DNA of 64,000 nucleotides, taken from Thermopolyspora flexuosa. GTDB lineage: Bacteria > Actinomycetota > Actinomycetes > Streptosporangiales > Streptosporangiaceae. Below, piece by piece: positions 1-64,000 of the stretch. The notes below the pieces were generated by a model. It did not search any database. It was not told the DNA's origin and was given only the letters and a program-made list of their open reading frames with translations. The DNA is taken from NCBI RefSeq assembly GCF_006716785.1, contig NZ_VFPQ01000001.1, positions 4,836,001-4,900,000 on the forward strand, in the 5' to 3' direction. Position 1 is the first letter of the stretch. Every line of letters begins with the position of its first letter. The position numbers were made by a program, and so were the translations under genes.

Positions 1-1
1 G

Positions 2-625
2 CTGTCCCGTCCGGGCGTGTTCGTGTACGGCTCGAACGACCTGTACGCGCCGCGGTTCAAGAACCCGGCCCGCTACCTGTGGCGGACCTCCAAGCGCGAC
101 GTGCTCCGGGAGGAGCCCTCCCTGCCCTGGGAGGAGCTGGGCGCGAGCATGACCGCGGCGGGCTGGCTCGACCTGAACAACCGGGTCGCCCGCATCAAGG
201 TGGGCGACCTCGACGTGCACGTCGGCGGCATCCACGACTCGCACATCGACCGCGACCGGTACGACGAGATCGCCGGCCAGGCGCCCGGGGACGCCGACCT
301 GCGCCTCGGCGTGATGCACTCGCCCGAGCCGCGCAACCTCACCCGGTTCGCCGAGGACGGCTACGACCTGCTGCTCGCGGGCCACACCCACGGCGGGCAG
401 CTCTGCGTGCCGTTCTACGGCGCCCTCGTCACCAACTGCGGAATCGACCGCGCCCGGGCCAAGGGCCTGCACCGGCACGGCTCCGCCTGGCTGCACGTTT
501 CCGCAGGTCTGGGCACCTCGCCGTACGCCCCGGTCCGGTTCTCCTGCCCGCCGGAGGCCACCCTCCTCACCCTCGTCGCCCGCCCGCCGAAAAGGAGAGG
601 CACGAGCACCTCCAGAGTCCGGTAG
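2..625 (+). CDS. metallophosphoesterase, C-terminal part (5' end outside window)
   Basis: The reading frame is open from the first bases of the window, so only the C-terminal ~207 residues are present and the true start lies upstream. The visible part carries the metal-ligand motifs of calcineurin-like phosphoesterases: a GGIHDSH block near residue 75, a GVMHSPEP stretch near residue 105, and the terminal GHTHGGQ metal-binding motif near residue 125. The family (YkuE-like) hydrolyses phosphoesters using two metal ions, and many actinobacterial members are membrane-anchored; any anchor would be in the missing N-terminus. The gene ends with TAG 26 bases before tRNA-Pro. Family is clear, substrate unknown. 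Confidence 0.85.
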
Positions 626-650
626 ACTGTCGGAGGCAACAGCGCCGCAC

Positions 651-727
651 CGGGGTGTAGCGCAGCTTGGCAGCGCGCTTCGTTCGGGACGAAGAGGCCG
701 TGGGTTCAAATCCCGCCACCCCGACCA
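651..727 (+). tRNA. tRNA-Pro (anticodon CGG)
   Basis: A full cloverleaf folds by hand: a 7-bp acceptor stem closed perfectly by CGGGGTG and CACCCCG, a D-arm with a GCGC stem, an anticodon stem CTTCG/CGAAG with loop TTCGGGA (anticodon CGG), and a T-arm with TTCAAAT loop. CCA is encoded at 725-727. It decodes CCG, a frequent proline codon in this GC-rich genome. A strong terminator follows at once. Confidence 0.97.
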
Positions 728-731
728 GGTC

Positions 732-769
732 AAGGCCACCTGTGATCCACAGGTGGCCTTCTGGTTTTT
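732..769 (+). terminator. rho-independent terminator after tRNA-Pro
   Basis: A perfect 13-bp inverted repeat (732-744 with 748-760, loop ATC) is followed by CTGG and a run of five T. It lies 4 bases past the tRNA CCA end and should end the tRNA transcript. Confidence 0.9.
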
Positions 770-897
770 CCGGACGGTGTCACGTGCGGCGATCCGCCCC
801 GAATCGGGGAAACCGCTTCGCGATAATGCACGCTATTCCTACTTGAATAGTGGATAATACTTCCGTGACCTTACTATCAGCGGATCAGGAAGTCGTT

Positions 898-2070
898 GTG
901 CGATCTGCGGCGCCGTCGGAAGCGCTGGTCGGGTTCACCGTCGGGGTGACCGCGACGCGGCGTGGCGAGGAGCTGGGCACGCTGCTCGCCGGGCGGGGAG
1001 CGCGGGTCATTCACGCGCCGGCGATCCGGTACGTGTCGGTCGCCGAGGAGGGCGGGCTGCTCGAGGCGACCCGGGCGTGCCTGGCCGCTCCCGTCGACGA
1101 CGTGGTGGTCACCACCGGCGGCGGGTTCCGGAGCTGGCTGACGGCCGCCGAGGGCTGGGGGCTGGCGGACGACCTCCTCGACCGGTTCGCGGCCGCCAGG
1201 CTGCTCGTGCGCGGCACCCAGGCGCGGGGCGCGGTCCACGCCGCCGGGCTGTACCCGGACGGCGCGCTGGAGCCGTCCACCACCCGGGAGATCCTCGACC
1301 ACCTGCTGCGCGAGGGCGTGCGCGGGCGGCGCATCGTCGTCCAGCCGTACGGCGAGCCGCTCCCTGGCTTCACGGCGGCGCTGCGGGACGCCGGGGCGGA
1401 GGTCATCGAGGCGCCGGTGTACCGCTGGCGGCCCGCCGCCGATCTGGCGCCGCTGCGGCGGCTGATCCGGCTGGCCACCGCCCGGATGGTGGACGCGATC
1501 GTCTTCACCACCGCGCACGCCGTACGGACCGTGCTCGACGTCGCCCGCCGGGACGGGGTGGAGGACGCGCTGCTGGAGGCGTTCCGCGACTCGGTGACCG
1601 CCGCGTGCGTGGGCCCGACCGCCGCGGCCCCGCTGGAGGCGCGGGGCGTGCTCGCGCTGCGGCCCGAGTCGCCCCGGCTGGGCTGGCTCGTCCGCGACCT
1701 CGCCGCGTACCTGCCGAGGTACGCGGTCACCCGGGTGGTCGCCGCGGGCCACCACCTCGAGATCCGGGGGCACGCGGTCCTCGTGGACGGCACGCCGCGG
1801 CAGATCCCGCCCGCGCCGATGGCCCTGCTGAAGCGGCTCGCGGTCTCGCCCGGCGCCGTGGTCACCCGTCCCGAGCTGCTCGCCCGGCTGCCCACCCGGG
1901 CGTCGGGGTCGGCCGAGCACGCGGTCGAGATGGCGATCACCCGGCTCCGGCAGGCCCTCGGCTCGGCCCAGATCATCGAGACGATCGTCAAGCGGGGATA
2001 CCGGCTCGCCACCCCGGCCGCCATGGCGTCCGCAGGTCACCGGCCAGGAAGCCGCCGAGCCGCCTCATAA
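898..2070 (+). CDS. uroporphyrinogen-III synthase fused to a winged-helix DNA-binding domain
   Basis: The first ~260 residues match HemD, which cyclises hydroxymethylbilane to uroporphyrinogen III: a GFTVGVTATRR start, VVVTTGGGFRSW, a VVQPYGEP stretch and an IVFTTAHAVRT stretch, with the bilobal alternation of the fold. The last ~95 residues form a response-regulator-type winged helix (trans_reg_C), with PPAPMALLKRL, HAVEMAITRLRQALG and a VKRGYRLA end. Such fusions are known in actinobacteria and may be regulators built on a HemD fold rather than the housekeeping enzyme; no other haem gene is nearby. GTG at 898 is preferred because AGGAAG lies 5 bases upstream; an in-frame GTG at 850 has no good ribosome site. 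Confidence 0.88.
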   Translation: MRSAAPSEALVGFTVGVTATRRGEELGTLLAGRGARVIHAPAIRYVSVAEEGGLLEATRACLAAPVDDVVVTTGGGFRSWLTAAEGWGLADDLLDRFAAARLLVRGTQARGAVHAAGLYPDGALEPSTTREILDHLLREGVRGRRIVVQPYGEPLPGFTAALRDAGAEVIEAPVYRWRPAADLAPLRRLIRLATARMVDAIVFTTAHAVRTVLDVARRDGVEDALLEAFRDSVTAACVGPTAAAPLEARGVLALRPESPRLGWLVRDLAAYLPRYAVTRVVAAGHHLEIRGHAVLVDGTPRQIPPAPMALLKRLAVSPGAVVTRPELLARLPTRASGSAEHAVEMAITRLRQALGSAQIIETIVKRGYRLATPAAMASAGHRPGSRRAAS

Positions 2071-2364
2071 GCCCCGAACGGAGCGATCAACGGCAATACC
2101 TTGCCCGGGGGCGAGAAAGGCCGCGAGCGGCGCGTACGGCTCGCGCGGCGGGACCTCACGACCTGCGAGGCGGCCCCGGTGACGACGGCGAGACATGGCG
2201 CGGCGGGTCGCCCTCGCGTGGCGTCGTGGCCATCCGGCCTCCTGCGGGGAAGACCGGTCGAGCGGCGGTGAGCCCGGCCCCGCCGGCCACGCCGCAAGCG
2301 GTGACCGCGCCGGGGAATGTCGCCTCGGCGGCCGGCCGGTGGCGGCGCCGCGGCTGTCCGGGGG

Positions 2365-3096
2365 TCAGCCGAACTCGATGACCTCGAAGGCGGCGGCGAA
2401 GCGGCAGCCGAGGCGGGTGCCGGTGGCGCGGGCCATCGCCTCCAGGAACTCCTCGGCGTCGGCCATGGGGTGGGCGTCGCCGAGGCCCTTCAGGTACGCC
2501 GCGTGCGCCTTGAGCGACGCGACACCGGCGGCGAAGTGGTCGGTGACGTCGACCCCGTGCCGGGCGTACGGCGAGCCGCTGGCGAGCACCATGCGCACCC
2601 CGTTCCACGGCTCCAGGCCCTCGGTGAGCAGTTCGCGGAACACCCACCGGTTGGCCGCGTCCCGCACCGCGTCGATCACCGCCTGGCCCACGGCGATGTG
2701 GTCGGCCTGGTTGAGCCCGCCGCCCTCGAACGTCGGGTGGTGGTTCGTCATGATCACCACCTCGGGGCGGTGGCGGCGGATCGCCCGGGCGATGTCACGC
2801 CGCAGCGGCAGGCCGTACTCGAGCATGCCGTCCGGGTGGCCGAGGAACTCCACGGCGGAGACGCCGACGAGGGCGGCCGCCTCCCGCTGTTCCCGCTCCC
2901 GGACCGGGCGCGCCTCCTCCGGAGGCATCGAGTCGATCCCGGCCTCGCCGCTCGTCACCAGGCAGTAGGCGACCGTCTTGCCCTGCGCGGTCCAGCGGGC
3001 CACGGCCGCGGCCGCGCCGTACTCCATGTCGTCCGGGTGCGCGACCACGGCGAGCGCGCGACTCCACGCCTCGTCGACCGGCTGCAATCTGTCCAC
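2365..3096 (-). CDS. PIG-L (LmbE) family N-deacetylase
   Basis: This 243-residue protein has the family zinc motif AHPDD near residue 18, an LVTSGEAG stretch and a downstream NQADH motif supplying a further histidine. PIG-L enzymes remove acetyl groups from N-acetylglucosaminyl or related substrates with a zinc-bound water; actinobacterial relatives include MshB and Mca of mycothiol metabolism. Similarity visible here is only to the family, so the substrate is unknown. The start is GTG at 3096 with GGAGAGGGGG just upstream; the frame stays open above it but lacks such a signal. It is transcribed divergently from the collagen-like gene. Confidence 0.88.
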
Positions 3097-3433
3097 CTCG
3101 GCCCCCTCTCCGGCACGGTTCCGTGAGCTTCGGCTCCCTTGCAGTCTGCCCCGCGGCCCCGACATACGGCGGGGCATCGGCGGAGCGCCCGGGCGTACCC
3201 GGCGGCAGGGATCCGGCTATGCCCGCGACCTCGGCGTTCAACCGGGTGACGCGACCCGCATCGGCCCTCGCATCAAGACCACAGGGACTTACCACAAACT
3301 GTTGACCAGGGACGTGGAATGTAACTTTTCAATCGCTTGCCTGCAAACTCGGTACACAGCTACCCCGAACGTGGCAAGATCCCTGCCGTGGGCTCAGGGA
3401 GCTCACAGATCCCCCGGACTTTCAGGAGATCTC
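3097..3433. other. divergent intergenic region, PIG-L gene / collagen-like gene
   Basis: About 340 bases without a gene. The right half (about 3285-3400) is less GC-rich than the surroundings and must hold the promoter of the collagen-like gene; TTGACC at 3302 is a possible -35 box but no well-spaced -10 was found. CAGGAG at 3423-3428 is the ribosome site of the downstream gene. Confidence 0.5.
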
Positions 3434-3997
3434 ATGCGTACCCGAAGCATCCTTGCCGCGACCATCGGTGCCGCCGCACTGCTGGCGGCCGTTCCGGTGG
3501 GGGCCGCCATGGCGGACCCCGGTGACCACCGCCACGGCCGTTCCCACTCGAGGCCGATCGCCAAGCCCACGGCGACCGCGAAGCCGACCGCGAAGCCCAC
3601 GGTCGGCGCCGGTGACACCTACACGCTCTGCGTCAACAAGTACAACGGCTCGATCCGGGTGCCCACGCGCTTCAAGCCGTGCAACCGCAAGGAGAACAAG
3701 ATCACGCTGCTGACCCAGCAGGCGGTCGGCAAGCTGGTCGGTCCGCAGGGTCCCCAGGGCCCGGAGGGGCCGCAGGGTCCGAAGGGCGAGAAGGGTGACC
3801 CCGGCCCGCAGGGCCCGCAGGGTCCCAAGGGCGACCCGGGCCCGCAGGGCCCGAAGGGTGAGAAGGGCGACAAGGGCGACACCCCGGTCATCAACAGCCT
3901 CGAGATCGACCTCGGCAAGATGCTCGGCCGGTACAGCTGCGCCAACATCTCCAGCAACCCGGCGGTGCTGAAGTTCGGCAACTGCAAGAAGGTCTGA
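3434..3997 (+). CDS. secreted collagen-like protein
   Basis: A 187-residue protein with a signal peptide (charged MRTR, hydrophobic 5-24, likely cut after Ala27), a His/Lys/Pro/Thr-rich linker (28-58), a small domain with Cys66 and Cys83, sixteen unbroken Gly-X-Y triplets (103-150) rich in GPQ, GPK, GEK and GDP, and a C-terminal cap with Cys169 and Cys184. Gly-X-Y runs of this sort form collagen triple helices in bacterial proteins such as Scl; the Gln-, Lys- and Asp-rich triplets fit stabilisation without hydroxyproline. The four cysteines could pair after export. There is no sorting signal, so it is probably released or loosely wall-bound. ATG at 3434 follows CAGGAG; it stands alone between two intergenic regions. 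Role unknown. Confidence 0.85.
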
Positions 3998-4064
3998 GCC
4001 GCACCGTCCGGCTGATCCGGCCGGGACGCCGCGCCCGCCCGGCCGGATGAGCCGATCACAGGCA

Positions 4065-4151
4065 GGAGATCACGGGTAACGGCATCCGCCCCCGGCCTGA
4101 CGCCGGGATCGGGAGCCGGAACGGGCTGGGCAGCGCGTTCCCGTGATCTCC
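4065..4151. other. possible structured RNA element closed by a 12-bp stem
   Basis: GGAGATCACGGG at 4065-4076 is the exact reverse complement of 4140-4151. The enclosed 63 bases contain a small internal hairpin, CCCGGC/GCCGGG, near 4091-4106. A perfect 12-bp closing stem around a compact GC-rich core resembles a small RNA or riboswitch aptamer. It does not match the SRP, TPP, glycine, cobalamin or ydaO consensus elements I know. It sits about 30 bases upstream of a terminator hairpin on the plus strand. Confidence 0.4.
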
Positions 4152-4180
4152 GCGCTGATCCACCCGGGTACAGGGATGGG

Positions 4181-4219
4181 GGCCGGTTCCGTCGCACACG
4201 GAACCGGCCTCCCCGTTTT
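4181..4219 (+). terminator. rho-independent terminator
   Basis: A 12-bp perfect stem (4181-4192 with 4198-4209, loop CGCAC) is followed by TCCCCGTTTT. It could end the collagen-like transcript or a small RNA starting near 4065. Confidence 0.8.
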
Positions 4220-4401
4220 CGGGCCCTGTCCTACGGCCGGCCTCGTCCCCCTGGCCGGACCGGTCTCCAGTCCCGCCTCGGCCGCGACGGTCCCGCTCGT
4301 CGGGGCACGTCCCGGCCGCGGGGGCCGTGCGCCGCCCGGAACCGCCGCTGGGAGAATCCAGGAAGCACGATCGTCGGATCGACCACGACAGGGCGGTGTC
4401 C

Positions 4402-4710
4402 ATGGTCATCGAGCATGCCGAGCTTTCGATCATCCCCGGGCGGGAGGCCGAGTTCGAGGCCGCGTTCGAGCAGGGGCACAAGGCGATCGCCCAGTCGCCC
4501 GGGTACCTGTGGGCTCGGCTGATCCGGCAGATCGAGAACCCGAGCAGCTACCTGCTGCTGGTCGGCTGGGAGTCGCTCGAGGCGCACATGGAGACCTTCC
4601 GCGGCTCCGACCTCTTCCACCGGTGGCGTGCCGCCGTCAGCCCGTACTTCGCCGCGCCGCCGAACGTGACCCACTACAACGGCGAGCTGACGCCCGGTGA
4701 GGGCATGTAG
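4402..4710 (+). CDS. antibiotic biosynthesis monooxygenase (ABM) domain protein
   Basis: A 102-residue single-domain protein of the ABM / dimeric alpha-beta barrel fold: an N-terminal strand (VIEHAELSIIPG), a helix with EFEAAFEQGHKAIAQSPGY, then LLLVGWESLEAHMETFRGSD and a HRWRAAVSPYF helix. Members of this size act as homodimeric cofactor-free monooxygenases, haem-degrading enzymes or small-molecule binders; the sequence does not decide among these. ATG at 4402 is chosen because conserved similarity begins there; GTG at 4396 is possible and the ribosome site is weak. It is the last backbone gene before the composition drops. Confidence 0.8.
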   Translation: MVIEHAELSIIPGREAEFEAAFEQGHKAIAQSPGYLWARLIRQIENPSSYLLLVGWESLEAHMETFRGSDLFHRWRAAVSPYFAAPPNVTHYNGELTPGEGM

Positions 4711-5044
4711 CCACCCATGCCCTCAATGCACATAAGTGGCCCCCAGCGAACCTCTCGCCGATCGTCACTAAGGACTCTACGGCACTTCTTGGCCATCTCC
4801 ACATGGTTTTCAATCGAGCGCTAGGTGTTGTCCGCCTCAGCAGCATGGGAGCGAGCAGCTGGAAGCGATGAGTTCCTGGTTCTCCTCGATAGGCGACACA
4901 CAACCTCTCGGAAGTCCGAAAGTAGCCGATTTCGGCATGCTTCGCATCATTTTGATGCTCTATACGTACTGATACCGCTTATTAGCCGAGATATGATATA
5001 AGGCTGATACTCCTAAACAGTCGGTAACGAAAGAGGTGCGTGCC
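4711..5044. other. left boundary of lower-GC island
   Basis: About 330 bases without a convincing gene. Base composition falls sharply here from the GC-rich backbone and AT-rich stretches appear (4930-5030). Minus-strand frames do not match any family I recognise. The right end carries the promoter of the Trypco1 operon. Confidence 0.5.
4969..4997 (+). promoter_or_regulatory. predicted sigma-70-type promoter of the Trypco1/STAND operon
   Basis: CTGATA at 4969-4974 (4 of 6 matches to TTGACA) and TATGAT at 4992-4997 (5 of 6 matches to TATAAT) are separated by 17 bases. The start codon at 5045 follows about 40 bases after the expected transcription start. Confidence 0.6.
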
Positions 5045-5371
5045 GTGGCGACGACGGTGAGCTACCAGCTTGATCCTGAGACGACTGTGCAGTTCGAGGT
5101 CGAATCGGTGCCTGGCTATCGTCCCGCAGGAGCCGGTGAGATTGTCGGGCAGGTCCGGACAGCAGTGGAACCTGCAATACGAGCTGCTCAGATGGTGCTA
5201 GAGAGGGCCAAGCTGGCGCGACCGAAGACTGTAGAAGTCACGTTTGGTATCAAAGTCAGCGGAACGGCGAACTGGTTCGTGGCCAAAGCGGCGACCGAGG
5301 GTAACTTCCAAGTCTCTTTGACATGGGAGCAGAGCTATACGGACCAGAAGGCGGAGCAGGTCGCTGGCTGA
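5045..5371 (+). CDS. Trypco1 (trypsin-co-occurring domain 1, CU044_2847-like) protein
   Basis: A 108-residue protein whose whole length fits the Trypco1 domain: an N-terminal beta hairpin (VSYQLDPETTVQFEVE), a long central helix with PAIRAAQMVLERAKL, and a C-terminal half of the form VEVTFGIKVSG, an AKAATEGNFQVSLTW strand and a polar tail. This domain is known as a small partner encoded beside trypsin-like proteases fused to NTPases in bacterial conflict systems; its biochemical role is not established, and a peptide, effector or protease-target role is inference. GTG at 5045 has AAGAGG 8 bases upstream; GTG at 5036 is the alternative. The stop lies 7 bases before the protease-NTPase start, indicating translational coupling. 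Confidence 0.85.
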   Translation: MATTVSYQLDPETTVQFEVESVPGYRPAGAGEIVGQVRTAVEPAIRAAQMVLERAKLARPKTVEVTFGIKVSGTANWFVAKAATEGNFQVSLTWEQSYTDQKAEQVAG

Positions 5372-5378
5372 TGGCGAT

Positions 5379-8300
5379 ATGACCAGCACGGATACGCCCT
5401 CGTCTGAATGGCTAGTGGCCATACACACAAGCGAGGACGGTATCGAACCGATTGGAGTCGGCGTGGTAATTGATACCCGCCGAGTTCTCACTTGCAGGCA
5501 TGTCGTGGCTCAACATCCGAAGACCGAGCCATCCTTGTGGGTTACATTTCCCCTGTCAGGGGAGGATCCGATCGTTCGCCGCAAAGTGGTAGGCATCCGG
5601 GTCTGCGAGGACATGCCACCCGCTATTGCCGACGTCGCAGTCCTACAACTAATAGAAGATGTCCCATCCAGCGTCCGTCCCGCCCCGATTAGGCTCCCAG
5701 AGCCTAACAAAATGACAGATTCCTGCTGGCGGGCTTACGGGTTTGCTCATGGTGATCCGTTCGGTCACTCCGCCTATGGCCGGATCAGCGGACAGCTTTC
5801 CTACGGTTGGATAAGGCTACAGACACTCTCCGCTGATCGCCTAGCGCCAGGCTTCAGTGGCAGTGGTGTATGGTGTCCCGACTATAGGGCCGTGGTCGGA
5901 CTAGTCACACAAGCTAATGATGAGGGTGACGGGCGGGCGATCACACTCTTTCAAATTGATAAATGGCTTCCCGAAGAGAATCTAACAGCGCTCACGACAA
6001 GCCTAACCGGCCGATCGGGAGTAACGGCTCCCAAACCGTCGGCATGGAGGCTAAGCACTGACCCCGAGGCAGGAAGACACTGGCTACCACGAGCACGGGG
6101 AGTTACACGAGATAGCGAACGTGGATATCGCTTCCGCGGCCGAGTATCCGCATTAAGGAAGATTCGCCAGTGGCTCGATCGTGAAAATTTGGATCGGCGC
6201 GTGCTCGTTGTCACTGGTCGTCCAGGCGCAGGAAAGTCAGCTGTCCTAAGCCGCATCGTGACCACGGCTGACGCGGAAATAAGAGCACAGCTGCCCCCCG
6301 ATGACGATGCGGAGATGGCTACGATCGGCTCAGTAGCCTGCGCTGTCCATGCCAGAGGAAAGATGGCCATAGATGTCGCGAGCGAGATCGCTCGTGCTGT
6401 CTCTGCATCTCCGCCCGAGCGCGTTGATGACCTAACCAACTTGTTGCGCCAGACGTTACCGATATGTCCTGGACAAAACTTCAACGTGGTTATCGATGCC
6501 CTCGACGAAGTCAGTAATCCGGCGGAAGCGAGGGCGATTATTCACGAGATCGCGCTGCCACTTGTCGAAACATGCGCCGACTTGAGAATCCAGATCGTCA
6601 TCGGCACTCGCCGCTATGACGCCCAAGGCAACCTTCTTGACGAGCTCCCTAGAGGGTATGAAATTATCGATCTAGATGATCCTCGATACTTCGACATAAC
6701 TGATCTCGTATCGTATGCACTAGCTTCGCTCCGACTTGTTGGAGACGAGCGCGTCGACAATCCTTACAGAGACGACACTGTGGCCTTGCCTCTCGCTGAG
6801 CACATCGCAAAACTCTCTGATCGGAATTTTTTTATCGCCGGCTTGATAGCTCGAACGCACGGCTTACACGATCAACAGGCTGCAACACCTCACGAAATTA
6901 CATCCTCTTACGCAACAGACACACTTCGTACGTACATACACCAGCTCCCGCAGGTCGGCGAGATGCCTGCCGAAGTTGCGCTAGCGGCGTTATCTTTCGC
7001 AGAGGAGCCAGGATTCACAGCCGAACTGTGGAGCATCGCCATAAACACTCTATACGAAATCGATATATCGCCCCAAAAACTGTCACATTTCGCACGTTCA
7101 TCGGGAGCAAATTTCATCACCGAAGTCAACTCCGAACACTCAATAGCCACTTTCCATATTGCTCATCAAGTGTTGAATGAATGTCTTCGAGAAGTTCGCG
7201 GGCGAATTGCTATGCCAGTTGAGGATGAATCCCGCCTGACCAAAGCGTTCATCTCTCTGGGAGAGAGTGTCGGCTGGGCCAACGCTCCGCTCTACCTTCT
7301 GCGGTGTCTACCAGCACACGCTCAACGGGCGGGAATGATTGACGCGCTACTCACCAACGACAACTACCTCTGCCACGCAGATCTACGACAACTGCGTCCC
7401 TTCATGGACCTCGCTCGCTCGCCTGAAGCGCAGGCTAAGGCGCGTCTCCTATCTCAGGAATCCGGGATCACCGATGCGCCTCCTTCACTTCGCGCAACAA
7501 TGCTCGCGAGTCCTCGGGAAGAATCTCTGGTTGATGTTGACCTCCCGATATCTAATCAGACCCGCTCCGCTCTTAGGTATTGGACAGAGAGAGATTCTCT
7601 GTATGGGCACGAAGACGGTGTGAACGCCGTGTGCGCCTTCACCCTCGACAACCAGACCCTCCTCGCCACCACCAGCGACGACGAAACCATCCGCATCTGG
7701 GACCCCCGCACCGGCCACCAACACCACACCCTCAAAGGCCACACCGACTGGGTGAACGCCGTGTGCGCCTTCACCCTCGACAACCAGACCCTCCTCGCCA
7801 CCACCAGCGACGACGAAACCATCCGCATCTGGGACCCCCGCACCGGCCACCAACACCACACCCTCAAAGGCCACACCGACTGGGTGAACGCCGTGTGCGC
7901 CTTCACCCTCGACAACCAGACCCTCCTCGCCACCACCAGCGACGACGAAACCATCCGCATCTGGGACCCCCGCACCGGCCACCAACACCACACCCTCAAA
8001 GGCCACACCGACTGGGTGAACGCCGTGTGCGCCTTCACCCTCGACAACCAGACCCTCCTCGCCACCACCAGCGACGACGAAACCATCCGCATCTGGGACC
8101 CCCGCACCGGCCACCAACACCACACCCTCAAAGGCCACACCGGCTCGGTGAACGCCGTGTGCGCCTTCACCCTCGACAACCAGACCCTCCTCGCCACCAC
8201 CAGCGACGACGAAACCATCCGCATCTGGGACCCCCGCACCGGCCACCAACACCACACCCTCAAAGGCCACACCGGCTCGGTGAACGCCGTGTGCGCCTTC

Positions 8301-8513
8301 ACCCTCGACAACCAGACCCTCCTCGCCACCACCAGCGACGACGAAACCATCCGCATCTGGGACCCCCGCACCGGCCACCAACACCACACCCTCAAAGGCC
8401 ACACCGGCTCGGTGAACGCCGTGTGCGCCTTCACCCTCGACAACCAGACCCTCCTCGCCACCACCAGCGACGACAAATCCATCCGCATCTGGAGCACCGA
8501 GGCCGCCGTGTAG
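5379..8513 (+). CDS. trypsin-like protease / STAND (NACHT-like) NTPase / WD40-repeat protein
   Basis: A 1044-residue, three-part protein. Residues 10-200 are a trypsin-like serine protease with His41 (TCRHVV), Asp85 (ADVAVLQL) and Ser160 (PGFSGSGVW). Residues ~255-460 are a P-loop STAND module with Walker A GRPGAGKS (280-287), Walker B VVIDALDEV (370-378) and an IVIGTRRYD sensor-like strand, followed by a helical arm to ~735. Residues ~738-1044 are seven WD40 units of 44 residues, nearly identical. This order matches known NTP-dependent conflict systems in which the repeat domain senses an invasion signal, the NTPase oligomerises and the protease is the effector. The part before the repeats is lower in GC than the backbone, suggesting transfer. 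The ATG at 5379 lies just after the Trypco1 stop. Confidence 0.92.
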   Translation: MTSTDTPSSEWLVAIHTSEDGIEPIGVGVVIDTRRVLTCRHVVAQHPKTEPSLWVTFPLSGEDPIVRRKVVGIRVCEDMPPAIADVAVLQLIEDVPSSVRPAPIRLPEPNKMTDSCWRAYGFAHGDPFGHSAYGRISGQLSYGWIRLQTLSADRLAPGFSGSGVWCPDYRAVVGLVTQANDEGDGRAITLFQIDKWLPEENLTALTTSLTGRSGVTAPKPSAWRLSTDPEAGRHWLPRARGVTRDSERGYRFRGRVSALRKIRQWLDRENLDRRVLVVTGRPGAGKSAVLSRIVTTADAEIRAQLPPDDDAEMATIGSVACAVHARGKMAIDVASEIARAVSASPPERVDDLTNLLRQTLPICPGQNFNVVIDALDEVSNPAEARAIIHEIALPLVETCADLRIQIVIGTRRYDAQGNLLDELPRGYEIIDLDDPRYFDITDLVSYALASLRLVGDERVDNPYRDDTVALPLAEHIAKLSDRNFFIAGLIARTHGLHDQQAATPHEITSSYATDTLRTYIHQLPQVGEMPAEVALAALSFAEEPGFTAELWSIAINTLYEIDISPQKLSHFARSSGANFITEVNSEHSIATFHIAHQVLNECLREVRGRIAMPVEDESRLTKAFISLGESVGWANAPLYLLRCLPAHAQRAGMIDALLTNDNYLCHADLRQLRPFMDLARSPEAQAKARLLSQESGITDAPPSLRATMLASPREESLVDVDLPISNQTRSALRYWTERDSLYGHEDGVNAVCAFTLDNQTLLATTSDDETIRIWDPRTGHQHHTLKGHTDWVNAVCAFTLDNQTLLATTSDDETIRIWDPRTGHQHHTLKGHTDWVNAVCAFTLDNQTLLATTSDDETIRIWDPRTGHQHHTLKGHTDWVNAVCAFTLDNQTLLATTSDDETIRIWDPRTGHQHHTLKGHTGSVNAVCAFTLDNQTLLATTSDDETIRIWDPRTGHQHHTLKGHTGSVNAVCAFTLDNQTLLATTSDDETIRIWDPRTGHQHHTLKGHTGSVNAVCAFTLDNQTLLATTSDDKSIRIWSTEAAV
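7620..8513 (+). repeat. seven tandem 132-bp WD40-coding repeats, near-identical
   Basis: Units start at 7620, 7752, 7884, 8016, 8148, 8280 and 8412, each 132 bp; the last is cut after the WD core and continues to the stop. Units 1-3 end in codons for Asp-Trp and units 4-6 in codons for Gly-Ser; unit 7 differs by DKS for DET. Apart from these, the copies appear identical at DNA level. The array is much richer in GC than the preceding 2.2 kb of the same gene. Confidence 0.97.
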
Positions 8514-9057
8514 CTCGCCTGCACAGTTTGTCGAAAGAAGAAGAACAAATGCGCCCAGCAATCGCTGACTACAAGGTCTACAGAAGGCACAAACGGTAGC
8601 CAGAATTCGTCTGCGCGAGCGAAGGTGCAAGTTCAAGAGGTGCAGCCGAGCCGCCATAGCGCACTACGCACCAGTACTCTGACAGACTTCGAAAACCGCA
8701 CCTTTCCTGCGAGACATGGCCGGATGCTAATTCCTCCATCCCGGCCAGTCGCCTTCCTTGCTTATCTGGCCGATAAACGGCTGTGGTCGACGTAGGCGTA
8801 GCACTGGCGGAGTGCGCAGTCGTCGAGCGATCACGCATGCGAACCAGATCAGCAGGGCGACGCCGTTAGGTTTGGGCAAGGTGCGAGATATGCGGTGCCA
8901 CCACCTGGTGGTATCGGTAGCTGATAGCCGCAGGTGGACACATACCATGAAACAGCGATGGAAGCCGACGATCCACGCCCCGACCAGAGAATGGATTAGG
9001 CGGCCCCACAGGCTTGCGAGAGAAGAGGTCCGCGCCTATAACCAGGCACAAGTTTGA
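8514..9057. other. gap between the two defence modules
   Basis: About 540 bases between the WD40 protein and the convergent mcrC. The short frames here (for example minus 8727-8948, plus 8758-9057) show no family match, no good ribosome site and no coherent codon bias. It may be decayed coding sequence or spacer. No clear terminator hairpin was found after 8513. Confidence 0.5.
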
Positions 9058-10251
9058 TCAGGAGCTCCACATTATTGTCTTGGTCAGTTGCGCTGCTAAC
9101 TCATTAATCTGTCCGAGGATGGCGTTAGGAGACGCGGTCAGATCAAGGGCGTGACAAATGATGCGTACCCCAGCGTGACGGATCACATGATGGGCGGGGA
9201 TTGCGTTGCCCTTCGCGTAGATGAGGTGCCCCTCGGGAAGGTTGAGGGCGGTGCAGTAGGCGAGCATCTGGTAGATGTCGCCGTCGACAAAGCCCTTCGA
9301 TCGTTGCGGCTTGTATTTGGCGTCGGCGACGGCGGCGGGGCGCCCCTGGAACTCCCAGACCAGGTCGGGTCGCATCGTTATGGTGTGCGACTCGTCGAGA
9401 TGGCAGGTGTACTGAGGGCGGACGGCGCCGCCGTGGCGCGCGTGCACCTCCTCGGCGAGGGCCACGGTGACAAAGGACTCGAAGATCTTGGCGAGGTCGA
9501 ACAGGAACGTGTTCGCCACGACCTCGCCCGGTGAGTGTTCGGGTGACGTGGCCCGCCAGACGATCTCCGCCAGGCGCAGCGCGGAATGGTAGCGGGCGTT
9601 GAGGCGCGTCGGATGCCAGGCAGGCGGCGCCGTACCGGGGATCGGGAGTGTGACGGGGGCGAGCCGATTGCGCAGGGCGAGGAGTCGGCGGCGGGCCTCG
9701 TTGTCGAGGCGGGGAACGGTGAGCAGGCGGTTGACCGCACCGAGCAGGATGCGGTTCTCCGGGATGTCCATGGTGAAGTCGTCGTGGCGCACCTCCATCG
9801 GGATCACCCGGCCATGGTGGCGGCGTAGCTGGTCGGCCTCGCGGAGCCGGCCGCGCATCACGTACGAGGCGTCCTCGACGACCTGGTAGCCCTGGAGCAG
9901 GCCGCCACGCAGCGCCCGCTCGGCCTGGCGGCACAGCGAATGGGCGACCGTGGGGAGCAGGCCCTCGCGTACGTCCAGGCGTGCGGTCTCCTCCCGCCAG
10001 CCCTTGGGGTCGGTCGCATAACCGATCAGGAACAGCAGGCGATCGATCGAGAGCTTGGGCGTTATCCACACCTCGACATCGCCTACCACGGCCACGCCGA
10101 CCTTGTCCCGGGCCTGCACCTCCCAGAGGTTCCTGTCGAACGGTGAAGGTCGTGCCCGTACCACGCCGGACGCGGCGAGCCTGCGCCCTTGTTCCTCGGT
10201 GAGCCGAAGCGACACCGCAGGCCCGGTCTCGGCGATCTGTATGCGTATCAT
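9058..10251 (-). CDS. mcrC: McrC-like nuclease subunit of a McrBC restriction system
   Basis: A 397-residue protein with the McrC layout: an N-terminal DNA-contact domain with WEVQARDKVGVAVVGDVEVWITPKL, a helical middle with an EVRHDDFTMDIPENRILLGAV block typical of the family, and a C-terminal PD-(D/E)XK nuclease in which RPDLVWEF and VADAKYK (residues ~295-320) supply the Asp and Asp-Ala-Lys residues. McrC binds the McrB hexamer, stimulates its GTPase and cuts DNA carrying modified bases. The start at 10251 gives the canonical N-terminus. It is the last gene of the five-gene minus-strand operon, 26 bases after mcrB. Confidence 0.92.
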   Translation of the reverse strand: MIRIQIAETGPAVSLRLTEEQGRRLAASGVVRARPSPFDRNLWEVQARDKVGVAVVGDVEVWITPKLSIDRLLFLIGYATDPKGWREETARLDVREGLLPTVAHSLCRQAERALRGGLLQGYQVVEDASYVMRGRLREADQLRRHHGRVIPMEVRHDDFTMDIPENRILLGAVNRLLTVPRLDNEARRRLLALRNRLAPVTLPIPGTAPPAWHPTRLNARYHSALRLAEIVWRATSPEHSPGEVVANTFLFDLAKIFESFVTVALAEEVHARHGGAVRPQYTCHLDESHTITMRPDLVWEFQGRPAAVADAKYKPQRSKGFVDGDIYQMLAYCTALNLPEGHLIYAKGNAIPAHHVIRHAGVRIICHALDLTASPNAILGQINELAAQLTKTIMWSS

Positions 10252-10277
10252 CAGCGGCCGATCGGGCTGTGCGCCTG

Positions 10278-12389
10278 TCACGCCGGGATGCCGGTGGCCG
10301 CGGCGAGTTCCTTGCGCAGTGTGGACAGGCGGTAGCGGTCGAGGACGCTGCCCGGCCGGCCGTAGTGGTACTCGGCGAGCAGCGGCTCGATCGCGGTCTC
10401 CCATACGGTCTGCAGACCGTCCGGACGCCGGTAGATCTCGGGCTTCATCAGGTACGACGGGCCGATCGCCAGATCGCGATCCTCGATGCGGGCGTTGAGC
10501 GCGTCGAGGATCTGCGGGGCGTCGAGATTGTGCACCGCCTCCGGGTCGGTCTCGCGCAGTTTCTCGAGCCAGCGCGGCAGGATGCCCTTAACCGGCTCGT
10601 TTTCAGGGTGCAGCTCGACGAACCGGAAGCGGCGGCGCATCGCGGCGTCGACCAGGGCGATCGACCGGTCGGTGGTGTTCATCGTGCCGATGATGAACAG
10701 GTTCTTCGGCAGGGTGAAGTCGTCTTCCGGCGAGTACAGCAGGCCGATCGAGTCGTCGCGGTACTCCAGCAGGAAGTAGAGCTCGCCGAAGACCTTGGCC
10801 AGGTTCGCCCGGTTGATCTCATCGATGATCAGGATGTACGGGGCGGACTTGTCCTCACGCGCGGCCTCGACCATCCTCCGGAACGGCCCGGGCCGCAGTC
10901 TGTAGGTCAGCTGACCGTCGGGTCCCTGTTCCGGACGGAAGCCTTCGAAAAAGTCCTCGTAGGTGTAGGACGGGTGGAATTGCACGAGCTTGACCGCAGC
11001 CGGCTCGGCCAGCCTATTCGCCAGCCTGCGCGCGAGGAACGTCTTTCCCGTGCCCGGCGGGCCGTACAGGATGATCTGCTTGTTCTCCCACAGCAGGTCC
11101 GCGATGCGCTGCAGGTGCTCGAGGTCGATGAACGTCTCCTCGGCGAGTTCTTGAACGAGCGCGGGGAAGGCCAGTTCCGACGGCTGAGCGTCGCCTCTTT
11201 CCTTCTCGTCGCGATCGATGCCCAGCGCGTTGAGGAGCGCCTCGATCGCGTCGATGTCCTCGGTGAGCTCCACGACGTCGGCCTGGTTGTGCAGCCTGGC
11301 TGGCAGCGGTCGTGGCAGCTTGGCAAACGGCACCGGGCGGGTTTCGTTCAGCCACTCCGCCGTACGCCGCAGGTTGGATCGCTGGTCTGAAGAGCACACA
11401 TAGCGGGCGTCGCCGGTGATGCGGCCCACATACGCCTTGCCGTTCGTGGTGGTGAGCACGTAGTCGCCCGGCCGCATGCGATTGCAGAAGGCGTCGAATT
11501 CCGCAAGCTTCGCCTCGCGCACCGCGTACGTCTTGTGCTGATATCCCTCGTCAACCGCCTGCTTGAGCTGCTCGCGGTCGATCGGCAGCGTGATCTCCCT
11601 GAGGTTGGCGGCGGCGAGAGAGACCGAGTTCTTACGCAGCCAAACCGGCACTAAGTCCCGTCCGTCCACCGACGAACCGCGCACCAGCCACGCCCGCCGG
11701 ACCGAGGGCATCTCCACCACATCGGCGAGCATCTCTCGAAAGTCCTCGGTGGTCAGCCGCTGGGCGGGATTCGCCCGGCCCTCCGGGTCGAACGTAATCC
11801 CCTCCTGCTTCAAGACTTCACGCGGATCGTCGGTGCGGCCGGGTTCTGGCCACTGGAAATCGCGCGGGACAGTCCCGTCATTTAAGAGCACCCGATGCAT
11901 TGACGGGAATTTGTTCTGCCGGAGGAATCCCCAAACCGAGTTCCACGATGACTCCGCCAGTTTGGCCAGGTCGCCGTGACCGGTCCAGGTGCCCGCCTCC
12001 AGGTGGGCCATCGCCTCGGCCACCAGCATCCACCGAGGATCTTTGTGCCTCTTACGTATCTCGTTCCGCCGCTTGGCCCGGTATTGGCGCCTGAGTTCCT
12101 GCGAGAGCTCGACACTGTCGTGCTCCTCGAGCGCCTGCAGACCTGCCTCGGTGATCGCCCAACCGTTCCTCCTGGTGACCCATCCCAACGCCGCGGCCTG
12201 CATCACCTTCCAACCAAGCCGGGTTTGCCAGCGCCGACGTTCGTCGCCGGTTATCGCCAGGTACTCGGGGGCCGTTTTCACCCGCTGCTCGACCCTATCC
12301 ATGGTCTGCTGGCGGGTCAACGGCCCATCCGCGTCGCGTAAGACCTCCAGTGTCGTGCGCAGCAGCAGACTGATGGGTTCGGAAGCCAT
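10278..12389 (-). CDS. mcrB: McrB-like AAA+ GTPase with composite N-terminal DNA-reading domains
   Basis: A 703-residue protein. C-terminal AAA+ core: Walker A GPPGTGKT (~residue 440), the McrB signature IIDEINRANLAKVFGEL and sensor IIGTMNTTDRS. N-terminal parts, by inference: residues 1-110 resemble the Mrr-N winged helix (RLGWKVMQAAALGWV, GWAITEAGLQAL); ~113-175 resembles the DNA-binding domain of O6-alkylguanine transferase or ATL proteins (GTWTGHGDLAKLA, PSMHRVLLNDGTVP, with no Pro-Cys-His acceptor, so non-enzymatic); ~300-375 is a PUA/EVE-like barrel (RPGDYVLTTTNGKAYVGRITG). These modules would read modified or damaged bases and pass DNA to McrC. The start lies 9 bases after the methylase gene ends. 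Confidence 0.9.
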   Translation of the reverse strand: MASEPISLLLRTTLEVLRDADGPLTRQQTMDRVEQRVKTAPEYLAITGDERRRWQTRLGWKVMQAAALGWVTRRNGWAITEAGLQALEEHDSVELSQELRRQYRAKRRNEIRKRHKDPRWMLVAEAMAHLEAGTWTGHGDLAKLAESSWNSVWGFLRQNKFPSMHRVLLNDGTVPRDFQWPEPGRTDDPREVLKQEGITFDPEGRANPAQRLTTEDFREMLADVVEMPSVRRAWLVRGSSVDGRDLVPVWLRKNSVSLAAANLREITLPIDREQLKQAVDEGYQHKTYAVREAKLAEFDAFCNRMRPGDYVLTTTNGKAYVGRITGDARYVCSSDQRSNLRRTAEWLNETRPVPFAKLPRPLPARLHNQADVVELTEDIDAIEALLNALGIDRDEKERGDAQPSELAFPALVQELAEETFIDLEHLQRIADLLWENKQIILYGPPGTGKTFLARRLANRLAEPAAVKLVQFHPSYTYEDFFEGFRPEQGPDGQLTYRLRPGPFRRMVEAAREDKSAPYILIIDEINRANLAKVFGELYFLLEYRDDSIGLLYSPEDDFTLPKNLFIIGTMNTTDRSIALVDAAMRRRFRFVELHPENEPVKGILPRWLEKLRETDPEAVHNLDAPQILDALNARIEDRDLAIGPSYLMKPEIYRRPDGLQTVWETAIEPLLAEYHYGRPGSVLDRYRLSTLRKELAAATGIPA

Positions 12390-12398
12390 GGGCAGCTC

Positions 12399-15300
12399 CT
12401 ACTCTGCAGCCGGACGAGCCGGATGGCGGGGACCATGACCAGGAGCGGGGTCGAGCACCGTTCGGTAGCGCGTCCCATTGGCGATCGCTTCGCTCATGGT
12501 GTCGTAGATCTTCAGGATCGCCTTCTTTGTGCTCGCGAACAATGCGGGAGTGACGTTCTTGAATGCGCGGAAGGTTTCCATGATGTAGTCAACGTCATCA
12601 CGGGACACCCCGTAGAGGTGAAAGTAGGCCGCGTCCAACTCCGCGCGCAGCCAGAAGCGCCGCTCCTCGTCCCAGCGGAATGGTGGACCGTTGTCACCAT
12701 GATCGCGAGCGAATGCTTCCAGCCCATAGGACGTATAGGTCAGCTCCAGCACTCGGCTCCGCACCCAACTTCCGATCTGCTCTTCCGGGTCCCACTCACA
12801 ACACCGGTCATACGCACTCGGGGGCAGCACAGGGAGTTGAGTTAGGTAATTGTAGGTAATGTGGGTTCCGGCCATTTTCTGACGGACCACGAAGTCGAGG
12901 ACAAATGAACACAAATTGGCGTAAAGACCGGAAACATCCTTGACTGAGGGAAGAATCAGAGGGCCAGTGTGACCTATACCAGCGAGTGGCATCACCCAAC
13001 TAATCAAGGTACGCATATCTGAGCTGCGACTAATGTCGCGCCAGCCAAGGAGCCAGCCTCGCTCCCACCTCACTGCGCGACGTCTGCCACGCTCTCCTTC
13101 TGGCGGGCACAGCCGCTCCAGGACATCATCTTCGGACACCCAGTATCGCGGGATCACCACATAGTCAGGATCGTCTTTCTGCTCGGGAGTAGGGCGAGGA
13201 AGGATGCCAACATTGGCCTGCGCCTGTGTCTGCCCCTCGTAAGTACCGAACCGGTCGTCGAAGTGGTGAAGCATTTTCGCCTCATAGAGAGGCAGAAGGC
13301 GCTTGCCGTCGCGGAAGAGAACGTTATCTTTAAGCTCCCAACCCTCCTCGAGCATGCTCGTCAGCGTCTCGCCGACGGACGCATCAGGATAGAACAGGCC
13401 CGAGTCGTTGGACATGTGAAACATGGCCAGGAAGGTAAGCCCCCAAGGGTTACTTTCCTCAACGCCAGCAGAGGCCTCTCGCCAGAGCACCGGAACCCGC
13501 CGGTGTATACCGACCGTGATTTCAGCGTTTCTTTTGTAATCGAAGACCGGGCAAGTCCCAGTGTTGGGATTTATGCGCTTGATATCTTCTGGTGTCAGCG
13601 AAAACTTGCGCTCAGGGATCTGGGTGACCTGCCGGAGCCGGAAGGCGAGATCGATTCGCTCCTGTGGAGCATTGCGGCCTGAGGCACTCCAGAGACAGAA
13701 CCGAACCCGATGATCCACGTCGGGAAATATTTTTTCTTCATTTTCGAAGTCATAGATCGAGACCAGGGTATTGGTCTCAACCATGTCCTTGAAGAAGAAC
13801 TGAGTGGTTGCGTCCGTGGCAATCCCTGTAGGGAGCACCATCCCTACTCGCCCATTGGAGGCAAGGATGGTCCTACCTGTCTCCGCGAAGACGGCGTACG
13901 TGTTGATGTCGCCCCGGCCGGTCAGCGGGTAGCGACCGGAATCTCGCAGCAGGAGCGTCGTACCGTCTGCATGGCGCAGGGCCGCCTTAAATTCGGCATA
14001 CAGCCGCCGATCCGCCTCTTCCTCGCTGTCCTTTAGCCCTTCGATAGCCAATTTCCGAGCAGCAGCATTCTTCGCATTCGCTATTTCCTCGTTACGAGTG
14101 GCAAAGTACTCTTTTTCTTGAATTTTCACCCGTTCCCACGGAGGATTTCCGATCACACAGGTAAATCCACCCGACCAGCCCGTCAACGGATTCACATCGC
14201 CTTGCTCGGAAACTCGGAACACATGCGGGAACTCCACATGCCAGTGGAAAAAACGATATTCGCGACTCAGCGCATCGACCCGCGCCACGATTTCCTGTCG
14301 CCGCTCATCGAATCCGTCACCGCCGATCCAGGACAACGTCTCATCCTTGATGGTATTCATTCGCGTCTTCAGGGTGAGTTCCTGAACGAACGCGGCACAC
14401 CAGGAATCGGCCACGCGTTTTGCCGACTTCCGTTGTGCATCGATCTCGCGCAGCCTACGGCGCTGTACCGTCAGGTCACTCATACGAGCCGGCAGCGTGG
14501 AAACGAGTTTTTGGGTGTGCGATGCGATGCGCACGTTCGACTCGTGAATCGGCTCGTCACCGAACAGGGTTTCCTGGCGAATTCCCTTAGCGGCTCGATC
14601 CCTCTCTGCTTCGTTCTCCTTCGCGACGGCCGCCGCGACCTCCTTGTCATCACCCTCGATTGGCTTGTACGCCGCCTTTGGAATTCCCCGTTTGATGAGC
14701 GCCGGAGTCGCACCGAGCAGGCTGTTGCCGACGCGAATGTTCGCATCAAGGAAGGCGAGTGGCCGACCGGGTTCCACTGACTCCAACCAAAGCTGCACCT
14801 TGGCCAGCTCCGCGGACATCTCGTTGATGTCCACGCCGTAGATGCAGCGCGAGACGACCTCACGCATGGCATGCCGTACCAGATCGGGGGACGGTTCGTC
14901 CTCCCCCGAGCGGATTTGCGCGATACGGCGCGCGATACGGCGTGCCGCCGCGACAAGGAAGTGCCCGGAGCCACAGGCAGGGTCGCAGACAGTGACGTTC
15001 AGCAGTGCCTCGACCTTCGCCTCGTCGGTGTCCGCGTCACGGAGCACGTCGTCAAGCACGGGGTCGAGCGTGGTGTCGAGCAACGCCTCGGTGAGGGACG
15101 GGGGCGTGTAGTAGGAGCCGGACTTCTTGCGCTCGTTCCCGGGCGCCTCGCCTAGGGAGAACGTACGTTCGGTTGTGTCGACGTCGGGGTGGTACTCGAG
15201 CAGGCCCTCGTAGACGCTGCCGAGCTCCTCGGTGTCCAACTCGCGGAAGTTGACCGTCCGCCGATGAAAACCCGTCTCGACGACGGTCAGGTGGCGTACC

Positions 15301-16637
15301 GCCTCGAGCAGGTAGTGGTTCGCGATCTGCATGCCCTCGAGCGGGGCGTCGAGCTCGTCCGGCAGGGACGGGTTCAGCGGGGTTCCGTCGGGTAGCTCGG
15401 TGATGCGCTCGAAAAGCCCTCCGATGCCTGGGATGGCGAGGTCCGGCAGTCCTTCCTCAGTACCGAGCGCCGTGAAGATCAGCTGGACGGCCTGCCACAG
15501 GTCGTCGTGGTGGTCGACACCGCCGCGAAGCGCCCGCTCTCGCAGTCGCTGTGCCGAGAAGTAGGCGGCGTACCGCTCGCGCGCCGTCAGCACGCGGCGG
15601 TCCAGCCGGTCGCCGACCTTGGCCGGCTCCAGCAGCACGTCACGATCCTCGGCGACGAACCAGAACAGCAACCGGTAGACCGTCCGCAGGATGGCCCGGT
15701 TGAAGTCCTCCTTACTCAGCTTGCAGAGCTTGTCGAGGCTGCCGCCGTACAGGGCGAGCTTCTCCGGTGTGTCGTACATAGGGAGCTTCGCCAGCTCCTC
15801 CGGTGTTGCGGTCCCGGCGAGGCGGCGGCGCAGCAGGTCGTTCGCCGGGTGGCGGAGGAATCCGGTACCGAGGGTCTCGATGGCCCGCCGTACGCCCAAG
15901 CGCATGCGGGACCGGGCGCGCTCCCCGATCCGTACCGCGTCGTTCCGCCACCGCTCCAGCAGGCAGTCAGCGACGGTCTTCCCTTCCGGCACGGCGAACC
16001 GGGTGGCGTGCACCAGCCGGTACAGCAGCAGGAAATCGGGGAACAGACGCTCGGAGAAGATCAGCTCGAGGTCGAACTCGACGTACGCCGAGCCTGCGAG
16101 CGCCCGCGAGTCTCGCAAGAGCCGCAGACGCGCACCGTTGGAGAGGATGCCCCACAGATGGTCATCGCTGCGGTTCAGCATCTCCTGCAGCATCGATTGC
16201 GGGGCCTTGTGCGCCGCCCCGGCGATGCCCTTAGTACGGCGGTCGAGCTCGACCCCCCAGCCGACCAGGTGGATCGGCACGTGCTCCCACCGGTGACTCA
16301 CCGGGTACTGGGTGCCCTCGATCGTGAACCCACCTCCGCTGGGCTGCAGCACCCCGAAGCCCAGCGAACGGAACAGAGGCAGCAGCCAGCGTTCCCGCGT
16401 GCGTGGCGCGCGTCCCTCCTGCCTGGCACGTTCCCTCTCCCGGGCGAACGCCTCCCAGGCGCCGCACAGGTACTCGAACTCCCGGGCGGCCGCCTCCCGG
16501 ACCGTCTCGTGGGGCAGCAGGCCGTACGCCTCCGGCTCACGGCCGGGCAGCTCTGGGCCCTCCAGCACACGAGTGAAGAGGTCAGCGGTGAACAGTCCGC
16601 CGGCCGTACGCAGGGAAGGGAAAGGGGAACGGCTCAT
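12399..16637 (-). CDS. large adenine-N6 DNA methyltransferase (DrmMI/PglX/Eco57I-like)
   Basis: A 1412-residue class I SAM-dependent methyltransferase. Motif I (DPACGSGHFLVAAARR) is near residue 553, followed by YGVDINEMSAELAKVQLWLES; motif IV NPPW, diagnostic of N6-adenine methylases, is near residue 830. About 500 residues before motif I and 500 after motif IV match the long flanks of PglX and DrmMI, which carry target recognition. The likely role is marking host DNA so that the helicase modules ignore it. ATG at 16637 overlaps the previous stop as TGATG with GGAGGG upstream; an in-frame GTG at 16640 is the alternative. Codon use and GC are more mixed than in the backbone, especially at 12.8-14.3 kb, probably the specificity part. 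Confidence 0.9.
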   Translation of the reverse strand: MSRSPFPSLRTAGGLFTADLFTRVLEGPELPGREPEAYGLLPHETVREAAAREFEYLCGAWEAFARERERARQEGRAPRTRERWLLPLFRSLGFGVLQPSGGGFTIEGTQYPVSHRWEHVPIHLVGWGVELDRRTKGIAGAAHKAPQSMLQEMLNRSDDHLWGILSNGARLRLLRDSRALAGSAYVEFDLELIFSERLFPDFLLLYRLVHATRFAVPEGKTVADCLLERWRNDAVRIGERARSRMRLGVRRAIETLGTGFLRHPANDLLRRRLAGTATPEELAKLPMYDTPEKLALYGGSLDKLCKLSKEDFNRAILRTVYRLLFWFVAEDRDVLLEPAKVGDRLDRRVLTARERYAAYFSAQRLRERALRGGVDHHDDLWQAVQLIFTALGTEEGLPDLAIPGIGGLFERITELPDGTPLNPSLPDELDAPLEGMQIANHYLLEAVRHLTVVETGFHRRTVNFRELDTEELGSVYEGLLEYHPDVDTTERTFSLGEAPGNERKKSGSYYTPPSLTEALLDTTLDPVLDDVLRDADTDEAKVEALLNVTVCDPACGSGHFLVAAARRIARRIAQIRSGEDEPSPDLVRHAMREVVSRCIYGVDINEMSAELAKVQLWLESVEPGRPLAFLDANIRVGNSLLGATPALIKRGIPKAAYKPIEGDDKEVAAAVAKENEAERDRAAKGIRQETLFGDEPIHESNVRIASHTQKLVSTLPARMSDLTVQRRRLREIDAQRKSAKRVADSWCAAFVQELTLKTRMNTIKDETLSWIGGDGFDERRQEIVARVDALSREYRFFHWHVEFPHVFRVSEQGDVNPLTGWSGGFTCVIGNPPWERVKIQEKEYFATRNEEIANAKNAAARKLAIEGLKDSEEEADRRLYAEFKAALRHADGTTLLLRDSGRYPLTGRGDINTYAVFAETGRTILASNGRVGMVLPTGIATDATTQFFFKDMVETNTLVSIYDFENEEKIFPDVDHRVRFCLWSASGRNAPQERIDLAFRLRQVTQIPERKFSLTPEDIKRINPNTGTCPVFDYKRNAEITVGIHRRVPVLWREASAGVEESNPWGLTFLAMFHMSNDSGLFYPDASVGETLTSMLEEGWELKDNVLFRDGKRLLPLYEAKMLHHFDDRFGTYEGQTQAQANVGILPRPTPEQKDDPDYVVIPRYWVSEDDVLERLCPPEGERGRRRAVRWERGWLLGWRDISRSSDMRTLISWVMPLAGIGHTGPLILPSVKDVSGLYANLCSFVLDFVVRQKMAGTHITYNYLTQLPVLPPSAYDRCCEWDPEEQIGSWVRSRVLELTYTSYGLEAFARDHGDNGPPFRWDEERRFWLRAELDAAYFHLYGVSRDDVDYIMETFRAFKNVTPALFASTKKAILKIYDTMSEAIANGTRYRTVLDPAPGHGPRHPARPAAE

Positions 16638-19471
16638 CACAGCCCTCCGGCCGAAGCAGGCAGGTAGACGTAGATGCCGAGAAGGTCGACGGGGGTGTGC
16701 GGGGTCACGGTGATCCGGGCGGCGCCGCTCTGCCGGGACGCCTCGCGGACCCGGGCGTGGGAGGCACGCAGGCGCTCGGCGACGGCCGCGGCCTGCGCGT
16801 TCAAGGCGGGCTCCAGGCGTGCGAGGAGTGCGGGACGGCCGTCGTCGCCCGGGACCAGCAGTCGCTCCAGGTCATCGCGGGCGAGTTCGGCGGGGATGTT
16901 CGCAGCGGGCTCCGCCGACAGCAGGGCCTCCACCTCCTCCGGGGGCAGCCACTGCGGGTCGTCCGGCCGCCCGCGGAAGGCGAGCACTTGCGCCTCCTCG
17001 GCCACCAGCTGCTTGACCCCGCCCCGTACCGGCAGCTCCAGATGCATACGGAAGCGGGCGAGCAGGAGCGTGGTGCGGCGCTGCACCGCGGCCGTGCGCA
17101 TCACCCCGCAGCGCCGGGCCGGGCGAGGACCCGGGGTCGTCGGATCGAGGGCGCTGTCGAGCACGTAGCGGGCGATCGCCGCCACGGCGGGGTCGGTGCG
17201 GTCGAGATGGGCGTGCCGACGGGGGGCCGGCATGTGCCGATGGAACGGCAGTGGCTGCGGGTGGCCCGGTGGCAGCGTGTCCCGCAGGCCCGCCGGGAGG
17301 GTCGCGGTGACGGCGGTGAAACCGTACTCCTCGTCGGTGAGTGAGGACCCGAGTGCCTCGAGGGAGTCGCGGACGAAACGCTCGATCTCATCGTTCGAAC
17401 CGAGGCTGGCGCGGATCTCCTCGATCTCCCGGGCGACCTCGTCCGGCTTGATGCCGGCCTGGGCGAACTTGGTGCGTGACGCCTTTTCCCGGTCCGCCGA
17501 GCTTTCCCACTCCCGGTGCAGGTCGCCGGTGGACAGGTTGAGGGGAAGTTGCTCCCATCGCTCGCCGCCGGAGGTGAGCAGCTCCTCCATCAGCGCCTCG
17601 ACGAGCAGGTTGGAGGAGTTGGGCACAGGCACGCTCACCCCGAGCCTCCTGCGGATCGCCTCGTGCTTGCGCAGCAGCACCCGCATAACGATCTCGTCGA
17701 TGACGTTGTCCGCGCCGATCATGGTCACTGCGCGGACGACGTCGCGCACCTGGCCGAACCGGTCGACGCGGCCTTCCCGCTGCTCGTGCCGGGTCGGGTT
17801 CCAGGCGAGGTCGTAGTGGACCACCGCCTGGAAGGTGTCCTGCAGGTTGACGCCCTCCGACAGGCAGTCCGTGGCGACCAGTACATGCCGCCCCTCGGTA
17901 CGGCTCAGCTCGTCGATGCGGGCCTCGCGCTCGCCGGGCGGCAGCGTACCGGTGACGCATTCGACCGTCGCGGCCTGGCCAAGCGAGGCTCGCAGATGCT
18001 CGGCGACGTACTCGGCGGTGTCGATGAACCGGCAGAACACGATCGGATCGAAGCCGTCGGCGAGCAGCCCTTGCACCACCTCGTCGAGTTTGGCGAGCTT
18101 GGCGTCCTTGTCACCGGCGAGGGCGTCGGCCTCGCGCGCGAAACGCAGCAGGCGGGCCCGCTCGGACCGGTCGTCCTCGGCCACGTCGTCCGCGCCGGGC
18201 AGCACGTCGACGGACTCGTTCGCCTCGTCGTCGGCGAGGTCGAGCACCGTCGCACGGCCGATACGGTCGGCCTCCTCGGGTGTCTCGCTCTCGGCGACCT
18301 TCGCCCGCTTGCGCAGCGTCGCGGCGGCAGCCCGCGGCGACGAGGCCAGGGCGCGCAGCAGCGCCAGCACCGACCAGTAGCGGACCCGCTGCCGCAGCCG
18401 GTCGCCTGACGCGTCGGCCACCGTCTCCTTCGCGTAGGCCAGCACCCGGCGTACCAGGCGGTGGTACTCGTCACCGAGGTGGTAGCGCTCCTCCCGGGTC
18501 TCCCGCCGTTCGGGGAAAGTCGTCTTGCCGAGGTAGGAGATGATGTCCCCGCGACGGCGCTGGACCATGTGGCGGGCGAGCCGCTCCCGTCCCGCCCTGG
18601 TCTCCAGGTCCACCGTGGCCAGCTCCGGGTCGAGCAGGCCGATCAGGTTGCGGAACCCCTCCTCCTTACCACTGTGCGGGGTCGCGGTGACGAGCAGCAG
18701 ATGCCTATCGGGTCGCTCGGCGATGCGACGGAGCAGCTCGTAGCGGAGGGTGGCCGCGCCGGATCCGCCGTCGGCGACGCAGGTGTGCGCCTCGTCGACG
18801 ATCACCAGCTCCGGACAGGACTGGAGGAACTCATCGCGGCGCCGAGGGGACTTGATGAAGTCGGTCGACACCACGGTGTACGGGTAGTGGTCGAAGATCG
18901 ACCGGTCGTCGCCGATCACGTTGCGTTCGAGCTGTTTCACCGTGCTCGGCAACACCAGCTCGGCGTCGATGTGGAACTTGCCGCGCAGCTCCTCCTGCCA
19001 CTGCTCGGCAAGCGCCGGGCCGCACAGCACGGTGAGCCGGTTCACGGCCCCCTGGGCCAGCAGCTCGGCCGCGATCAGGCCCGCCTCGATCGTCTTTCCG
19101 ATGCCGACGTCGTCGGCGATGAGCAGGCGCACCGTCTCCAGGCGCATCGCCATCAGCAGCGGGACGAGCTGGTACGGCCGCGGCTCGACGGCGAGGCCCG
19201 CGAGCGAGCGGAACGGGCCGGCCGTCGAGCGGAAGCCGATGCGCAAGGCGGTGCGGAGTAGGCGGGCGCTCACCGCATCGCCGGCGTCGTCGGCGCTCGG
19301 GGGCGGGAAGCTCGCCTGCCGGACTGGCTCCAGGTTGGTGAGGATCGCCGCCGTCTCGTCCTCGCGCCCACCGAGCGGCCGGACGATCAGGAAATCGTCG
19401 TCACCGCCGGGCAGGACCACCCAGTCCCGGCCACGGGCGTTGACCAGGGAACCCGGCGTGTAGACGGCCAA
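16637..19471 (-). CDS. SNF2-family helicase, DrmD-like
   Basis: A 944-residue superfamily 2 ATPase. Motif I is DDVGIGKT (120-127), motif II DEAH (226-229), motif III LVTATPHSG, and the C-terminal lobe has VATDCLSEGVNLQ and QREGRVDRFGQ (motifs V and VI). Size and motif variants fit DrmD, the SNF2 helicase of class 1 DISARM, and the gene is directly followed by an adenine methylase as in drmD-drmMI. The last ~250 residues are an accessory region without a clear family. The start is TTG at 19471 with AGGAGGGG 7 bases upstream, 3 bases after the previous stop. It likely tracks along DNA to couple recognition with restriction. Confidence 0.88.
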   Translation of the reverse strand: MAVYTPGSLVNARGRDWVVLPGGDDDFLIVRPLGGREDETAAILTNLEPVRQASFPPPSADDAGDAVSARLLRTALRIGFRSTAGPFRSLAGLAVEPRPYQLVPLLMAMRLETVRLLIADDVGIGKTIEAGLIAAELLAQGAVNRLTVLCGPALAEQWQEELRGKFHIDAELVLPSTVKQLERNVIGDDRSIFDHYPYTVVSTDFIKSPRRRDEFLQSCPELVIVDEAHTCVADGGSGAATLRYELLRRIAERPDRHLLLVTATPHSGKEEGFRNLIGLLDPELATVDLETRAGRERLARHMVQRRRGDIISYLGKTTFPERRETREERYHLGDEYHRLVRRVLAYAKETVADASGDRLRQRVRYWSVLALLRALASSPRAAAATLRKRAKVAESETPEEADRIGRATVLDLADDEANESVDVLPGADDVAEDDRSERARLLRFAREADALAGDKDAKLAKLDEVVQGLLADGFDPIVFCRFIDTAEYVAEHLRASLGQAATVECVTGTLPPGEREARIDELSRTEGRHVLVATDCLSEGVNLQDTFQAVVHYDLAWNPTRHEQREGRVDRFGQVRDVVRAVTMIGADNVIDEIVMRVLLRKHEAIRRRLGVSVPVPNSSNLLVEALMEELLTSGGERWEQLPLNLSTGDLHREWESSADREKASRTKFAQAGIKPDEVAREIEEIRASLGSNDEIERFVRDSLEALGSSLTDEEYGFTAVTATLPAGLRDTLPPGHPQPLPFHRHMPAPRRHAHLDRTDPAVAAIARYVLDSALDPTTPGPRPARRCGVMRTAAVQRRTTLLLARFRMHLELPVRGGVKQLVAEEAQVLAFRGRPDDPQWLPPEEVEALLSAEPAANIPAELARDDLERLLVPGDDGRPALLARLEPALNAQAAAVAERLRASHARVREASRQSGAARITVTPHTPVDLLGIYVYLPASAGGL

Positions 19472-19474
19472 TGC

Positions 19475-22400
19475 TCATCCCCTCCTGCCGACACCGAACA
19501 CACTCGGGTACTTCTTTACGATCTCCGCGTAGTCCCCACCGTACGGCACGCGGATGACACTCCAGCCACGATCGCGAAGCTCTTCCTCCGCTTCCTCGTC
19601 GCGGCCGGGAGTGGCGGCGTCATCCGGGCCGTCGACGAACACGGCGACACCGGGATACACCAGATCCGGTCGCGCCGAGCAGCCGTCCAGCCGTGGGGCG
19701 ACCCGCTCGGGGAGGCGGTGCTCGTGCTCCTCCAGCCAGACGACAAAGGCATGGCGGGGATCATCACCCTCGACGCGGAGCCGTACCTGCTCCCACAGGT
19801 CCCCCTGCCTGGTCGTCGCGGGCTTGATGACGGTGGCACCGGCGCAGGCGAGCAGCAGGTCGCGGGCGCGGCGGCGGTCGATGAGGTCGTGGAAGGGCTG
19901 GTTGCTGAAGGACAGCAGGCAGTCGTAGCAGGCCTTGGCGCAGCGCTCACCGTTGATCGTGCCGCCGGTGTCCGCACCCGTCTCCGGGTCGAAGTGGGCG
20001 ATCCGCAGGGCGCGGCGGGCCGCGGCGGCGAGGGCGTGCTCCTCCAGTACGAGACGGCGCAGCACCCCCGCGCCGCCCTCGGAGCTCTCGATGAATAGTG
20101 CCCGGCCGCGCCGGTCGTGATCCGGGAGAAGCTCGCTGGTGAGCTCGTTGTCCTCCAGCTGGAACTCCGCCTCGATGCCGCGTTCCAGCGCGTACATGAA
20201 GCTGATCGCCTCCTCGGTGCCGACCTTCCGGGGCAGGCGGGTGACGAGGATGTTGCGGCTGTCCTCCACGTACGGGAGTACCAGCTGCTTGTTCTGGACC
20301 AGGTCCGCGTCGTCGGCGCGGTCGAGCTCGGGGTTCAGTGCGTCCTTCTCCGACAGCCACCTGCCGTTACGCACGTTGATCCAGAAGCCATCGGTGCGGC
20401 GCCGACGGCGGCCCATGTTCGTCACACGGACCGTGGCCGAGTCGCCGTACCGCAGCTCAAGGGCCGTGCGGCCATTCTGGACGGCGGTCGCCACCAAGCG
20501 TCCCGGTCGTGCCCCGTGATCGTTGAAGCGGTAGGAGGTGACCAGCTCGTAGCCGGCGCGGCGCCGCTCCTCCTCGTCTGAGGAGATGCGGTCCCGGCGC
20601 ACGGTCTTCACCGTCTGGAGGCGCAGCAGCCGGTTCATCGTCCTGCCGAGCCGGCCGCCGCACTCCTCGCACACGTCCGTGCCTACCTGGGTCTCGTGCA
20701 GGTAGCCGCAGTGCTCGCAGTGGCGGGCGGAGCGGGTGTCGAGGCTGCCCGAGCCCTGTTCCGCAGGGGAGAGCTGGACCTGTTTCACCTGATAGCGGGA
20801 ACCCTCGTGGTAGATGAGTGCGTCGGGGCCGAACTCCCTGATTGCAATGAAGCGGGGGCGGTGGATGAACTCTCCCTCGGAGTCGCCCTTGCGGTCGGGG
20901 ATGTAGGCGCGCAGCGGAAGCCGGGGGAAAGAGTATCCGGGGAGGAATCCCTCGGCGGCGAGATAGCGGTAGGAGTAGAAGTCGCTCAGCACGTCCTCGG
21001 ATTCCTCGTTGCACAGCAGCCGAAGCTGGTTCTCTGCCTCCCGACGACGGGCCATGGCCGCGTCGCGGACCGGCTTGCTCGTGGAGTGGTCGCCGATGAT
21101 GCGGTGCTGCTCCTCCCGCTCCGCCTTCGCGGTCGCGTACATGTCGCGCCAGCGATCGAACGCCGCGTCGAACGCCTTCGGGGCGTCGGCCACCGCGCGG
21201 TCGATCCAGTCACGGTGCCACCAGGAGGTGTTCTCGAGCTCGGAAACCAGTCCCGCCAGCACGAAACGCGCCCGCTCGGCCGCGCGCTGCCGGGCGTCCT
21301 CCCGGTGGATCGCCTTCGCCACCTCCGGAAAGAGCGGGAACCCCTCAGCGTCCACGTTCACGATGCCCGCGATGGAGGCGTCCAGCGGTAGCTCGGTCTC
21401 GGCGAGCCAGATCGCGTGCACGTGCGAGCGGATCAGGTCTTCGTTGGTGAGGTCGAGGCGAGGAGCGGCCACCGAGCCGCCCACCATCTGATCGCGGTGG
21501 CGGAAGTAGTACTGGTCGTGCGCGTTGCCCGTGGCGCAGTAGGTGACCACCAGAGCGGGCTGACCGGAGCGGCCCGCCCGGCCCGCGCGCTGGGCGTAGT
21601 TCGCCGGGGTGGGCGGGACGTTGCGCATCACCACGGTGCCGAGGCTCTTGATGTCGATGCCGAGTTCCATGGTCGGCGAGCAGTACAGGACCTGCAGGTC
21701 GCCCTCGCGGAACCGCTGCTCGCGCTCCTCCCGCACCTGACTGCTGACCTGGGCGGTGTGCTCGCGCGCCAGCATGCCGGCGAGGTTGGCGGCCTTCTCG
21801 CGGTAGAGGTCCCGGAAGAAGGGGTTCACGCGCGGGCCCTTGTCGGAGGCGACCTGCTTGCGCAGCCGGTCCTCTGCGCCCTTGCCGTCCCCGAGCTTCC
21901 ACAGGATGGACGACGCCTTGATCTGATAGCCGTCCCGTTCCTCGGCGAGCACACCGCACTTCGCCAACACGGCGAGCATGTCGCGGATCATCGCGGTGGC
22001 GTCGTCGCGGGTGAGATCGAGGTGCCGGAACTCCTTCTGCTTGAGCAGGTACCTTCCGTACACGCCGTAGCCGGTCAGGTGCAGATCGCGGCTGCCCTTG
22101 CGGCCGGGGCGCGGATAGGCGATGGCCGTGGAGACGAGCTGCTCGTTGCGGTCCATCGCCCACGGTTCCTTGAGGTAGTGGCGGCTGTCCTCCTTGATCT
22201 GCTCAAAACCGGTCGGGGTGAGGCAGTCAACATCGATCGCGAGCACGCGGCGCAACTCGTCCAGGAGTGTGCGCAGCAGCTCCTCGCGATGCTCGGGCAC
22301 GTCGTCGCGGAGCGCGTGGTGCCGGTCGTCCCACAGGTCCTGGGCGGCGGCGATGTCCGGCAGATCGAGGTAGTCCACCTTAAGCAGGCCGGTCTGTTCG

Positions 22401-24577
22401 AGGTTGGGCATGGTGATGCGCCAGCCGCGCTCCAGGTCCACATAGAGGCGGTAGGCGATAACCTGGCGCAGCGCCTGCCAGGTATTGCGTTCGACGGTGA
22501 ACCGCGCTTCCGGGTTCTGCGCGAAGTCGGCCAGCCGGAGGTTGAGAGCGTCGGTCACGCGCTGGACGATCTCCTTGTGTGTGAGACCCTCCGGCGCGTC
22601 GAGAAGGGCCCGGTACAGCGCACCCCGCAGCTGCACCACCTGGACGAAGTCGTTGAAGTGGCCCGCCTGAAGGCTCGCGTCCTGCCGGTTGTCGGTGAAC
22701 GCCAGCAGCTTGCGTTCCTGTTGCGGGACCGCGGGATCCTCGCGCAGGGTCCGGACCACGGACGAGCTGATCACGCTCGTGGCCGAGCTGCGGCCCTCCA
22801 CCGCGAGCGAACCGAGTTTGGCGAAGTCGCTGCCGCGGATCTGCTCGTAGGAGGTACGGCAACGCAGGCAGAAGGTGAACGGCGAGGGGATATAGGCGGC
22901 CCTGGTGCCTTCCTCATCGGAGGAGACAACGCGGCCGTCCGGAGCCACGTGCACGATCTCCGGGAGATACTTCTTCTTGGCGGCGACGACGTCGAGTGAG
23001 CCGTCTGGCAGGGTCTCCAGCCACGGCTCCGGCAGACGCTGCTCATCGATGGCGATCCGGGTGTTGTCCGGCCAGGCGAAGTCGTCTGACACGTATAGAT
23101 ACCCGTCGGTCTCGTCGCCGCTCACGTCGCTCTCCCGGCGAGACGTGAACCGTGTGATGCCCCGATCGTCGCTTCGGCGGACAGTCAGGTACTCCTGGCC
23201 GCACTCCCGGCAGAACGACACCGGGACCAGGATGTGATCCTCCTTACCCGGCTCCGGGACGACGGTCTGATAGCGGCTGGTGATGTATCGGGTGTCCTCC
23301 GGCTCGATGCTCACATAGACGTCGTCGCCCTTGGAGAGGAACTGGTGCAGGCGGAAGGCGAACAGCGGCCGCTCCGTGCGGGGATGGATGAGCGACGCCC
23401 CGCGCTGCAGCGTCGCCTGGATCGCCTCGACGCAATCCTTCTCGGAACGCCCGGTCAGGTCGGAGAGTTCGCGCGCCGCCTCGCGAACCGTGAGCGGGCG
23501 AGGAGGACGGGTGAGCTCCTCGGTCACCCCGAAACGGGTCTCCACCCAGGAGGCGAGCGGGCTGGCAATGAAGCTCTCGTAATCCTCGGGGACGGTCAGG
23601 TCAGTGACGGCGGCGGGATCCCCCGTGGTGACACGTTCCAACGTCTCGCCGATCACATGCGCGCTGGACACCGAAACCCCGAACAGCCGGGTCGCGACCT
23701 CGGCCACCTTCCTCCGGCGGTCCGGCTCGCTGCCCTCGGTGGTCATCGTCGCCGACGTGCCGACACACTGGATGTCCTCCGCACCGCACGCGTCGCGCAC
23801 CCGGCGCACCAGCATCGCCACATCGGCGCCCTGCCTGCCCCGGTAGGTGTGCAGCTCGTCCAGCACCAGCCAGTGCAGGCCGCGTGCCGCGGTGATCAGG
23901 TGCTTCCGCTCCTCGGGCCGGGTGAGCACCAGATCGAGCATCACGTAGTTGGTGAGCAGGATGTCCGGCGGGTCGGCGAGGATACGGTCGCGCTCCTCGC
24001 CTCTCTCCTGACCGGTGTACCGGTGGAACGTCACCGGCTCCTGGCCTCGACCGTATCCCTGCCGAAGGAACTTCTCGAGCTCCAAGACCTGGCTGTTCGC
24101 CAGTGCGTTCATCGGATAGACAATGATCGCCTTAACACCGGGGCGGTAGGTGCCTTCATCCTTGCGGCGAAGCACCCAGTCCACGATCGGGACGATGTAA
24201 CTCAGGCTCTTCCCTGAGCCGGTACCGGTGGTGAGCACATAGCTCACCCCGGTCCTCGCGATCTCCACGGCTTCGCGCTGGTGCCGGTGCAGCTGGAGAT
24301 CCTTTTCCTCTCCTCCCTCGCCCTTGCCGAGACGGAAGATCTTCTCGCACTCCGGGTGCAGCAAGCCTTTCCGCACCAGGTCGGGTATCGACCCGCCGGG
24401 AGCGTAATTCGGGTTGAGCGCCAGGTAGGGATCGGGCCACTGCTCACCGGCACTCAGCCGGTTCTCCACGTGTTCCCTGATCCTGCGGTTCCGGATCTCC
24501 GTGAAACCCAGAGTGAATGCCGCGTAGTCGGCAATCAGCTGCTCGTGGACCTGAAAGACATCCATTTCTGTCCGCAT
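19475..24577 (-). CDS. DEAD/DEAH helicase with DUF1998 (DrmA/DrmB-like) and C-terminal VSR-like nuclease domain
   Basis: A 1700-residue protein, first in the operon. Helicase lobe 1 has TGTGSGKS (117-124), DELH (240-243) within a VLDELHTYRGRQGADVAML block, and GTSATM; lobe 2 has MELGIDIKSLGTVV and QRAGRAGR (~990). Zinc-finger pairs CRECG, CLRC and CEHCG..CEECG punctuate the middle. Residues ~1400-1590 carry a DUF1998/MZB module ending in CAKACYDCLLSF. The last ~100 residues hold RPDLVYPGVAVFVDG and an ELRDRGW helix, the fold signature of VSR/DUF559 PD-(D/E)XK nucleases. It thus looks like a fusion of DrmA-type helicase and DrmB-type DUF1998 with a nuclease. The ATG at 24577 is the first good start; 24565 is possible. 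Confidence 0.88.
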   Translation of the reverse strand: MRTEMDVFQVHEQLIADYAAFTLGFTEIRNRRIREHVENRLSAGEQWPDPYLALNPNYAPGGSIPDLVRKGLLHPECEKIFRLGKGEGGEEKDLQLHRHQREAVEIARTGVSYVLTTGTGSGKSLSYIVPIVDWVLRRKDEGTYRPGVKAIIVYPMNALANSQVLELEKFLRQGYGRGQEPVTFHRYTGQERGEERDRILADPPDILLTNYVMLDLVLTRPEERKHLITAARGLHWLVLDELHTYRGRQGADVAMLVRRVRDACGAEDIQCVGTSATMTTEGSEPDRRRKVAEVATRLFGVSVSSAHVIGETLERVTTGDPAAVTDLTVPEDYESFIASPLASWVETRFGVTEELTRPPRPLTVREAARELSDLTGRSEKDCVEAIQATLQRGASLIHPRTERPLFAFRLHQFLSKGDDVYVSIEPEDTRYITSRYQTVVPEPGKEDHILVPVSFCRECGQEYLTVRRSDDRGITRFTSRRESDVSGDETDGYLYVSDDFAWPDNTRIAIDEQRLPEPWLETLPDGSLDVVAAKKKYLPEIVHVAPDGRVVSSDEEGTRAAYIPSPFTFCLRCRTSYEQIRGSDFAKLGSLAVEGRSSATSVISSSVVRTLREDPAVPQQERKLLAFTDNRQDASLQAGHFNDFVQVVQLRGALYRALLDAPEGLTHKEIVQRVTDALNLRLADFAQNPEARFTVERNTWQALRQVIAYRLYVDLERGWRITMPNLEQTGLLKVDYLDLPDIAAAQDLWDDRHHALRDDVPEHREELLRTLLDELRRVLAIDVDCLTPTGFEQIKEDSRHYLKEPWAMDRNEQLVSTAIAYPRPGRKGSRDLHLTGYGVYGRYLLKQKEFRHLDLTRDDATAMIRDMLAVLAKCGVLAEERDGYQIKASSILWKLGDGKGAEDRLRKQVASDKGPRVNPFFRDLYREKAANLAGMLAREHTAQVSSQVREEREQRFREGDLQVLYCSPTMELGIDIKSLGTVVMRNVPPTPANYAQRAGRAGRSGQPALVVTYCATGNAHDQYYFRHRDQMVGGSVAAPRLDLTNEDLIRSHVHAIWLAETELPLDASIAGIVNVDAEGFPLFPEVAKAIHREDARQRAAERARFVLAGLVSELENTSWWHRDWIDRAVADAPKAFDAAFDRWRDMYATAKAEREEQHRIIGDHSTSKPVRDAAMARRREAENQLRLLCNEESEDVLSDFYSYRYLAAEGFLPGYSFPRLPLRAYIPDRKGDSEGEFIHRPRFIAIREFGPDALIYHEGSRYQVKQVQLSPAEQGSGSLDTRSARHCEHCGYLHETQVGTDVCEECGGRLGRTMNRLLRLQTVKTVRRDRISSDEEERRRAGYELVTSYRFNDHGARPGRLVATAVQNGRTALELRYGDSATVRVTNMGRRRRRTDGFWINVRNGRWLSEKDALNPELDRADDADLVQNKQLVLPYVEDSRNILVTRLPRKVGTEEAISFMYALERGIEAEFQLEDNELTSELLPDHDRRGRALFIESSEGGAGVLRRLVLEEHALAAAARRALRIAHFDPETGADTGGTINGERCAKACYDCLLSFSNQPFHDLIDRRRARDLLLACAGATVIKPATTRQGDLWEQVRLRVEGDDPRHAFVVWLEEHEHRLPERVAPRLDGCSARPDLVYPGVAVFVDGPDDAATPGRDEEAEEELRDRGWSVIRVPYGGDYAEIVKKYPSVFGVGRRG

Positions 24578-24607
24578 CCGCGCCGTCTCTACCTGCCGTG
24601 GAGCACG

Positions 24608-24697
24608 GTATCCCGTAGCCGCCTCGGTTAGGGATACGAACCTGCATCATTGCCCCGCTCCGATCCCGCACATGTCCGGTATGTACCGGTGTGCGGG
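24608..24697. promoter_or_regulatory. inverted repeats upstream of the defence operon
   Basis: Two dyads lie 30-120 bases upstream of the operon start: GTATCCC at 24608-24614 with GGGATAC at 24630-24636, and a nested dyad, CCCGCAC/GTGCGGG (24665-24671/24691-24697) enclosing CCGGTA/TACCGG (24676-24681/24684-24689). They could be operators of a repressor or a terminator for the DUF1349 gene upstream; there is no T-run on the minus strand after the second dyad. Confidence 0.45.
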
Positions 24698-24785
24698 CAT
24701 GGACGGTCCCTTACCTGGGCTGCGGTTAGTGCTGAGGTGCGGCGACCATACGCAGCCTCGTGGCGTCTACCTACTGCGCTTGACG

Positions 24786-25385
24786 TCACTCGCCGCTGCG
24801 GATGTCCGAGGGCAGCTTCGGCGAGTAGGTGATCTCGCCGAAGCGGACGGTGCAGCCGGAGCCGGTGGGTGACTGGGCGAGGAAGCCGACCTCGGGCTCG
24901 CCGTCGAGGGCGAAGTAGCGGATCAGGTGCCAGAAGTCCGAGCCGACGGCCGCGTGGAAGGCGTACGCGGGGCCGAGCCGCGAGATGCGGAGGCGGACGT
25001 CGCCGCCGTCCACGGGGATCGAGTTGCAGTCGTCGGAGACGCCGCGGGTCACGACGGAGACGATGGTGGGACGGCCCTGCGGGGAGAGCTCGAGGCAGAG
25101 CTTCGCCCACCGGTCCTCGTCCGCGTACAGCAGCAGCACGCCCGCGTCGTAGGTGGCGGTGAGGTCCGCGGTGATCCGGGCGCTGAGGGTGAAGTCGCCG
25201 TCGAGGCGGCCGAGGAGGGCGGGCGCGTTCGCGTAGCGGCCCGGGCCGCCGGGGTCGGTGAACAGGTCGGTGCGAGGGCCGGCGGACAGGACGAGCGCGT
25301 CGTCGCCCTCGATCCGCCAGGCGGCGGGCTCGTTCAGCCGCCGCAACGGGGCCGGGAAGGCGGGCAGGACTGCGGGCTCGATCAT
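24786..25385 (-). CDS. DUF1349 domain protein (concanavalin-like)
   Basis: A 199-residue protein with the DUF1349 pattern: TDLFTDPGG early, FTLSARI then a YDAGVLLLYADEDRWAKLCLE block, a VTRGVSDDCNS stretch, WHLIRYFAL and a VGFLAQSPTG strand close to the C-terminus. The family is a jelly-roll/concanavalin fold related to yeast Ree1; a sugar-binding role is suspected but not shown. There is no signal peptide, so it is cytoplasmic. ATG at 25385 gives the family-length protein, although the frame stays open upstream. It marks the return to backbone composition after the defence island. Confidence 0.85.
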   Translation of the reverse strand: MIEPAVLPAFPAPLRRLNEPAAWRIEGDDALVLSAGPRTDLFTDPGGPGRYANAPALLGRLDGDFTLSARITADLTATYDAGVLLLYADEDRWAKLCLELSPQGRPTIVSVVTRGVSDDCNSIPVDGGDVRLRISRLGPAYAFHAAVGSDFWHLIRYFALDGEPEVGFLAQSPTGSGCTVRFGEITYSPKLPSDIRSGE

Positions 25386-25921
25386 CCAGATCAGCGTAAC
25401 CACGCGGGGACGACCGCCAAGACGGTCGCCGGGAAACCTTTGATACACCCGGCAGCCGCGGAGGCACGACCCGGTCCCGGTCGCCGGTGGCAGCCCCGGC
25501 CCAACGGCTCCGACCAGCGGAAACGTGAGCGGCAACGGCGTGCGTCGGTCCAATGCCCGCGCCCCTCGCCGACTGCTCGTGCTGAAAGAAACGTGCAACG
25601 CCGGTCATCGAGACGGGCCACGACGACGGCGTTGTCCGCCGGATCGCCGGTCCCCGGGGCCGCGGATACGGCCACGGCTCGTGAGATCGTCGGCTGACAC
25701 CCCGGCCGGGCACAGGGATGGCGTGGACAGCATCCGGCGGCCGCGTCCGCAAGCCCGGCATGGCACCGGACATCTCATCACGGACACGGCCACCCGGATC
25801 GGCCCGGCCGCCGACGCGGCAGGCCGCATCGCCGCGCCGTACCCTCGCCTGCGGAGCACGTGCGGGACGGCCATGATTGCCTGCCGGAAGGTGCCGAGCA
25901 GCGCGATGGAGGAGGGGTGGC
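25386..25921. other. intergenic region, DUF1349 gene / LOG-like gene
   Basis: About 540 bases between divergent genes. Frames in it are short and mutually overlapping, with no conserved domain. I see no RNA gene; promoters for both flanking genes are expected here. Confidence 0.5.
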
Positions 25922-26395
25922 GTGGCGATCCAGGTGGCGGTGTGCGGGCCGCGTGACTGTACGCCGGAGGAGCGGCGGAACGCCTACGAGCTGGGGCGGC
26001 TGCTCGCCGGGCGCGGCGCCGTGGTGGTGTGCGGCGGCTACACCGGCGTGATGGAGGCGGTGGCGCAGGGCGCGCACGAGGCGGGCGGCACGGTGGTGGG
26101 CGTGCTGTCCCGCGCCGACCGGGAGGGCGCGAACCCGTACCTCACCGTCGCCATCCCCACCGGGGCCGGCGAGGCCCGGAACGCGATCATCGTGAACTCG
26201 GCCGACGCGGTGATCGCCGTCGGCGGGTCGTGGGGCACGCTGTCCGAGCTCGCCCTGGCGATGCGGCGCGGCCGCGTCCCCGTGGTCCAGCTCGGCGGCT
26301 GGCGCGTGTACGACGAGCACGGCGAGGTCGTCCCCGGCATCCGGTACGCCACGGGCCCGGCGCACGCCCTCGAACTCACCGGCCTGTGGCCATGA
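25922..26395 (+). CDS. LOG/SLOG-family protein (TIGR00725-like)
   Basis: A 157-residue Rossmann-like protein. The nucleotide-binding features are VAVCGPRDC at the N-terminus, VVCGGYTGVMEAVAQGA (GGxxGxM type) in the middle, and AVGGSWGTLSELALAM near residue 103, which resembles the PGGxGTxxE catalytic motif of the lysine-decarboxylase-like/LOG group with the leading Pro replaced by Val-Gly. TIGR00725 proteins are putative nucleotide-monophosphate phosphoribohydrolases or nucleotide sensors; function is not proven. GTG at 25922 sits 6-8 bases after a GGAGGAGGGG box. Confidence 0.85.
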   Translation: MAIQVAVCGPRDCTPEERRNAYELGRLLAGRGAVVVCGGYTGVMEAVAQGAHEAGGTVVGVLSRADREGANPYLTVAIPTGAGEARNAIIVNSADAVIAVGGSWGTLSELALAMRRGRVPVVQLGGWRVYDEHGEVVPGIRYATGPAHALELTGLWP

Positions 26396-26401
26396 GAGGG
26401 G

Positions 26402-26500
26402 TCAGGCGAGCCGCCGCGGGTACGCCCCGGGCGTCCGGCCGAGGTGCCGCCGGAACGCGAGGATACGCCCCTGCGTGCCGGTGAAGCCCGCCCGGGCGCT
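26402..26500 (-). pseudogene. remnant of an AraC-family regulator C-terminus
   Basis: The last 32 codons of a minus-strand frame read like the end of an AraC/XylS DNA-binding domain: an ARAGF start, a FRRHLGRTPGAYPRR end and a stop. The two upstream helices of the domain and any start are absent and the middle (GTQGRIL) is degenerate. It is best seen as a decayed gene end left between two intact genes. Confidence 0.5.
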
Positions 26501-26591
26501 CGGGCCGGCCGACCGAGTCCTCGGCCTCCTGGGAGCGCGCCGCCGGGCCGGACGGGCCCGCCGTACCGCCGCCGGACGGGAACGGAAAGAA

Positions 26592-26633
26592 GGAGCATCC
26601 AGGCCACGCTGCCCTGATCGGCCTGGATGCTCC
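26592..26633 (-). terminator. terminator of the CHAP amidase gene
   Basis: A perfect 14-bp inverted repeat (26592-26605 with 26620-26633, 14-base loop) lies 24 bases beyond the stop codon and is followed on the minus strand by a pyrimidine-rich TTCTTTCC run. Confidence 0.8.
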
Positions 26634-26657
26634 GGCTCGTGGGGTACGGCCCGGCGG

Positions 26658-27371
26658 TCAGGATGCGTAGGGCGGGTAGCCGTAGCCCACGACCTGCCAC
26701 TTGGGGCGCACCCGGCGTTCGACTTTACCGTTTCCGGTGTTGCCCTCGATCGTGGTGATGGTGCCGTCGCCGTTGTCACGTTCCACGAGGCCGACGTGGT
26801 CGATCTTCTCGATGTCGTCGGAGCCGGACCAGTCGAAGAAGACGACCGCGCCCGGGGTGGCGGCGTCGGTGCCCCAGTGGCCGTTGGCCCGGAACCACTT
26901 GGCGTAGGTCACGGTGTAGGCGTCCCAGCCCATGATCGGGCGGATGCCGGCCTGCTCGCCGACCCAGGAGACGAACATGGCGCACCAGGGGGCGTTCTTG
27001 TAGCCCTGGAGCGTGCCGCCGTCGCGGGCGAGGGTCTCCAGCGCGCGCGGGGAGTTCATGTACCACTCGTGGAACTCGGTGCCGCCGCCGTACGCGTTCT
27101 CGGTGACGCCGATCTTGCTCGCCGCGATCCGCAGCACGTCCTGGGCGGTGACCTTCGGCAGGTCCTTGGCGATCCGCTGCAGCGGGGTGAGCCTCGCGTC
27201 GTCCGTCTCGGGCGCGCGGCCGTCGTGCTGTGCCGTACCGCTTCCGGAGTCGGTGGCCGCGGCGAGACCGGGGGTCGCGGGGAGAAGCGCGCCTGCGGCG
27301 ATCAGGGTGCAGGCGATGGCGTGGGAAAGGTTCGCGCCGTTACGCGCCCAGGAGGGACGAAACATGGACAT
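26658..27371 (-). CDS. secreted CHAP-domain peptidoglycan amidase/endopeptidase
   Basis: A 237-residue exported protein. Residues ~12-38 form a signal peptide (SHAIACTLIAAGALLPATPGLAAA). The CHAP domain (NlpC/P60 clan) follows, with the catalytic Cys in NAPWCAMFVSWVGEQ and His in EKIDHVGLVER; GNTGNGKVERR supplies the last strand. Such enzymes cleave peptidoglycan peptides or crosslinks. ATG at 27371 is chosen because AAGGAG lies upstream and because the earlier in-frame ATG at 27395 abuts the 3' end of a c-di-AMP riboswitch; ATG at 27365 is also possible. Control by c-di-AMP is typical for actinobacterial wall hydrolases. Confidence 0.9.
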   Translation of the reverse strand: MSMFRPSWARNGANLSHAIACTLIAAGALLPATPGLAAATDSGSGTAQHDGRAPETDDARLTPLQRIAKDLPKVTAQDVLRIAASKIGVTENAYGGGTEFHEWYMNSPRALETLARDGGTLQGYKNAPWCAMFVSWVGEQAGIRPIMGWDAYTVTYAKWFRANGHWGTDAATPGAVVFFDWSGSDDIEKIDHVGLVERDNGDGTITTIEGNTGNGKVERRVRPKWQVVGYGYPPYAS

Positions 27372-27395
27372 CGGGGGCTTTACTCCTTCTTCCAT

Positions 27396-27535
27396 GCCGC
27401 CTACCGGGTTAGCTGACGGGTTCGGGCCTGGAAGTTGGCCCTACGGCGCACGCCGGGAGACGCGCGCCGATTCACCCCGGGGAGAGGTGGGTCCCCGGCT
27501 CCGCGAGGGTCGCGGACTCGGCGGCCGCGCCCGCG
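27396..27535 (-). promoter_or_regulatory. ydaO/yuaA-type cyclic di-AMP riboswitch
   Basis: Read on the minus strand, the leader of the CHAP gene carries the conserved blocks of this class in order: GCCGCCGAGTCCG, GCCGGGGACCCA, GGGGTGAATCGGCGCG (27464-27479), GTAGGG, and the pseudoknot-side block GAACCCGTCAGCTAACCCGG followed by TAGGC (27399-27424). In this class, bound c-di-AMP lowers expression of the downstream gene. The 3' edge lies about 25 bases before the chosen start codon. Confidence 0.9.
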
Positions 27536-27884
27536 GCATGCGAGCATGCCGACGGGACGACGGACAGGTTGTAAAGGGCGGGCCCGGGCCGGCCGGATCA
27601 CCGAGCCGTTTGCCTTGCGCAGAAAGGTAAACGATTCGGACAAACCCCGCAAACAGGTCGCAAGAAGGATCTTCCGGACGCTCGATAACGATGGCGTTTC
27701 GGGCCGGAAATTTTACCTTTGCCCAGGTCAGCCGCCCGCCCCGGCGGCGCCGCCGTACCGTCCGGCCCGGCGCCGCAACCCCGCGCCACTATCGCCCGAT
27801 TGGTCCGGGAGTTTTCCCGTTGACCACGAAGGGTAGCGTAGCAACTGCTATCAGTAGCCAATCCGGCTCGGGGGACTTGGGATC
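27536..27884. other. divergent promoter region, CHAP riboswitch / DUF2235 gene
   Basis: About 350 bases upstream of both the riboswitch and the DUF2235 gene. It has AT-richer patches near 27600-27660 and 27700-27720 where the two promoters are expected, but no box pair with confident spacing. The short frames across it are shadows. Confidence 0.4.
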
Positions 27885-29618
27885 ATGCGTCAGCTCATCG
27901 TGTGCTGCGACGGCACCTGGAACACGGCGGAGGACCGGACCATCACCAACGTGCGACGGCTGTACAACGCCCTCGCCGAGAAGGACGAGAACGACAATCC
28001 ACAGCTCGCCTACTACCAACCCGGTGTCGGGACCGTCCGCAACCGGCTGCTCGGCGGCGCCACCGGGTTCGGCCTGTCCCGGAACGTGATGGACGCCTAC
28101 CTGTGGCTCACCACCCGGTACGAGCCCGGCGACCGCATCGCCCTGTTCGGCTTCAGCCGCGGCGCCTACACCGCCCGCAGCCTCGCCGGCATGATCTCCG
28201 CTTGCGGCCTCATCGACACCTCGAAGATGCCGGAGCACACGATCTGGCCGCAGATCAAGCGGCTCTACCGCGAGGGGTACCGGCGGCGGGACCGGCGCGA
28301 CCCCGGGTGGCGCGACGGGTTCACCTTCCGCTGGGACCCGGACGACGCGGAGAACATCCCCGTGCACTTCATCGGCGTCTGGGAGACCGTCGGCGCCCTC
28401 GGCGTGCCCGACCACCTCGGCCTGCTCAACCTGCTCGACCGGCCGCAGCGCTTCCACGACCTGCGGCTCAACCCGCACATCCGGTACGGCCGGCACGCGC
28501 TCGCCATGGACGAGCGGCGCGAGCCGTACCAGCCGGCGCTGTGGACCGGGCCGTTCGGGCCGAACCAGGACGTGCAGCAGGTGTGGTTCCCCGGCAGCCA
28601 CATGGACGTGGGCGGCGGCCACCCCGAGCGCGGGCTCAGCGACGGCGCGCTGCGCTGGATGATCGACGAGGCCCGGGAGACGATCCGGCTCGGCTTCCAC
28701 AAGGCCACCGTCGAGGAGCAGATCGAGCCCGACCCGTTCGACGTCATGCACGACGACGAGCTCGGCGCCATCGGCGTGCTCGACCAGGTGGTGGACCCGA
28801 TGCTCAGGCCGGTGCGGGAGATCCTGCTGCGCCCGCGGCCGCGCGCGGTGCCGCGCATCGACCCGCAGCGGCCCACCCGGGAGCTGCACGAGTCGGTCTA
28901 CGAGCGGCACCAGAAGCCGCCCATCACCGGCGGGCCGTACCGGCCGACCCGGGTGCTCGCGCCCGGCCAGGAGCGCACCATCGAGGTGTTCGCGCACGAG
29001 CCGTGGAACGAGACCGGCCTCTACCTGGAGCCCGGCGAGTACCGGTTCATCGCCGACGGCATGTGGCAGGACGGCGACATCCTCTCCGGCCCGGAGGGCA
29101 CGCAGGGGATGCGCGGCCTCAACCCGATGCGGGAGCGGCTGCGCATGCTCGGCAGCCTGCTCGGCGGCGGCGAGCGGCTGCTGCGCATGCTCACCGGCAA
29201 CGAGCTGGCGAGCCTGGTCGGCACCCAGCGGGAGAGCGACCTGCCGTGGATGTTCCTGGTCGGCGTGATCGCCAACGACGCGGTGGCGGTGAACGGCGTG
29301 CACCACGCGCACGAGCGCATCGCGATCGGCCGGGGCACCCGGTGCCGGGTGACCAAGGGCGGCTACCTGTACGCGTTCGCCAACGACGCCTGGGGTTTCT
29401 ACGGCAACAACCAGGGCAGCGTGCGTCTCACCGTGGCCCGGCTGGTCGCGGGCACCCCGCACACCGTCCTCACCGCGGGCGGGCTCATGCACCCGCTCAC
29501 CGAGGACGCCGCGCCCGTCGGGGCGAACTCCGGCGACGGGACCACCCGTGCCACCACAGGCTCGCGCCGGGCCGGCGCGGGCGCAGGCCGCATGCGCCGC
29601 GAGGTGCAGGAGGCCTGA
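27885..29618 (+). CDS. DUF2235 alpha/beta-hydrolase (Tle1-like phospholipase catalytic domain)
   Basis: A 577-residue protein. Residues 1-300 match DUF2235: a QLIVCCDGTWN start, YYQPGVGT, then the nucleophile elbow GFSRGAYTAR with Ser91, and a FPGSHMDVGGGHPE block that provides the acid/His region. The C-terminal ~240 residues are a beta-rich extension (RPTRVLAPGQERTIEVFA, then a LEPGEYRFIADGMWQDGD stretch) resembling carbohydrate- or ligand-binding domains of LecA/PA-IL type. DUF2235 includes type VI phospholipase effectors, but no secretion genes are nearby and there is no signal peptide, so a housekeeping esterase role is just as likely. ATG at 27885 follows GGGGGA. Confidence 0.82.
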   Translation: MRQLIVCCDGTWNTAEDRTITNVRRLYNALAEKDENDNPQLAYYQPGVGTVRNRLLGGATGFGLSRNVMDAYLWLTTRYEPGDRIALFGFSRGAYTARSLAGMISACGLIDTSKMPEHTIWPQIKRLYREGYRRRDRRDPGWRDGFTFRWDPDDAENIPVHFIGVWETVGALGVPDHLGLLNLLDRPQRFHDLRLNPHIRYGRHALAMDERREPYQPALWTGPFGPNQDVQQVWFPGSHMDVGGGHPERGLSDGALRWMIDEARETIRLGFHKATVEEQIEPDPFDVMHDDELGAIGVLDQVVDPMLRPVREILLRPRPRAVPRIDPQRPTRELHESVYERHQKPPITGGPYRPTRVLAPGQERTIEVFAHEPWNETGLYLEPGEYRFIADGMWQDGDILSGPEGTQGMRGLNPMRERLRMLGSLLGGGERLLRMLTGNELASLVGTQRESDLPWMFLVGVIANDAVAVNGVHHAHERIAIGRGTRCRVTKGGYLYAFANDAWGFYGNNQGSVRLTVARLVAGTPHTVLTAGGLMHPLTEDAAPVGANSGDGTTRATTGSRRAGAGAGRMRREVQEA

Positions 29619-29636
29619 GCCGCCGGCTCGGTGCGT

Positions 29637-29673
29637 GCAGGCCCGGCATTTGCGGGGGGAATGCCGGGCCTGC
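29637..29673 (+). terminator. hairpin terminator after the DUF2235 gene
   Basis: A perfect 14-bp stem (29637-29650 with 29660-29673) lies 18 bases after the stop codon. There is no T-run, as is common for actinobacterial hairpin terminators. Confidence 0.65.
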
Positions 29674-29837
29674 GTCACGCCGGAGGCCGTGCCGTACGGC
29701 GGGCCGGGAAAGCCGGGCGCACGTGAGCACGCGGCGGATCGGGGTAGGGCAGGCGAGCACCGGGACAGTCGCCGGGGCCGGTCCGGCGGCGGCGCAGGCC
29801 CCCGCTTCCCGGCGCACGGCGCCCGCAAGGAGGCTCA

Positions 29838-30305
29838 GTGAAGGTCAAGGAGATCATGACCGCCCCGGTGATCACCGTGCGGCGGGACACCACGGTTCCC
29901 GAGATCGCCGCGCTGCTGCGCTCCCGCCGGATCAGCGCGGTCCCCGTGGTCGACGACGGCGACGCCGTGGTCGGGCTGGTGAGCGAGTACGACCTGCTCG
30001 CCCGCGAGGGCCGGACCGCCGCCGACGTGATGACCACCGCCGTCATCTGCGTCACCGAGGACACCGACGTCGACGAGGTACGGCACCTGCTCGTGGAGCG
30101 GCGCATCCGCCGGGTGCCGGTGCTCTCCGGCGGGCGCATGGTGGGCATCGTCAGCCGCTCGGACGTGATGGCGCTGCTCACCACCGAGTGGGCGTGCTCC
30201 GTGTGCGGCGAGGTCGTGCACGGCGAGCGGCCGCCCGCGCGCTGCCCCAAGTGCCAGGCCGAGGCGGGCCGGTTCACGCTGCAGGAACCCGCCCCGGGGA
30301 GCTGA
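29838..30305 (+). CDS. CBS-pair protein with C-terminal zinc ribbon
   Basis: A 155-residue protein with two CBS motifs: the first from VKEIMTAPVITV to VGLVSEYDLLA, the second from AADVMTTAVICV to MVGIVSRSDVMALL. The tail is a small zinc ribbon, CSVCGEVV then CPKCQ. CBS pairs bind adenine nucleotides and act as energy sensors; the added ribbon could mediate protein contact. GTG at 29838 follows AAGGAGG. It lies 40 bases before the dehydrogenase E1-alpha gene and is probably co-transcribed, which suggests it senses nucleotide levels for that complex; this is inference. Confidence 0.88.
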   Translation: MKVKEIMTAPVITVRRDTTVPEIAALLRSRRISAVPVVDDGDAVVGLVSEYDLLAREGRTAADVMTTAVICVTEDTDVDEVRHLLVERRIRRVPVLSGGRMVGIVSRSDVMALLTTEWACSVCGEVVHGERPPARCPKCQAEAGRFTLQEPAPGS

Positions 30306-30345
30306 GCCCGCACACCCCACCCCACACCCCGTAGGAGGCGCGACG

Positions 30346-31467
30346 ATGGCATCCACCCAGCCCGGCCCGCAGGGCGACCGCCGGTCCGGGGCCGAGCCCG
30401 GACGGCACGGCCGGACCACCGCGGCCGAGGACCCCAAGGTGCTCGTCGGCTACTACCGCCAGATGGCGCTGATCCGGGCCTTCGAGCTGCGCGCCGCCGA
30501 GATGTACACCCGGGCGAAGATCGGCGGCTACTGCCACCTCAACCTGGGCGAGGAGGCCACGGTGGTGGGCCTGATGGCGGCGCTGCGGCCTGCCGACTAC
30601 CTGTTCACCACCTACCGGGAGCACGGCTACGCGCTCGCCCGCGGCGCCGACCCCGGCGCGGTGATGGCCGAGCTGTTCGGCCGGGCCACCGGCATGTCCG
30701 GCGGCTTCGGCGGCTCGATGCACCTGTTCGACTGGAACCTGCGGCTGCTCGGCGGGTACGGCATCGTGGGCGGCCAGCTCCCGCCCGCCACCGGGGCCGC
30801 GCTCGCCATCGCCTACCGCGGCGGGCCGAGCCCGGACGGCGAGGCGGTGATGTGCCTGCTCGGCGACGGCACCACGAACATCGGCGCGTTCCATGAGTCG
30901 CTCAACCTCGCCGCGATCTGGAACCTGCCCATCGTGTACGTGATCGTCAACAACCTGCTCGGCATGGGCACCCCGGTCGAGGCGGCCTCCGGCGAGCCGG
31001 AGCTGTACCGGCGCGGCTGCGCCTACCGCATCCCGGGCGAGCGGGTGGACGGCAACGACGTGCTCGCCGTGCGGGACGCGGCGAAGGCCGCGATGGACCG
31101 GGCCCGATCCGAGCACAAGCCGTACCTGCTGGAGGCGGTGAGCTACCGGCTGCGCGGCCACTCGGTCGTCGACCCGGCCCGCTACCGGTCGGCCGAGGAG
31201 ACCCGGCGGCTGCGCGAGCTCGACCCGCTGCCCGCGTTCCGCGCCCGGCTCATCGACGACGGCGTGCTCGACGAGGAGTCGGCGGCGCGCATCGACGACG
31301 AGGCCGAGCGGGAGGTGGCCGCCGCGATCGAGTTCGCGGACAACAGTCCCCCGCCGCCCGTGGAGTCGCTGTTCGCCAACGTGTACGCCACGCCGGTGCC
31401 GAACGCGCCCCGCGAGCTGCCCGGGGACCCGCTGCCGTGCGGCGGCCCGGCCACCGGGGAGGAGTGA
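30346..31467 (+). CDS. pdhA: 2-oxo acid dehydrogenase E1 component, alpha subunit (pyruvate-type)
   Basis: A 373-residue thiamine-diphosphate enzyme subunit. The ThDP/Mg motif runs from LLGDGTTNIGAFHESLN to YVIVNN (the GDG...NN pattern), GGFGGSMHLFD precedes it, and LRGHSVVDPARYR contains the phosphorylation-loop-like region. With the beta subunit it decarboxylates pyruvate (or a branched-chain or acetoin substrate) and passes the acyl group to E2. The N-terminus has a ~25-residue polar extension. ATG at 30346 follows GGAGG. The stop is 3 bases before the next start, so translation is coupled. Pyruvate, acetoin or branched-chain specificity cannot be fixed by eye. Confidence 0.9.
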   Translation: MASTQPGPQGDRRSGAEPGRHGRTTAAEDPKVLVGYYRQMALIRAFELRAAEMYTRAKIGGYCHLNLGEEATVVGLMAALRPADYLFTTYREHGYALARGADPGAVMAELFGRATGMSGGFGGSMHLFDWNLRLLGGYGIVGGQLPPATGAALAIAYRGGPSPDGEAVMCLLGDGTTNIGAFHESLNLAAIWNLPIVYVIVNNLLGMGTPVEAASGEPELYRRGCAYRIPGERVDGNDVLAVRDAAKAAMDRARSEHKPYLLEAVSYRLRGHSVVDPARYRSAEETRRLRELDPLPAFRARLIDDGVLDEESAARIDDEAEREVAAAIEFADNSPPPPVESLFANVYATPVPNAPRELPGDPLPCGGPATGEE

Positions 31468-31470
31468 GCG

Positions 31471-32484
31471 GTGGGGCGGGTCATCACCTACCGGCAGGCG
31501 CTGCGCGACACGCTCCGCGCCGAGCTGCAGCGGGACGAGAACGTGCTGCTCATGGGCGAGGAGATCGGCGTCTTCGAGGGCTCCTACAAGATCACCGCGG
31601 GGCTGCTGGAGGAGTTCGGGCCGCGCCGGGTGCGGGACACCCCGATCAGCGAGGAGGGGTTCACCGGCGCCGCGGTCGGCGCGGCGATGCTCGGGCTGCG
31701 GCCGATCGTCGAGATCATGACGATCAACTTCAGCCTGCTCGCGATCGACCAGATCGTGAACCACGCGGCGAAGATGCGCGGCATGTTCGGCGGCCAGGTG
31801 TCGGTGCCGATGGTGATCCGCACCCCGGGCGGGGGCGGGCAGCAGCTCGCCGCCACCCACTCGCAGAACCTGGAGGTGTTCTACGCGCACGTGCCCGGGC
31901 TGAAGGTGGTCGCCCCGGCCACCCCGGCCGACGCCAAGGGCCTGCTCGCCAGCGCGGTGCGGGACGACGACCCGGTGCTGTTCCTGGAGAACCTCGCCCT
32001 CTACAACACCAAGGGCGAGGTGCCGGACGGCGACCACACCGTGCCGATCGGCACCGCGGCCGTGCCCCGCCAGGGCGAGGACCTGACGATCATCGCCTAC
32101 TCGCGGGCCACCGTGGTCGCGCTCGACGTCGCCCGCCGCCTCGCCGAGCAGGGCATCTCGGCCGAGGTGGTGGACGTCCGCAGCCTGCGCCCGCTCGACC
32201 GGGCCACGATCTGCGCGTCGGTGCGCAAGACCGGGCGCGCGGTCGTGCTCGAGGACGACTGGCTCAGCTACGGCGTGGGTGCGGAGATCGCCGCCACCGT
32301 GCAGGAGGGCGCGTTCGACTACCTCGACGCCCCGGTACGGCGGGTGGCGAGCGCCGAGGTGCCGCTGCCGTACGCCAAGCCGCTGGAGCTCGCCGCGATG
32401 CCGGACGCCACGGCCCTCACCCGGGTGGTGCACGAGATCCTCGACGCCACCCGCTTCACGCCCTCCCCCACCGGCCGACGCTGA
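31471..32484 (+). CDS. pdhB: 2-oxo acid dehydrogenase E1 component, beta subunit
   Basis: A 337-residue transketolase-like subunit: a TYRQALRDTLRAEL start, NVLLMGEEIGVFEG, DTPISEEGFTGAAVG, PIVEIMTINFSLLA and EVVDVRSLRPLD are all hallmark blocks of E1-beta, and the GEEIGVFEGSYK loop contacts ThDP. It forms the alpha2-beta2 E1 tetramer with the preceding product. The start is GTG at 31471, directly after the alpha-subunit stop. The E2 gene starts 17 bases after its stop, so the three genes form one transcription unit. Confidence 0.9.
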   Translation: MGRVITYRQALRDTLRAELQRDENVLLMGEEIGVFEGSYKITAGLLEEFGPRRVRDTPISEEGFTGAAVGAAMLGLRPIVEIMTINFSLLAIDQIVNHAAKMRGMFGGQVSVPMVIRTPGGGGQQLAATHSQNLEVFYAHVPGLKVVAPATPADAKGLLASAVRDDDPVLFLENLALYNTKGEVPDGDHTVPIGTAAVPRQGEDLTIIAYSRATVVALDVARRLAEQGISAEVVDVRSLRPLDRATICASVRKTGRAVVLEDDWLSYGVGAEIAATVQEGAFDYLDAPVRRVASAEVPLPYAKPLELAAMPDATALTRVVHEILDATRFTPSPTGRR

Positions 32485-32501
32485 CGGTCCAGGAGACTGC
32501 C

Positions 32502-33851
32502 ATGCCAGAGATCATCATGCCCCGCCTCTCCGACACGATGGAGGAGGGCACGCTCAGCCGCTGGTTCAAGCGGGAGGGCGACATGGTGCGCCGGGGCGAC
32601 GTGATCGCGGAGATCGAGACCGACAAGGCCTCGATGGAGCTGGAGGCCTACGACGAGGGACGGCTCACCCGCATCCTCGTCCAGGAGGGCGACACGGTCC
32701 CGATCGGCACCCCGGTCGCCGTGATCGGCGACGGCGAGCCCGAGCCCCCGGCCGGCGAGGCGCCGCCCGCCGAGGCCGAGCCAGAAGAGCGGGCCGAGCC
32801 CGCGGCCGAGGCCGGCGCGCCCGCCGCCGCGCCGCCGCCGGAGCGGGAGGGCGAGGCCGCGCCGCGCGGGCACGCCGTACCGCCGCAGGCGCCGCCCGGG
32901 CGCGGGCCGGGCGGCCGGGTGCCCACGTCGCCGCTCGCCCGCCGGATCGCGCGGGAGCACGGCATCGACATCACCACGGTCAAGGGGAGCGGCCCGGGCG
33001 GGCGCATCGTGCGCGCCGACGTCGAGGCCGCGATCGCCCGCCGGGACCGGGAGAAGGCCGCCCCTCCCCCGGCAGCGCCCACGGAACGGCCTGCCGAGCC
33101 GGCCGCCGCGCCCGCCGGGCGGGGGCCGATCGTGCACGAGACCGAGGCGCCGAGCCTGCCGGAGGACGCCGACGAGGTCCCGCTCAACCGGATGCGGCGG
33201 CTCACCGCCCAGCGCCTCACCCGGAGCGTGCAGGAGGCCCCGCACTTCTACCTCACCTCGGTCGTGGACGCCGAGCCGCTGCTCGCCTACCGGGCCGAGC
33301 TCAACGCCGCGCTCGCCGACCGCGGACCCAAGATCAGCGTCACCGACCTGATCCTCAAGGCGTGCGCGGTGATGCTGCGCGAGCACCGGGCGCTCAACGC
33401 CTCATGGGCGGAGACGCGCATCCTGCGGCACCACCGGGTGAACCTCGGCCTCGCCGTCGCCCTCGACGACGGCCTGATCGTCCCCGTCATCCACGACGCG
33501 GACCGCAAGACGCTCACCGAGATCGCGAACGAGGCCCACGACCTCGCCCAGCGGGCGCGTACCGGCAGGCTCACCCTCGACGAGCTCGCGGGCGGCACCT
33601 TCACGGTGAGCAACCTCGGCCCGTTCGGCATCGACCACTTCACCGCCGTGATCAACCCGCCGCAGGCGGCGATCCTCGCCGTGGGCGCGGCCAAGCCGCA
33701 GCCCGTGGTACGCGACGGCGAGGTACGGCCGGGCGTCACGATGGCGCTCACGCTCTCCATCGACCACCGCGTACTCGACGGCGCGACCGGCGCCGCCTTC
33801 CTCGCCGACCTCAAGACGCTGCTGGAACAGCCGGTCCGCATCGTCGTGTGA
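32502..33851 (+). CDS. pdhC: dihydrolipoamide acyltransferase (E2)
   Basis: A 449-residue E2. Residues 1-78 are one lipoyl domain with Lys42 in EIETDKASMELE. A Pro/Ala/Glu-rich linker follows; the peripheral subunit-binding domain is near residues 142-180 (SPLARRIAREHGIDITTVKGSG); the catalytic acyltransferase domain fills ~225-449 with the catalytic His in SIDHRVLDGATGA (near residue 422). It moves the acyl group from lipoyl-Lys to CoA and forms the core of the complex. AGGAGA lies before ATG at 32502. No E3 (dihydrolipoamide dehydrogenase) gene follows, so E3 must be encoded elsewhere. Confidence 0.92.
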   Translation: MPEIIMPRLSDTMEEGTLSRWFKREGDMVRRGDVIAEIETDKASMELEAYDEGRLTRILVQEGDTVPIGTPVAVIGDGEPEPPAGEAPPAEAEPEERAEPAAEAGAPAAAPPPEREGEAAPRGHAVPPQAPPGRGPGGRVPTSPLARRIAREHGIDITTVKGSGPGGRIVRADVEAAIARRDREKAAPPPAAPTERPAEPAAAPAGRGPIVHETEAPSLPEDADEVPLNRMRRLTAQRLTRSVQEAPHFYLTSVVDAEPLLAYRAELNAALADRGPKISVTDLILKACAVMLREHRALNASWAETRILRHHRVNLGLAVALDDGLIVPVIHDADRKTLTEIANEAHDLAQRARTGRLTLDELAGGTFTVSNLGPFGIDHFTAVINPPQAAILAVGAAKPQPVVRDGEVRPGVTMALTLSIDHRVLDGATGAAFLADLKTLLEQPVRIVV

Positions 33852-33964
33852 CCCGCCGCGCCTTGGCCCGGACGGACCGGTAGCGCCGCCCAAGCCCACA
33901 ACATCGAACCCGGCCGGACCGGATCTCGGCAGTGACCCGTACAGCGGAGATCATGAATACGACC

Positions 33965-33998
33965 GCTCGAGCGCATGGCTCTAGCCATGCGCTCGAGC
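33965..33998. terminator. bidirectional terminator between E2 and DUF488 genes
   Basis: A 16-bp perfect inverted repeat (33965-33980 with 33983-33998, two bases between the arms) lies between two convergent genes, 114 bases after one stop and 8 bases after the other. Confidence 0.75.
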
Positions 33999-34005
33999 AG
34001 CACGC

Positions 34006-34392
34006 CTAGGGAGCGCCGCGCCGACCGGAGGCGGGCGCGTGGGCGAGCCAGTCGGCGAGCACGGCGGCCTGGCTGTGTTCGGCGTCCCGGGTGGCGGTGA
34101 GCAGGGTGAGCGGGCCGCGCGTGGCGAGGTCGCGGAGGTGGCCGAGCGCCTCGCGTCGGGCGGGGTCGGCGAGCTCGTCGAGGTAGCGGCGGCAGAACTC
34201 GTCGAAGCGGGCCGGATCGTGGCCGTACCAGCGGCGCAGCTCGGTCGACGGGGCGACGTCGCGCAGCCACTCGTCGAAGGGCGCGTTCTCCTTGCGCAGG
34301 CCGCGCGGCCACACCCGGTCGACGAGCACCCGGGTGCCGTCCTCCGGCGCGGGCTCCTCGTAGATCCTGCGGAAGCCGATGCGGTTCACCAT
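34006..34392 (-). CDS. DUF488 family protein
   Basis: A 128-residue protein with family blocks RVLVDRVWPRGLRKE near the N-terminus, VAPSTELRRWYGHDPARFDEF in the middle, and a LTLLTATRDAEHSQAAVLADWL C-terminal part. DUF488 members are small cytoplasmic proteins of unknown activity, some co-occurring with stress genes. ATG at 34392 has AGGGAG 4 bases upstream; longer frames lack a ribosome site. It converges on the E2 gene and diverges from the nucleoside hydrolase. Confidence 0.88.
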   Translation of the reverse strand: MVNRIGFRRIYEEPAPEDGTRVLVDRVWPRGLRKENAPFDEWLRDVAPSTELRRWYGHDPARFDEFCRRYLDELADPARREALGHLRDLATRGPLTLLTATRDAEHSQAAVLADWLAHAPASGRRGAP

Positions 34393-34501
34393 GACACTCC
34401 CTGGTCCGGTACCGGCCGATCCTCCCTGAGGCCCGCCTTCCCCGAAGGCGTCCGGGCAACCACCCGTGTCCAAACAGTCGGTTTTCGCGACAATCGTCCC
34501 C

Positions 34502-35494
34502 ATGGACCACCAGAGCCCGGTGCCGGTCGTGCTCGACTGCGACCCCGGTCACGACGACATGTTCGCCATCCTGCTCGCCGCCGCCCACCCCGGCATCGAC
34601 CTGCTCGCCGTGACGACGGTGGCGGGCAACGGGCCGCTCGACAAGGTCACACACAACGCCCTGCGCATCTGCACCGCGGCCGGGCTCCACGGCATCCCCG
34701 TGGCGGCGGGCGCCGACCGCGCGCTCGCCGGCGGCCAGGACACCGCCCCGCGCATCCACGGGGACAGCGCGCTCGACGGCACCGAGCTGCCCGAGCCGGA
34801 GATCCCGCTCGCCGCCGACGACGCCGTCACCGTGACCGCGCGCCTGCTCGAGACCGCGTCCCGCCCGGTGACGATCGCCGCGACCGGCCCGCTCACCAAC
34901 GTCGCCTCGCTGCTGCGCGACCGCCCCGACCTCACGGAGAAGATCGAGCGGATCGTGTTCATGGGCGGCAGCACGGGCCGGGGCAACCGTACCCCGCTCG
35001 CCGAGTTCAACATCTGGGCGGACCCCGAGGCGGCCGACATCGTGCTGCGCAGCGGGCTGCCGCTGCTCATGTGCGGCCTCGACGTGACCCACCAGGCGCT
35101 CGCCGGGCCGGAGGTGTTCGCCCGGCTGCGCGCCATCGGCGGCGGCCTGGCCGCCACGTGCGCCGCGTCGCTCGAGTTCTACGGCAACGCCTACCGGGAG
35201 GTGTACGGCATGCCGGCGCCGCCGCTGCACGACCCGGTGGCGATCGCCGCGATCGTCGCGCCCGAGGTGGTGCGGTGCGTCGAGGCGCCGGTCGCGGTGG
35301 AGCTGACCGGCGAGCACACCCGCGGCGCGACCGTGGTCGACCTGTACCGGGTGACCGGCGCCCGGCCGAACGCGCAGGTCGCCCTCGAACTCGACCGTGA
35401 ACGTTTCTGGGACCTCATGCTCGACGCCGTGCGGACGCTCGCCGACCGGCCGGTCACCGCGGATCGCCCGCCCGCGGAGCGGAGATCAGGCTAG
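34502..35494 (+). CDS. inosine/uridine-preferring nucleoside hydrolase
   Basis: A 330-residue enzyme whose N-terminus carries the calcium-binding DxDxxxDD signature (Asp12, Asp14, Asp18, Asp19 in VLDCDPGHDDM). VTTVAGN, an IVFMGGSTGRGNRT block and an AEFNIWADPEAA block complete the active site. It hydrolyses the N-glycosidic bond of ribonucleosides to base and ribose for salvage. The chosen ATG at 34502 matches the family start; a GTG 36 bases upstream is in frame. It is apparently monocistronic, and 109 bases separate it from the divergent DUF488 start. Confidence 0.92.
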   Translation: MDHQSPVPVVLDCDPGHDDMFAILLAAAHPGIDLLAVTTVAGNGPLDKVTHNALRICTAAGLHGIPVAAGADRALAGGQDTAPRIHGDSALDGTELPEPEIPLAADDAVTVTARLLETASRPVTIAATGPLTNVASLLRDRPDLTEKIERIVFMGGSTGRGNRTPLAEFNIWADPEAADIVLRSGLPLLMCGLDVTHQALAGPEVFARLRAIGGGLAATCAASLEFYGNAYREVYGMPAPPLHDPVAIAAIVAPEVVRCVEAPVAVELTGEHTRGATVVDLYRVTGARPNAQVALELDRERFWDLMLDAVRTLADRPVTADRPPAERRSG

Positions 35495-35614
35495 CCTTTC
35501 CCCCACCCCTCCCCGCTTCTTATCGGGGCATTAGCCCCGGAAGTGCATGATCGAGCATCAGGGGATGTGGTGACCGGGGGCGCACACGACCGCCGAGTAC
35601 ACGGGGAGTTTGCG

Positions 35615-36976
35615 TTGACATCCTTTCCGGGAGAGGTACGGCACGGCGCGCGGCGGCCGCTGTGGCGGGCCGCCCTGGCCGCGGCCCTGCTCGCCGTGAG
35701 CCTTGCTTCCTGCTCTTCGGAACCCCCGCGACCCTCCGGCGAGCCGTCCGCCACGCCGAGCGCCGCGCCGGGCACCGAGCCGCCACCGGCCGAGCCGCCG
35801 CCGGTCGCCAAGGACTGGCCGCGCTGGGGCTTCACGCACACCCAGTACAGCGTGGACAACGAGACCATGACCGCGGCCGAGGGGGTGACCCGGGCCTTCC
35901 GGCGGGCGCCGATGCTGCAGAACCAGCACATCATGGGCTTCGGGGCGAGCAACCCCGAGCCGTCGCCCGGCCGGTACGACTGGCGCAGCCTCGACTCGCG
36001 CCTCCAGGTCATCGACCGCTCCGGCGGGCTGCCGGTGATCACCCTGTGCTGCGCCCCGGACTGGATGAAGGGCGGCCGGCCCGGCGAGACCGACTGGAAC
36101 CGGCTCACCGAGGCGCCGCTGCCCGAGCACTACGACGACTTCGCCAACCTCGCCGCCGAGGTGGCGAAGCGCTACCCGCACGTCCGCCACTACCTGGTGT
36201 GGAACGAGTTCAAGGGGTTCTACCGGCACGGGCGGCCGGACGCCGAGGCGTACACCGCGCTGTACAACAAGGTGTACGCCGCGCTGAAGGAGGTGGACCC
36301 GGACATCCAGGTCGGCGGGCCGTACCTGCCGATCAACAGCCACACCGACGGCCCCGACCGGCGGCTGCGCGGGCCGTGGGGCGTGGTGGACGGCGCCACG
36401 CTCGACGCGCTCGAGTACTGGCTGGAGCACAAGGCGGGGGCCGACTTCATCGTGGTGGACGGCGCCTCGGTGACCGAGGAGCACGACCTGCTCCCCGACG
36501 AGTTCGGGGCGCTCGCCAAGTTCGACGCGGTCACCCGGTGGCTGCGGGAGAAGAGCGGCAACCTGCCGGTGTGGTGGGCCGAGTGGTACGTCGAGCCGGA
36601 GGAGGAGCGGTGGGACGAGCGGCACCGGCTCGCCGTGCAGACGGTGGCGATGATGGAGTTCGCCCGCAGCGGCGCGGCCACCGCACTCTACTGGAGCCCG
36701 CAGCGGCAGGGCGGCGCCTGCCCCGGCTGCCTGTGGCGGCCGCGCACCGCGACCCCGCTGCCCGCGTACGAGCTGCTCGGCAACTTCGTGCGGTGGTTCC
36801 CGGCGGGGGTCGAGCTGGAGCCGGTGACGTCGTCGAACCCGGCGGTCCGGGTGCTCGCCCAGCGGCACCGCATGGTCATGGTGAACACCACCGGCGAGGC
36901 CGTGGTCGCCGACGTGGACGGCAAGACCCACCGCTTCGGGCCGTACGAGATCATCTGGAGCGAGCGCACCACCTGA
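35615..36976 (+). CDS. lipoprotein with GH39-like glycoside hydrolase domain
   Basis: A 453-residue exported protein. The signal peptide ends in a lipobox (LAVSLASCS, Cys near residue 33), then a Pro/Ser/Glu linker, then a TIM-barrel domain similar to GH39/clan A enzymes. The acid/base Glu sits in LVWNEFKGFYR (~residue 198) and the probable nucleophile in VWWAEWYVE (~321). Clan-A enzymes of this type act on xylosides, iduronides or related glycans; the substrate here is unknown. The start is TTG at 35615, 7 bases after GGGGAG; in-frame codons further up lack a site and would push the signal peptide inward. It converges with gpgS over a shared hairpin. Confidence 0.8.
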   Translation: MTSFPGEVRHGARRPLWRAALAAALLAVSLASCSSEPPRPSGEPSATPSAAPGTEPPPAEPPPVAKDWPRWGFTHTQYSVDNETMTAAEGVTRAFRRAPMLQNQHIMGFGASNPEPSPGRYDWRSLDSRLQVIDRSGGLPVITLCCAPDWMKGGRPGETDWNRLTEAPLPEHYDDFANLAAEVAKRYPHVRHYLVWNEFKGFYRHGRPDAEAYTALYNKVYAALKEVDPDIQVGGPYLPINSHTDGPDRRLRGPWGVVDGATLDALEYWLEHKAGADFIVVDGASVTEEHDLLPDEFGALAKFDAVTRWLREKSGNLPVWWAEWYVEPEEERWDERHRLAVQTVAMMEFARSGAATALYWSPQRQGGACPGCLWRPRTATPLPAYELLGNFVRWFPAGVELEPVTSSNPAVRVLAQRHRMVMVNTTGEAVVADVDGKTHRFGPYEIIWSERTT

Positions 36977-37007
36977 CCGGGCCCGCGGTCGGGTGCGCCC
37001 CGGTCAG
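36973..37007. terminator. bidirectional hairpin containing both stop codons
   Basis: CTGACCGGG (36973-36981) pairs perfectly with CCCGGTCAG (36999-37007). The TGA of the GH39-like gene and the TGA of gpgS (on the other strand) lie inside the two arms. Confidence 0.7.
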
Positions 37008-38038
37008 TGGCCGATGCGGTCCGCCGTCGGCGCGCGGCGGCCCCGGGCACGCCGGGCGGCCACGCGCAGCGAGGCGAGGCAGGGCCGCTCCCGCAGCCGT
37101 ACGTCGCACACGCGGACCGGCGCGGCGCCGTCCTCGACGAGGAACTGGAGCAGGGCGGGGCTGGGCGGCGCGGTCGCCACGAGGCGGCGCTGCCGCTCCA
37201 GCCGCGACCACGCGGTGTGCATGATCTGCGCGGCCATCCGGCCGAGCATCGGCACCGGCTGGTGCTTGTGCACCCGGTACCCCAGGTCGACCTGGGCCAT
37301 CGCGTCGAGGCCGACGAGCTCCAGCAGGTCGACGAGGAGGCCGAGCTCCACGCCGTAGTGGGCGACGAACGGCACGAGCTCGAGCACCTCACGGCGGCCC
37401 GCGTACTCGCCCGCGAGCGGCTGTACGAAACCGGCGAGCTCCGGCCAGAACATGTTGATGAGCGGCCGGGCCACCAGCTCGGTGACGCGGCCACCCGCCC
37501 CCTTCTCGACCCGGCCGTCGAGGCACAGCGGACGCTCGTACGCCCCCTTGACGAAGCTCACCGTCGGGTCGGTGAGCAGCGGCCCGAGCAGCCCGGTGAC
37601 GAAGTGCGGGCCGAAGTCGCGCAGGTCGGCGTCGACGAACACGACGATGTCGCCGCGCGTCGCCGCCAGCCCCTTCCACATCGCGTCGCCCTTGCCGGGC
37701 AGCGGCGGCAGCTCCGGGAACACGGCGTCCTGGTGAACCACGCGCGCCCCCGCCTCGGCCGCCACCGCCCCGGTCCGGTCGGTGGAGTGGGAGTCGACCA
37801 CCAGCACCTCGTCCACGAGCGGCAGGCGCTCCACCAGCTCCCGGCGGATGGTGGCGACGATCGGGCCGACGGTCGGCTCCTCGTTGCGGGCGGGCAGGAT
37901 CACGCTCACCCGGGTATCGCCCTTCGCCGCGACGAGCCGCTCGGGCCGCCAGTCCGCGGCCCTGCTGGTCCGCCGCCGCAGCCACCGCTGCGCCGCGGCG
38001 ATCCCCCCGCCGTGGCTGCTGACCGGCACATCTGCCAT
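37004..38038 (-). CDS. gpgS: glucosyl-3-phosphoglycerate synthase
   Basis: A 344-residue GT81/GT2-type glycosyltransferase. It shows RVSVILPARNEEPTVG, a LVVDSHSTDRT block, a PLPGKGDAMWKGL block, a VFVDADLRDFGP block (metal-binding DxD-like) and a KGAYERPL block, all hallmarks of GpgS. The enzyme transfers glucose from a nucleotide sugar to 3-phosphoglycerate, the first step to glucosylglycerate and to methylglucose lipopolysaccharides in actinobacteria. ATG at 38038 follows GAGGAG by 6 bases. The phosphatase GpgP is not adjacent. It may supply a compatible solute. Confidence 0.93.
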   Translation of the reverse strand: MADVPVSSHGGGIAAAQRWLRRRTSRAADWRPERLVAAKGDTRVSVILPARNEEPTVGPIVATIRRELVERLPLVDEVLVVDSHSTDRTGAVAAEAGARVVHQDAVFPELPPLPGKGDAMWKGLAATRGDIVVFVDADLRDFGPHFVTGLLGPLLTDPTVSFVKGAYERPLCLDGRVEKGAGGRVTELVARPLINMFWPELAGFVQPLAGEYAGRREVLELVPFVAHYGVELGLLVDLLELVGLDAMAQVDLGYRVHKHQPVPMLGRMAAQIMHTAWSRLERQRRLVATAPPSPALLQFLVEDGAAPVRVCDVRLRERPCLASLRVAARRARGRRAPTADRIGH

Positions 38039-38288
38039 ATCGCGCTCCTCGGGGTGCGTAGGGGTGCCGAATTCGCTCTGCCCCCATTTCCGGGTCCAAC
38101 GCCTCGCGGAGCGCGACAGCCGTCCGTGTCCGGACGGCCACGCTCGGCGCGTGTCGGCCGCTCGGGCGGGCCGTACGGCACCGGCGCCGGGTATCCCGCC
38201 CGGGCGGAACCGGGGCCGTGACCACGGCCGGTGCCCGGCCGGGCCGGTGCGAAGGCCTAGGACGGCACGCTGCGGGAAGGGTGGCCTC

Positions 38289-40100
38289 ATGGCCGGGACG
38301 AGCGGGCTGCTGGACGCCCTGCGGGAGCTGCGGCGACGGCTCGACGGCGAGCTGTTCCCGCTCTCGGTGGGGGACGTGGCGGCCGACCGCCGGGCGTGCC
38401 GGGAGCTGGCCGGGCAGCTCGACGACTACCTGCTGCCGAGGCTGGAGGCGATCGACGCGCCGCTGCTCGCCGTGGTCGGCGGGTCGACCGGCGCGGGCAA
38501 ATCCACGTTGGTCAACTCGCTGGTCGGCGCGGACGTGACCGTGCCCGGCGTGCTGCGGCCGACCACACTCGGGCCCACGCTGGTGACCGGACCGGCCGAC
38601 GAGGAGTGGTTCCTCGGCCGGAACGTGCTGCCCGGGCTGCCCCGGGTCACCGGGCACGGCCGGGGCGAGCCGGGGACGCTGCGCGTGGTGACCGCCGAGA
38701 CGCTGCCCGCCGGGCTCGCGCTCGCCGACGCCCCCGACATCGACTCGGTGGTGACCGCGAACCGCGAGCTCGCCGCGCAGCTGCTCGCCGCCGCCGACCT
38801 GTGGCTGTTCGTCACCAGCGCCGCCCGGTACGCCGACGAGGTGCCGTGGGGGTTCCTGCGCGACGCCCGGGAACGCAGCACCGCCCTCGCCGTCGTGCTC
38901 AACCGCGTGCCCGGCGACGCGATCGACCCGGTCCGCGGCGACCTCGCCCGGCTGCTCGCGGCGAACGGCCTCGGCGACGTGCCGCTGTTCACCGTGCCCG
39001 AGGTCGATCCGCTCGAGCACGGGCGGCTGCCCGCCGACCTGGTACGGCCGGTCGCGGACTGGCTCGGCGAGATCTGCGCCGACGCGCGCAGCCGGGCCGC
39101 GATCGTGCGGCGCACGCTCGGCGGCGCGCTCGACAGCCTCACGGTACGGGTGCCCGCGCTCGCCGAGGCGGTGGAGCGGCAGCGGCGCGGCATCCGCGAG
39201 CTGCGCGAGGCCGTGGAGCGCGCGTACGACGCGGGCATGGCCGCGTTCGACGACGGGATGAGCGACGGGTCGCTGCTGCGCGGCGAGGTGCTCGCCCGCT
39301 GGCAGGACTTCGTCGGCACCGGCGAGCTCATGCGGTCCCTGGAGGCCCGGGTCGGCCGGATCCGGGACCGGATCGTCGCGCTGCTCACCGCCCGGCCCGC
39401 GCCGGACACCCGGCTGCGGGTGGCGCTCGGCAGCGGGCTGGAGGCGCTGATCCGGGCCACCGCCGACCGGGCCGCGGAGCGCTCGCTGGAGGCGTGGTCG
39501 GCCACCCCCGCCGGGCGCGACCTGCTCGCCCGCGCCGGCGTGGTGGCCGCCGGGCGGCTGGGCCGGGCCTCGGCCGTGCTGCCGGACCGGGCCGCCGCGG
39601 CGGTGCGGGACTGGCAGGGGTACGTGCTCGACCTGGTCCGCGCCGAGGGCGCCGACCGGCGCACCACCGCCCGCCTCGCCTCGCTCGGCGTGAACGGCAC
39701 CGCGCTGCTGCTCATGCTCGCCGCGTTCGCCTCGACCGGCGGGCTCACCGGGATCGAGGTCGGCATCGCGGGCGGCGCGAGCGTGCTCAGCCAGAAGCTG
39801 CTGGAGGCGATCTTCGGCGACCAGGCGGTGCGCACCCTCGCCGAGCGGGCCCGCCAGGACCTGCGGCGGCGGGTCCGCGGCGTGCTCGACGAGGAGATGA
39901 CCCGGTTCACCGCCCTGCTCGACGGGCTGCTCGAGGCCCCGGGCCCGGCCGAGGACACCGCGCGGGCGCTGCGCGAGTGCGCGCGGGCCGTACGCGAGCG
40001 GCGGCACACGCTCGACCTCGCCGCGACGCCCGGCGGGCCGCGCGACGAGGACGGCGCCGCCATGCACAGCGGGCCGCACGGGCGGCGAGGCGGGACATGA
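38289..40100 (+). CDS. dynamin-like/YfjP-type GTPase with membrane hairpin (first of pair)
   Basis: A 603-residue P-loop GTPase: G1 GGSTGAGKSTL near residue 65, switch/G3 region LADAPDIDS, and NRVP in the G4 position. A long helical region follows and then a hydrophobic stretch (NGTALLLMLAAFAS, then IEVGIAGGAS) near residues 463-500, with a charged coiled tail. The layout is that of actinobacterial YfjP/dynamin-related proteins acting at membranes. The start at 38289 has GGAAGGG upstream. Its stop is 52 bases before a second GTPase of the same kind; paired genes suggest hetero-oligomers, as in bacterial DynA/DynB or LeoABC systems. Function is unproven. Confidence 0.85.
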   Translation: MAGTSGLLDALRELRRRLDGELFPLSVGDVAADRRACRELAGQLDDYLLPRLEAIDAPLLAVVGGSTGAGKSTLVNSLVGADVTVPGVLRPTTLGPTLVTGPADEEWFLGRNVLPGLPRVTGHGRGEPGTLRVVTAETLPAGLALADAPDIDSVVTANRELAAQLLAAADLWLFVTSAARYADEVPWGFLRDARERSTALAVVLNRVPGDAIDPVRGDLARLLAANGLGDVPLFTVPEVDPLEHGRLPADLVRPVADWLGEICADARSRAAIVRRTLGGALDSLTVRVPALAEAVERQRRGIRELREAVERAYDAGMAAFDDGMSDGSLLRGEVLARWQDFVGTGELMRSLEARVGRIRDRIVALLTARPAPDTRLRVALGSGLEALIRATADRAAERSLEAWSATPAGRDLLARAGVVAAGRLGRASAVLPDRAAAAVRDWQGYVLDLVRAEGADRRTTARLASLGVNGTALLLMLAAFASTGGLTGIEVGIAGGASVLSQKLLEAIFGDQAVRTLAERARQDLRRRVRGVLDEEMTRFTALLDGLLEAPGPAEDTARALRECARAVRERRHTLDLAATPGGPRDEDGAAMHSGPHGRRGGT

Positions 40101-40152
40101 CCCCGGCGCACCGTACGCCGGGCGGTGACGGCGGCCATCGGGGAGGCGCCCG

Positions 40153-41850
40153 ATGACGCTGGTACGGCGCCGCAGCGCGGTCTCCCTCGACGAGCGGCTG
40201 GACGCGCTCGCCGCGGCGGCCGAGCTCGCCGACGGGCGGCTCGACCCGGCGGTGGTGGCGGCCGCCCGCGAGGTGACCGCCCGGGCCGGGGTACGGCGCG
40301 GCCTGTCGGTCGGCCACACCGTGGTGGCGCTCGCCGGGGCGACCGGCAGCGGCAAGTCCTCGCTGTTCAACGCGCTCGTCGGCGCGCCCGTGGCGAAGGT
40401 CGGCGTCACCCGGCCCACCACCGCCGCGGCCCAGGCGGCGGTGTGGGACCCGGAGGGCGCCGGGCCGCTGCTCGACTGGCTCCAGGTGCCGCGCCGCCAC
40501 GTCGTCGACCCGTCCGCCCACCCGGCCGAGCGGGAGCCGGGCGGGCTCATCCTGCTCGACCTGCCCGACCACGACTCGATCGAGGCGTCCCACCGGCTCG
40601 AGGTGAACCGGCTCGTCGGGCTCGTCGACCTGCTGGTGTGGGTGCTCGACCCGCAGAAGTACGCCGACGCGGCGGTGCACGAGCGCTACCTGCGCCCGCT
40701 CGCCCGGCACGGCGACGTCACCGTGGTCGTGCTCAACCAGATCGACCGGCTGCCCCCGCACGCCGTCGACGCCTGCCTCGCCGACCTGCGCCGCCTGCTC
40801 GCCGAGGACGGGCTGGAGCGGGTACGGCTCGTCGCCGCCTCGGCGGTGACCGGGGCGGGCCTGCCCGACCTGCGGTGGATGCTCGCCGCCTCGGTGTCCC
40901 GGCGGCGCGCCTGGGCCGACCGGCTCGCCGCGGACGCCGCGCTCGCCGCCGCCGCGCTCGACCGGGCGGCGGGGCCGCCGCCGGAGCGGGGGCCCGCGCA
41001 GTGGTGGCAGCTCGCCGCCGCCACCGGCGGCCGCGCCGACGGGCGGGGCGGCGAGCGGACCGCCCGGCCGGACGCGGTGGCCGGGTGCGCCCCGCCGCTC
41101 ACCGCGGCGCTCGCCGAGGCGGCCGGGGTGCCGCTCGTGGTCGAGGCGGTGGCGAAGGCGCACCGCCACCGCGCGGTGGCCGCCACCGGCTGGCCGGTCA
41201 CCCGTGGCCTGCGCCGGCTGCGGCCGGACCCGCTGCGCCGCCTCCGCCTCGCCACCGGCGCCTCCGGCCGGTCGGCCGACCGCACCTCGCTCCCGCCCGC
41301 CTCCGCGGTGCAGCGGTCCCGGGTGGAGACCGCGATCCGGGACGTGGCCGAGCGCGCCGCGGAGGGGCTGCCCGCCCCGTGGGCCGCCGCGGTACGGCGG
41401 GCCGCCACCTCGCGGCTCGCCGAGCTGCCCGACGCGCTCGACCACGCGGTCGCCACCGGCTGGGGCGAGGCGCGGCCGCCGCGCTGGTGGCGGATCGTGG
41501 GCGCCTGGCAGTGGCTGCTTCTCGCCGTTGCGGCCGCGGGCCTGCTGTGGCTGCTCGGCCTGTTCGCGCTCGACTGGCTGCGGCTGCCCGCCCCGCCGAC
41601 GCCGACGCTCGGCGAGCTGCCCTGGCCGACCGTGCTCTTCCTCGGCGGGGTGCTCGCCGGGCTGCTCACCGCGCTCGCCGCCCGCCTCACCGCCTGGGCG
41701 GGCGGCCGCCGCCGGGCCCGCCGTACCGCCCGGCTGCTGCACGCGGCCATGCGGCGCGTCGGCCGCGACCTGGTGCTCGCCCCGGTCGCGGCCGAACTCG
41801 AGCGCCACCGCCGCTTCGCCCGCCACGTGGCCGTCGCCAAGTCGGCCTGA
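40153..41850 (+). CDS. dynamin-like/YfjP-type GTPase with two C-terminal membrane helices (second of pair)
   Basis: A 565-residue partner GTPase: G1 GATGSGKSSLFN (near residue 63), G3 LDLPDHDS, G4 LNQIDRLP. The middle is helical and arginine-rich, and two clear membrane segments lie at ~455-480 (WLLLAVAAAGLLWLLGLFAL) and ~493-515 (VLFLGGVLAGLLTALAA), followed by a basic tail. ATG at 40153 is the first start after the previous gene. Together with its neighbour it could remodel or tether membrane; a role in division or phage defence has been proposed for other bacterial dynamin-like pairs, but is not shown here. Confidence 0.85.
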   Translation: MTLVRRRSAVSLDERLDALAAAAELADGRLDPAVVAAAREVTARAGVRRGLSVGHTVVALAGATGSGKSSLFNALVGAPVAKVGVTRPTTAAAQAAVWDPEGAGPLLDWLQVPRRHVVDPSAHPAEREPGGLILLDLPDHDSIEASHRLEVNRLVGLVDLLVWVLDPQKYADAAVHERYLRPLARHGDVTVVVLNQIDRLPPHAVDACLADLRRLLAEDGLERVRLVAASAVTGAGLPDLRWMLAASVSRRRAWADRLAADAALAAAALDRAAGPPPERGPAQWWQLAAATGGRADGRGGERTARPDAVAGCAPPLTAALAEAAGVPLVVEAVAKAHRHRAVAATGWPVTRGLRRLRPDPLRRLRLATGASGRSADRTSLPPASAVQRSRVETAIRDVAERAAEGLPAPWAAAVRRAATSRLAELPDALDHAVATGWGEARPPRWWRIVGAWQWLLLAVAAAGLLWLLGLFALDWLRLPAPPTPTLGELPWPTVLFLGGVLAGLLTALAARLTAWAGGRRRARRTARLLHAAMRRVGRDLVLAPVAAELERHRRFARHVAVAKSA

Positions 41851-41874
41851 GCGCGCACCCGGCGGACGGCGGCG

Positions 41875-42075
41875 TCAGCGGCCTGCGCGCATGCTCTCCG
41901 GCGGGTCGAGGTGGCTCGCCTCAAGCCTGCCGGTGTCGATCTCGAGCCGCTGCAGGATCACGGCCGGGTCGGCCATCCGGCACTTCAGCGTGTGCCCGCC
42001 CGGCCGGCCGATCGGGTGTACGGTCGTGGTCACGTTGACGGTGTCGGAGGTGTTGCGCTCCCACCGGCGGTTCAT
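41875..42075 (-). CDS. small hypothetical protein
   Basis: A 66-residue frame with strong GC bias at third codon positions, as in true genes here. It begins MNRRWERNTSDT, continues with NVTTTVHPIGRPGG, KCRMADPAVILQRLEID and ends with HLDPPES. No family recognised and no signal or membrane segment. The frame is open ~70 bases further upstream and no start has a good ribosome site, so it could be the tail of a longer decayed gene. Confidence 0.45.
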   Translation of the reverse strand: MNRRWERNTSDTVNVTTTVHPIGRPGGHTLKCRMADPAVILQRLEIDTGRLEASHLDPPESMRAGR

Positions 42076-42553
42076 CGCCGAGCCGGTGGCCTTGAGCTGA
42101 GGAGCGCCGCCGGCATGACGAGGGGCACCGGCACCGGAAGCGCCCACCGCTTCCGTCCGGTCGAGAGGCCGTTGCGCGGCCTACCGGGACGGCAGATCGA
42201 CTCGACAATAAGGGCCAACAGATCATGACTGGAGATGTCAGATCAATAGGGCGTCGGGGCCTCCCGACGGCCCCATCGGGAGCACGCGAGGCCCTCGCAC
42301 ACGGCCCGAAAAGGCCCGCGCCATGCCACGCCGCCGGAGGACTGCGGCGCACATCACCCGGACGCACGTGGTGAAGCGCTCACCCGCGTGCGCGGGCGTG
42401 CTCGGTATGCCTCGGGATGCTGCCGCGGATGTTCACGTCCGGCCGGCCCGGTCGCTCACCGGGCAGTGCCCCGCACGCGACCGGACGCCGGGGCCTTGCC
42501 CCTCCCGCCCCGTTCGTCCCGCGTGCGCGACGGCGGCTCGACCGGCCCGGCGG
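42076..42553. other. intergenic region with small hairpins
   Basis: About 480 bases between two small minus-strand genes. Short GC-rich dyads occur (for example CGTCGGGGCC/GGCCCC around 42252-42275). Frames across it are without codon bias or family match. I see no RNA gene. Confidence 0.4.
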
Positions 42554-42808
42554 TCACCACTCCTCGGGCGGCAGCTCGATGCCCTGGGCGCGGTCGTAGA
42601 TCACCGTGTCGTCGGCCATCCGGATCACGAGCACCCGGCGGGCGAGCCCCGCCTTCTCGAGCGCGCGAGCGGACTCCATCGCGTACTTGGCGTAGTGGTA
42701 ACGGTCCCGCGTGCTGCCGAAGGACTCGCCCCGCTCGCAGATCACCTCGTAGCGGTCAGCCGGCCAGACCGGAGGCAGGCCGTCCCCCACTCGTCGCTCC
42801 GAGAGCAT
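42554..42808 (-). CDS. small hypothetical actinobacterial protein
   Basis: An 84-residue protein with PADRYEVICERGESFGS, RYHYAKYAMESARALEKAG and VLVIRMADDTVIYDRAQG; a mixed alpha/beta fold is likely. The codon bias is good. The third of three clustered in-frame starts (GTG 42826, ATG 42814, ATG 42808) has the best spacing from GGGGGAG. No function is known to me; it appears monocistronic. Confidence 0.7.
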   Translation of the reverse strand: MLSERRVGDGLPPVWPADRYEVICERGESFGSTRDRYHYAKYAMESARALEKAGLARRVLVIRMADDTVIYDRAQGIELPPEEW

Positions 42809-43026
42809 CGTCATCGTCTCCCCCACCCCGGTCTCGGCCCTGTTCTAAGCCATAGATAGTACAAAGCCTGATAAGGCACGTTGCCGCGGACCGCTCCATA
42901 CGGCCCGTGAACCCCTACCACCATCGACTCCGCTCCGGGTCCGGGATCACCCTCCGGTACGGCTACCGCCCGGCCGGCGGTTCACAGCACCGCCGGGCCG
43001 GGCGTGCGCCGTGCCGTACCGTACGG

Positions 43027-44517
43027 TCACCCGTGGCGCTCGCGGAGCACATGCTTGAGGATCTTGCCGGAACCGTTACGCGGCAGGGCGTCCACGAATT
43101 CCACGTGCTTCGGGATCTTGTAACGCGCCAGGCGGCCGTCGAAGAACTTGATGATCTCCTCGGCGGTGGCGGACATGCCGGGGCGCAGCACCACGATCGC
43201 CTTGCCCACCTCGCCCCACCGCTCGTCGGGCACGCCGATCACCGCGCACTCGGCGACCGCCGGGTGGCCGTAGAGCACCTCCTCGACCTCGGCCGGGTAG
43301 ATGTTCTCGCCGCCCGAGATGATCATGTCCTTGAGGCGGTCGGCGATCCGGGCGTACCCCTCCTCGTCCTTGATCGCGATGTCGCCGGAGTGGAACCAGC
43401 CGTCGCGCAGCGCCTCCGCGGTCGCCTCGGGCCGGTTCCAGTAGCCGAGCATCACGTTCGGCCCCTGCACGATCACCTCGCCCGGCTCGCCGGGGGCGGC
43501 GTCCCGGCCGTCCGCGGTGACCACGCGCACGTCGGTGAAGAAACACGGCACCCCGGCGGTGCCCGCCTTGCGCACCGAGTCCTCGGCGCTGAGGAACAGC
43601 GCGCCCGGCGAGGTCTCGGTCATGCCGTAGCCCTGCAGGAAGGTGAGGCCGCGCTCCTGGTAGCGGCGGATCAGCGGCTCCGGCACCGGCGCGCCGCCGC
43701 ACAGCAGGTTGCGCAGGCTCGACAGGTCGGCGGTCTCCCAGCGCGGGGACTGGGCGATGAAGTTGAACATCGCGGGCACCCCGAACATGATCGTGACCCG
43801 CTCGGACTCGATCAGGTCGTAGGTGCGGTCGACATCGAACGACGCCTCGAGGATCGACCGGCCGCCCTTGATCAGGGTGGGCAGCAGGGTCTGGGCGAGC
43901 GCGGCGATGTGGAACAGCGGGGCGCTGATCAGCGTGACCTCGCTGCTGGTGAGGTCGACGTCGACCATGAGGTTGTAGGTGTTCCACGTCAGGTTGCCGT
44001 GGCTGAGCATGGCGCCCTTGGGCCTGCCGGTGGTGCCCGAGGTGTACATGATCAGGCAGAGGTCGCCGAGGGAGACCTCCTCGTCGATCGGCTCCGGCGC
44101 GCCCGAGGCGATCAGCTTCTCGTACTCGCCGCCCTCGTCGTCGACGACCGTGCGCTTCACCTTGAGCTGCTCGGCCATGTGGCGGTGCGACCGGCCGCAG
44201 ACCAGCAGCTCGGCGCCGCTGTCCTCGAGGATGTACTGGAGTTCGGGGGCGGTGAGGCGGTGGTTGAGCGGTACGAACACCGCGCCGAGCAGGCCGAGGG
44301 CGAACAGCGTCTCCGCCAGGGAGTTGTGGTTGGCGCCGAGGTAGGCCACCCGGTCGCCGCGCCGTACCCCGAGCCCGCGGAGGGCGTTCGCGAGCCGGTC
44401 GACCCGCTCGGCGAGCTCGGCGTAGGTGAAGTCGCGTCCGTCGCAGGTGAGTGCCACCTTCTTCGGCGTCATCCGGGCACGCCGCCGTGGCCAGGACCCA
44501 ATGCCCTGATTGCGCAT
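43027..44517 (-). CDS. acyl-CoA synthetase (AMP-forming; FadD-type)
   Basis: A 496-residue ANL-superfamily ligase with the AMP-binding loop MYTSGTTGRPKGAML, the GYGMTETSPG motif, and the hinge block GWFHSGDIAIKDEEGYARIADRLKDMIISGGENIYP; the catalytic Lys lies in NGSGKILK near the end. It activates a carboxylic acid with ATP and joins it to CoA; a medium/long-chain or aryl acid is plausible. It lies 40 bases downstream of a PaaX-type regulator on the same strand and is probably its target, hinting at an aromatic or phenylacetate-like acid. ATG at 44517 follows AAGGAG closely. Confidence 0.9.
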   Translation of the reverse strand: MRNQGIGSWPRRRARMTPKKVALTCDGRDFTYAELAERVDRLANALRGLGVRRGDRVAYLGANHNSLAETLFALGLLGAVFVPLNHRLTAPELQYILEDSGAELLVCGRSHRHMAEQLKVKRTVVDDEGGEYEKLIASGAPEPIDEEVSLGDLCLIMYTSGTTGRPKGAMLSHGNLTWNTYNLMVDVDLTSSEVTLISAPLFHIAALAQTLLPTLIKGGRSILEASFDVDRTYDLIESERVTIMFGVPAMFNFIAQSPRWETADLSSLRNLLCGGAPVPEPLIRRYQERGLTFLQGYGMTETSPGALFLSAEDSVRKAGTAGVPCFFTDVRVVTADGRDAAPGEPGEVIVQGPNVMLGYWNRPEATAEALRDGWFHSGDIAIKDEEGYARIADRLKDMIISGGENIYPAEVEEVLYGHPAVAECAVIGVPDERWGEVGKAIVVLRPGMSATAEEIIKFFDGRLARYKIPKHVEFVDALPRNGSGKILKHVLRERHG

Positions 44518-44557
44518 CTGCTGCTCCTTGCTACTCGGCAGCCCGCTCCCGCGAGGG

Positions 44558-45409
44558 CTACCTGGGGGGATCGGCGTCGGGGACCGTGTCGAGGATCTCG
44601 GAGGCGACCCGCGTCGCCTCCGGGCGGAAGCGCCGGTACAGCTCGTGGCAGACGCGCTGGGCGCGCTCGGCCGGCCAGTCCGGAGGCAGGTAGCGCAGCG
44701 GCAGGCGGGGATCGGTCCGGATGATCTGCAGCCACTCGGTGAGCATCACCAGCGATCGGACGAGATCGTCGGCGGCCTCCGGCAACGGCTCGGGGCGGTC
44801 CCAGCGGTCGAGGAAGGCGCGGTAGCGCCCTTCCAGGTCGGTGAGGTTGTAGGCGTCCTGCACCAGCCGGCGCATGTCGGTCGGGGGCAGCGGCTCGGCG
44901 GCGAACACCTTCACGTTCGCCTGCGCGCCGAGGTCCTTGACGATTTCGGTCACGTCGACCTCGGCGGGAGCGATCCACAGCCCGTTCTGCAGCGGGCCGA
45001 ACCCGGCCCAGATGAGCCGGGACCGCAGCTCGTGCCGCTCCCGCTGCCACGACTCGGGCAGCGAGAAGCCGATCAGCGTCCAGCGGTCCCGCTCGTCGGT
45101 GTTGACCACGCCGGTGTGCCAGACGCGCTGCTCACCGTCCTTGAGGATGTCCACGGTGCGGCGGGTGAGGCCGAAGTACATGCGGCGGCCCTGCCGCTGG
45201 CGGCGCAGCAGCCCGCGGTTCACCATGCGGGTGAGCGTCGAGCGGGTCGCCTCCGCGGAGACCCCCACCCGGGCGAACACCTCGATGAAGCTGCCGGAGA
45301 ACACGCAGATGTCGCTGCCGTAGACATAGTTGCCGAGGAAGGTCAGCATCACGGCCTGGGGCCGCAGACCCGCGCCCACGGCAGATGACTCCTGCGTCCT
45401 CACCGCCAC
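44558..45409 (-). CDS. PaaX-family transcriptional regulator
   Basis: A 283-residue regulator. The N-terminal winged helix has VMLTFLGNYVYG, FARVGVSAEATRSTLTRMVNRGLL and YFGLTRRTVDILKDG; the middle has the family block GFSLPESWQRERHELRSRLIWAGFGPLQNGLWIAP, and the C-terminal PaaX domain has YRAFLDRW and a HELYRRFRPEA block. PaaX proteins repress phenylacetate genes and respond to phenylacetyl-CoA. GTG at 45409 has AGGAGG 5 bases upstream; the longer frame lacks such a site. It is followed by an acyl-CoA synthetase whose product could be the inducer. Confidence 0.92.
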   Translation of the reverse strand: MAVRTQESSAVGAGLRPQAVMLTFLGNYVYGSDICVFSGSFIEVFARVGVSAEATRSTLTRMVNRGLLRRQRQGRRMYFGLTRRTVDILKDGEQRVWHTGVVNTDERDRWTLIGFSLPESWQRERHELRSRLIWAGFGPLQNGLWIAPAEVDVTEIVKDLGAQANVKVFAAEPLPPTDMRRLVQDAYNLTDLEGRYRAFLDRWDRPEPLPEAADDLVRSLVMLTEWLQIIRTDPRLPLRYLPPDWPAERAQRVCHELYRRFRPEATRVASEILDTVPDADPPR

Positions 45410-45522
45410 GACATCCTCCTGTTGCGGTCGCCATGCTCTCACAAAGTTGGGCATTTTGGCGACACTCGCCAGACAAATGCCCTACGAAGGATCGTCCCGC
45501 TCCGCACGGCGCACCGCACGGG

Positions 45523-45966
45523 TCACCGCCGCCGCGGCCGCGACGCCACCCAGCCGGACCAGCGCGCCACGGCGATCTCGATCACCGGTCCCTCGGGCGG
45601 GCGGTCCCGGTACTGCTCGTACCGGCGCGCGAGGAGCGCGAGGGCGGCCCGCCGTACCTGGTCCGCGTCCTCGCCCGCCTCGTCGTCGAGGATCCGCGCC
45701 CGGCCGTCGGCGCGCACCCACCACAGCCGGTCCCAGTCCTCCTCGTAGTGGTCGGCGAGCAGGGACACCTGCGGGTTCTCCCGGATGTTCCGCAGCCGCC
45801 GCAGGTGGCGGGTGGTCTTCGGCTTGTGGTCGACGGCGGTGTAGATCAGGTCGCCGGCGACGGCGAAGGTGCACGGCACCAGGTGCGGCCGTCCCATGGC
45901 GTCCGCGGTGGCGAGGTGCGCCACCCGGCTGCCGGAGAACCGCGCCCGCGCCTCGTCGGCGTCCAT
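45523..45966 (-). CDS. PPOX-class F420-dependent oxidoreductase (Rv2061-like)
   Basis: A 147-residue split-barrel flavin/deazaflavin-binding protein: ARFSGSRVAHLATADAMGRPHLVPCTFAV at the N-terminus, YTAVDHKPKTTRHLRRLRNI in the middle, VSLLADHYEEDWDRLWWVRADG, and a PVIEIAVARWSGW end. This pattern fits the TIGR03668 group of F420-binding enzymes found in F420-producing actinobacteria. The exact reaction is unknown. ATG at 45966 is preferred by length; the frame stays open upstream. Confidence 0.88.
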   Translation of the reverse strand: MDADEARARFSGSRVAHLATADAMGRPHLVPCTFAVAGDLIYTAVDHKPKTTRHLRRLRNIRENPQVSLLADHYEEDWDRLWWVRADGRARILDDEAGEDADQVRRAALALLARRYEQYRDRPPEGPVIEIAVARWSGWVASRPRRR

Positions 45967-46208
45967 CGGCACCCCCAGACCGTCCGCCCGCGCCCGCCCT
46001 CGGTCGCCGGTACCCACCAGCCTAGTGACGGAGATCCACCAAGCCGGGGAAACGCGGGAACGCGGCCTCCCGGCGAGGTCCCGGGCCGGCGCACGGCCCG
46101 TTGTCCAGGGGTTCTCCGAGGGCCGAACCCGGCACGTGCCGCGGCGCAGTGCCGTAGCGTGGTGCCGTTGATCGTGACGCGCCCGCCCGACGTGAGGAGA
46201 CGCTGACC

Positions 46209-46694
46209 GTGCCCATACCGGAGTTTCTCGCCAAGCTGCGCGCCCGGGTCGGCAACGAGCTCATGGTGCTGCCCTCGGTGGCCGCGTGCGTCTTCGACGA
46301 GCGGGGACGGCTGCTCATGGCGCTGCACGCGGAGGCCGAGCCGCTGTGGGCGCCGCCCGGCGGCATCATCGAGCCGGACGAGTCCCCCGCCGACGCCGCC
46401 GTGCGCGAGGTGCGCGAGGAGGTCGGGCTCGACATCCGGATCCAGGGGCTCATCGGCGTGTACGGCGGGCCCGAGTTCCGCTGCGTCTACCCCAACGGCG
46501 ACCAGTGCGCGTACGTCACCACCGTGTACGGCTGCACGGCCACCGGCACCGACGCCCGGCCCGACGGCGTCGAGATCAGCGACGTGCGCTGGGTGACCGA
46601 GCAGGAGGCGGCCCGCCTGCCGCAGCCGCGCTGGACGCCGCTCGCCCTGCCCGACGTGTTCGCCTGGTGGCGGCGGACGTTCGGCGCGTTCTGA
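46209..46694 (+). CDS. NUDIX hydrolase
   Basis: A 161-residue protein with a complete Nudix box at residues 52-74 (GGIIEPDE, then REVREEVGL), matching the Gx5Ex7REUXEEXGU rule exactly. It also has VAACVFDERGRLLMALHAE before the box and EISDVRWVTEQEAARLP after it, as in MutT/ADP-ribose-type enzymes. It hydrolyses a nucleoside diphosphate linked to another group; the substrate cannot be told. GTG at 46209 follows a weak GAGGAG site. Confidence 0.92.
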   Translation: MPIPEFLAKLRARVGNELMVLPSVAACVFDERGRLLMALHAEAEPLWAPPGGIIEPDESPADAAVREVREEVGLDIRIQGLIGVYGGPEFRCVYPNGDQCAYVTTVYGCTATGTDARPDGVEISDVRWVTEQEAARLPQPRWTPLALPDVFAWWRRTFGAF

Positions 46695-46805
46695 CCCGGG
46701 GATGGCCCGGAGGTCGGTACGGCACGGCCGGAGAGCTGCGGACCGGGTGGCCGGGGCCGCGCGGGCGGCGCTCACGGGCCGCGGTCCGGGTGGCGGGGCG
46801 AGCGG

Positions 46806-47660
46806 TCAGGGCAGGTCGCGGGCGAGCCGTACGCCGGCGATCACGCCGTCGGGCGCCTGCTCGCGGAAGGCGCAGTGCATGGTGATCGCCTCCTGGTCGG
46901 CCTGCCAGTTGCTGTGGGCCCCGCGCTTGACGCCGGCCCGGTCCTCCGGGTCCCACGCCTGGCCCTCCTCCGGGGCGTCGGTGAAGTCGGGGTGCCAGGA
47001 GTCGGCCACCCACTCCCCGGCGTCGGACTGGAGCTGCTCGATGCCCCACCGGTTCTCCACGGCGGGGGGCTGGCCGAGCCGCATGCCGTGCGGCCGGTTC
47101 GGCTCGCGGCGGGCGAGCACCGCGAGCCAGCTCTCCCGGCCGCCCTCGCGCGCCATCCACTCCCACTCGGCCTCGGACAGCAGCCGGGCCCCGTCGAACA
47201 GCTCGCGGAACATCCAGGTGTCCTTCGCCGGGACCATGACCGAGCCCTTGTAGTCCTCGTTGATCCCCGGCTTGAGCATGGCGGCCACGCTCCACGGCAC
47301 GTGCCGGATCGCGCACAGGAAGGGGCGGATCGTGACCCGGTGCACGGGGCGCGCCGCGGCGGCGTACCAGGCCACCATCGGGGCGGTGCGCATGCGGTCA
47401 CCGCCGATGATGTTGATCGCCGCCATCTCCTCCTCTTCGGTCATCCCCATGAAGTACGAGCCACCGGGGATGACGGCGAACAGCATGCGCGTGCGCAGGT
47501 GCCGCACCACGGGAAGGCGGGCCTCGCCGGCCAACTGATCGTGGGCCTCCCACTCCGGGCCCAGCTTCCAGGCGATCTGATCCGCCAGGATGAATCGGTC
47601 CTCCTCGGCGAGCCCGGCGAGACGGCTCACCTCGGTCAGCACATCAAAGTCGACAAGCAT
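46806..47660 (-). CDS. SUMF1/FGE-fold protein (formylglycine-generating-enzyme-like)
   Basis: A 284-residue protein. After a ~55-residue N-terminal region it shows the SUMF1 fold: VIPGGSYFMGMTEEEE, RPVHRVTIRPFLCAI, RLLSEAEWEWMAREGG, a NRWGIEQLQSDAGEWVAD block and GVIAGVRLARD at the end. True FGE oxidises a sulfatase cysteine using two active-site Cys near the C-terminus; here that region has a single Cys (ITMHCAFREQ), so it may lack oxidase activity and instead belong to the binding or EgtB-like branch. No sulfatase gene is nearby. ATG at 47660 is the likely start but the ribosome site is weak. Confidence 0.8.
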   Translation of the reverse strand: MLVDFDVLTEVSRLAGLAEEDRFILADQIAWKLGPEWEAHDQLAGEARLPVVRHLRTRMLFAVIPGGSYFMGMTEEEEMAAINIIGGDRMRTAPMVAWYAAAARPVHRVTIRPFLCAIRHVPWSVAAMLKPGINEDYKGSVMVPAKDTWMFRELFDGARLLSEAEWEWMAREGGRESWLAVLARREPNRPHGMRLGQPPAVENRWGIEQLQSDAGEWVADSWHPDFTDAPEEGQAWDPEDRAGVKRGAHSNWQADQEAITMHCAFREQAPDGVIAGVRLARDLP

Positions 47661-48012
47661 CAGCAGGAGCCTAGACCCGTTCCGCCGTCAGGGACCTGTC
47701 CGCGCGGCGCCGCCTGCCGGGCGGCGGACGATCCGTCGCGCGGATGGTCCACAGCATAGGGAGTACCGGTGGCGGGCGGCCATGCGACGGCACGTCCGGA
47801 ACGGTCCACACGCACGGCACGCCGCGCTCCGTGTCGGACCGATCTCACCGGGAACACCGCCGCACGGCCGTCCCGTCACCGCCGCGCCGTGGTACGGCCC
47901 GCCGCCCGGCGCCGTACCCCCGGCGGCCCCGTCCGGCACGCGGGACACGCTTATATAGATCGTCACGAAATACGCGATCCGCACCCGGCAGGCCGCGTGT
48001 CCCCGACCGCGG
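47661..48012. other. intergenic region
   Basis: About 350 bases between two minus-strand genes. A short AT-rich patch at 47950-47975 (CTTATATAGATCG) could hold the promoter of the SUMF1-like gene. No gene or RNA seen. Confidence 0.4.
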
Positions 48013-49128
48013 TCAGGCGAGCCGGGCCCGGATCTGGTCGCCCTGCTCGCCGGTGCCCGGCACCACGCCGAGCGGGGTGCCGAGCACGAGGCCGGCCGCG
48101 CCGTGCGCCCACCGGGAGTCGTCCCAGGCGCCGATCTCCACCGGGATGTGCCGGTGCGGGCGGGTGAGGTGGGCGGGGAAGCTCGCGTCGAAACCGGGCC
48201 GCCAGCGGTCCCACTGCCGGGTCGCCTCGCCGGACACGAAGACCGCGGCGGGGTCGAGGATGTTCACCAGCCCGGCGATCGCCCGGCCGAGCACCGCCCC
48301 GGCCTCGGCGAGCACGGTGGCCGGCTCCATCTGCCGGGTGCGCGCCCGCAGCGTCGCCGCCCCGACGACCGCCTCGAGGCAGCCGAGGTTGCCGCAGCCG
48401 CAGCGTGGTCCCTCGGCGACCGGCATGTGCCCGAACTCGCCCGCGCCGCCGGTCGCGCCGCGCACCAGCCCGCCGTTGGCGACGATGGCGAGCCCGACCC
48501 CCTGGCCGACCGCGACCACGATGAAGTCGCGGTACCCGCGGCCCCTGCCGTACAGGCGCTCGGCGACGGCGAGCGCGTTGACGTCGTTGTCGACGAGGAC
48601 CGGCAGGTCGAGGGCGGCGCGCAGCCGGGCCCCGGCGGGCATCGAGGTCCAGCCGAGCGGCCGCGAGTCGACCACGCCGCTGCCCGGCCGGTCGACCACC
48701 CCGGGCACGCACACCCCGACGCCGAGCAGCCGGGGACCGCGCGAGGCGAGCGCGGCCACCAGCGCGGCCACGGTGTCGAGGCAGTCGGGCGCGGTCGCGT
48801 CGAGGGGGATCTCCCGTTTCTGTAACAGCACGCCGTCGAGCCGGACCTCGACGCCGACGGCGTGATCCTTGGCGATCTTCACGCCGATCGCCCGCCCGGG
48901 GGCGCCGGTGAGCCCCAGCAGCTGCGCGGGGCGGCCGCCCCGGGATGGCGCCCGGTCGAGCTCCTGGACGAGGCCCTCGGCGAGCAGCCGCCGGGTCACC
49001 TGGGTCACGGTCGCCGGGCTGAGCCCGAGGCGCCGGGCGAGCTCGGTACGGCTCAGCGCCCCCGCCTGGCCGAGCGTGGCGAGGATCGCGGTCCGCGGCG
49101 AGGCGTGGATCCCCGTCAGTTCGCCCAT
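48013..49128 (-). CDS. ROK-family transcriptional regulator
   Basis: A 371-residue NagC/XylR-type repressor. The N-terminal winged helix is LSRTELARRLGLSPATVTQVTRRLLAEGLV; the ROK body has LVDNDVNALAVAERLYG, GVGLAIVANGGLVRGATGGAGEFGHM and the zinc motif CGCGNLGCLEAVVG. ROK regulators bind sugars or sugar phosphates to release DNA. The zinc motif is intact. ATG at 49128 has AAAGGGG upstream; a TTG at 49146 is an alternative and would lie over the operator-like palindrome. No sugar-transport gene is adjacent, so the target may be itself or distant. Confidence 0.92.
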   Translation of the reverse strand: MGELTGIHASPRTAILATLGQAGALSRTELARRLGLSPATVTQVTRRLLAEGLVQELDRAPSRGGRPAQLLGLTGAPGRAIGVKIAKDHAVGVEVRLDGVLLQKREIPLDATAPDCLDTVAALVAALASRGPRLLGVGVCVPGVVDRPGSGVVDSRPLGWTSMPAGARLRAALDLPVLVDNDVNALAVAERLYGRGRGYRDFIVVAVGQGVGLAIVANGGLVRGATGGAGEFGHMPVAEGPRCGCGNLGCLEAVVGAATLRARTRQMEPATVLAEAGAVLGRAIAGLVNILDPAAVFVSGEATRQWDRWRPGFDASFPAHLTRPHRHIPVEIGAWDDSRWAHGAAGLVLGTPLGVVPGTGEQGDQIRARLA

Positions 49129-49145
49129 GTCCCCTTTTCTTCTCA

Positions 49146-49157
49146 ACTAAATTTAGT
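49146..49157. promoter_or_regulatory. operator-like palindrome ACTAAATTTAGT
   Basis: A perfect 12-bp AT-rich palindrome lies 18 bases upstream of the ROK regulator start in an otherwise GC-rich genome. ROK repressors commonly bind ACTAAA/TTTAGT-like half sites, so autoregulation is likely. Confidence 0.6.
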
Positions 49158-49968
49158 CAGTAAAAAAGAAGTCCAGACTTTCCGTATACCGGACGGCCCG
49201 GACGTGCCGGGCTTCCCGAACCGCCACCTTCCTATATCCCGGCGGTGCAGATCGCGCCATGCCCGTATCAGATGCACGATTGCCCGCATGTGACGCGTCT
49301 GGCGATTGTGAGGAATGTATCGCGCGCGCCGCCGGTGATCGCCAGGGCGTCGCGCGGCGGTGCGGTTTCCTCCGGCACGCCCGGCGAAATGCCAGGTCAT
49401 CGGCGTTTTCGCGGATGCCGCCGCGGCGACCGGCCCGCATCGGGCGGGAACGTTTCGCGAACGCGGGCGATTCCCCGCGCGGCGGGCGGCACGCCGGCGC
49501 TCGGCGCGGTTCCGCCGCGGCGCCGGCCCGCCGTACCCGGCGCCGATCCGCGGGCGGCCGGTGCGCCGGGCGGCGAGAATCCGCAGGTCAGCGCGTTGTG
49601 CGCTACGCCACATTGGCCCGGAAATGGACTGGTTCGCCGTACTTACCGGGGATGATCACGGGCCGGGACGGCCGGGACACGCCGCGGGATCCGGGCGGCC
49701 CGGTCACGGCCCGCGCGGCACGGCCACGCACCGCACGGCATTGCGTTCGGCACACCGGCCGGGTTTCGTCCCGGCGGTGTCGCCCGCCCCATTACCGGGC
49801 GGGGTCGTTTGCCTATTTCGGACGGCGAAAACCTGGCAATCTCACCGCGGAGACATGCCCGCGGCGAAACAAGCATGGGAACAAGGCCGGTATCTGTGCG
49901 ATCGTGGTGCATGTGGGGCAAGTTCTCTGGAGACGCCAAACCCGGTTGGTGACAGAGGGTGGTCGAAC
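49158..49968. other. long intergenic region between ROK and GntR regulators
   Basis: About 810 bases upstream of two divergent regulators. All frames here overlap one another and show no domain. The right end (about 49800-49900) has AT-richer pieces where the GntR promoter is expected. I found no RNA structure I can name. Confidence 0.4.
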
Positions 49969-50721
49969 GTGACGGAATCCCCGGTACCTCACGAGCCCCC
50001 GATTTATCGGCGGATCGCGGACACGCTGAGGAACCGCATCCTCAGCGGCGAGCTCCGTGACGGTGACCGGCTGCCGGGCGAGAACGCGTTGATGGCCGAG
50101 TACGGCGTCGCCCGGGCGACCGCCCGGCAGGCCCTCGCCGTGCTCATCAACGAGGGGCTCGCCGTACCGCGGCGCGGATCCGGGGTCTACGTCCGTCTGT
50201 TCCGGCCGATCCGGCGCCACGGGTCCCGGCGTCTGTCCCGTCAGCAGTGGTCACAGGGCCGGGCCATCTGGGACGCCGACACCCGCGGCCGTCCGTACAC
50301 GGTGGACGAGATCCACGTCGAGCGCGTGCCCGCGAGCGAGGCGGTCGCGCGGCTGCTCGACACCGACGACGTGTGGATCCGGCGCCGCCGCTACTCGATC
50401 GACAAACGTCCCGTGCAGCTCGCCACCTCGCACTTTCCCGCCGACCTCGTCGAGGGCACCGCGATCACGGCGATCGACACCGGCCCGGGTGGCGTCTACG
50501 CCCGGCTCGGGGAGCTCGGCTACAGCCCCGTGCACTTCACCGAGGAGGTGCGCGCCCGCATGCCGACCCCCCAGGAGGCGAACCTGCTGAAGCTCCCGGC
50601 GGGCACCCCGGTGATCGTGATCTGCCGCACCGCGTACACCACCGGCGGCATGCCGGTCGAGCTCAACGAGATGATCCTCGACTCCGCCTCGTACGTGCTC
50701 CAGTACGACTTCGACGCCTGA
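49969..50721 (+). CDS. GntR-family (HutC/UTRA) transcriptional regulator
   Basis: A 250-residue regulator: the winged helix has PIYRRIADTLRNRILSGEL, GDRLPGENALMAEYGVARATARQAL and LAVPRRGSGVYV; the UTRA ligand domain follows with ARLLDTDDVWIRRRRYSID, a LATSHFPADLVEGT block and a terminal VELNEMILDSASYVLQYDF. HutC-type regulators respond to sugars, amino acids or antibiotics. GTG at 49969 has AGAGGGTGG 6 bases upstream; the frame above it (to 49360) lacks coding character. The target genes are unknown. Confidence 0.9.
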   Translation: MTESPVPHEPPIYRRIADTLRNRILSGELRDGDRLPGENALMAEYGVARATARQALAVLINEGLAVPRRGSGVYVRLFRPIRRHGSRRLSRQQWSQGRAIWDADTRGRPYTVDEIHVERVPASEAVARLLDTDDVWIRRRRYSIDKRPVQLATSHFPADLVEGTAITAIDTGPGGVYARLGELGYSPVHFTEEVRARMPTPQEANLLKLPAGTPVIVICRTAYTTGGMPVELNEMILDSASYVLQYDFDA

Positions 50722-50903
50722 GCGGGGCCGCCGACGCGCGGCCGGCGAAGGGGGGAGGCTCCATGCGGCATCGCGACCGACGCATCGCAGTCGGACGAAA
50801 AGTCGGGCGATAGGATCACCAGTCGTCTTCGTTTCCTGGGAAAACTCGTCGAATCCAGCGCAGGTTGAGGGTCGTAGACCGCACATACGGGTGGGGTGAA
50901 GGG

Positions 50904-51125
50904 ATGTCCGTTGACCGGCATCTCGCCGAGATCGCCCGGGCATACCCGGACTGGACCATCTGGCGCAGCGACGCCGGGCGATGGTGGGCGACCCGGCACC
51001 ATCCCCTCACCGCCGCCCAGCGGGAGGCGGGCTGCGCGATGACGGTCGACGCCGACGACCCGGAGGGCCTCCAGGAGAAGCTGCGGGAGCAGGAGGAACT
51101 CGCGCGCTCCGTGGACCCCGGCTGA
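50904..51125 (+). CDS. small hypothetical actinobacterial protein
   Basis: A 73-residue protein starting MSVDRHLAEIARAYPDW, with a WRSDAGRWWATR core and a LQEKLREQEELARS C-terminal helix. The tryptophan-rich short beta segment plus helix recurs in actinobacterial small proteins of unknown role. ATG at 50904 follows GAAGGG. It lies 182 bases after the GntR gene and converges with the DivIVA-like gene. Confidence 0.7.
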   Translation: MSVDRHLAEIARAYPDWTIWRSDAGRWWATRHHPLTAAQREAGCAMTVDADDPEGLQEKLREQEELARSVDPG

Positions 51126-51254
51126 GCCCGGCCCGGACGCGCGGAAGCCTCCGCGGGGCGGAGGCTTCCGTGGTGCGATGGCGCGTCGTCGTCGGCCCGC
51201 TCACGCCCTCGGGCCATGCGGCACCGGCTGGCCGGCACGGGCCGGGCGGGTCCG

Positions 51255-52532
51255 TCAGCGGTCCTCCGGACGGGCCGGGGTCCGGGCGCGGAACAGGTCG
51301 TTCTCCGGCAGCCGCTCGGCGTGCTCGCCGGGCCGCTCGTCACGGTCGTCCCGCTCGGGGTAGCCGCCGTTCGGGATGTGGTGCTCGGCGGCCGGGCCGG
51401 CGTGGCCGAACCGACCGTCGTGCGGCTCGGGCCCGTACTCGGGCACGGCCTCGCCGCCGGGGCCGTGGTCACGGCCGCCCTCGTGGCCGGGCTCGTGCGG
51501 GTACTCCTGCCGGTAGTCGTGCGCGTGCTCGCGGACCGGCTCGTCGTCGCGCGGCTCCTCGGCGGCGGGCGGCTCGGCGTCGTCACGCGGCTCGTCGGCA
51601 CGGGCCTCGTCCGGCTCGCCGTACCGGTCCTCCTCGGCGGAACGGTCCGGGGACGGCTCGAGGCCGGGCTCGATCACCTCGGTGCTGATCTGGGGCGGCG
51701 GGGGCACCACGGACGCCTCGTCGAGGATCGGCCCGGCGAGGTGCTCCTTGTGCAGCAGGTCGCCGAGCACCGTGCTGATCTCGTTGAGCCGCCGCATCAC
51801 CTCGGCGTGGGTGTCGGTCAGGTACGTCACGCGGCGGCCGGTGTGCTCGTCGAGCCGGGCGGCGCGCTGCTGGGCCGAGGTGAGGATCGCCTCGGCGCGG
51901 GCGGTGGCCTCGCGCACCGTCGCCTCCGCCTGGGCGTTCGCCGCGTTCACCGTGGCGGTGGCGCGGGCCTGCGCGTCGGCGAGCATGCGTTCGGCCTCGG
52001 CGCGGGCCTCGCTGCGGGCCGCCTCGGCCTCGGCCTGGGCGGTCGCGAGCTTCTCCTCGGCCTCGGCGTCGGCCTGCGCGAGCAGCCGCTCCGCGGTGGC
52101 GGTGGCCTCGGCGACCCGCCGCTCCGCCTCGGCGTGGGCCGCGGACACCATCGCCTGGGCCTGCTCCTGGGTGGTGGTGAGCAGCCGCTGGGCCTCGGCC
52201 GACGCCCGCTCCCGGAGCTGGTTCGCCTCCTGCTCGGCGGCCTGCCGCTTCGCCGCGGCCTCCTCCTCGCCGAGTTTGAGGATCGTGCTGAGCCGCTGGC
52301 CGAGCTCGTCGTAGTCCTGCGGGGCCTCGGCGAGGCGGCGGCGCGCCTCGGCGAGCTCGATCCTGCTCTGCTCGGCCTGCTCCAGCGTGCGCGCGAGCCG
52401 CTCCTCCAGGTCGCGGATCTGGTTGCGCAGCCGGTTGATGTAGTCGTGCACCTGGCGGCGGCTGTAGCCGCGCATCACGACTTCGAAGTTCTCTTCGCTC
52501 ATGAGGTCGGAGAAGCTGTCGCTGTTCGTCAT
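51255..52532 (-). CDS. DivIVA-domain coiled-coil protein (FilP/Scy-like)
   Basis: A 425-residue protein. The N-terminus has the DivIVA motif EENFEVVMRGYSRRQVHDYINRL; residues ~35-285 are one long coiled coil of Ala/Glu/Arg/Gln heptads (for example AEAEEKLATAQAEAEAARSEA); the last ~130 residues are disordered and rich in Asp, Glu, Pro, His and Arg. This resembles DivIVA, FilP and Scy proteins that mark hyphal tips and organise polar growth in mycelial actinobacteria. ATG at 52532 starts MTNSDSF directly before the motif. It is divergent from gamma-carbonic anhydrase. Confidence 0.9.
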   Translation of the reverse strand: MTNSDSFSDLMSEENFEVVMRGYSRRQVHDYINRLRNQIRDLEERLARTLEQAEQSRIELAEARRRLAEAPQDYDELGQRLSTILKLGEEEAAAKRQAAEQEANQLRERASAEAQRLLTTTQEQAQAMVSAAHAEAERRVAEATATAERLLAQADAEAEEKLATAQAEAEAARSEARAEAERMLADAQARATATVNAANAQAEATVREATARAEAILTSAQQRAARLDEHTGRRVTYLTDTHAEVMRRLNEISTVLGDLLHKEHLAGPILDEASVVPPPPQISTEVIEPGLEPSPDRSAEEDRYGEPDEARADEPRDDAEPPAAEEPRDDEPVREHAHDYRQEYPHEPGHEGGRDHGPGGEAVPEYGPEPHDGRFGHAGPAAEHHIPNGGYPERDDRDERPGEHAERLPENDLFRARTPARPEDR

Positions 52533-52705
52533 CGCATGCCCTGCCGTGGATGGGGGATATCGCCGGGGATCGGCGGCACGTAGGAGACGACTTTCCTGCC
52601 AATCCCGCGCGTCACGCAACCCGAACCGCCGTCCTGGCCGGCAAATGCCGCACGCGCCATCGCGCCCGTGCCCCCTCGATGGGATCGCGCTGATCGGATG
52701 GGAAT

Positions 52706-53257
52706 ATGGAGACCGTGAGTTACATCGCCGCGCTGGACGACGCCGAGCCCGAGATCCATCCCGAGGCCTTCGTGGCCCACGGTGCCGTGATCGTCGGGGG
52801 CGTACGGCTCGGCCGCGCCACCAGCGTATGGTACGGCGCGGTCCTGCGGGGCGACGGCGAGCGCATCGAGGTCGCCGAGGAGTGCAACATCCAGGACCTG
52901 TGCTGCCTGCACGCCGACCCGGGCGAGCCGGCGATCCTGGAGCCCCGGGTGAGCCTCGGCCACAAGGCGATGGTGCACGGCGCGTACGTGGAGACCGGCG
53001 CGCTCATCGGCATCGGCGCGATCGTGCTCGGCCGGGCGCGGATCGGCGCGGGCTCGCTGGTCGCCGCGGGCGCGGTGGTGCCGCCGGGCACGCGGGTCCC
53101 GCCGGGCGTGCTCGTCGCCGGGGTGCCGGGCCGGGTGATCCGCGAGCTCACCGACGCCGACCGGGCGTCCTTCGCCCACACCCCGGACACCTATCAGGCG
53201 CACGCCGAGCGGCACCGCAAGGCCCGGCGGATCGGGCCGACCACGCGCCTGCTGTGA
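52706..53257 (+). CDS. gamma-class carbonic anhydrase-like protein (left-handed beta-helix)
   Basis: A 183-residue protein made of hexapeptide repeats: HPEAFVAHGAVIVGGVRLG, TSVWYGAVLRGD, CNIQDLCCLHAD, VSLGHKAMVHGAYV and GALIGIGAIVLGRARIGAGSLVAAGAVV. The three histidines expected for the zinc site are present (CLHAD, LGHKAMVHG). Many paralogues of this family bind metal without strong hydratase activity. ATG at 52706 gives full length; there is no clear ribosome site, so a leaderless or short-leader transcript is possible. Confidence 0.9.
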   Translation: METVSYIAALDDAEPEIHPEAFVAHGAVIVGGVRLGRATSVWYGAVLRGDGERIEVAEECNIQDLCCLHADPGEPAILEPRVSLGHKAMVHGAYVETGALIGIGAIVLGRARIGAGSLVAAGAVVPPGTRVPPGVLVAGVPGRVIRELTDADRASFAHTPDTYQAHAERHRKARRIGPTTRLL

Positions 53258-53387
53258 AACCCTCATCCCGATGCCGGCCCCGGATGCCGTCCTCGGCGTG
53301 ACCTGAGCGCCTGACGTGGCGGATGGGTGTGCTGCGCGGGTTGTGCGCCCCGTCTCGTGCCGGGACCCCGCAAGTACCATTTCGGAC

Positions 53388-54728
53388 GTGCACTGGGACG
53401 GCTTCGCGGCGATGGAACGCGATGTGCGGGAGATGGCGGCCGACCCACGCTGGGCCGAGCTCCCGCTGCCGTCGCGCGCCCAGGCGATGGCCGACCGGGT
53501 GCTCGTCACCCCCGAGGGCGCCTGCTGGGTGTTCGGCGCGCACGGCCGCTGGTACCGCTACGAGCCCTCCGACGGGGTGTGGCACCTGTCCGCCCCGCCG
53601 GTGCGCCCCGACCTGCGCGCCGCCGCGCGCCCGGCCCGGCCCGCGCCGCGCGTGCCGGTCTCGCTGCTGCCCGCCGCGGCCGACTGCGCCGCCGACCGGG
53701 GCTCCACCCAGGCGTTCGTCGGCCCGGACGTGCCGCGCGAGATCACCGACGGGATCCGCGAGCTCATCAGCACCCTGCGCGACCTGCGGCAGGCGGACTT
53801 CCCGCTGGACGGCGGGCCGTTCTCGGACATCTTCGCCGACGACGTGCCGAGCACGGTCGCGGTGGTGTGGGGCACGATCATGTGGTGCGCCTACGCGCCC
53901 GCCTTCGACGGCAACGAGGCCCTGCTCACCGTGTTCGGCGAGTTCCTCGCCCGGCCGCTGCCCGGCGACGACTGGATCCGCTGGCTGCCCGGCACCCGCC
54001 TCGACGCCCTCGCCGACCTGTACGGCGAGCGGATCGGCTCCGGCGCCCAGGTGGCCGGGCTACGGCTCGCCGGGCTGATGGGCCAGACCGCCAAGGTGCT
54101 GCGCTCGGACGCGCGGTTCCGGCCCCGGGCGGACGCGCTGCTCGCCATGGTCGCCCCGAACCGGCCGTGGCCGCGCGGCGACGTGCGGCGCACCTGGCTC
54201 GCCCGGGTGCCGCCCCACCTCACCGCCGCGGTGATCGGCGAGCACTCCCCCGGCGAGCACTTCCGGCACGTCTTCTACGACCTGGTCGAGTCGCTGTCGT
54301 ACGTCGCCGCGACCGGCGCGGATCCGCGGGCGGTGGCGGCGTCGCTGCTCGCCGCCGACGTGGCCGCGGTCGCCCCGAACGCGGTGGAGTCGATCTACGG
54401 CTGGCTCGACCCGCAGCTGCGCAACACCCTGTACGTGGCGCTCGCCGACCCCCGCCACCCGCTGCGCGGCTGCTGGCCGGACGCGGACGGGCTGCCCGCG
54501 CCGCTGGAGCCGCCGGACCGGAACACCGCGGCGGCGCTGCTCGGCTCCGCGTACGCCACCGGGCTCGCCTGGTGCCGGCTGACCGGCACCCCGCCGCCGC
54601 CCCGCGGCTTCCCGGTCGCCGCCGCGGTCTCCCGCTCGCTGCTGCACCAGCGGGACGATCCGGTCATCGACGACGGGACCCGGCGGGCGGGCGCACAGAC
54701 CACCGCGTCATGGCTCGACCACAACTGA
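53388..54728 (+). CDS. conserved hypothetical actinobacterial protein
   Basis: A 446-residue protein without a recognised domain. An N-terminal ~60-residue piece (VLVTPEGACWVFGAHGRWYRYEPSDGVWHLS) looks like a small beta unit reading a template of Gly/Trp; the rest is helical and Ala/Leu/Arg-rich, with a CW dipeptide region near the C-terminus. GTG at 53388 has no ribosome site, but TACCAT 13 bases upstream could be a -10 box of a leaderless transcript; ATG at 53412 is the alternative. The codon bias is strongly coding. Confidence 0.75.
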   Translation: MHWDGFAAMERDVREMAADPRWAELPLPSRAQAMADRVLVTPEGACWVFGAHGRWYRYEPSDGVWHLSAPPVRPDLRAAARPARPAPRVPVSLLPAAADCAADRGSTQAFVGPDVPREITDGIRELISTLRDLRQADFPLDGGPFSDIFADDVPSTVAVVWGTIMWCAYAPAFDGNEALLTVFGEFLARPLPGDDWIRWLPGTRLDALADLYGERIGSGAQVAGLRLAGLMGQTAKVLRSDARFRPRADALLAMVAPNRPWPRGDVRRTWLARVPPHLTAAVIGEHSPGEHFRHVFYDLVESLSYVAATGADPRAVAASLLAADVAAVAPNAVESIYGWLDPQLRNTLYVALADPRHPLRGCWPDADGLPAPLEPPDRNTAAALLGSAYATGLAWCRLTGTPPPPRGFPVAAAVSRSLLHQRDDPVIDDGTRRAGAQTTASWLDHN

Positions 54729-54968
54729 CTCACGAGTCGCTACAAACCCCACCGATATATTTCTTCCTTACCTTTTCTATATCTTTTCTCAACCTGGCCC
54801 TACCGGCGCGAACCACCGCCCGACCAGGGGTTTCATCGAATTGTGACCTCGGCAAAGCGAAATGACCTAGCCGGGGAGATGAGGAATGGTCCCTATGGGC
54901 CATGTCGCGAAAGACGCGTCGGTCGTAACCTCAAAGAGGGTGTGGGCTGCGGAAGGAAGGACGACGCG

Positions 54969-55130
54969 GTGGGGCACGACAACTTGGATCTGCGGGTCCA
55001 TGACCGTGTCGCGTTGGACGAGATCGCCCTCTACGCGGAGGTGCTCAGCGCCGTCGCCCTGAGCGAGCGGCGGCTCACCACGGAAGAGCTCGACAACGCA
55101 CTCGGCCTCCGGACCTCGGCAGGTCACTGA
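54969..55130 (+). CDS. small conserved actinobacterial protein
   Basis: A 53-residue protein: a short charged lead, then HDRVALDEIALYAEVLSAVA and SERRLTTEELDNALGL, two helices in a pattern common to small actinobacterial proteins of unknown role. GTG at 54969 follows GGAAGG by about 8 bases. The frame is open upstream but that part has poor codon bias. A dyad follows at 55164. Confidence 0.72.
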   Translation: MGHDNLDLRVHDRVALDEIALYAEVLSAVALSERRLTTEELDNALGLRTSAGH

Positions 55131-55163
55131 CGAAGCATCGGCGAAGAGGCATTCGCAACCACG

Positions 55164-55190
55164 GTCCCGGACTCCGCCGGAGTCCGGGAC
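55164..55190 (+). terminator. hairpin terminator
   Basis: A 13-bp perfect inverted repeat with a single central base (55164-55176 with 55178-55190; in practice 11 bp with a 5-base loop) lies 33 bases past the small-protein stop. There is no T-run. Confidence 0.6.
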
Positions 55191-55312
55191 TAGTCATGTC
55201 CGGACCGGTTTCCGGGGACGGACTAGACCGCGACGGCTGGCCCATTCTGCGTGGCCCGTTCGGAGTGCTCCGGACCGGTCCGCGCCCGGCCCCGAGGCGC
55301 GCTCGGCGGCCC

Positions 55313-55594
55313 TCAGGAGCGCACCAGGCGGGCGATGGCGGCCGATGCCTCCTTGATCTTCTCCTCGGCCTCGGGGCCGCCGCCGGCGATCGCCTCGGCG
55401 ACGCAGTGCCGTACATGGTCCTCGAGCAGGCCGAGCGCCACGGCCTGGAGGGCGCGGGTCGCCGCGGCCACCTGGGTGAGAATGTCGATGCAGTAGGCGT
55501 CCTCTTCCACCATGCGGTACAGCCCGCGGACCTGTCCCTCGATGCGGCGCAACCGGGTCAGATAGGACCGTTTATCGGCACTGTAGCCATGCAT
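55313..55594 (-). CDS. csoR: copper-sensing repressor CsoR
   Basis: A 93-residue all-helical DUF156 regulator. The copper ligands are all present: Cys35 (AYCIDIL), His60 and Cys64 (LEDHVRHCV), the Cys-His-Cys triad of CsoR, and RLRRIEGQVRGL supplies the basic DNA face. Binding of Cu(I) releases the operator and allows copper-export genes to be made. No copA or copZ is adjacent, so targets lie elsewhere; the following gene on the plus side is a glycosyltransferase, apparently unrelated. ATG at 55594 is the natural start. Confidence 0.92.
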   Translation of the reverse strand: MHGYSADKRSYLTRLRRIEGQVRGLYRMVEEDAYCIDILTQVAAATRALQAVALGLLEDHVRHCVAEAIAGGGPEAEEKIKEASAAIARLVRS

Positions 55595-55607
55595 GACCTA
55601 ACCGTAC

Positions 55608-56678
55608 TCAAGGGCACAGGTCGTCGAGAACCCGTTCCCACCGGGCGGCGACCGCGGAGGCGGCGTAGCCCGCGGCCGTCTCCAGCGCCCCGGCGGCGAG
55701 CGCGCGCCGCCGCCGCTCGTCGTCGATGAGGGCGAGCATCGCCGCCGCGTACGCCTCGATCTCGCCCTCGCCCTCGGGCACGAGCACCCCGTCCCGGCCG
55801 GAGGTGATGAAGTCCTCCGGCCCGCGCCGGCCCTCGAAGCCGAGCACCGGCACGCCGCAGCCGAGCGCCTCGATCACCGTCATGCCGGGCGTCTCGGCGA
55901 GCGAGGGGATCGCGACGATCGACGCCTTGGCGAACTCGCCCGGCAGGTCGGGGGTGGTGCCCATGAAGAACACGTGGTTGTGCAGGCCCAGCTCGGCGAC
56001 GAGGCCGCGCAGCCGCTTCTCCTCCGAGCCCCCGCCGTACAGGCGCAGCCGCCAGTCGGGACGCTTGTCCGCCACGATGGCGAACGCCCGGATCAGCCGG
56101 TCGAAGCCCTTCACCGGCACCCACCGGCCGCCCGCGGAGACGATCCGGTTGTCGAGCCGGGAGCGCGGCAGCGGGTCGACCGGCAGCGCGTCCGGGATGT
56201 GGTGCACCGGCACCGCCTCGTCGAGGGCGCGCCGCCACTCCTCCCGGGTGCGCTCGGTCGAGGCGACCACGGCCGACAGCCGCGGGTAGTGGCGGCGGAT
56301 CGGGTTCGGCACGGCCGGCCGCGTCCACTCCCGGGCGACGCGGACCATGCCCTTGGGCGCGTGCCGCGCGGCCTGTACGGCGAGCGCGGGCCGGGTGGTG
56401 ACGAGCGCGTCGCAGCGCAGCGCGCGCAGCGCCCGCCACACCTCCACCTCGGCGCGCACGCCGCCGCGCGGCAGCAGCGAGCGCTTACCGGGGCGGTGGT
56501 CGATCAGCCAGCGCAGCCCGACCCGGTCCGGCACCGGGAAGAACGGCTTCTCCCGGGTGCGCCGCACGCTGAGGATCTCGACCTCGTGCCGGAGGGCGAG
56601 CTCGGCGGCGAGGTTGATCACGGCGCGGACGTCGCCGCGCATGTCGTACGCCGACGGGACGAGGAAGCAGATCTTCAC
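55608..56678 (-). CDS. GT4-family glycosyltransferase
   Basis: A 356-residue GT-B glycosyltransferase: KICFLVPSAYDMRGDVRAVINLA at the N-terminus, IVSAGGRWVPVKGFDRLIRAF starting the donor domain, and the EX7E motif in AETPGMTVIEALGCGVPVLGFE. It transfers a sugar from a nucleotide donor to an unknown acceptor, likely a cell-surface glycan. GTG at 56678 overlaps the previous stop as GTGA, so it is translationally coupled to the gene before it. Confidence 0.9.
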   Translation of the reverse strand: MKICFLVPSAYDMRGDVRAVINLAAELALRHEVEILSVRRTREKPFFPVPDRVGLRWLIDHRPGKRSLLPRGGVRAEVEVWRALRALRCDALVTTRPALAVQAARHAPKGMVRVAREWTRPAVPNPIRRHYPRLSAVVASTERTREEWRRALDEAVPVHHIPDALPVDPLPRSRLDNRIVSAGGRWVPVKGFDRLIRAFAIVADKRPDWRLRLYGGGSEEKRLRGLVAELGLHNHVFFMGTTPDLPGEFAKASIVAIPSLAETPGMTVIEALGCGVPVLGFEGRRGPEDFITSGRDGVLVPEGEGEIEAYAAAMLALIDDERRRRALAAGALETAAGYAASAVAARWERVLDDLCP

Positions 56679-57469
56679 CCGCCCACCTCGAGCCGCAACT
56701 CGTCGTCGGCGGTGTAGCAGGGCCGGATCCGGACGCCGTCGACCGTCGTCGCCGGGTAGTGCACCCGGCGGCGGCCGTCCACGTCGTCGATGCGCGCCCC
56801 GAGCGGCAGCGGATCGTCGAGCCCGTCGACGAACAGGAGCGGCTCCCACAGTCCCTCGAAGTCGGGCGCCGCGGCGATCACGTCGCAGAGCGACAGCGCC
56901 GCGTGGAAGCGCACCCCCCGCACCGTGGCGAGCGCGCTCACCGCGACGTCGGGGTCCTCGGGGTGCCGCAGCTCCATGTGCGCGCGGCGGCGCTCGTCGT
57001 CGTCGGCGAACCCGGTGTACGCGAGCAGGCCGGTGACCTCGAACCGGCCCTCGCGAAACCACACCGCCCGCACGTCCGCGACCGGCCGCGCCTCGTCGAT
57101 CTTCAGGGCGAGGTAGCCGGTCTGGGTCCGGTAGGCCCGGTAGGCGAGCTCGCGGCGGCGCAGCGCGTACGCGTCGAGCCGGTCGAGCGAGAAACCGGGA
57201 TCGATGCTCGTCATCCGGGTGCGCGGGCCGTCCTGCTGCAGGTAGGCGTCCCACCGCCCGGGGGTGAGCGCCAGCCGCTCCAGCGCGACCGCCACCTCGG
57301 CGGCCCCGGCCTGCTGCCCGGTCGCCTCCAGCCCCACCCGGCGCTCGGCTCCCGTGCCGCGGTGGCGCAGGACGAGCTCGGCACCGTCGGTGAGCGGCTT
57401 GTCGACCGTCATGCGGAGCGAGAGAACGTCGGCCATGGTGACTTCGGCGTCGGTGACGATCACACGCAT
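56675..57469 (-). CDS. conserved hypothetical protein coupled to a glycosyltransferase
   Basis: A 264-residue protein, predicted beta-rich: an N-terminal unit with LSLRMTVDKPLTDGAELVLRHRG and a second with a TGYLALKIDEARPVADVRAVWF block and FEVTGLLAYTGFADDD, ending RIRPCYTADDELRLEV. Similar beta units accompany CDP-glycerol/teichoic-acid-type glycosyltransferases in actinobacteria, which fits the overlap with the GT4 gene. No catalytic motif seen. ATG at 57469 is the natural start. Confidence 0.7.
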   Translation of the reverse strand: MRVIVTDAEVTMADVLSLRMTVDKPLTDGAELVLRHRGTGAERRVGLEATGQQAGAAEVAVALERLALTPGRWDAYLQQDGPRTRMTSIDPGFSLDRLDAYALRRRELAYRAYRTQTGYLALKIDEARPVADVRAVWFREGRFEVTGLLAYTGFADDDERRRAHMELRHPEDPDVAVSALATVRGVRFHAALSLCDVIAAAPDFEGLWEPLLFVDGLDDPLPLGARIDDVDGRRRVHYPATTVDGVRIRPCYTADDELRLEVGG

Positions 57470-57806
57470 GCCGCCCCCTCCCCGTCAACTCAGCCGTGAC
57501 GTTGAGGTTACCGTGATTTTCCCGTTATGCGAAAGAAGCATGAGGGCGATTTTGACGCGGTGACCACTGGAAATGATCCGCCGCCCGTGTGGCCGTCACC
57601 GCAGACCGGACGCGAATTTTTCTCGGGTACGGCACGGCGTCGCTCACCCGCCGGACACCGGAATCTCGCCCTGGAGACATGCTCCCACACCCGCCCCGGC
57701 GGCGTACGCGGGTCGCGGGATCCGGGCCGCGGGGCCCGCAGGTAGCGTGCCGCGCGGCCCGGCCGTACCCCGTCGACGGCCCGTGCCCGGGCCGGTCCGT
57801 GGCGCG
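57470..57806. other. intergenic region
   Basis: About 340 bases between two minus-strand genes. It carries the promoter region of the hypothetical/GT4 pair (AT-richer at 57500-57545). No gene or RNA seen. Confidence 0.4.
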
Positions 57807-59966
57807 TCAGCCGTCGACGGTGGTCGGCTGCCGCTCGCCCTTCACCGAGCGGACGAGCAGGTCGGCGACGTCCACCACCTCGAGCGACTCCTTCGCCTCG
57901 CCCGCGTTCTTCTTCTCGTTGATCGCGTCGCCGAGCATCACGAGGCAGAACGGGCAGGCCGTGGAGACGGTGTCGGGGTCCGTGGTGAGCGCCTCGTCCA
58001 CCCGCTCGGTGTTGATGCGCTTGCCGATGCGCTCCTCCATCCACATGCGCGCGCCGCCCGCGCCGCAGCAGAAGCCGCGATCCTTGCAGCGGTGCATCTC
58101 CTGCGCCTTGACCCCGGGCACCTTCGCCATGATGTCGCGCGGCTGCGTGTACACCTTGTTGTGCCGCCCGAGGAAGCACGGGTCGTGGTAGGTGATCTTC
58201 TGCTCGATCGGCGTGATCGGGGTGAGCCGGCCCTCCTCGACCAGCCGGGCGAGCAGCTGGGTGTGGTGGATGACCTCGAAGTGCCCGCCGAGCTGCGGGT
58301 ACTCGTTGGCGAGCGTGTTGAAGCAGTGCGGGCAGGTGGCCACGATCTTCTTCACGCCGGCGTCGTTGAGCGTCTCGATGTTCTGCTGCGCGAGCATGGT
58401 GAACAGGAACTCCATGCCGAGCCGCCGGGCCGGGTCGCCGGTGCACGCCTCCATCGGGCCGAGCACGGCGAACTTCACCCCGGCGATGTGCAGCAGCTCC
58501 GCGACCGCCTTCGTGGTCTTCTTCGCCCGGTCCTCCAGGGCACCCGCGCAGCCGACCCAGAACAGGTACTCCACGTCCTCGGGCAGCTTGTCCTCGACGA
58601 CGGTGACCTCGATCGGGTCCACCTCGCGGGAGGCGAGCTCCTCGACCCACTCCAGCCGCTTGTCCTCGGCGAGGCCCCACGGGTTGCCGCGGTTCTCCAG
58701 GTTCTTCAGCATCGTGCCGGCCTCGGACGGGAAGCTCGACTCGATCATCACCTGGTAGCGGCGCATGTCGAGGATGTGGTCGATGTGCTCGATGTCCACC
58801 GGGCACTGCTCGACGCAGGCGCCGCAGTTGGTGCACGACCACAGCACGTCGGGGTGGATCACGCCGTCCTCGCCGACGAGCGGCTTGTCGGCGAGCGCCT
58901 TCACCTCGTCGGGCAGCTTCTCCCGCTCGGCCTCGGTGGCGAGGATGTACGGCGCCATCGCGAAGGCGTGGTCACGCTGGTCGAGGATGAGCATCTTCGG
59001 CGACAGCGGCTTGCCGGTGTTCCACGCCGGGCACTGCGACTGGCAGCGGCCGCACTCGGTGCAGGTGAAGAAGTCGAGGAAGCCCTTCCACGTGGTGTCG
59101 GTGATCTTGCCGCGGCCGAACACGTCGGTGTCGGGGTCGGCCTCCTCGAAGTCGAGGATCTTGCCGTTGCTCCGCATCGGCTGCGCGGCGCCGAGGCCGT
59201 CCGGGCGGCGGGAGAACAGCACGTTGAGCGGCGCGGTGAAGATGTGCATGTGCTTGCTGTTCACCACGATCACCAGGAACACCAGCATCACGCCGAGGTG
59301 CAGCAGCAGGCCGGCGAGCTCCAGCACCTCGTTGGCGCCCTCGCCGAGCGGACGCAGCCAGCCCGCCACGACCTCGGAGGCGAACGCGCCCGACGCGTAC
59401 GGGAAGTTGCCGGTGTTGATCGCGGCGCCCCGGAACAGGAAGAGCGTCCAGAGCACGTTGAAGATCATGAACAGCACGAGCCACGCGCCGCCGAGGTGGG
59501 AGCCGGCGAAGCGGGAGGCGCGGCCGAGGCGCTTGGGCGAGGTGCGGATCCGGATCGCCGCGAAGGTGATGATGCCGAGCAGGCAGGCGACCGCGATGAA
59601 GTCCTGCAGGAAGCCGAGCACCGGCCAGGTGCCGATGATCGGGATGTGGAAGTCCGGGGTGCCGGTGATCGCCCCCTGGATCAGCGCGCCGTACCCCTCC
59701 AGGTAGACGGTGGCGAGGATGAAGAACGCCCACATGACGAAGAAGTGGGCGACGCCCGACGGGGTCCACTTCAGCAGCTTGCGCTGCCCGAAGACCTCGA
59801 CGAGCTGGGTCTTGATCTCCTCGGGCACGTGCGCCTTGGCGTACTCGACGCGCTCCGGGGCGGGTTGACCGCTGGTGGCGAGCCGGTACAGGAAGTGCAC
59901 CCGGCGCGCGGCGAGGGCGACCGCGACCGCGGTCATGACCAGGCCGATGATCGCAATGGCCAGCAC
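57807..59966 (-). CDS. membrane iron-sulfur reductase, HdrD/GlpC-like (Rv0338c type)
   Basis: A 719-residue protein. The N-terminus has about five membrane segments (first at 2-20; others at ~75-95, ~118-140, ~160-180 and ~222-245). Two [4Fe-4S] motifs follow, CTECGRCQSQCP (~300-311) and CTNCGACVEQCP (~375-386). Two CCG domains complete it (CPHCFNTLANEYPQLGG, then CFLGRHN and FCCGAGG). It should take electrons from a cytoplasmic donor and pass them to a membrane quinone; the mycobacterial homologue is essential. GTG at 59966 has GGAGGAG upstream. It is monocistronic. Confidence 0.9.
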   Translation of the reverse strand: MLAIAIIGLVMTAVAVALAARRVHFLYRLATSGQPAPERVEYAKAHVPEEIKTQLVEVFGQRKLLKWTPSGVAHFFVMWAFFILATVYLEGYGALIQGAITGTPDFHIPIIGTWPVLGFLQDFIAVACLLGIITFAAIRIRTSPKRLGRASRFAGSHLGGAWLVLFMIFNVLWTLFLFRGAAINTGNFPYASGAFASEVVAGWLRPLGEGANEVLELAGLLLHLGVMLVFLVIVVNSKHMHIFTAPLNVLFSRRPDGLGAAQPMRSNGKILDFEEADPDTDVFGRGKITDTTWKGFLDFFTCTECGRCQSQCPAWNTGKPLSPKMLILDQRDHAFAMAPYILATEAEREKLPDEVKALADKPLVGEDGVIHPDVLWSCTNCGACVEQCPVDIEHIDHILDMRRYQVMIESSFPSEAGTMLKNLENRGNPWGLAEDKRLEWVEELASREVDPIEVTVVEDKLPEDVEYLFWVGCAGALEDRAKKTTKAVAELLHIAGVKFAVLGPMEACTGDPARRLGMEFLFTMLAQQNIETLNDAGVKKIVATCPHCFNTLANEYPQLGGHFEVIHHTQLLARLVEEGRLTPITPIEQKITYHDPCFLGRHNKVYTQPRDIMAKVPGVKAQEMHRCKDRGFCCGAGGARMWMEERIGKRINTERVDEALTTDPDTVSTACPFCLVMLGDAINEKKNAGEAKESLEVVDVADLLVRSVKGERQPTTVDG

Positions 59967-60472
59967 GGCTCCTCCAAAGGACGGCGCTCCACCCGACCCC
60001 GGGTGTACCGACGAGTAACTTATCTCTCCCCCGACGATACTAGAACAATGCTCTGCGACAAGTCGTGCAGGGGGTATCGATCAATGGAACGACGGCGCGC
60101 CGCGGAGCCGCCCGCCGGTCTCGCGGCGGGTGCGTCGGCGGCGGCCGAGGTGCACGGTTCACGCGCAGGATATACCCCGGCACCACCAAATCGGACACTC
60201 GACGTAAAACACCGACGACGTCCGGTCGTTCCCGCAGGCCGCCCGGGGTGCTCGCCGTCCGCGGTCCCGGCCGCCCGGATCCCGTACGGCACGCGGCGCG
60301 GGCCGTACCCCTACGCCGCGGCGGGCCATGAAGGTGTGCGCGCGCTCCTGCCCCGCATGGCGGACGCCGCGCCGTCCTGTGTATGCGGCATCGGCCGCGA
60401 TTCCCACCCGCGCGGCAAGGGCCGCGCGGTCCCACACCCGCACGGCGAAGGCCGCGCGCGTGCCCGCTTCGC
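59967..60472. other. intergenic region upstream of the Fe-S reductase
   Basis: About 505 bases between two minus-strand genes. Near 60030-60060 are TTGTCG and TATCGT spaced by 16 on the minus strand, a weak candidate promoter for the reductase. Imperfect GC-rich direct repeats of about 25 bases occur at 60408-60465. No gene or RNA identified. Confidence 0.4.
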
Positions 60473-61291
60473 CTACTTCGCCGCCGCGGAGGCCGCGAAG
60501 TGCAGCCGGGCGAACGCGAGCCCCTCGGCGAGGTCGTCGATGCGCTGCGAGCGGCTCGCCGCCTTCCTCGTGTTGATCTCCAGCACGATGAGCCCGTTGT
60601 ACCCGGACTTGGCGAGGCGCTCGAGCAGCTGCGCGCAGGGCTGGTTGCCGCGGCCGGGGACGAGGTGCTCGTCCTTGTTGGTCACGCCGACGCCGTCGGC
60701 GAGGTGCACGTGCGCCAGGCGGTCGCCGAGCTTGTCGGCCATCTCCAGCGCGTCCGAGCCGGACACCGCGGTGTGCGACAGGTCGAGCGTGACGTGGGGG
60801 AAGTCGAAGTTCACCGGGTTCCAGTCCGGGGAGTACGGCACGACCTTGTTGCCCCGGGCGCGCAGCGGGAACATGTTCTCCACCGCGAACACGATGTCCG
60901 TCTCGTCCTGCATGCGGGCGAGGCCGGCCTCGAACTCGCGGGCGTAGTCACGCTGCCAGCGGAACGGGGGGTGCACCACCACGGTGCGCGCGCCGAGCCG
61001 CTCGGCGGCCTTCTGCGCGCGGACCAGCTTCGCCCAGGGGTCCCGGCCCCATACCCGCTGGGTGACGAGGAGACAGGGGGCGTGCACGGCCAGGATCGGC
61101 ACCTGATAGTGGTCGCGCAGGCGCTCCAGCACGTCGATGTCCTGGCTCACCGGGTCGGCGCCCACCATGATCTCCACGCCGTCGTAGCCCAGGCGTGCGG
61201 CCAGCTCGAAGGCGTCCGGGGTACGTTCCGGATAGACCGACGCCGTGGACAATGCGATCTTCGCGTCGGGAACGCGGATGACGTGTGCCAC
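60473..61291 (-). CDS. sugar phosphate isomerase/epimerase-like TIM-barrel protein (Rv0498 type)
   Basis: A 272-residue xylose-isomerase-like TIM barrel (AP2Ec). Repeated strand-helix units are clear: [23 protein letters not shown], a PILAVHAPC block, a [10 protein letters not shown] block, [32 protein letters not shown] and a [14 protein letters not shown] end. Glu in VAVEN/EIN and His residues form the metal site of the family. The substrate is unknown. GTG at 61291 is the start; the divergent methyltransferase begins 59 bases away, so both promoters share that gap. Confidence 0.9.
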
Positions 61292-61350
61292 GTCTGCCAG
61301 CCTAAGCGGTCGACGTCACCAGGCGTGGCTTATGCCCATACGGTGATGTC

Positions 61351-62052
61351 GTGGCGAGGATCATCCCGGGGGCCATCCCGAGCCCGAACATCTGGAACCA
61401 TCCCGAGATCTACGAGCTGGAGAACCGCGCCGTCGACCCGGAGGGGGTCGCGGACGCGGCGATGACCGCGATCCGCGACTGGGCGGGCGGCACCGTGCTC
61501 GACATCGGCTGCGGCACCGGCTTCCACCTGCCCGCCTACGCCCGCACCGCGGCCAGGGTGATCGGCGTGGAGCCGCACCCGCGGCTCGCCGAGCTCGCCG
61601 CGCGCCGCTGCCGCGACCTGCCCAACGTGACGGTGCGCACCGGCTCGGCCCAGGCCCTCCCGGTGCCGGACCGGAGCGTGGACGTGGCCGTCGCCCGCTG
61701 GGCGTACTTCTTCGGCCCCGGCTGCGAGCCCGGCCTCGCCGAGCTGAACCGGGTGATCCGCCGCGGCGGCGCCGCGTTCGTCGTCGACATCGACGCCACC
61801 CGCGGCGCGTTCGGCCGCTGGTTCCGCCGCTCGCTCCCCTCCTACGACCCGTCGGCCGTGGAGGCGTTCTGGTCCCGCCAGGGCTGGCACCGCCGTGAGC
61901 TCGACCTGCGCATGGCCTTCGCCGACCGGTCCGCGCTGGAGGCCGTGCTGCGCATCGAGTTCACCCCGCAGGTCGCCGCCGAGGCGATCGCGGAGACCCC
62001 CGGGCTGGTCATCGACTACCCGAACGTGCTGCGCTGGCGGCTCTGGCCCTGA
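61351..62052 (+). CDS. class I SAM-dependent methyltransferase
   Basis: A 233-residue enzyme with motif I VLDIGCGTGFHLPAY, motif II-like VIGVEPHPRL, and ALPVPDRSVDVAVARW as motif IV with NRVIRRGGAAFVVDID following. It resembles Methyltransf_11 enzymes acting on small molecules. GTG at 61351 begins MARIIPGAIPS directly. It lies 100 bases before radA and may belong to the same unit, though the pairing has no known meaning. Confidence 0.88.
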   Translation: MARIIPGAIPSPNIWNHPEIYELENRAVDPEGVADAAMTAIRDWAGGTVLDIGCGTGFHLPAYARTAARVIGVEPHPRLAELAARRCRDLPNVTVRTGSAQALPVPDRSVDVAVARWAYFFGPGCEPGLAELNRVIRRGGAAFVVDIDATRGAFGRWFRRSLPSYDPSAVEAFWSRQGWHRRELDLRMAFADRSALEAVLRIEFTPQVAAEAIAETPGLVIDYPNVLRWRLWP

Positions 62053-62152
62053 GCGGCCCCGGCGAGGCCCGCGATCGGCCCGGTGAAGCGTCGGTGCGGC
62101 ACGGTACGGTGCCGTCGTCACCATTGGCACCGCGCACGTGTGGGAGGGGACG

Positions 62153-63583
62153 GTGGCGAGGGCGCAGAGGCCGGGGTATCGCTGCACCGAGTGCGGGTGG
62201 CGCACCGCGAAGTGGGTCGGGCGGTGCGGCGAGTGCCAGGCGTGGGGCACCGTCGAGGAGGAGGGCGGGGCGTCCGCGGCCCGGGTGGTACGGCCCGCCG
62301 CGGTGTCCGCGCCCGCCGTGCCGATCGGGCAGGTGAAGGCGGAGATCGCGCAGGCGCGCGCCACCGGCGTGGGCGAGCTCGACCGGGTGCTCGGCGGCGG
62401 GCTCGTGCCCGGCGCGGTGGTGCTGCTCGCCGGGGAGCCGGGCATCGGCAAGTCCACCTTGCTGCTCGACGTCGCGGCCCGGCTCGCCGAGCGGGAGACC
62501 GTGCTCTACGTCACCGGCGAGGAGTCGGCCGCGCAGGTGCGGATGCGGGCCGACCGCATCGGCGCGGTGCGCGACCGGCTCTACCTCGCCGCGGAGACCG
62601 ACCTCGGCGCGGTGCTCGGCCACGTGGAGCAGGTCGCGCCGAGCATGCTCGTGGTCGACTCGGTGCAGACGATCGGCTCGGCCGAGGTGACCGGCATCCC
62701 GGGCGGCCCCGCCCAGGTGCGCGAGGTGGCGGCGAACCTGGTCCGGGTGGCCAAGGAGCGGGACATGTCCACGGTGCTCGTCGGGCACGTCACCAAGGAC
62801 GGCACGATCGCCGGGCCGCGCGTGCTCGAGCACCTGGTGGACGTGGTGCTCAACTTCGAGGGCGACCGCCACTCCCGGCTGCGCATGGTGCGCGCGGTGA
62901 AGAACCGGTTCGGCCCCACCGACGAGGTGGGCTGCTTCGACCTGCACGAGCGCGGCATCGAGGGCATCGCCGACCCCAGCGGCCTGTTCTTGTCCCGGCG
63001 CTCCGAGCCGGTGCCCGGCACCTGCGTCACGGTCACCGTGGAGGGCACCCGGCCGCTGCCCGCCGAGGTGCAGGCGCTCGTCGGCCCCACCGAGGCCCCG
63101 CAGCCGCGCCGTACCTCCTCCGGGCTCGACCCGTACCGGGTGGCGATGGTGCTCGCCGTGCTGGAGCGGCGGCTCGGCGCCCGGCTCGGCGGCTGCGACG
63201 TGTTCACCGCCACGGTGGGCGGCATCCGGCTCGTCGACCCGGCCGTGGACCTCGCGCTCATGCTCGCGGTGGCGAGCGCGGCCGGGGACAAGCCGCTGCC
63301 CGCCGGGCTCGTCGCGCTCGGCGAGGTCGGGCTCGCGGGCGAGCTGCGCCCGGTGCGGGACGTACGGCGGCGGCTCGCCGAGGCGGCCCGGCTCGGGTTC
63401 ACCCGCGCCCTCGTGCCCGCGGGCGCCCTGGAGAGCACGGCCCCGCCGCTGCCCGCGCCCGACCGCAAGGACCGCCAGCTCGTGCCCACGCGGGGCGGCA
63501 AGGTGCGCACCGTCACCTTCCAGCCCGGGTTCGAGGTGGTCGAGGCGGAGAACGTCTGGGACGCCCTCGCCCACGTCAGCTGA
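62153..63583 (+). CDS. radA: DNA repair and branch-migration ATPase RadA
   Basis: A 476-residue RecA-family protein: a zinc finger with Cys11, Cys14, Cys25 and Cys28, Walker A GEPGIGKST (~residue 98), the RadA signature KNRFG (~residue 252) and a C-terminal Lon-like domain from VFTATVGGIRL to GEVGLAGELRPV. RadA drives branch migration in recombinational repair and can bind and restrain DisA. GTG at 62153 has GGGAGGGG just upstream; a GTG at 62138 is in frame. disA follows 224 bases later, the conserved actinobacterial order. Confidence 0.95.
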   Translation: MARAQRPGYRCTECGWRTAKWVGRCGECQAWGTVEEEGGASAARVVRPAAVSAPAVPIGQVKAEIAQARATGVGELDRVLGGGLVPGAVVLLAGEPGIGKSTLLLDVAARLAERETVLYVTGEESAAQVRMRADRIGAVRDRLYLAAETDLGAVLGHVEQVAPSMLVVDSVQTIGSAEVTGIPGGPAQVREVAANLVRVAKERDMSTVLVGHVTKDGTIAGPRVLEHLVDVVLNFEGDRHSRLRMVRAVKNRFGPTDEVGCFDLHERGIEGIADPSGLFLSRRSEPVPGTCVTVTVEGTRPLPAEVQALVGPTEAPQPRRTSSGLDPYRVAMVLAVLERRLGARLGGCDVFTATVGGIRLVDPAVDLALMLAVASAAGDKPLPAGLVALGEVGLAGELRPVRDVRRRLAEAARLGFTRALVPAGALESTAPPLPAPDRKDRQLVPTRGGKVRTVTFQPGFEVVEAENVWDALAHVS

Positions 63584-63807
63584 TCCGGCCCGCCCCCGCA
63601 CCGGCCCCCGTGCCCGGCCCGGTACGGCTCCGCCGTACCCCGCCGGCATCGCCGCTGACGTCCGGAAACCGCCCCCGGGACCGCCCGGAACGGCCCGGCC
63701 GGCGCTGACACGGCCGGTGACGCGACGCTGACCCGGAGGGTGACATGCCGCCTGACATGCGCATGCCGGGCTGAGAAAGCCGAGGTCCCCGAACTAGGCT
63801 GGCCGGG

Positions 63808-64000
63808 ATGGGAAGTCGAGTGGCGATGGACGGCAGGCGGCTGGACGAACGGCGGCGGGCCACGCTCGCGGCGGTGGCCCCCGGCACCCCGCTGCGCGAC
63901 GGCCTGGAGCGCATCCTGCGCGGGCAGACCGGCGCCCTCGTCGTGCTCGGCTACGACGAGGCCGTGGAGCGGCTCTGCTCCGGCGGGTTCGAGCTCGACG
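63808..64000 (+). CDS. disA: cyclic di-AMP synthase DisA, N-terminal part (cut by window end)
   Basis: The first 64 residues match DisA: a [22 protein letters not shown] helix, [27 protein letters not shown] at the start of the diadenylate cyclase (DAC) domain. The DGA and RHR catalytic motifs lie beyond the window. DisA scans DNA for branched structures and makes c-di-AMP; its product is the ligand of the riboswitch at 27.4 kb. ATG at 63808 is taken; GTG 63820 and ATG 63826 are alternatives. Confidence 0.92.

Follow-up and report, generated by a model that had tools for sequence, protein, structure and literature searches.

An ARMADA type I-like operon with a decayed Vsr-type nuclease domain and McrBC as its possible cutting arm

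The window, a stretch of 64,000 nucleotides from Thermopolyspora flexuosa, holds an operon of five genes in the order YprA/DUF1998 helicase, SNF2 helicase, adenine methylase, McrB and McrC (Table 1). A check of the window's open reading frames placed all five on the minus strand at the coordinates described before. The intergenic spacings of 3, -1 (TGATG), 9 and 26 bases given in the preliminary description were reproduced with 16637 (ATG) as the methylase start and MIRIQ (10251) as that of McrC; the starts of the longest frames, 16640 for the methylase and 10404 for McrC, were not used for the spacings. Pfam matches across the operon comprise McrBC PF10117 (E 2.9e-50), AAA_5, Eco57I methylase, Helicase_C, DEAD and MZB (DUF1998). 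The YprA helicase has the Walker A motif TTGTGSGKS at 24206-24232, CxxC pairs at 456, 570, 1287, 1303 and 1550, and MZB PF09369 at residues 1461-1554 (Pfam); a pattern search found no simple DEAH pattern in it. Both Walker A and DEAH were found in the SNF2 helicase, and the methylase carries motif I DPACGSG at 14964-14984 and NPPW at 14136-14147. With the NxxD signature of the McrB GTPase (MNTTD, 10668-10682) and the intact PD-(D/E)xK motif of McrC (RPD...DAKY, 9313-9372), the last two genes have the features of a McrBC type IV restriction enzyme. The upstream frame at 24628-25773 was rejected as a sixth member of the operon, having no PADLOC or Pfam family match at E 0.001, and its shorter reading (24784-25383) had no family match at E 0.01.

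Table 1. Features of the operon, in window positions
Feature	Position	Strand	Basis
YprA-family (DUF1998/MZB) SF2 helicase, 1700 aa, ARMADA type I-like, first gene	19475..24577	-	Pfam DEAD, Helicase_C, MZB; PADLOC DruE
Decayed Vsr-type nuclease domain, helicase C-terminus, residues 1566-1700	19478..19882	-	Alignment
SNF2/RapA-like helicase (BrxHII/DrmD/DpdE-like), 944 aa	16637..19471	-	PADLOC, Pfam
PglX/DrmMI-like adenine-N6 DNA methylase	12399..16640	-	PADLOC, Pfam, motifs
McrB, AAA+ GTPase, NxxD signature	10278..12389	-	Pfam, motif
McrB residues 1-216: wHTH (1-94) and alkyltransferase-like DNA-binding domain (112-216)	11742..12389	-	Predicted fold
McrB residues 229-391: EVE/YTH-like (PUA-fold) domain, predicted modified-base reader	11217..11705	-	Predicted fold
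McrC, PD-(D/E)xK nuclease, motif intact	9058..10251	-	PF10117, alignment

The preliminary description likened the first three genes to a DISARM class 1 core with fused drmA and drmB and without drmC. A DrmD-like helicase and a DrmMI-like methylase are indeed shared with DISARM class 1. However, the first helicase is not DrmA-like, scoring 358.6 bits for DruE and 50.7 for DrmA in PADLOC, and instead of separate drmA and drmB genes one frame holds both helicase and MZB/DUF1998. Because the helicase matches DruE rather than DrmA, and because YprA proteins outside DISARM usually carry helicase and DUF1998 on a single chain (PMC12458937), we abandoned both the DISARM assignment and the fusion. No drmC was found: Pfam showed no PLD domain in the six proteins scanned, and no DrmC was among the PADLOC matches listed. 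DruE of Druantia III, a relative among the YprA helicases, carries a nuclease at its C-terminus (PMC13192584), but that nuclease is of the PLD type, and the system has two components, with DruH as the partner and no methylase.

The closest likeness in gene order is to ARMADA type I (Bell et al. 2025, PMC12458937), a type named on the basis of clade and of genes in common, in which a YprA helicase, a BrxHII/RapA-like SNF2 helicase and a PglX-like methylase follow each other. The window has this order, a helicase of the ARMADA/Druantia branch (assigned by PADLOC bit scores) and, in the helicase chain, the DUF1998 of OB-CON-DUF1998, seen as MZB. ARMADA type I helicases have BrxA-like, MarR-like and zinc-module inserts and, as a rule, a C-terminal Vsr-type nuclease domain, which the authors predict to be active in both types (PMC12458937). 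In the window, the Vsr-type domain is homologous but its catalytic His is missing, and McrBC is added as genes four and five; owing to the missing His, we file the operon as a Vsr-inactivated variant and not as canonical ARMADA type I. ARMADA type II has the order ArmA-ArmB-ArmC followed by a GajB-like helicase with a RelE-like domain, whereas the window begins with YprA, followed by SNF2, methylase, McrB and McrC.

The preliminary description could not tell whether this composition had been named; it has been seen before. ARMADA type I has its name, and YprA-DUF1998, SWI2/SNF2 and PglX beside NxxD-group McrBC have been reported as a prevalent association (Bell et al. 2024, PMC11090510, Fig. 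2 green), where such cassettes are called DISARM-like and their analysis is deferred to a forthcoming paper. The linkage of cassette and McrBC is thus known in outline. Loss of the Vsr motif tied to McrBC was not found in print: the Results and figure legends of PMC12458937 report no such link, and we found neither nuclease decay nor co-inheritance nor an HNH alternative in the accessible text of PMC11090510.

The degenerate catalytic stretch of the window's Vsr-type domain lies at 19598-19672, where the alignment lacks the motif His, and a Pfam scan of this domain at E 0.05 gave no match to a nuclease family. Among family members, DUF559 matched 37/55, MTES_1575 32/55 and Vsr 5/55 (Pfam, E 0.05), the first member's matches to nuclease families falling below the curated cut-offs. 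The modelled fold of an intact homologue (L058) resembles Vsr 1cw0 with Z 8.7 and r.m.s.d. 2.3 over 91 residues (VIA); a PDB sequence lookup of the Vsr domain listed 1cw0 only at E 0.37. Foldseek gave no match at E 0.001 or better for this model or for that of the McrB reader, and Vsr and EVE/YTH ranked high only when Foldseek's own list was re-examined with VIA. Judged from its sequence, the window's domain is probably dead, and a shifted metal site is a possible alternative to the motif-loss reading. The same genome holds a second ARMADA copy, its helicase frame starting near C1:1500319, with an intact Vsr motif and no McrBC, and a genome-wide McrC search was run on this genome alone. An extra C-terminal nuclease in the 2094-aa frame of the second copy was rejected, since the additional part is a kinase at the N-terminus. 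With one Vsr-dead and one Vsr-intact system, the genome is convenient for comparison.

We classed 105 loci, five without and 100 with a readable tail, the window included; L095 and L180 were left out of the tree built from them. The set does not include sixteen YprA places that were partial, at contig edges or on short contigs. The YprA-SNF2-methylase order lies on one strand in 98 of the 105; it is absent in L174, L175, L177 and L181, and contig ends truncate L176, L178 and L180. In 29/105 loci, including the window, the start of the McrB frame is at most 250 bases from the end of the methylase, and the same five genes are found on plasmid pNOCA01 of Nocardioides sp. JS614. Such recurrence in relatives is not a matter of chance.

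Of 29 resolvable Vsr-dead loci, 28 have McrBC behind the methylase, on the same strand and no more than 25 kb away, vs 17 of 55 Vsr-intact ones. This distance limit was chosen after looking at the data; the strict figures for adjacent McrBC, near ones left out, are 20/26 and 9/49. The first loci served to fix the Vsr motif rule. McrBC occurred in 7/7 dead and 5/25 intact systems among L003, L005 and L056-L095, and in 21/22 dead and 12/30 intact systems among the later loci (L116 on), where six of ten plasmid records had been chosen with the helicase match visibly stopping before the nuclease domain. In the other 38 Vsr-intact loci the cassette is present but no McrBC was seen in its vicinity, and a very distant McrB beside intact systems could have been missed, as the McrB query came from a Vsr-dead locus. 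For two Vsr-dead loci at a contig edge before the slot (L179/G420 and L180/G463), the assemblies gave no McrB match at E 1e-20. In one further clade, all seven Vsr-dead loci have an HNH_2 nuclease behind the methylase; these are plasmid-borne, belong to Pseudomonadota and Campylobacterota, and have no McrBC in that slot.

The repetition in relatives of decay together with a separate cutter suggests that such a cutter took over the job of a worn-out helicase nuclease. We give a probability of roughly 55% to the reading that the nuclease of the helicase gave way to McrBC, and elsewhere to HNH, as the cutting arm of this anti-phage ARMADA type I operon. The two helicases and the PglX-like methylase would then form the sensing and self/non-self part, while the Vsr-type domain at the helicase end has lost its catalytic motif and is probably dead. 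McrBC, as the sole recognised intact nuclease of the unit, would most likely make the cuts, powered by the McrB GTPase and guided by the EVE/YTH-like reader, the helicases or both. Gene content, the loss of the Vsr motif, the intact McrC motif and the repeated co-occurrence are observed directly; inactivity of the decayed domain, a role of McrBC on behalf of ARMADA and contact between the two halves are inferred from them. The original idea of one functional unit in which McrBC cuts is supported and strengthened, as the helicase nuclease motif is lost here and in other McrBC lineages and the McrC site is kept; the McrC catalytic residues are conserved in 34/34 aligned sequences, 22 of them from Vsr-dead loci. 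Mutation of the DruE PLD pocket abolishes Druantia III defence (PMC13192584), which serves as a precedent.

A dependent model of evolution beats the independent one with direct coding (LR 24.9, p 5e-5, a rough value because one rate lay at its bound) and with wide coding (LR 22.3, p 1.7e-4), and correlated-evolution tests of this kind are liberal. Eight state changes were counted on a 45-row tree. A single-clade origin of the dead groups with direct McrBC was rejected (AU p 3.7e-8) for a group picked after an earlier tree. At equal core distance, the nuclease domain diverges faster in dead than in intact rows (0.48 vs 0.33 at core 0.2-0.3 and 0.70 vs 0.53 at core 0.4-0.5). A crude retention test showed zero McrBC change inside Vsr-dead clades (P 0.026), and an independent-pairs test with only three usable pairs reached no significance. 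The window-clade McrBs form a clade with 98% support, 9/9 linked to the cassette, and they track YprA (rho 0.88). Several observations count against replacement. In dead clades A, B and C, the McrBs have neighbours outside the linked set, McrBC gains and losses occur mostly without Vsr change, and the Streptomyces-like clade has McrBC 1-22 kb off and not adjacent. In nine loci McrBC lies directly behind the methylase of a system with an intact Vsr motif, so McrBC does not force decay. Nor is Vsr known from any experiment to matter for ARMADA-I.

McrB might also serve a layer of its own. The AF2 model covering residues 229-391 (pLDDT 88.1, pTM 0.53) best matches VcaM4I, an EVE-domain enzyme (VIA Z 11.5), followed by YTH domains (Z 8-9.8); no EVE or YTH Pfam match was found in the window's McrB. 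Residues 1-94 resemble a wHTH (Z about 8) and residues 112-216 an alkyltransferase-like domain (Z 10.4, both VIA), and a Mrr_N match was weak and below the Pfam cut-off. With such a predicted EVE/YTH-like reader, McrBC may independently destroy modified-base phage DNA and ARMADA block unmodified phage DNA, as two complementary layers, Vsr loss being tolerated because ARMADA-I would not need Vsr. McrBC also occurs near the 17 Vsr-intact systems counted above, and their McrBs intermix with unlinked ones. BREX systems have a PglX-type methylase. A BREX system on pEFER shares its island with the type IV enzyme BrxU, in complementary layers and with no decayed partner nuclease mentioned in the text available (PMC8565348). 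We find this alternative rather doubtful, as it leaves unexplained both the association of Vsr decay with McrBC and the presence of HNH_2 behind the methylase of other Vsr-dead systems.

It would be a small chance that the YTH-like domain of McrB reads N6-methyladenine that the PglX-like methylase of the same operon puts on incoming DNA, so that this methylase would mark targets and not self. The fold matches of McrB include YTH domains solved with m6A DNA, the N-terminal YTH fold of Thermococcus McrB targets 6mA DNA (PMC7680126), and W234, W250 and W346 are invariant in 24/24 aligned McrBs. Against such tagging, an EVE-domain enzyme and not YTH heads the fold matches, the fold does not tell base specificity, an ungated methylase would endanger the host DNA, and the cassette persists in the 38 Vsr-intact loci that showed no McrBC in its vicinity. 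Hitch-hiking, with McrBC near through shared defence-island history and Vsr decay as independent drift, would suit the sporadic McrBC of Vsr-intact relatives (nine state changes, 49 rows) and the distant McrBC of the Streptomyces-like clade, but is improbable given the near-gapless window genes, the strict counts of direct McrBC and the correlated evolution on the tree.

Replacement of the helicase nuclease could be part of a wider picture, which as a whole we regard as very doubtful: ARMADA-I would be built from modules, its cutting arm being exchangeable, and an outside nuclease gained behind the methylase makes Vsr dispensable and lets it decay. The relic would stay as a docking or DNA-binding part, and the YTH/EVE-like reader of the McrBC form may use the adenine methylation of its own methylase as the signal to cut. 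In such a modular reading, McrBC would have been gained in several actinobacterial lineages and in Chlorohelix, and HNH_2 in the Pseudomonadota/Campylobacterota clade. Whether McrBC beside such cassettes is a mere neighbour or a working part is the question that Vsr decay addresses. The repeated decay of Vsr with McrBC or HNH_2 provides a sequence-based argument that this family of systems would need a nuclease and that the nuclease may be exchangeable.

Five nearly gapless genes on a single strand make up the operon of the window (minus strand, 9058-24577), exactly where the preliminary description had placed them, and its gene names agree with the encoded domains except for the first protein, which is a YprA helicase of the DruE/ARMADA type. 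The composition itself, whose earlier naming was left open there, is not new because published work already covers both of its elements. In Bell et al. 2025 (PMC12458937), the gene order YprA-SNF2-methylase is what defines ARMADA type I, its C-terminal Vsr nuclease is labelled as predicted active, and the introduction mentions that canonical McrBC often accompanies a DISARM-like cassette; Bell et al. 2024 (PMC11090510) display the association on a McrB tree and defer its analysis. Decay of the Vsr domain in McrBC-linked ARMADA was not reported in the open-access literature searched, mostly as search listings. A word search of the main text of a 2026 paper on BREX diversity returned zero mentions of McrB, DUF1998, Vsr, DISARM, ARMADA, and Druantia.

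Searches with the window helicase (E cut-off 1e-50) in overlapping genome sets gave matches in 23/396 (phylum), 34/394 (class), 40/200 (order), 59/297 (family), and 23/149 (relatives) genomes. Neighbourhoods of up to 20 kb, together with two loci of another search and six plasmid records, gave 105 loci that we classed by the position of McrB relative to the methylase. The order YprA-SNF2-methylase is kept in 98. In 29, including the window, no more than 250 bases separate the methylase end from the start of the McrB frame; the frame starts at 0.25-7 kb in eight, was not seen in 48 (view >3 kb), and was not judgeable in 20.

The state of the Vsr domain was scored by the motif PD...VDGPxH in 100 loci; its catalytic residues are those we take from known Vsr enzymes and conservation. 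McrBC was direct (adjoining the methylase) in 20, near in two, absent in six, and unknown in three of the loci that had lost the motif, against 9, 6, 40, and 14 of the intact ones. All six lost-and-absent rows belong to one Streptomyces-like clade, in which a seventh row (L093) has McrB 1 kb on. Positions computed for five of them place a same-strand McrB about 14-22 kb behind the methylase, and in the sixth, Streptomyces sp. BHT-5-2, McrB lies about 8 kb behind it, followed by McrC; McrB is likewise located some 8 and 10 kb away in two intact rows. When McrBC was accepted on the same strand within 25 kb, it accompanied 28 of 29 dead against 17 of 55 intact loci, two dead and 14 intact loci that were not judgeable standing outside these counts. 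The single dead exception, a Hydrogenimonas plasmid, has a same-strand HNH endonuclease gene among those behind the methylase. Genome-level McrB searches (E 1e-45 or E 1e-20) covered 36 of the 38 intact rows without nearby McrBC, the other two being plasmid records with a 7 kb view; McrB lay on another contig or far off in some of these genomes (G402, G457, G481, G839, G883, G920, G982, G993, G1000, and the window's own G000, where it is the McrB of the window). In L126, a dead Streptomyces-like locus, an OLD-like gene (AAA_15 + TOPRIM) lies 123 bases past the methylase ORF end.

When a tree was built from the helicase core, excluding the nuclease columns, dead rows that have direct McrBC fell into four mutually separate groups, and further dead lineages are the Streptomyces-like group, L128, and L161. 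Forcing the four groups into a single clade was rejected (AU p 3.7e-8, an optimistic value as the groups were picked after an earlier tree). A 45-row tree including other phyla requires eight state changes, which we infer to be losses and not gains because intact rows of several phyla share the same motif. A dependent two-trait model fitted better than an independent one with direct coding (LR 24.9, p 5e-5) and again with wide coding (LR 22.3, p 1.7e-4). An independent-pairs test, with only three usable pairs, showed nothing, and pairs unlike in McrBC are mostly alike in Vsr state, which counts against linked evolution.

The nuclease domain varies more in dead than in intact rows at equal core divergence in five of five bins, although the pairs are not independent and one bin holds three pairs. 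The McrC catalytic residues are kept in all 34 aligned rows. Distances of McrB and helicase correlate with rho 0.88 in the window clade (n=9), 0.78 over all dead-direct rows (n=20), and 0.48 over intact-direct rows (n=9). The window-clade McrBs form one clade with nine of nine linked, McrBs next to intact helicases are mixed among unlinked ones, and those of other dead clades also have tree neighbours from outside the linked set (L211, L209, L187, L198).

Ten more plasmid records were taken from 60 listed, selected for organism diversity with their neighbours not yet seen; for six, the listing already showed a helicase match ending before the nuclease domain. An HNH_2 protein, often after other genes, lies behind the methylase in seven of seven Vsr-dead loci of Pseudomonadota and Campylobacterota (Paracoccus, Mesorhizobium, Sphingomonas, Croceicoccus, Acidithiobacillus, Agrobacterium, and the Hydrogenimonas plasmid above), which group as one clade in the 45-row tree. 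Two of them carry an SMC-like gene in between, and the Mesorhizobium one matches LmuB of PADLOC (2.5e-16), LmuB being a Lamassu component. Chlorohelix, also Vsr-dead, encodes an McrB-like protein with an EVE domain and a DUF2357 protein. Vsr is intact in Roseomonas (an opposite-strand ATPase behind the methylase, in a view of only about 2 kb), in Thermus, whose record shows no methylase adjoining the helicase, and in Chroococcidiopsis, where the order is reversed and a PD-(D/E)XK nuclease gene follows a few genes further.

Coordinates of features in the window and in other ARMADA loci (HNH_2 proteins, 220-266 aa)
Locus	Coordinates	Feature	Remark
Window	5379-8513	WD40-repeat protein, 1044 aa	opposite strand, adjoins operon end
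L029	G000:C1, about 1500319-1506600	second ARMADA copy	window's genome
L241	32902-33609	HNH_2 (PF13391)	
L245	25747-26532	HNH_2 (PF13391)	
L246	25862-27844	SMC-like gene	Mesorhizobium; between methylase and HNH
L246	27855-28625	HNH_2 (PF13391)	Mesorhizobium
L247	24977-25777	HNH_2 (PF13391)	
L248	28157-28936	HNH_2 (PF13391)	
L249	25839-26621	HNH_2 (PF13391)	
L251	25444-27426	SMC-like gene	annotated SMC; between methylase and HNH
L251	27533-28195	HNH_2 (PF13391)	

The intact Vsr homologue of the window's genome (L058) was modelled with a pLDDT of 88.7 and resembles both the homing endonuclease I-Bth0305I (Z 9.5) and Vsr (1cw0; 91 residues aligned, Z 8.7), while Foldseek alone gave no significant match. 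In the model of the N-terminal part of the window McrB (pLDDT 88.1, pTM 0.53), residues 229-391 are predicted to adopt an EVE/YTH-like fold, with Z scores of 11.5 against VcaM4I and 8-9.8 against YTH domains, and residues 112-216 an alkyltransferase-like domain (Z 10.4). The N-domain of a Thermococcus McrB is described in PMC7680126 as a YTH fold targeting 6mA DNA. Among the N-terminal parts of 24 aligned McrBs, 5 matched DUF4357 and 2 matched RAMA, and therefore the region preceding the GTPase differs between lineages. The YprA helicase of the second ARMADA copy bears a Hanks-type Ser/Thr kinase at its N-terminal side (PF00069, E 3.3e-45). Of the 57 loci whose frame could be read, 18 show the kinase motif, with 13 further loci not assignable; the word "kinase" has zero occurrences in a word search of the main text of PMC12458937. 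On the Nocardioides sp. JS614 plasmid pNOCA01, typed conjugative, annotated DISARM drmA/drmB lie upstream of a five-gene set made up of ARMADA-I and McrBC.

The main rival explanation has McrBC acting independently, as a second line of defence against modified phages, and the sequence data favour it less than a replacement of the helicase's own nuclease, without deciding between the two. In Druantia III, a system related to ARMADA type I, mutation of the fused-nuclease pocket abolished defence according to PMC13192584, so that ARMADA type I plausibly needs a nuclease as well. Most likely, the helicases and the methylase discriminate self from foreign DNA, and McrBC does the cutting, a role it has taken over from Vsr.
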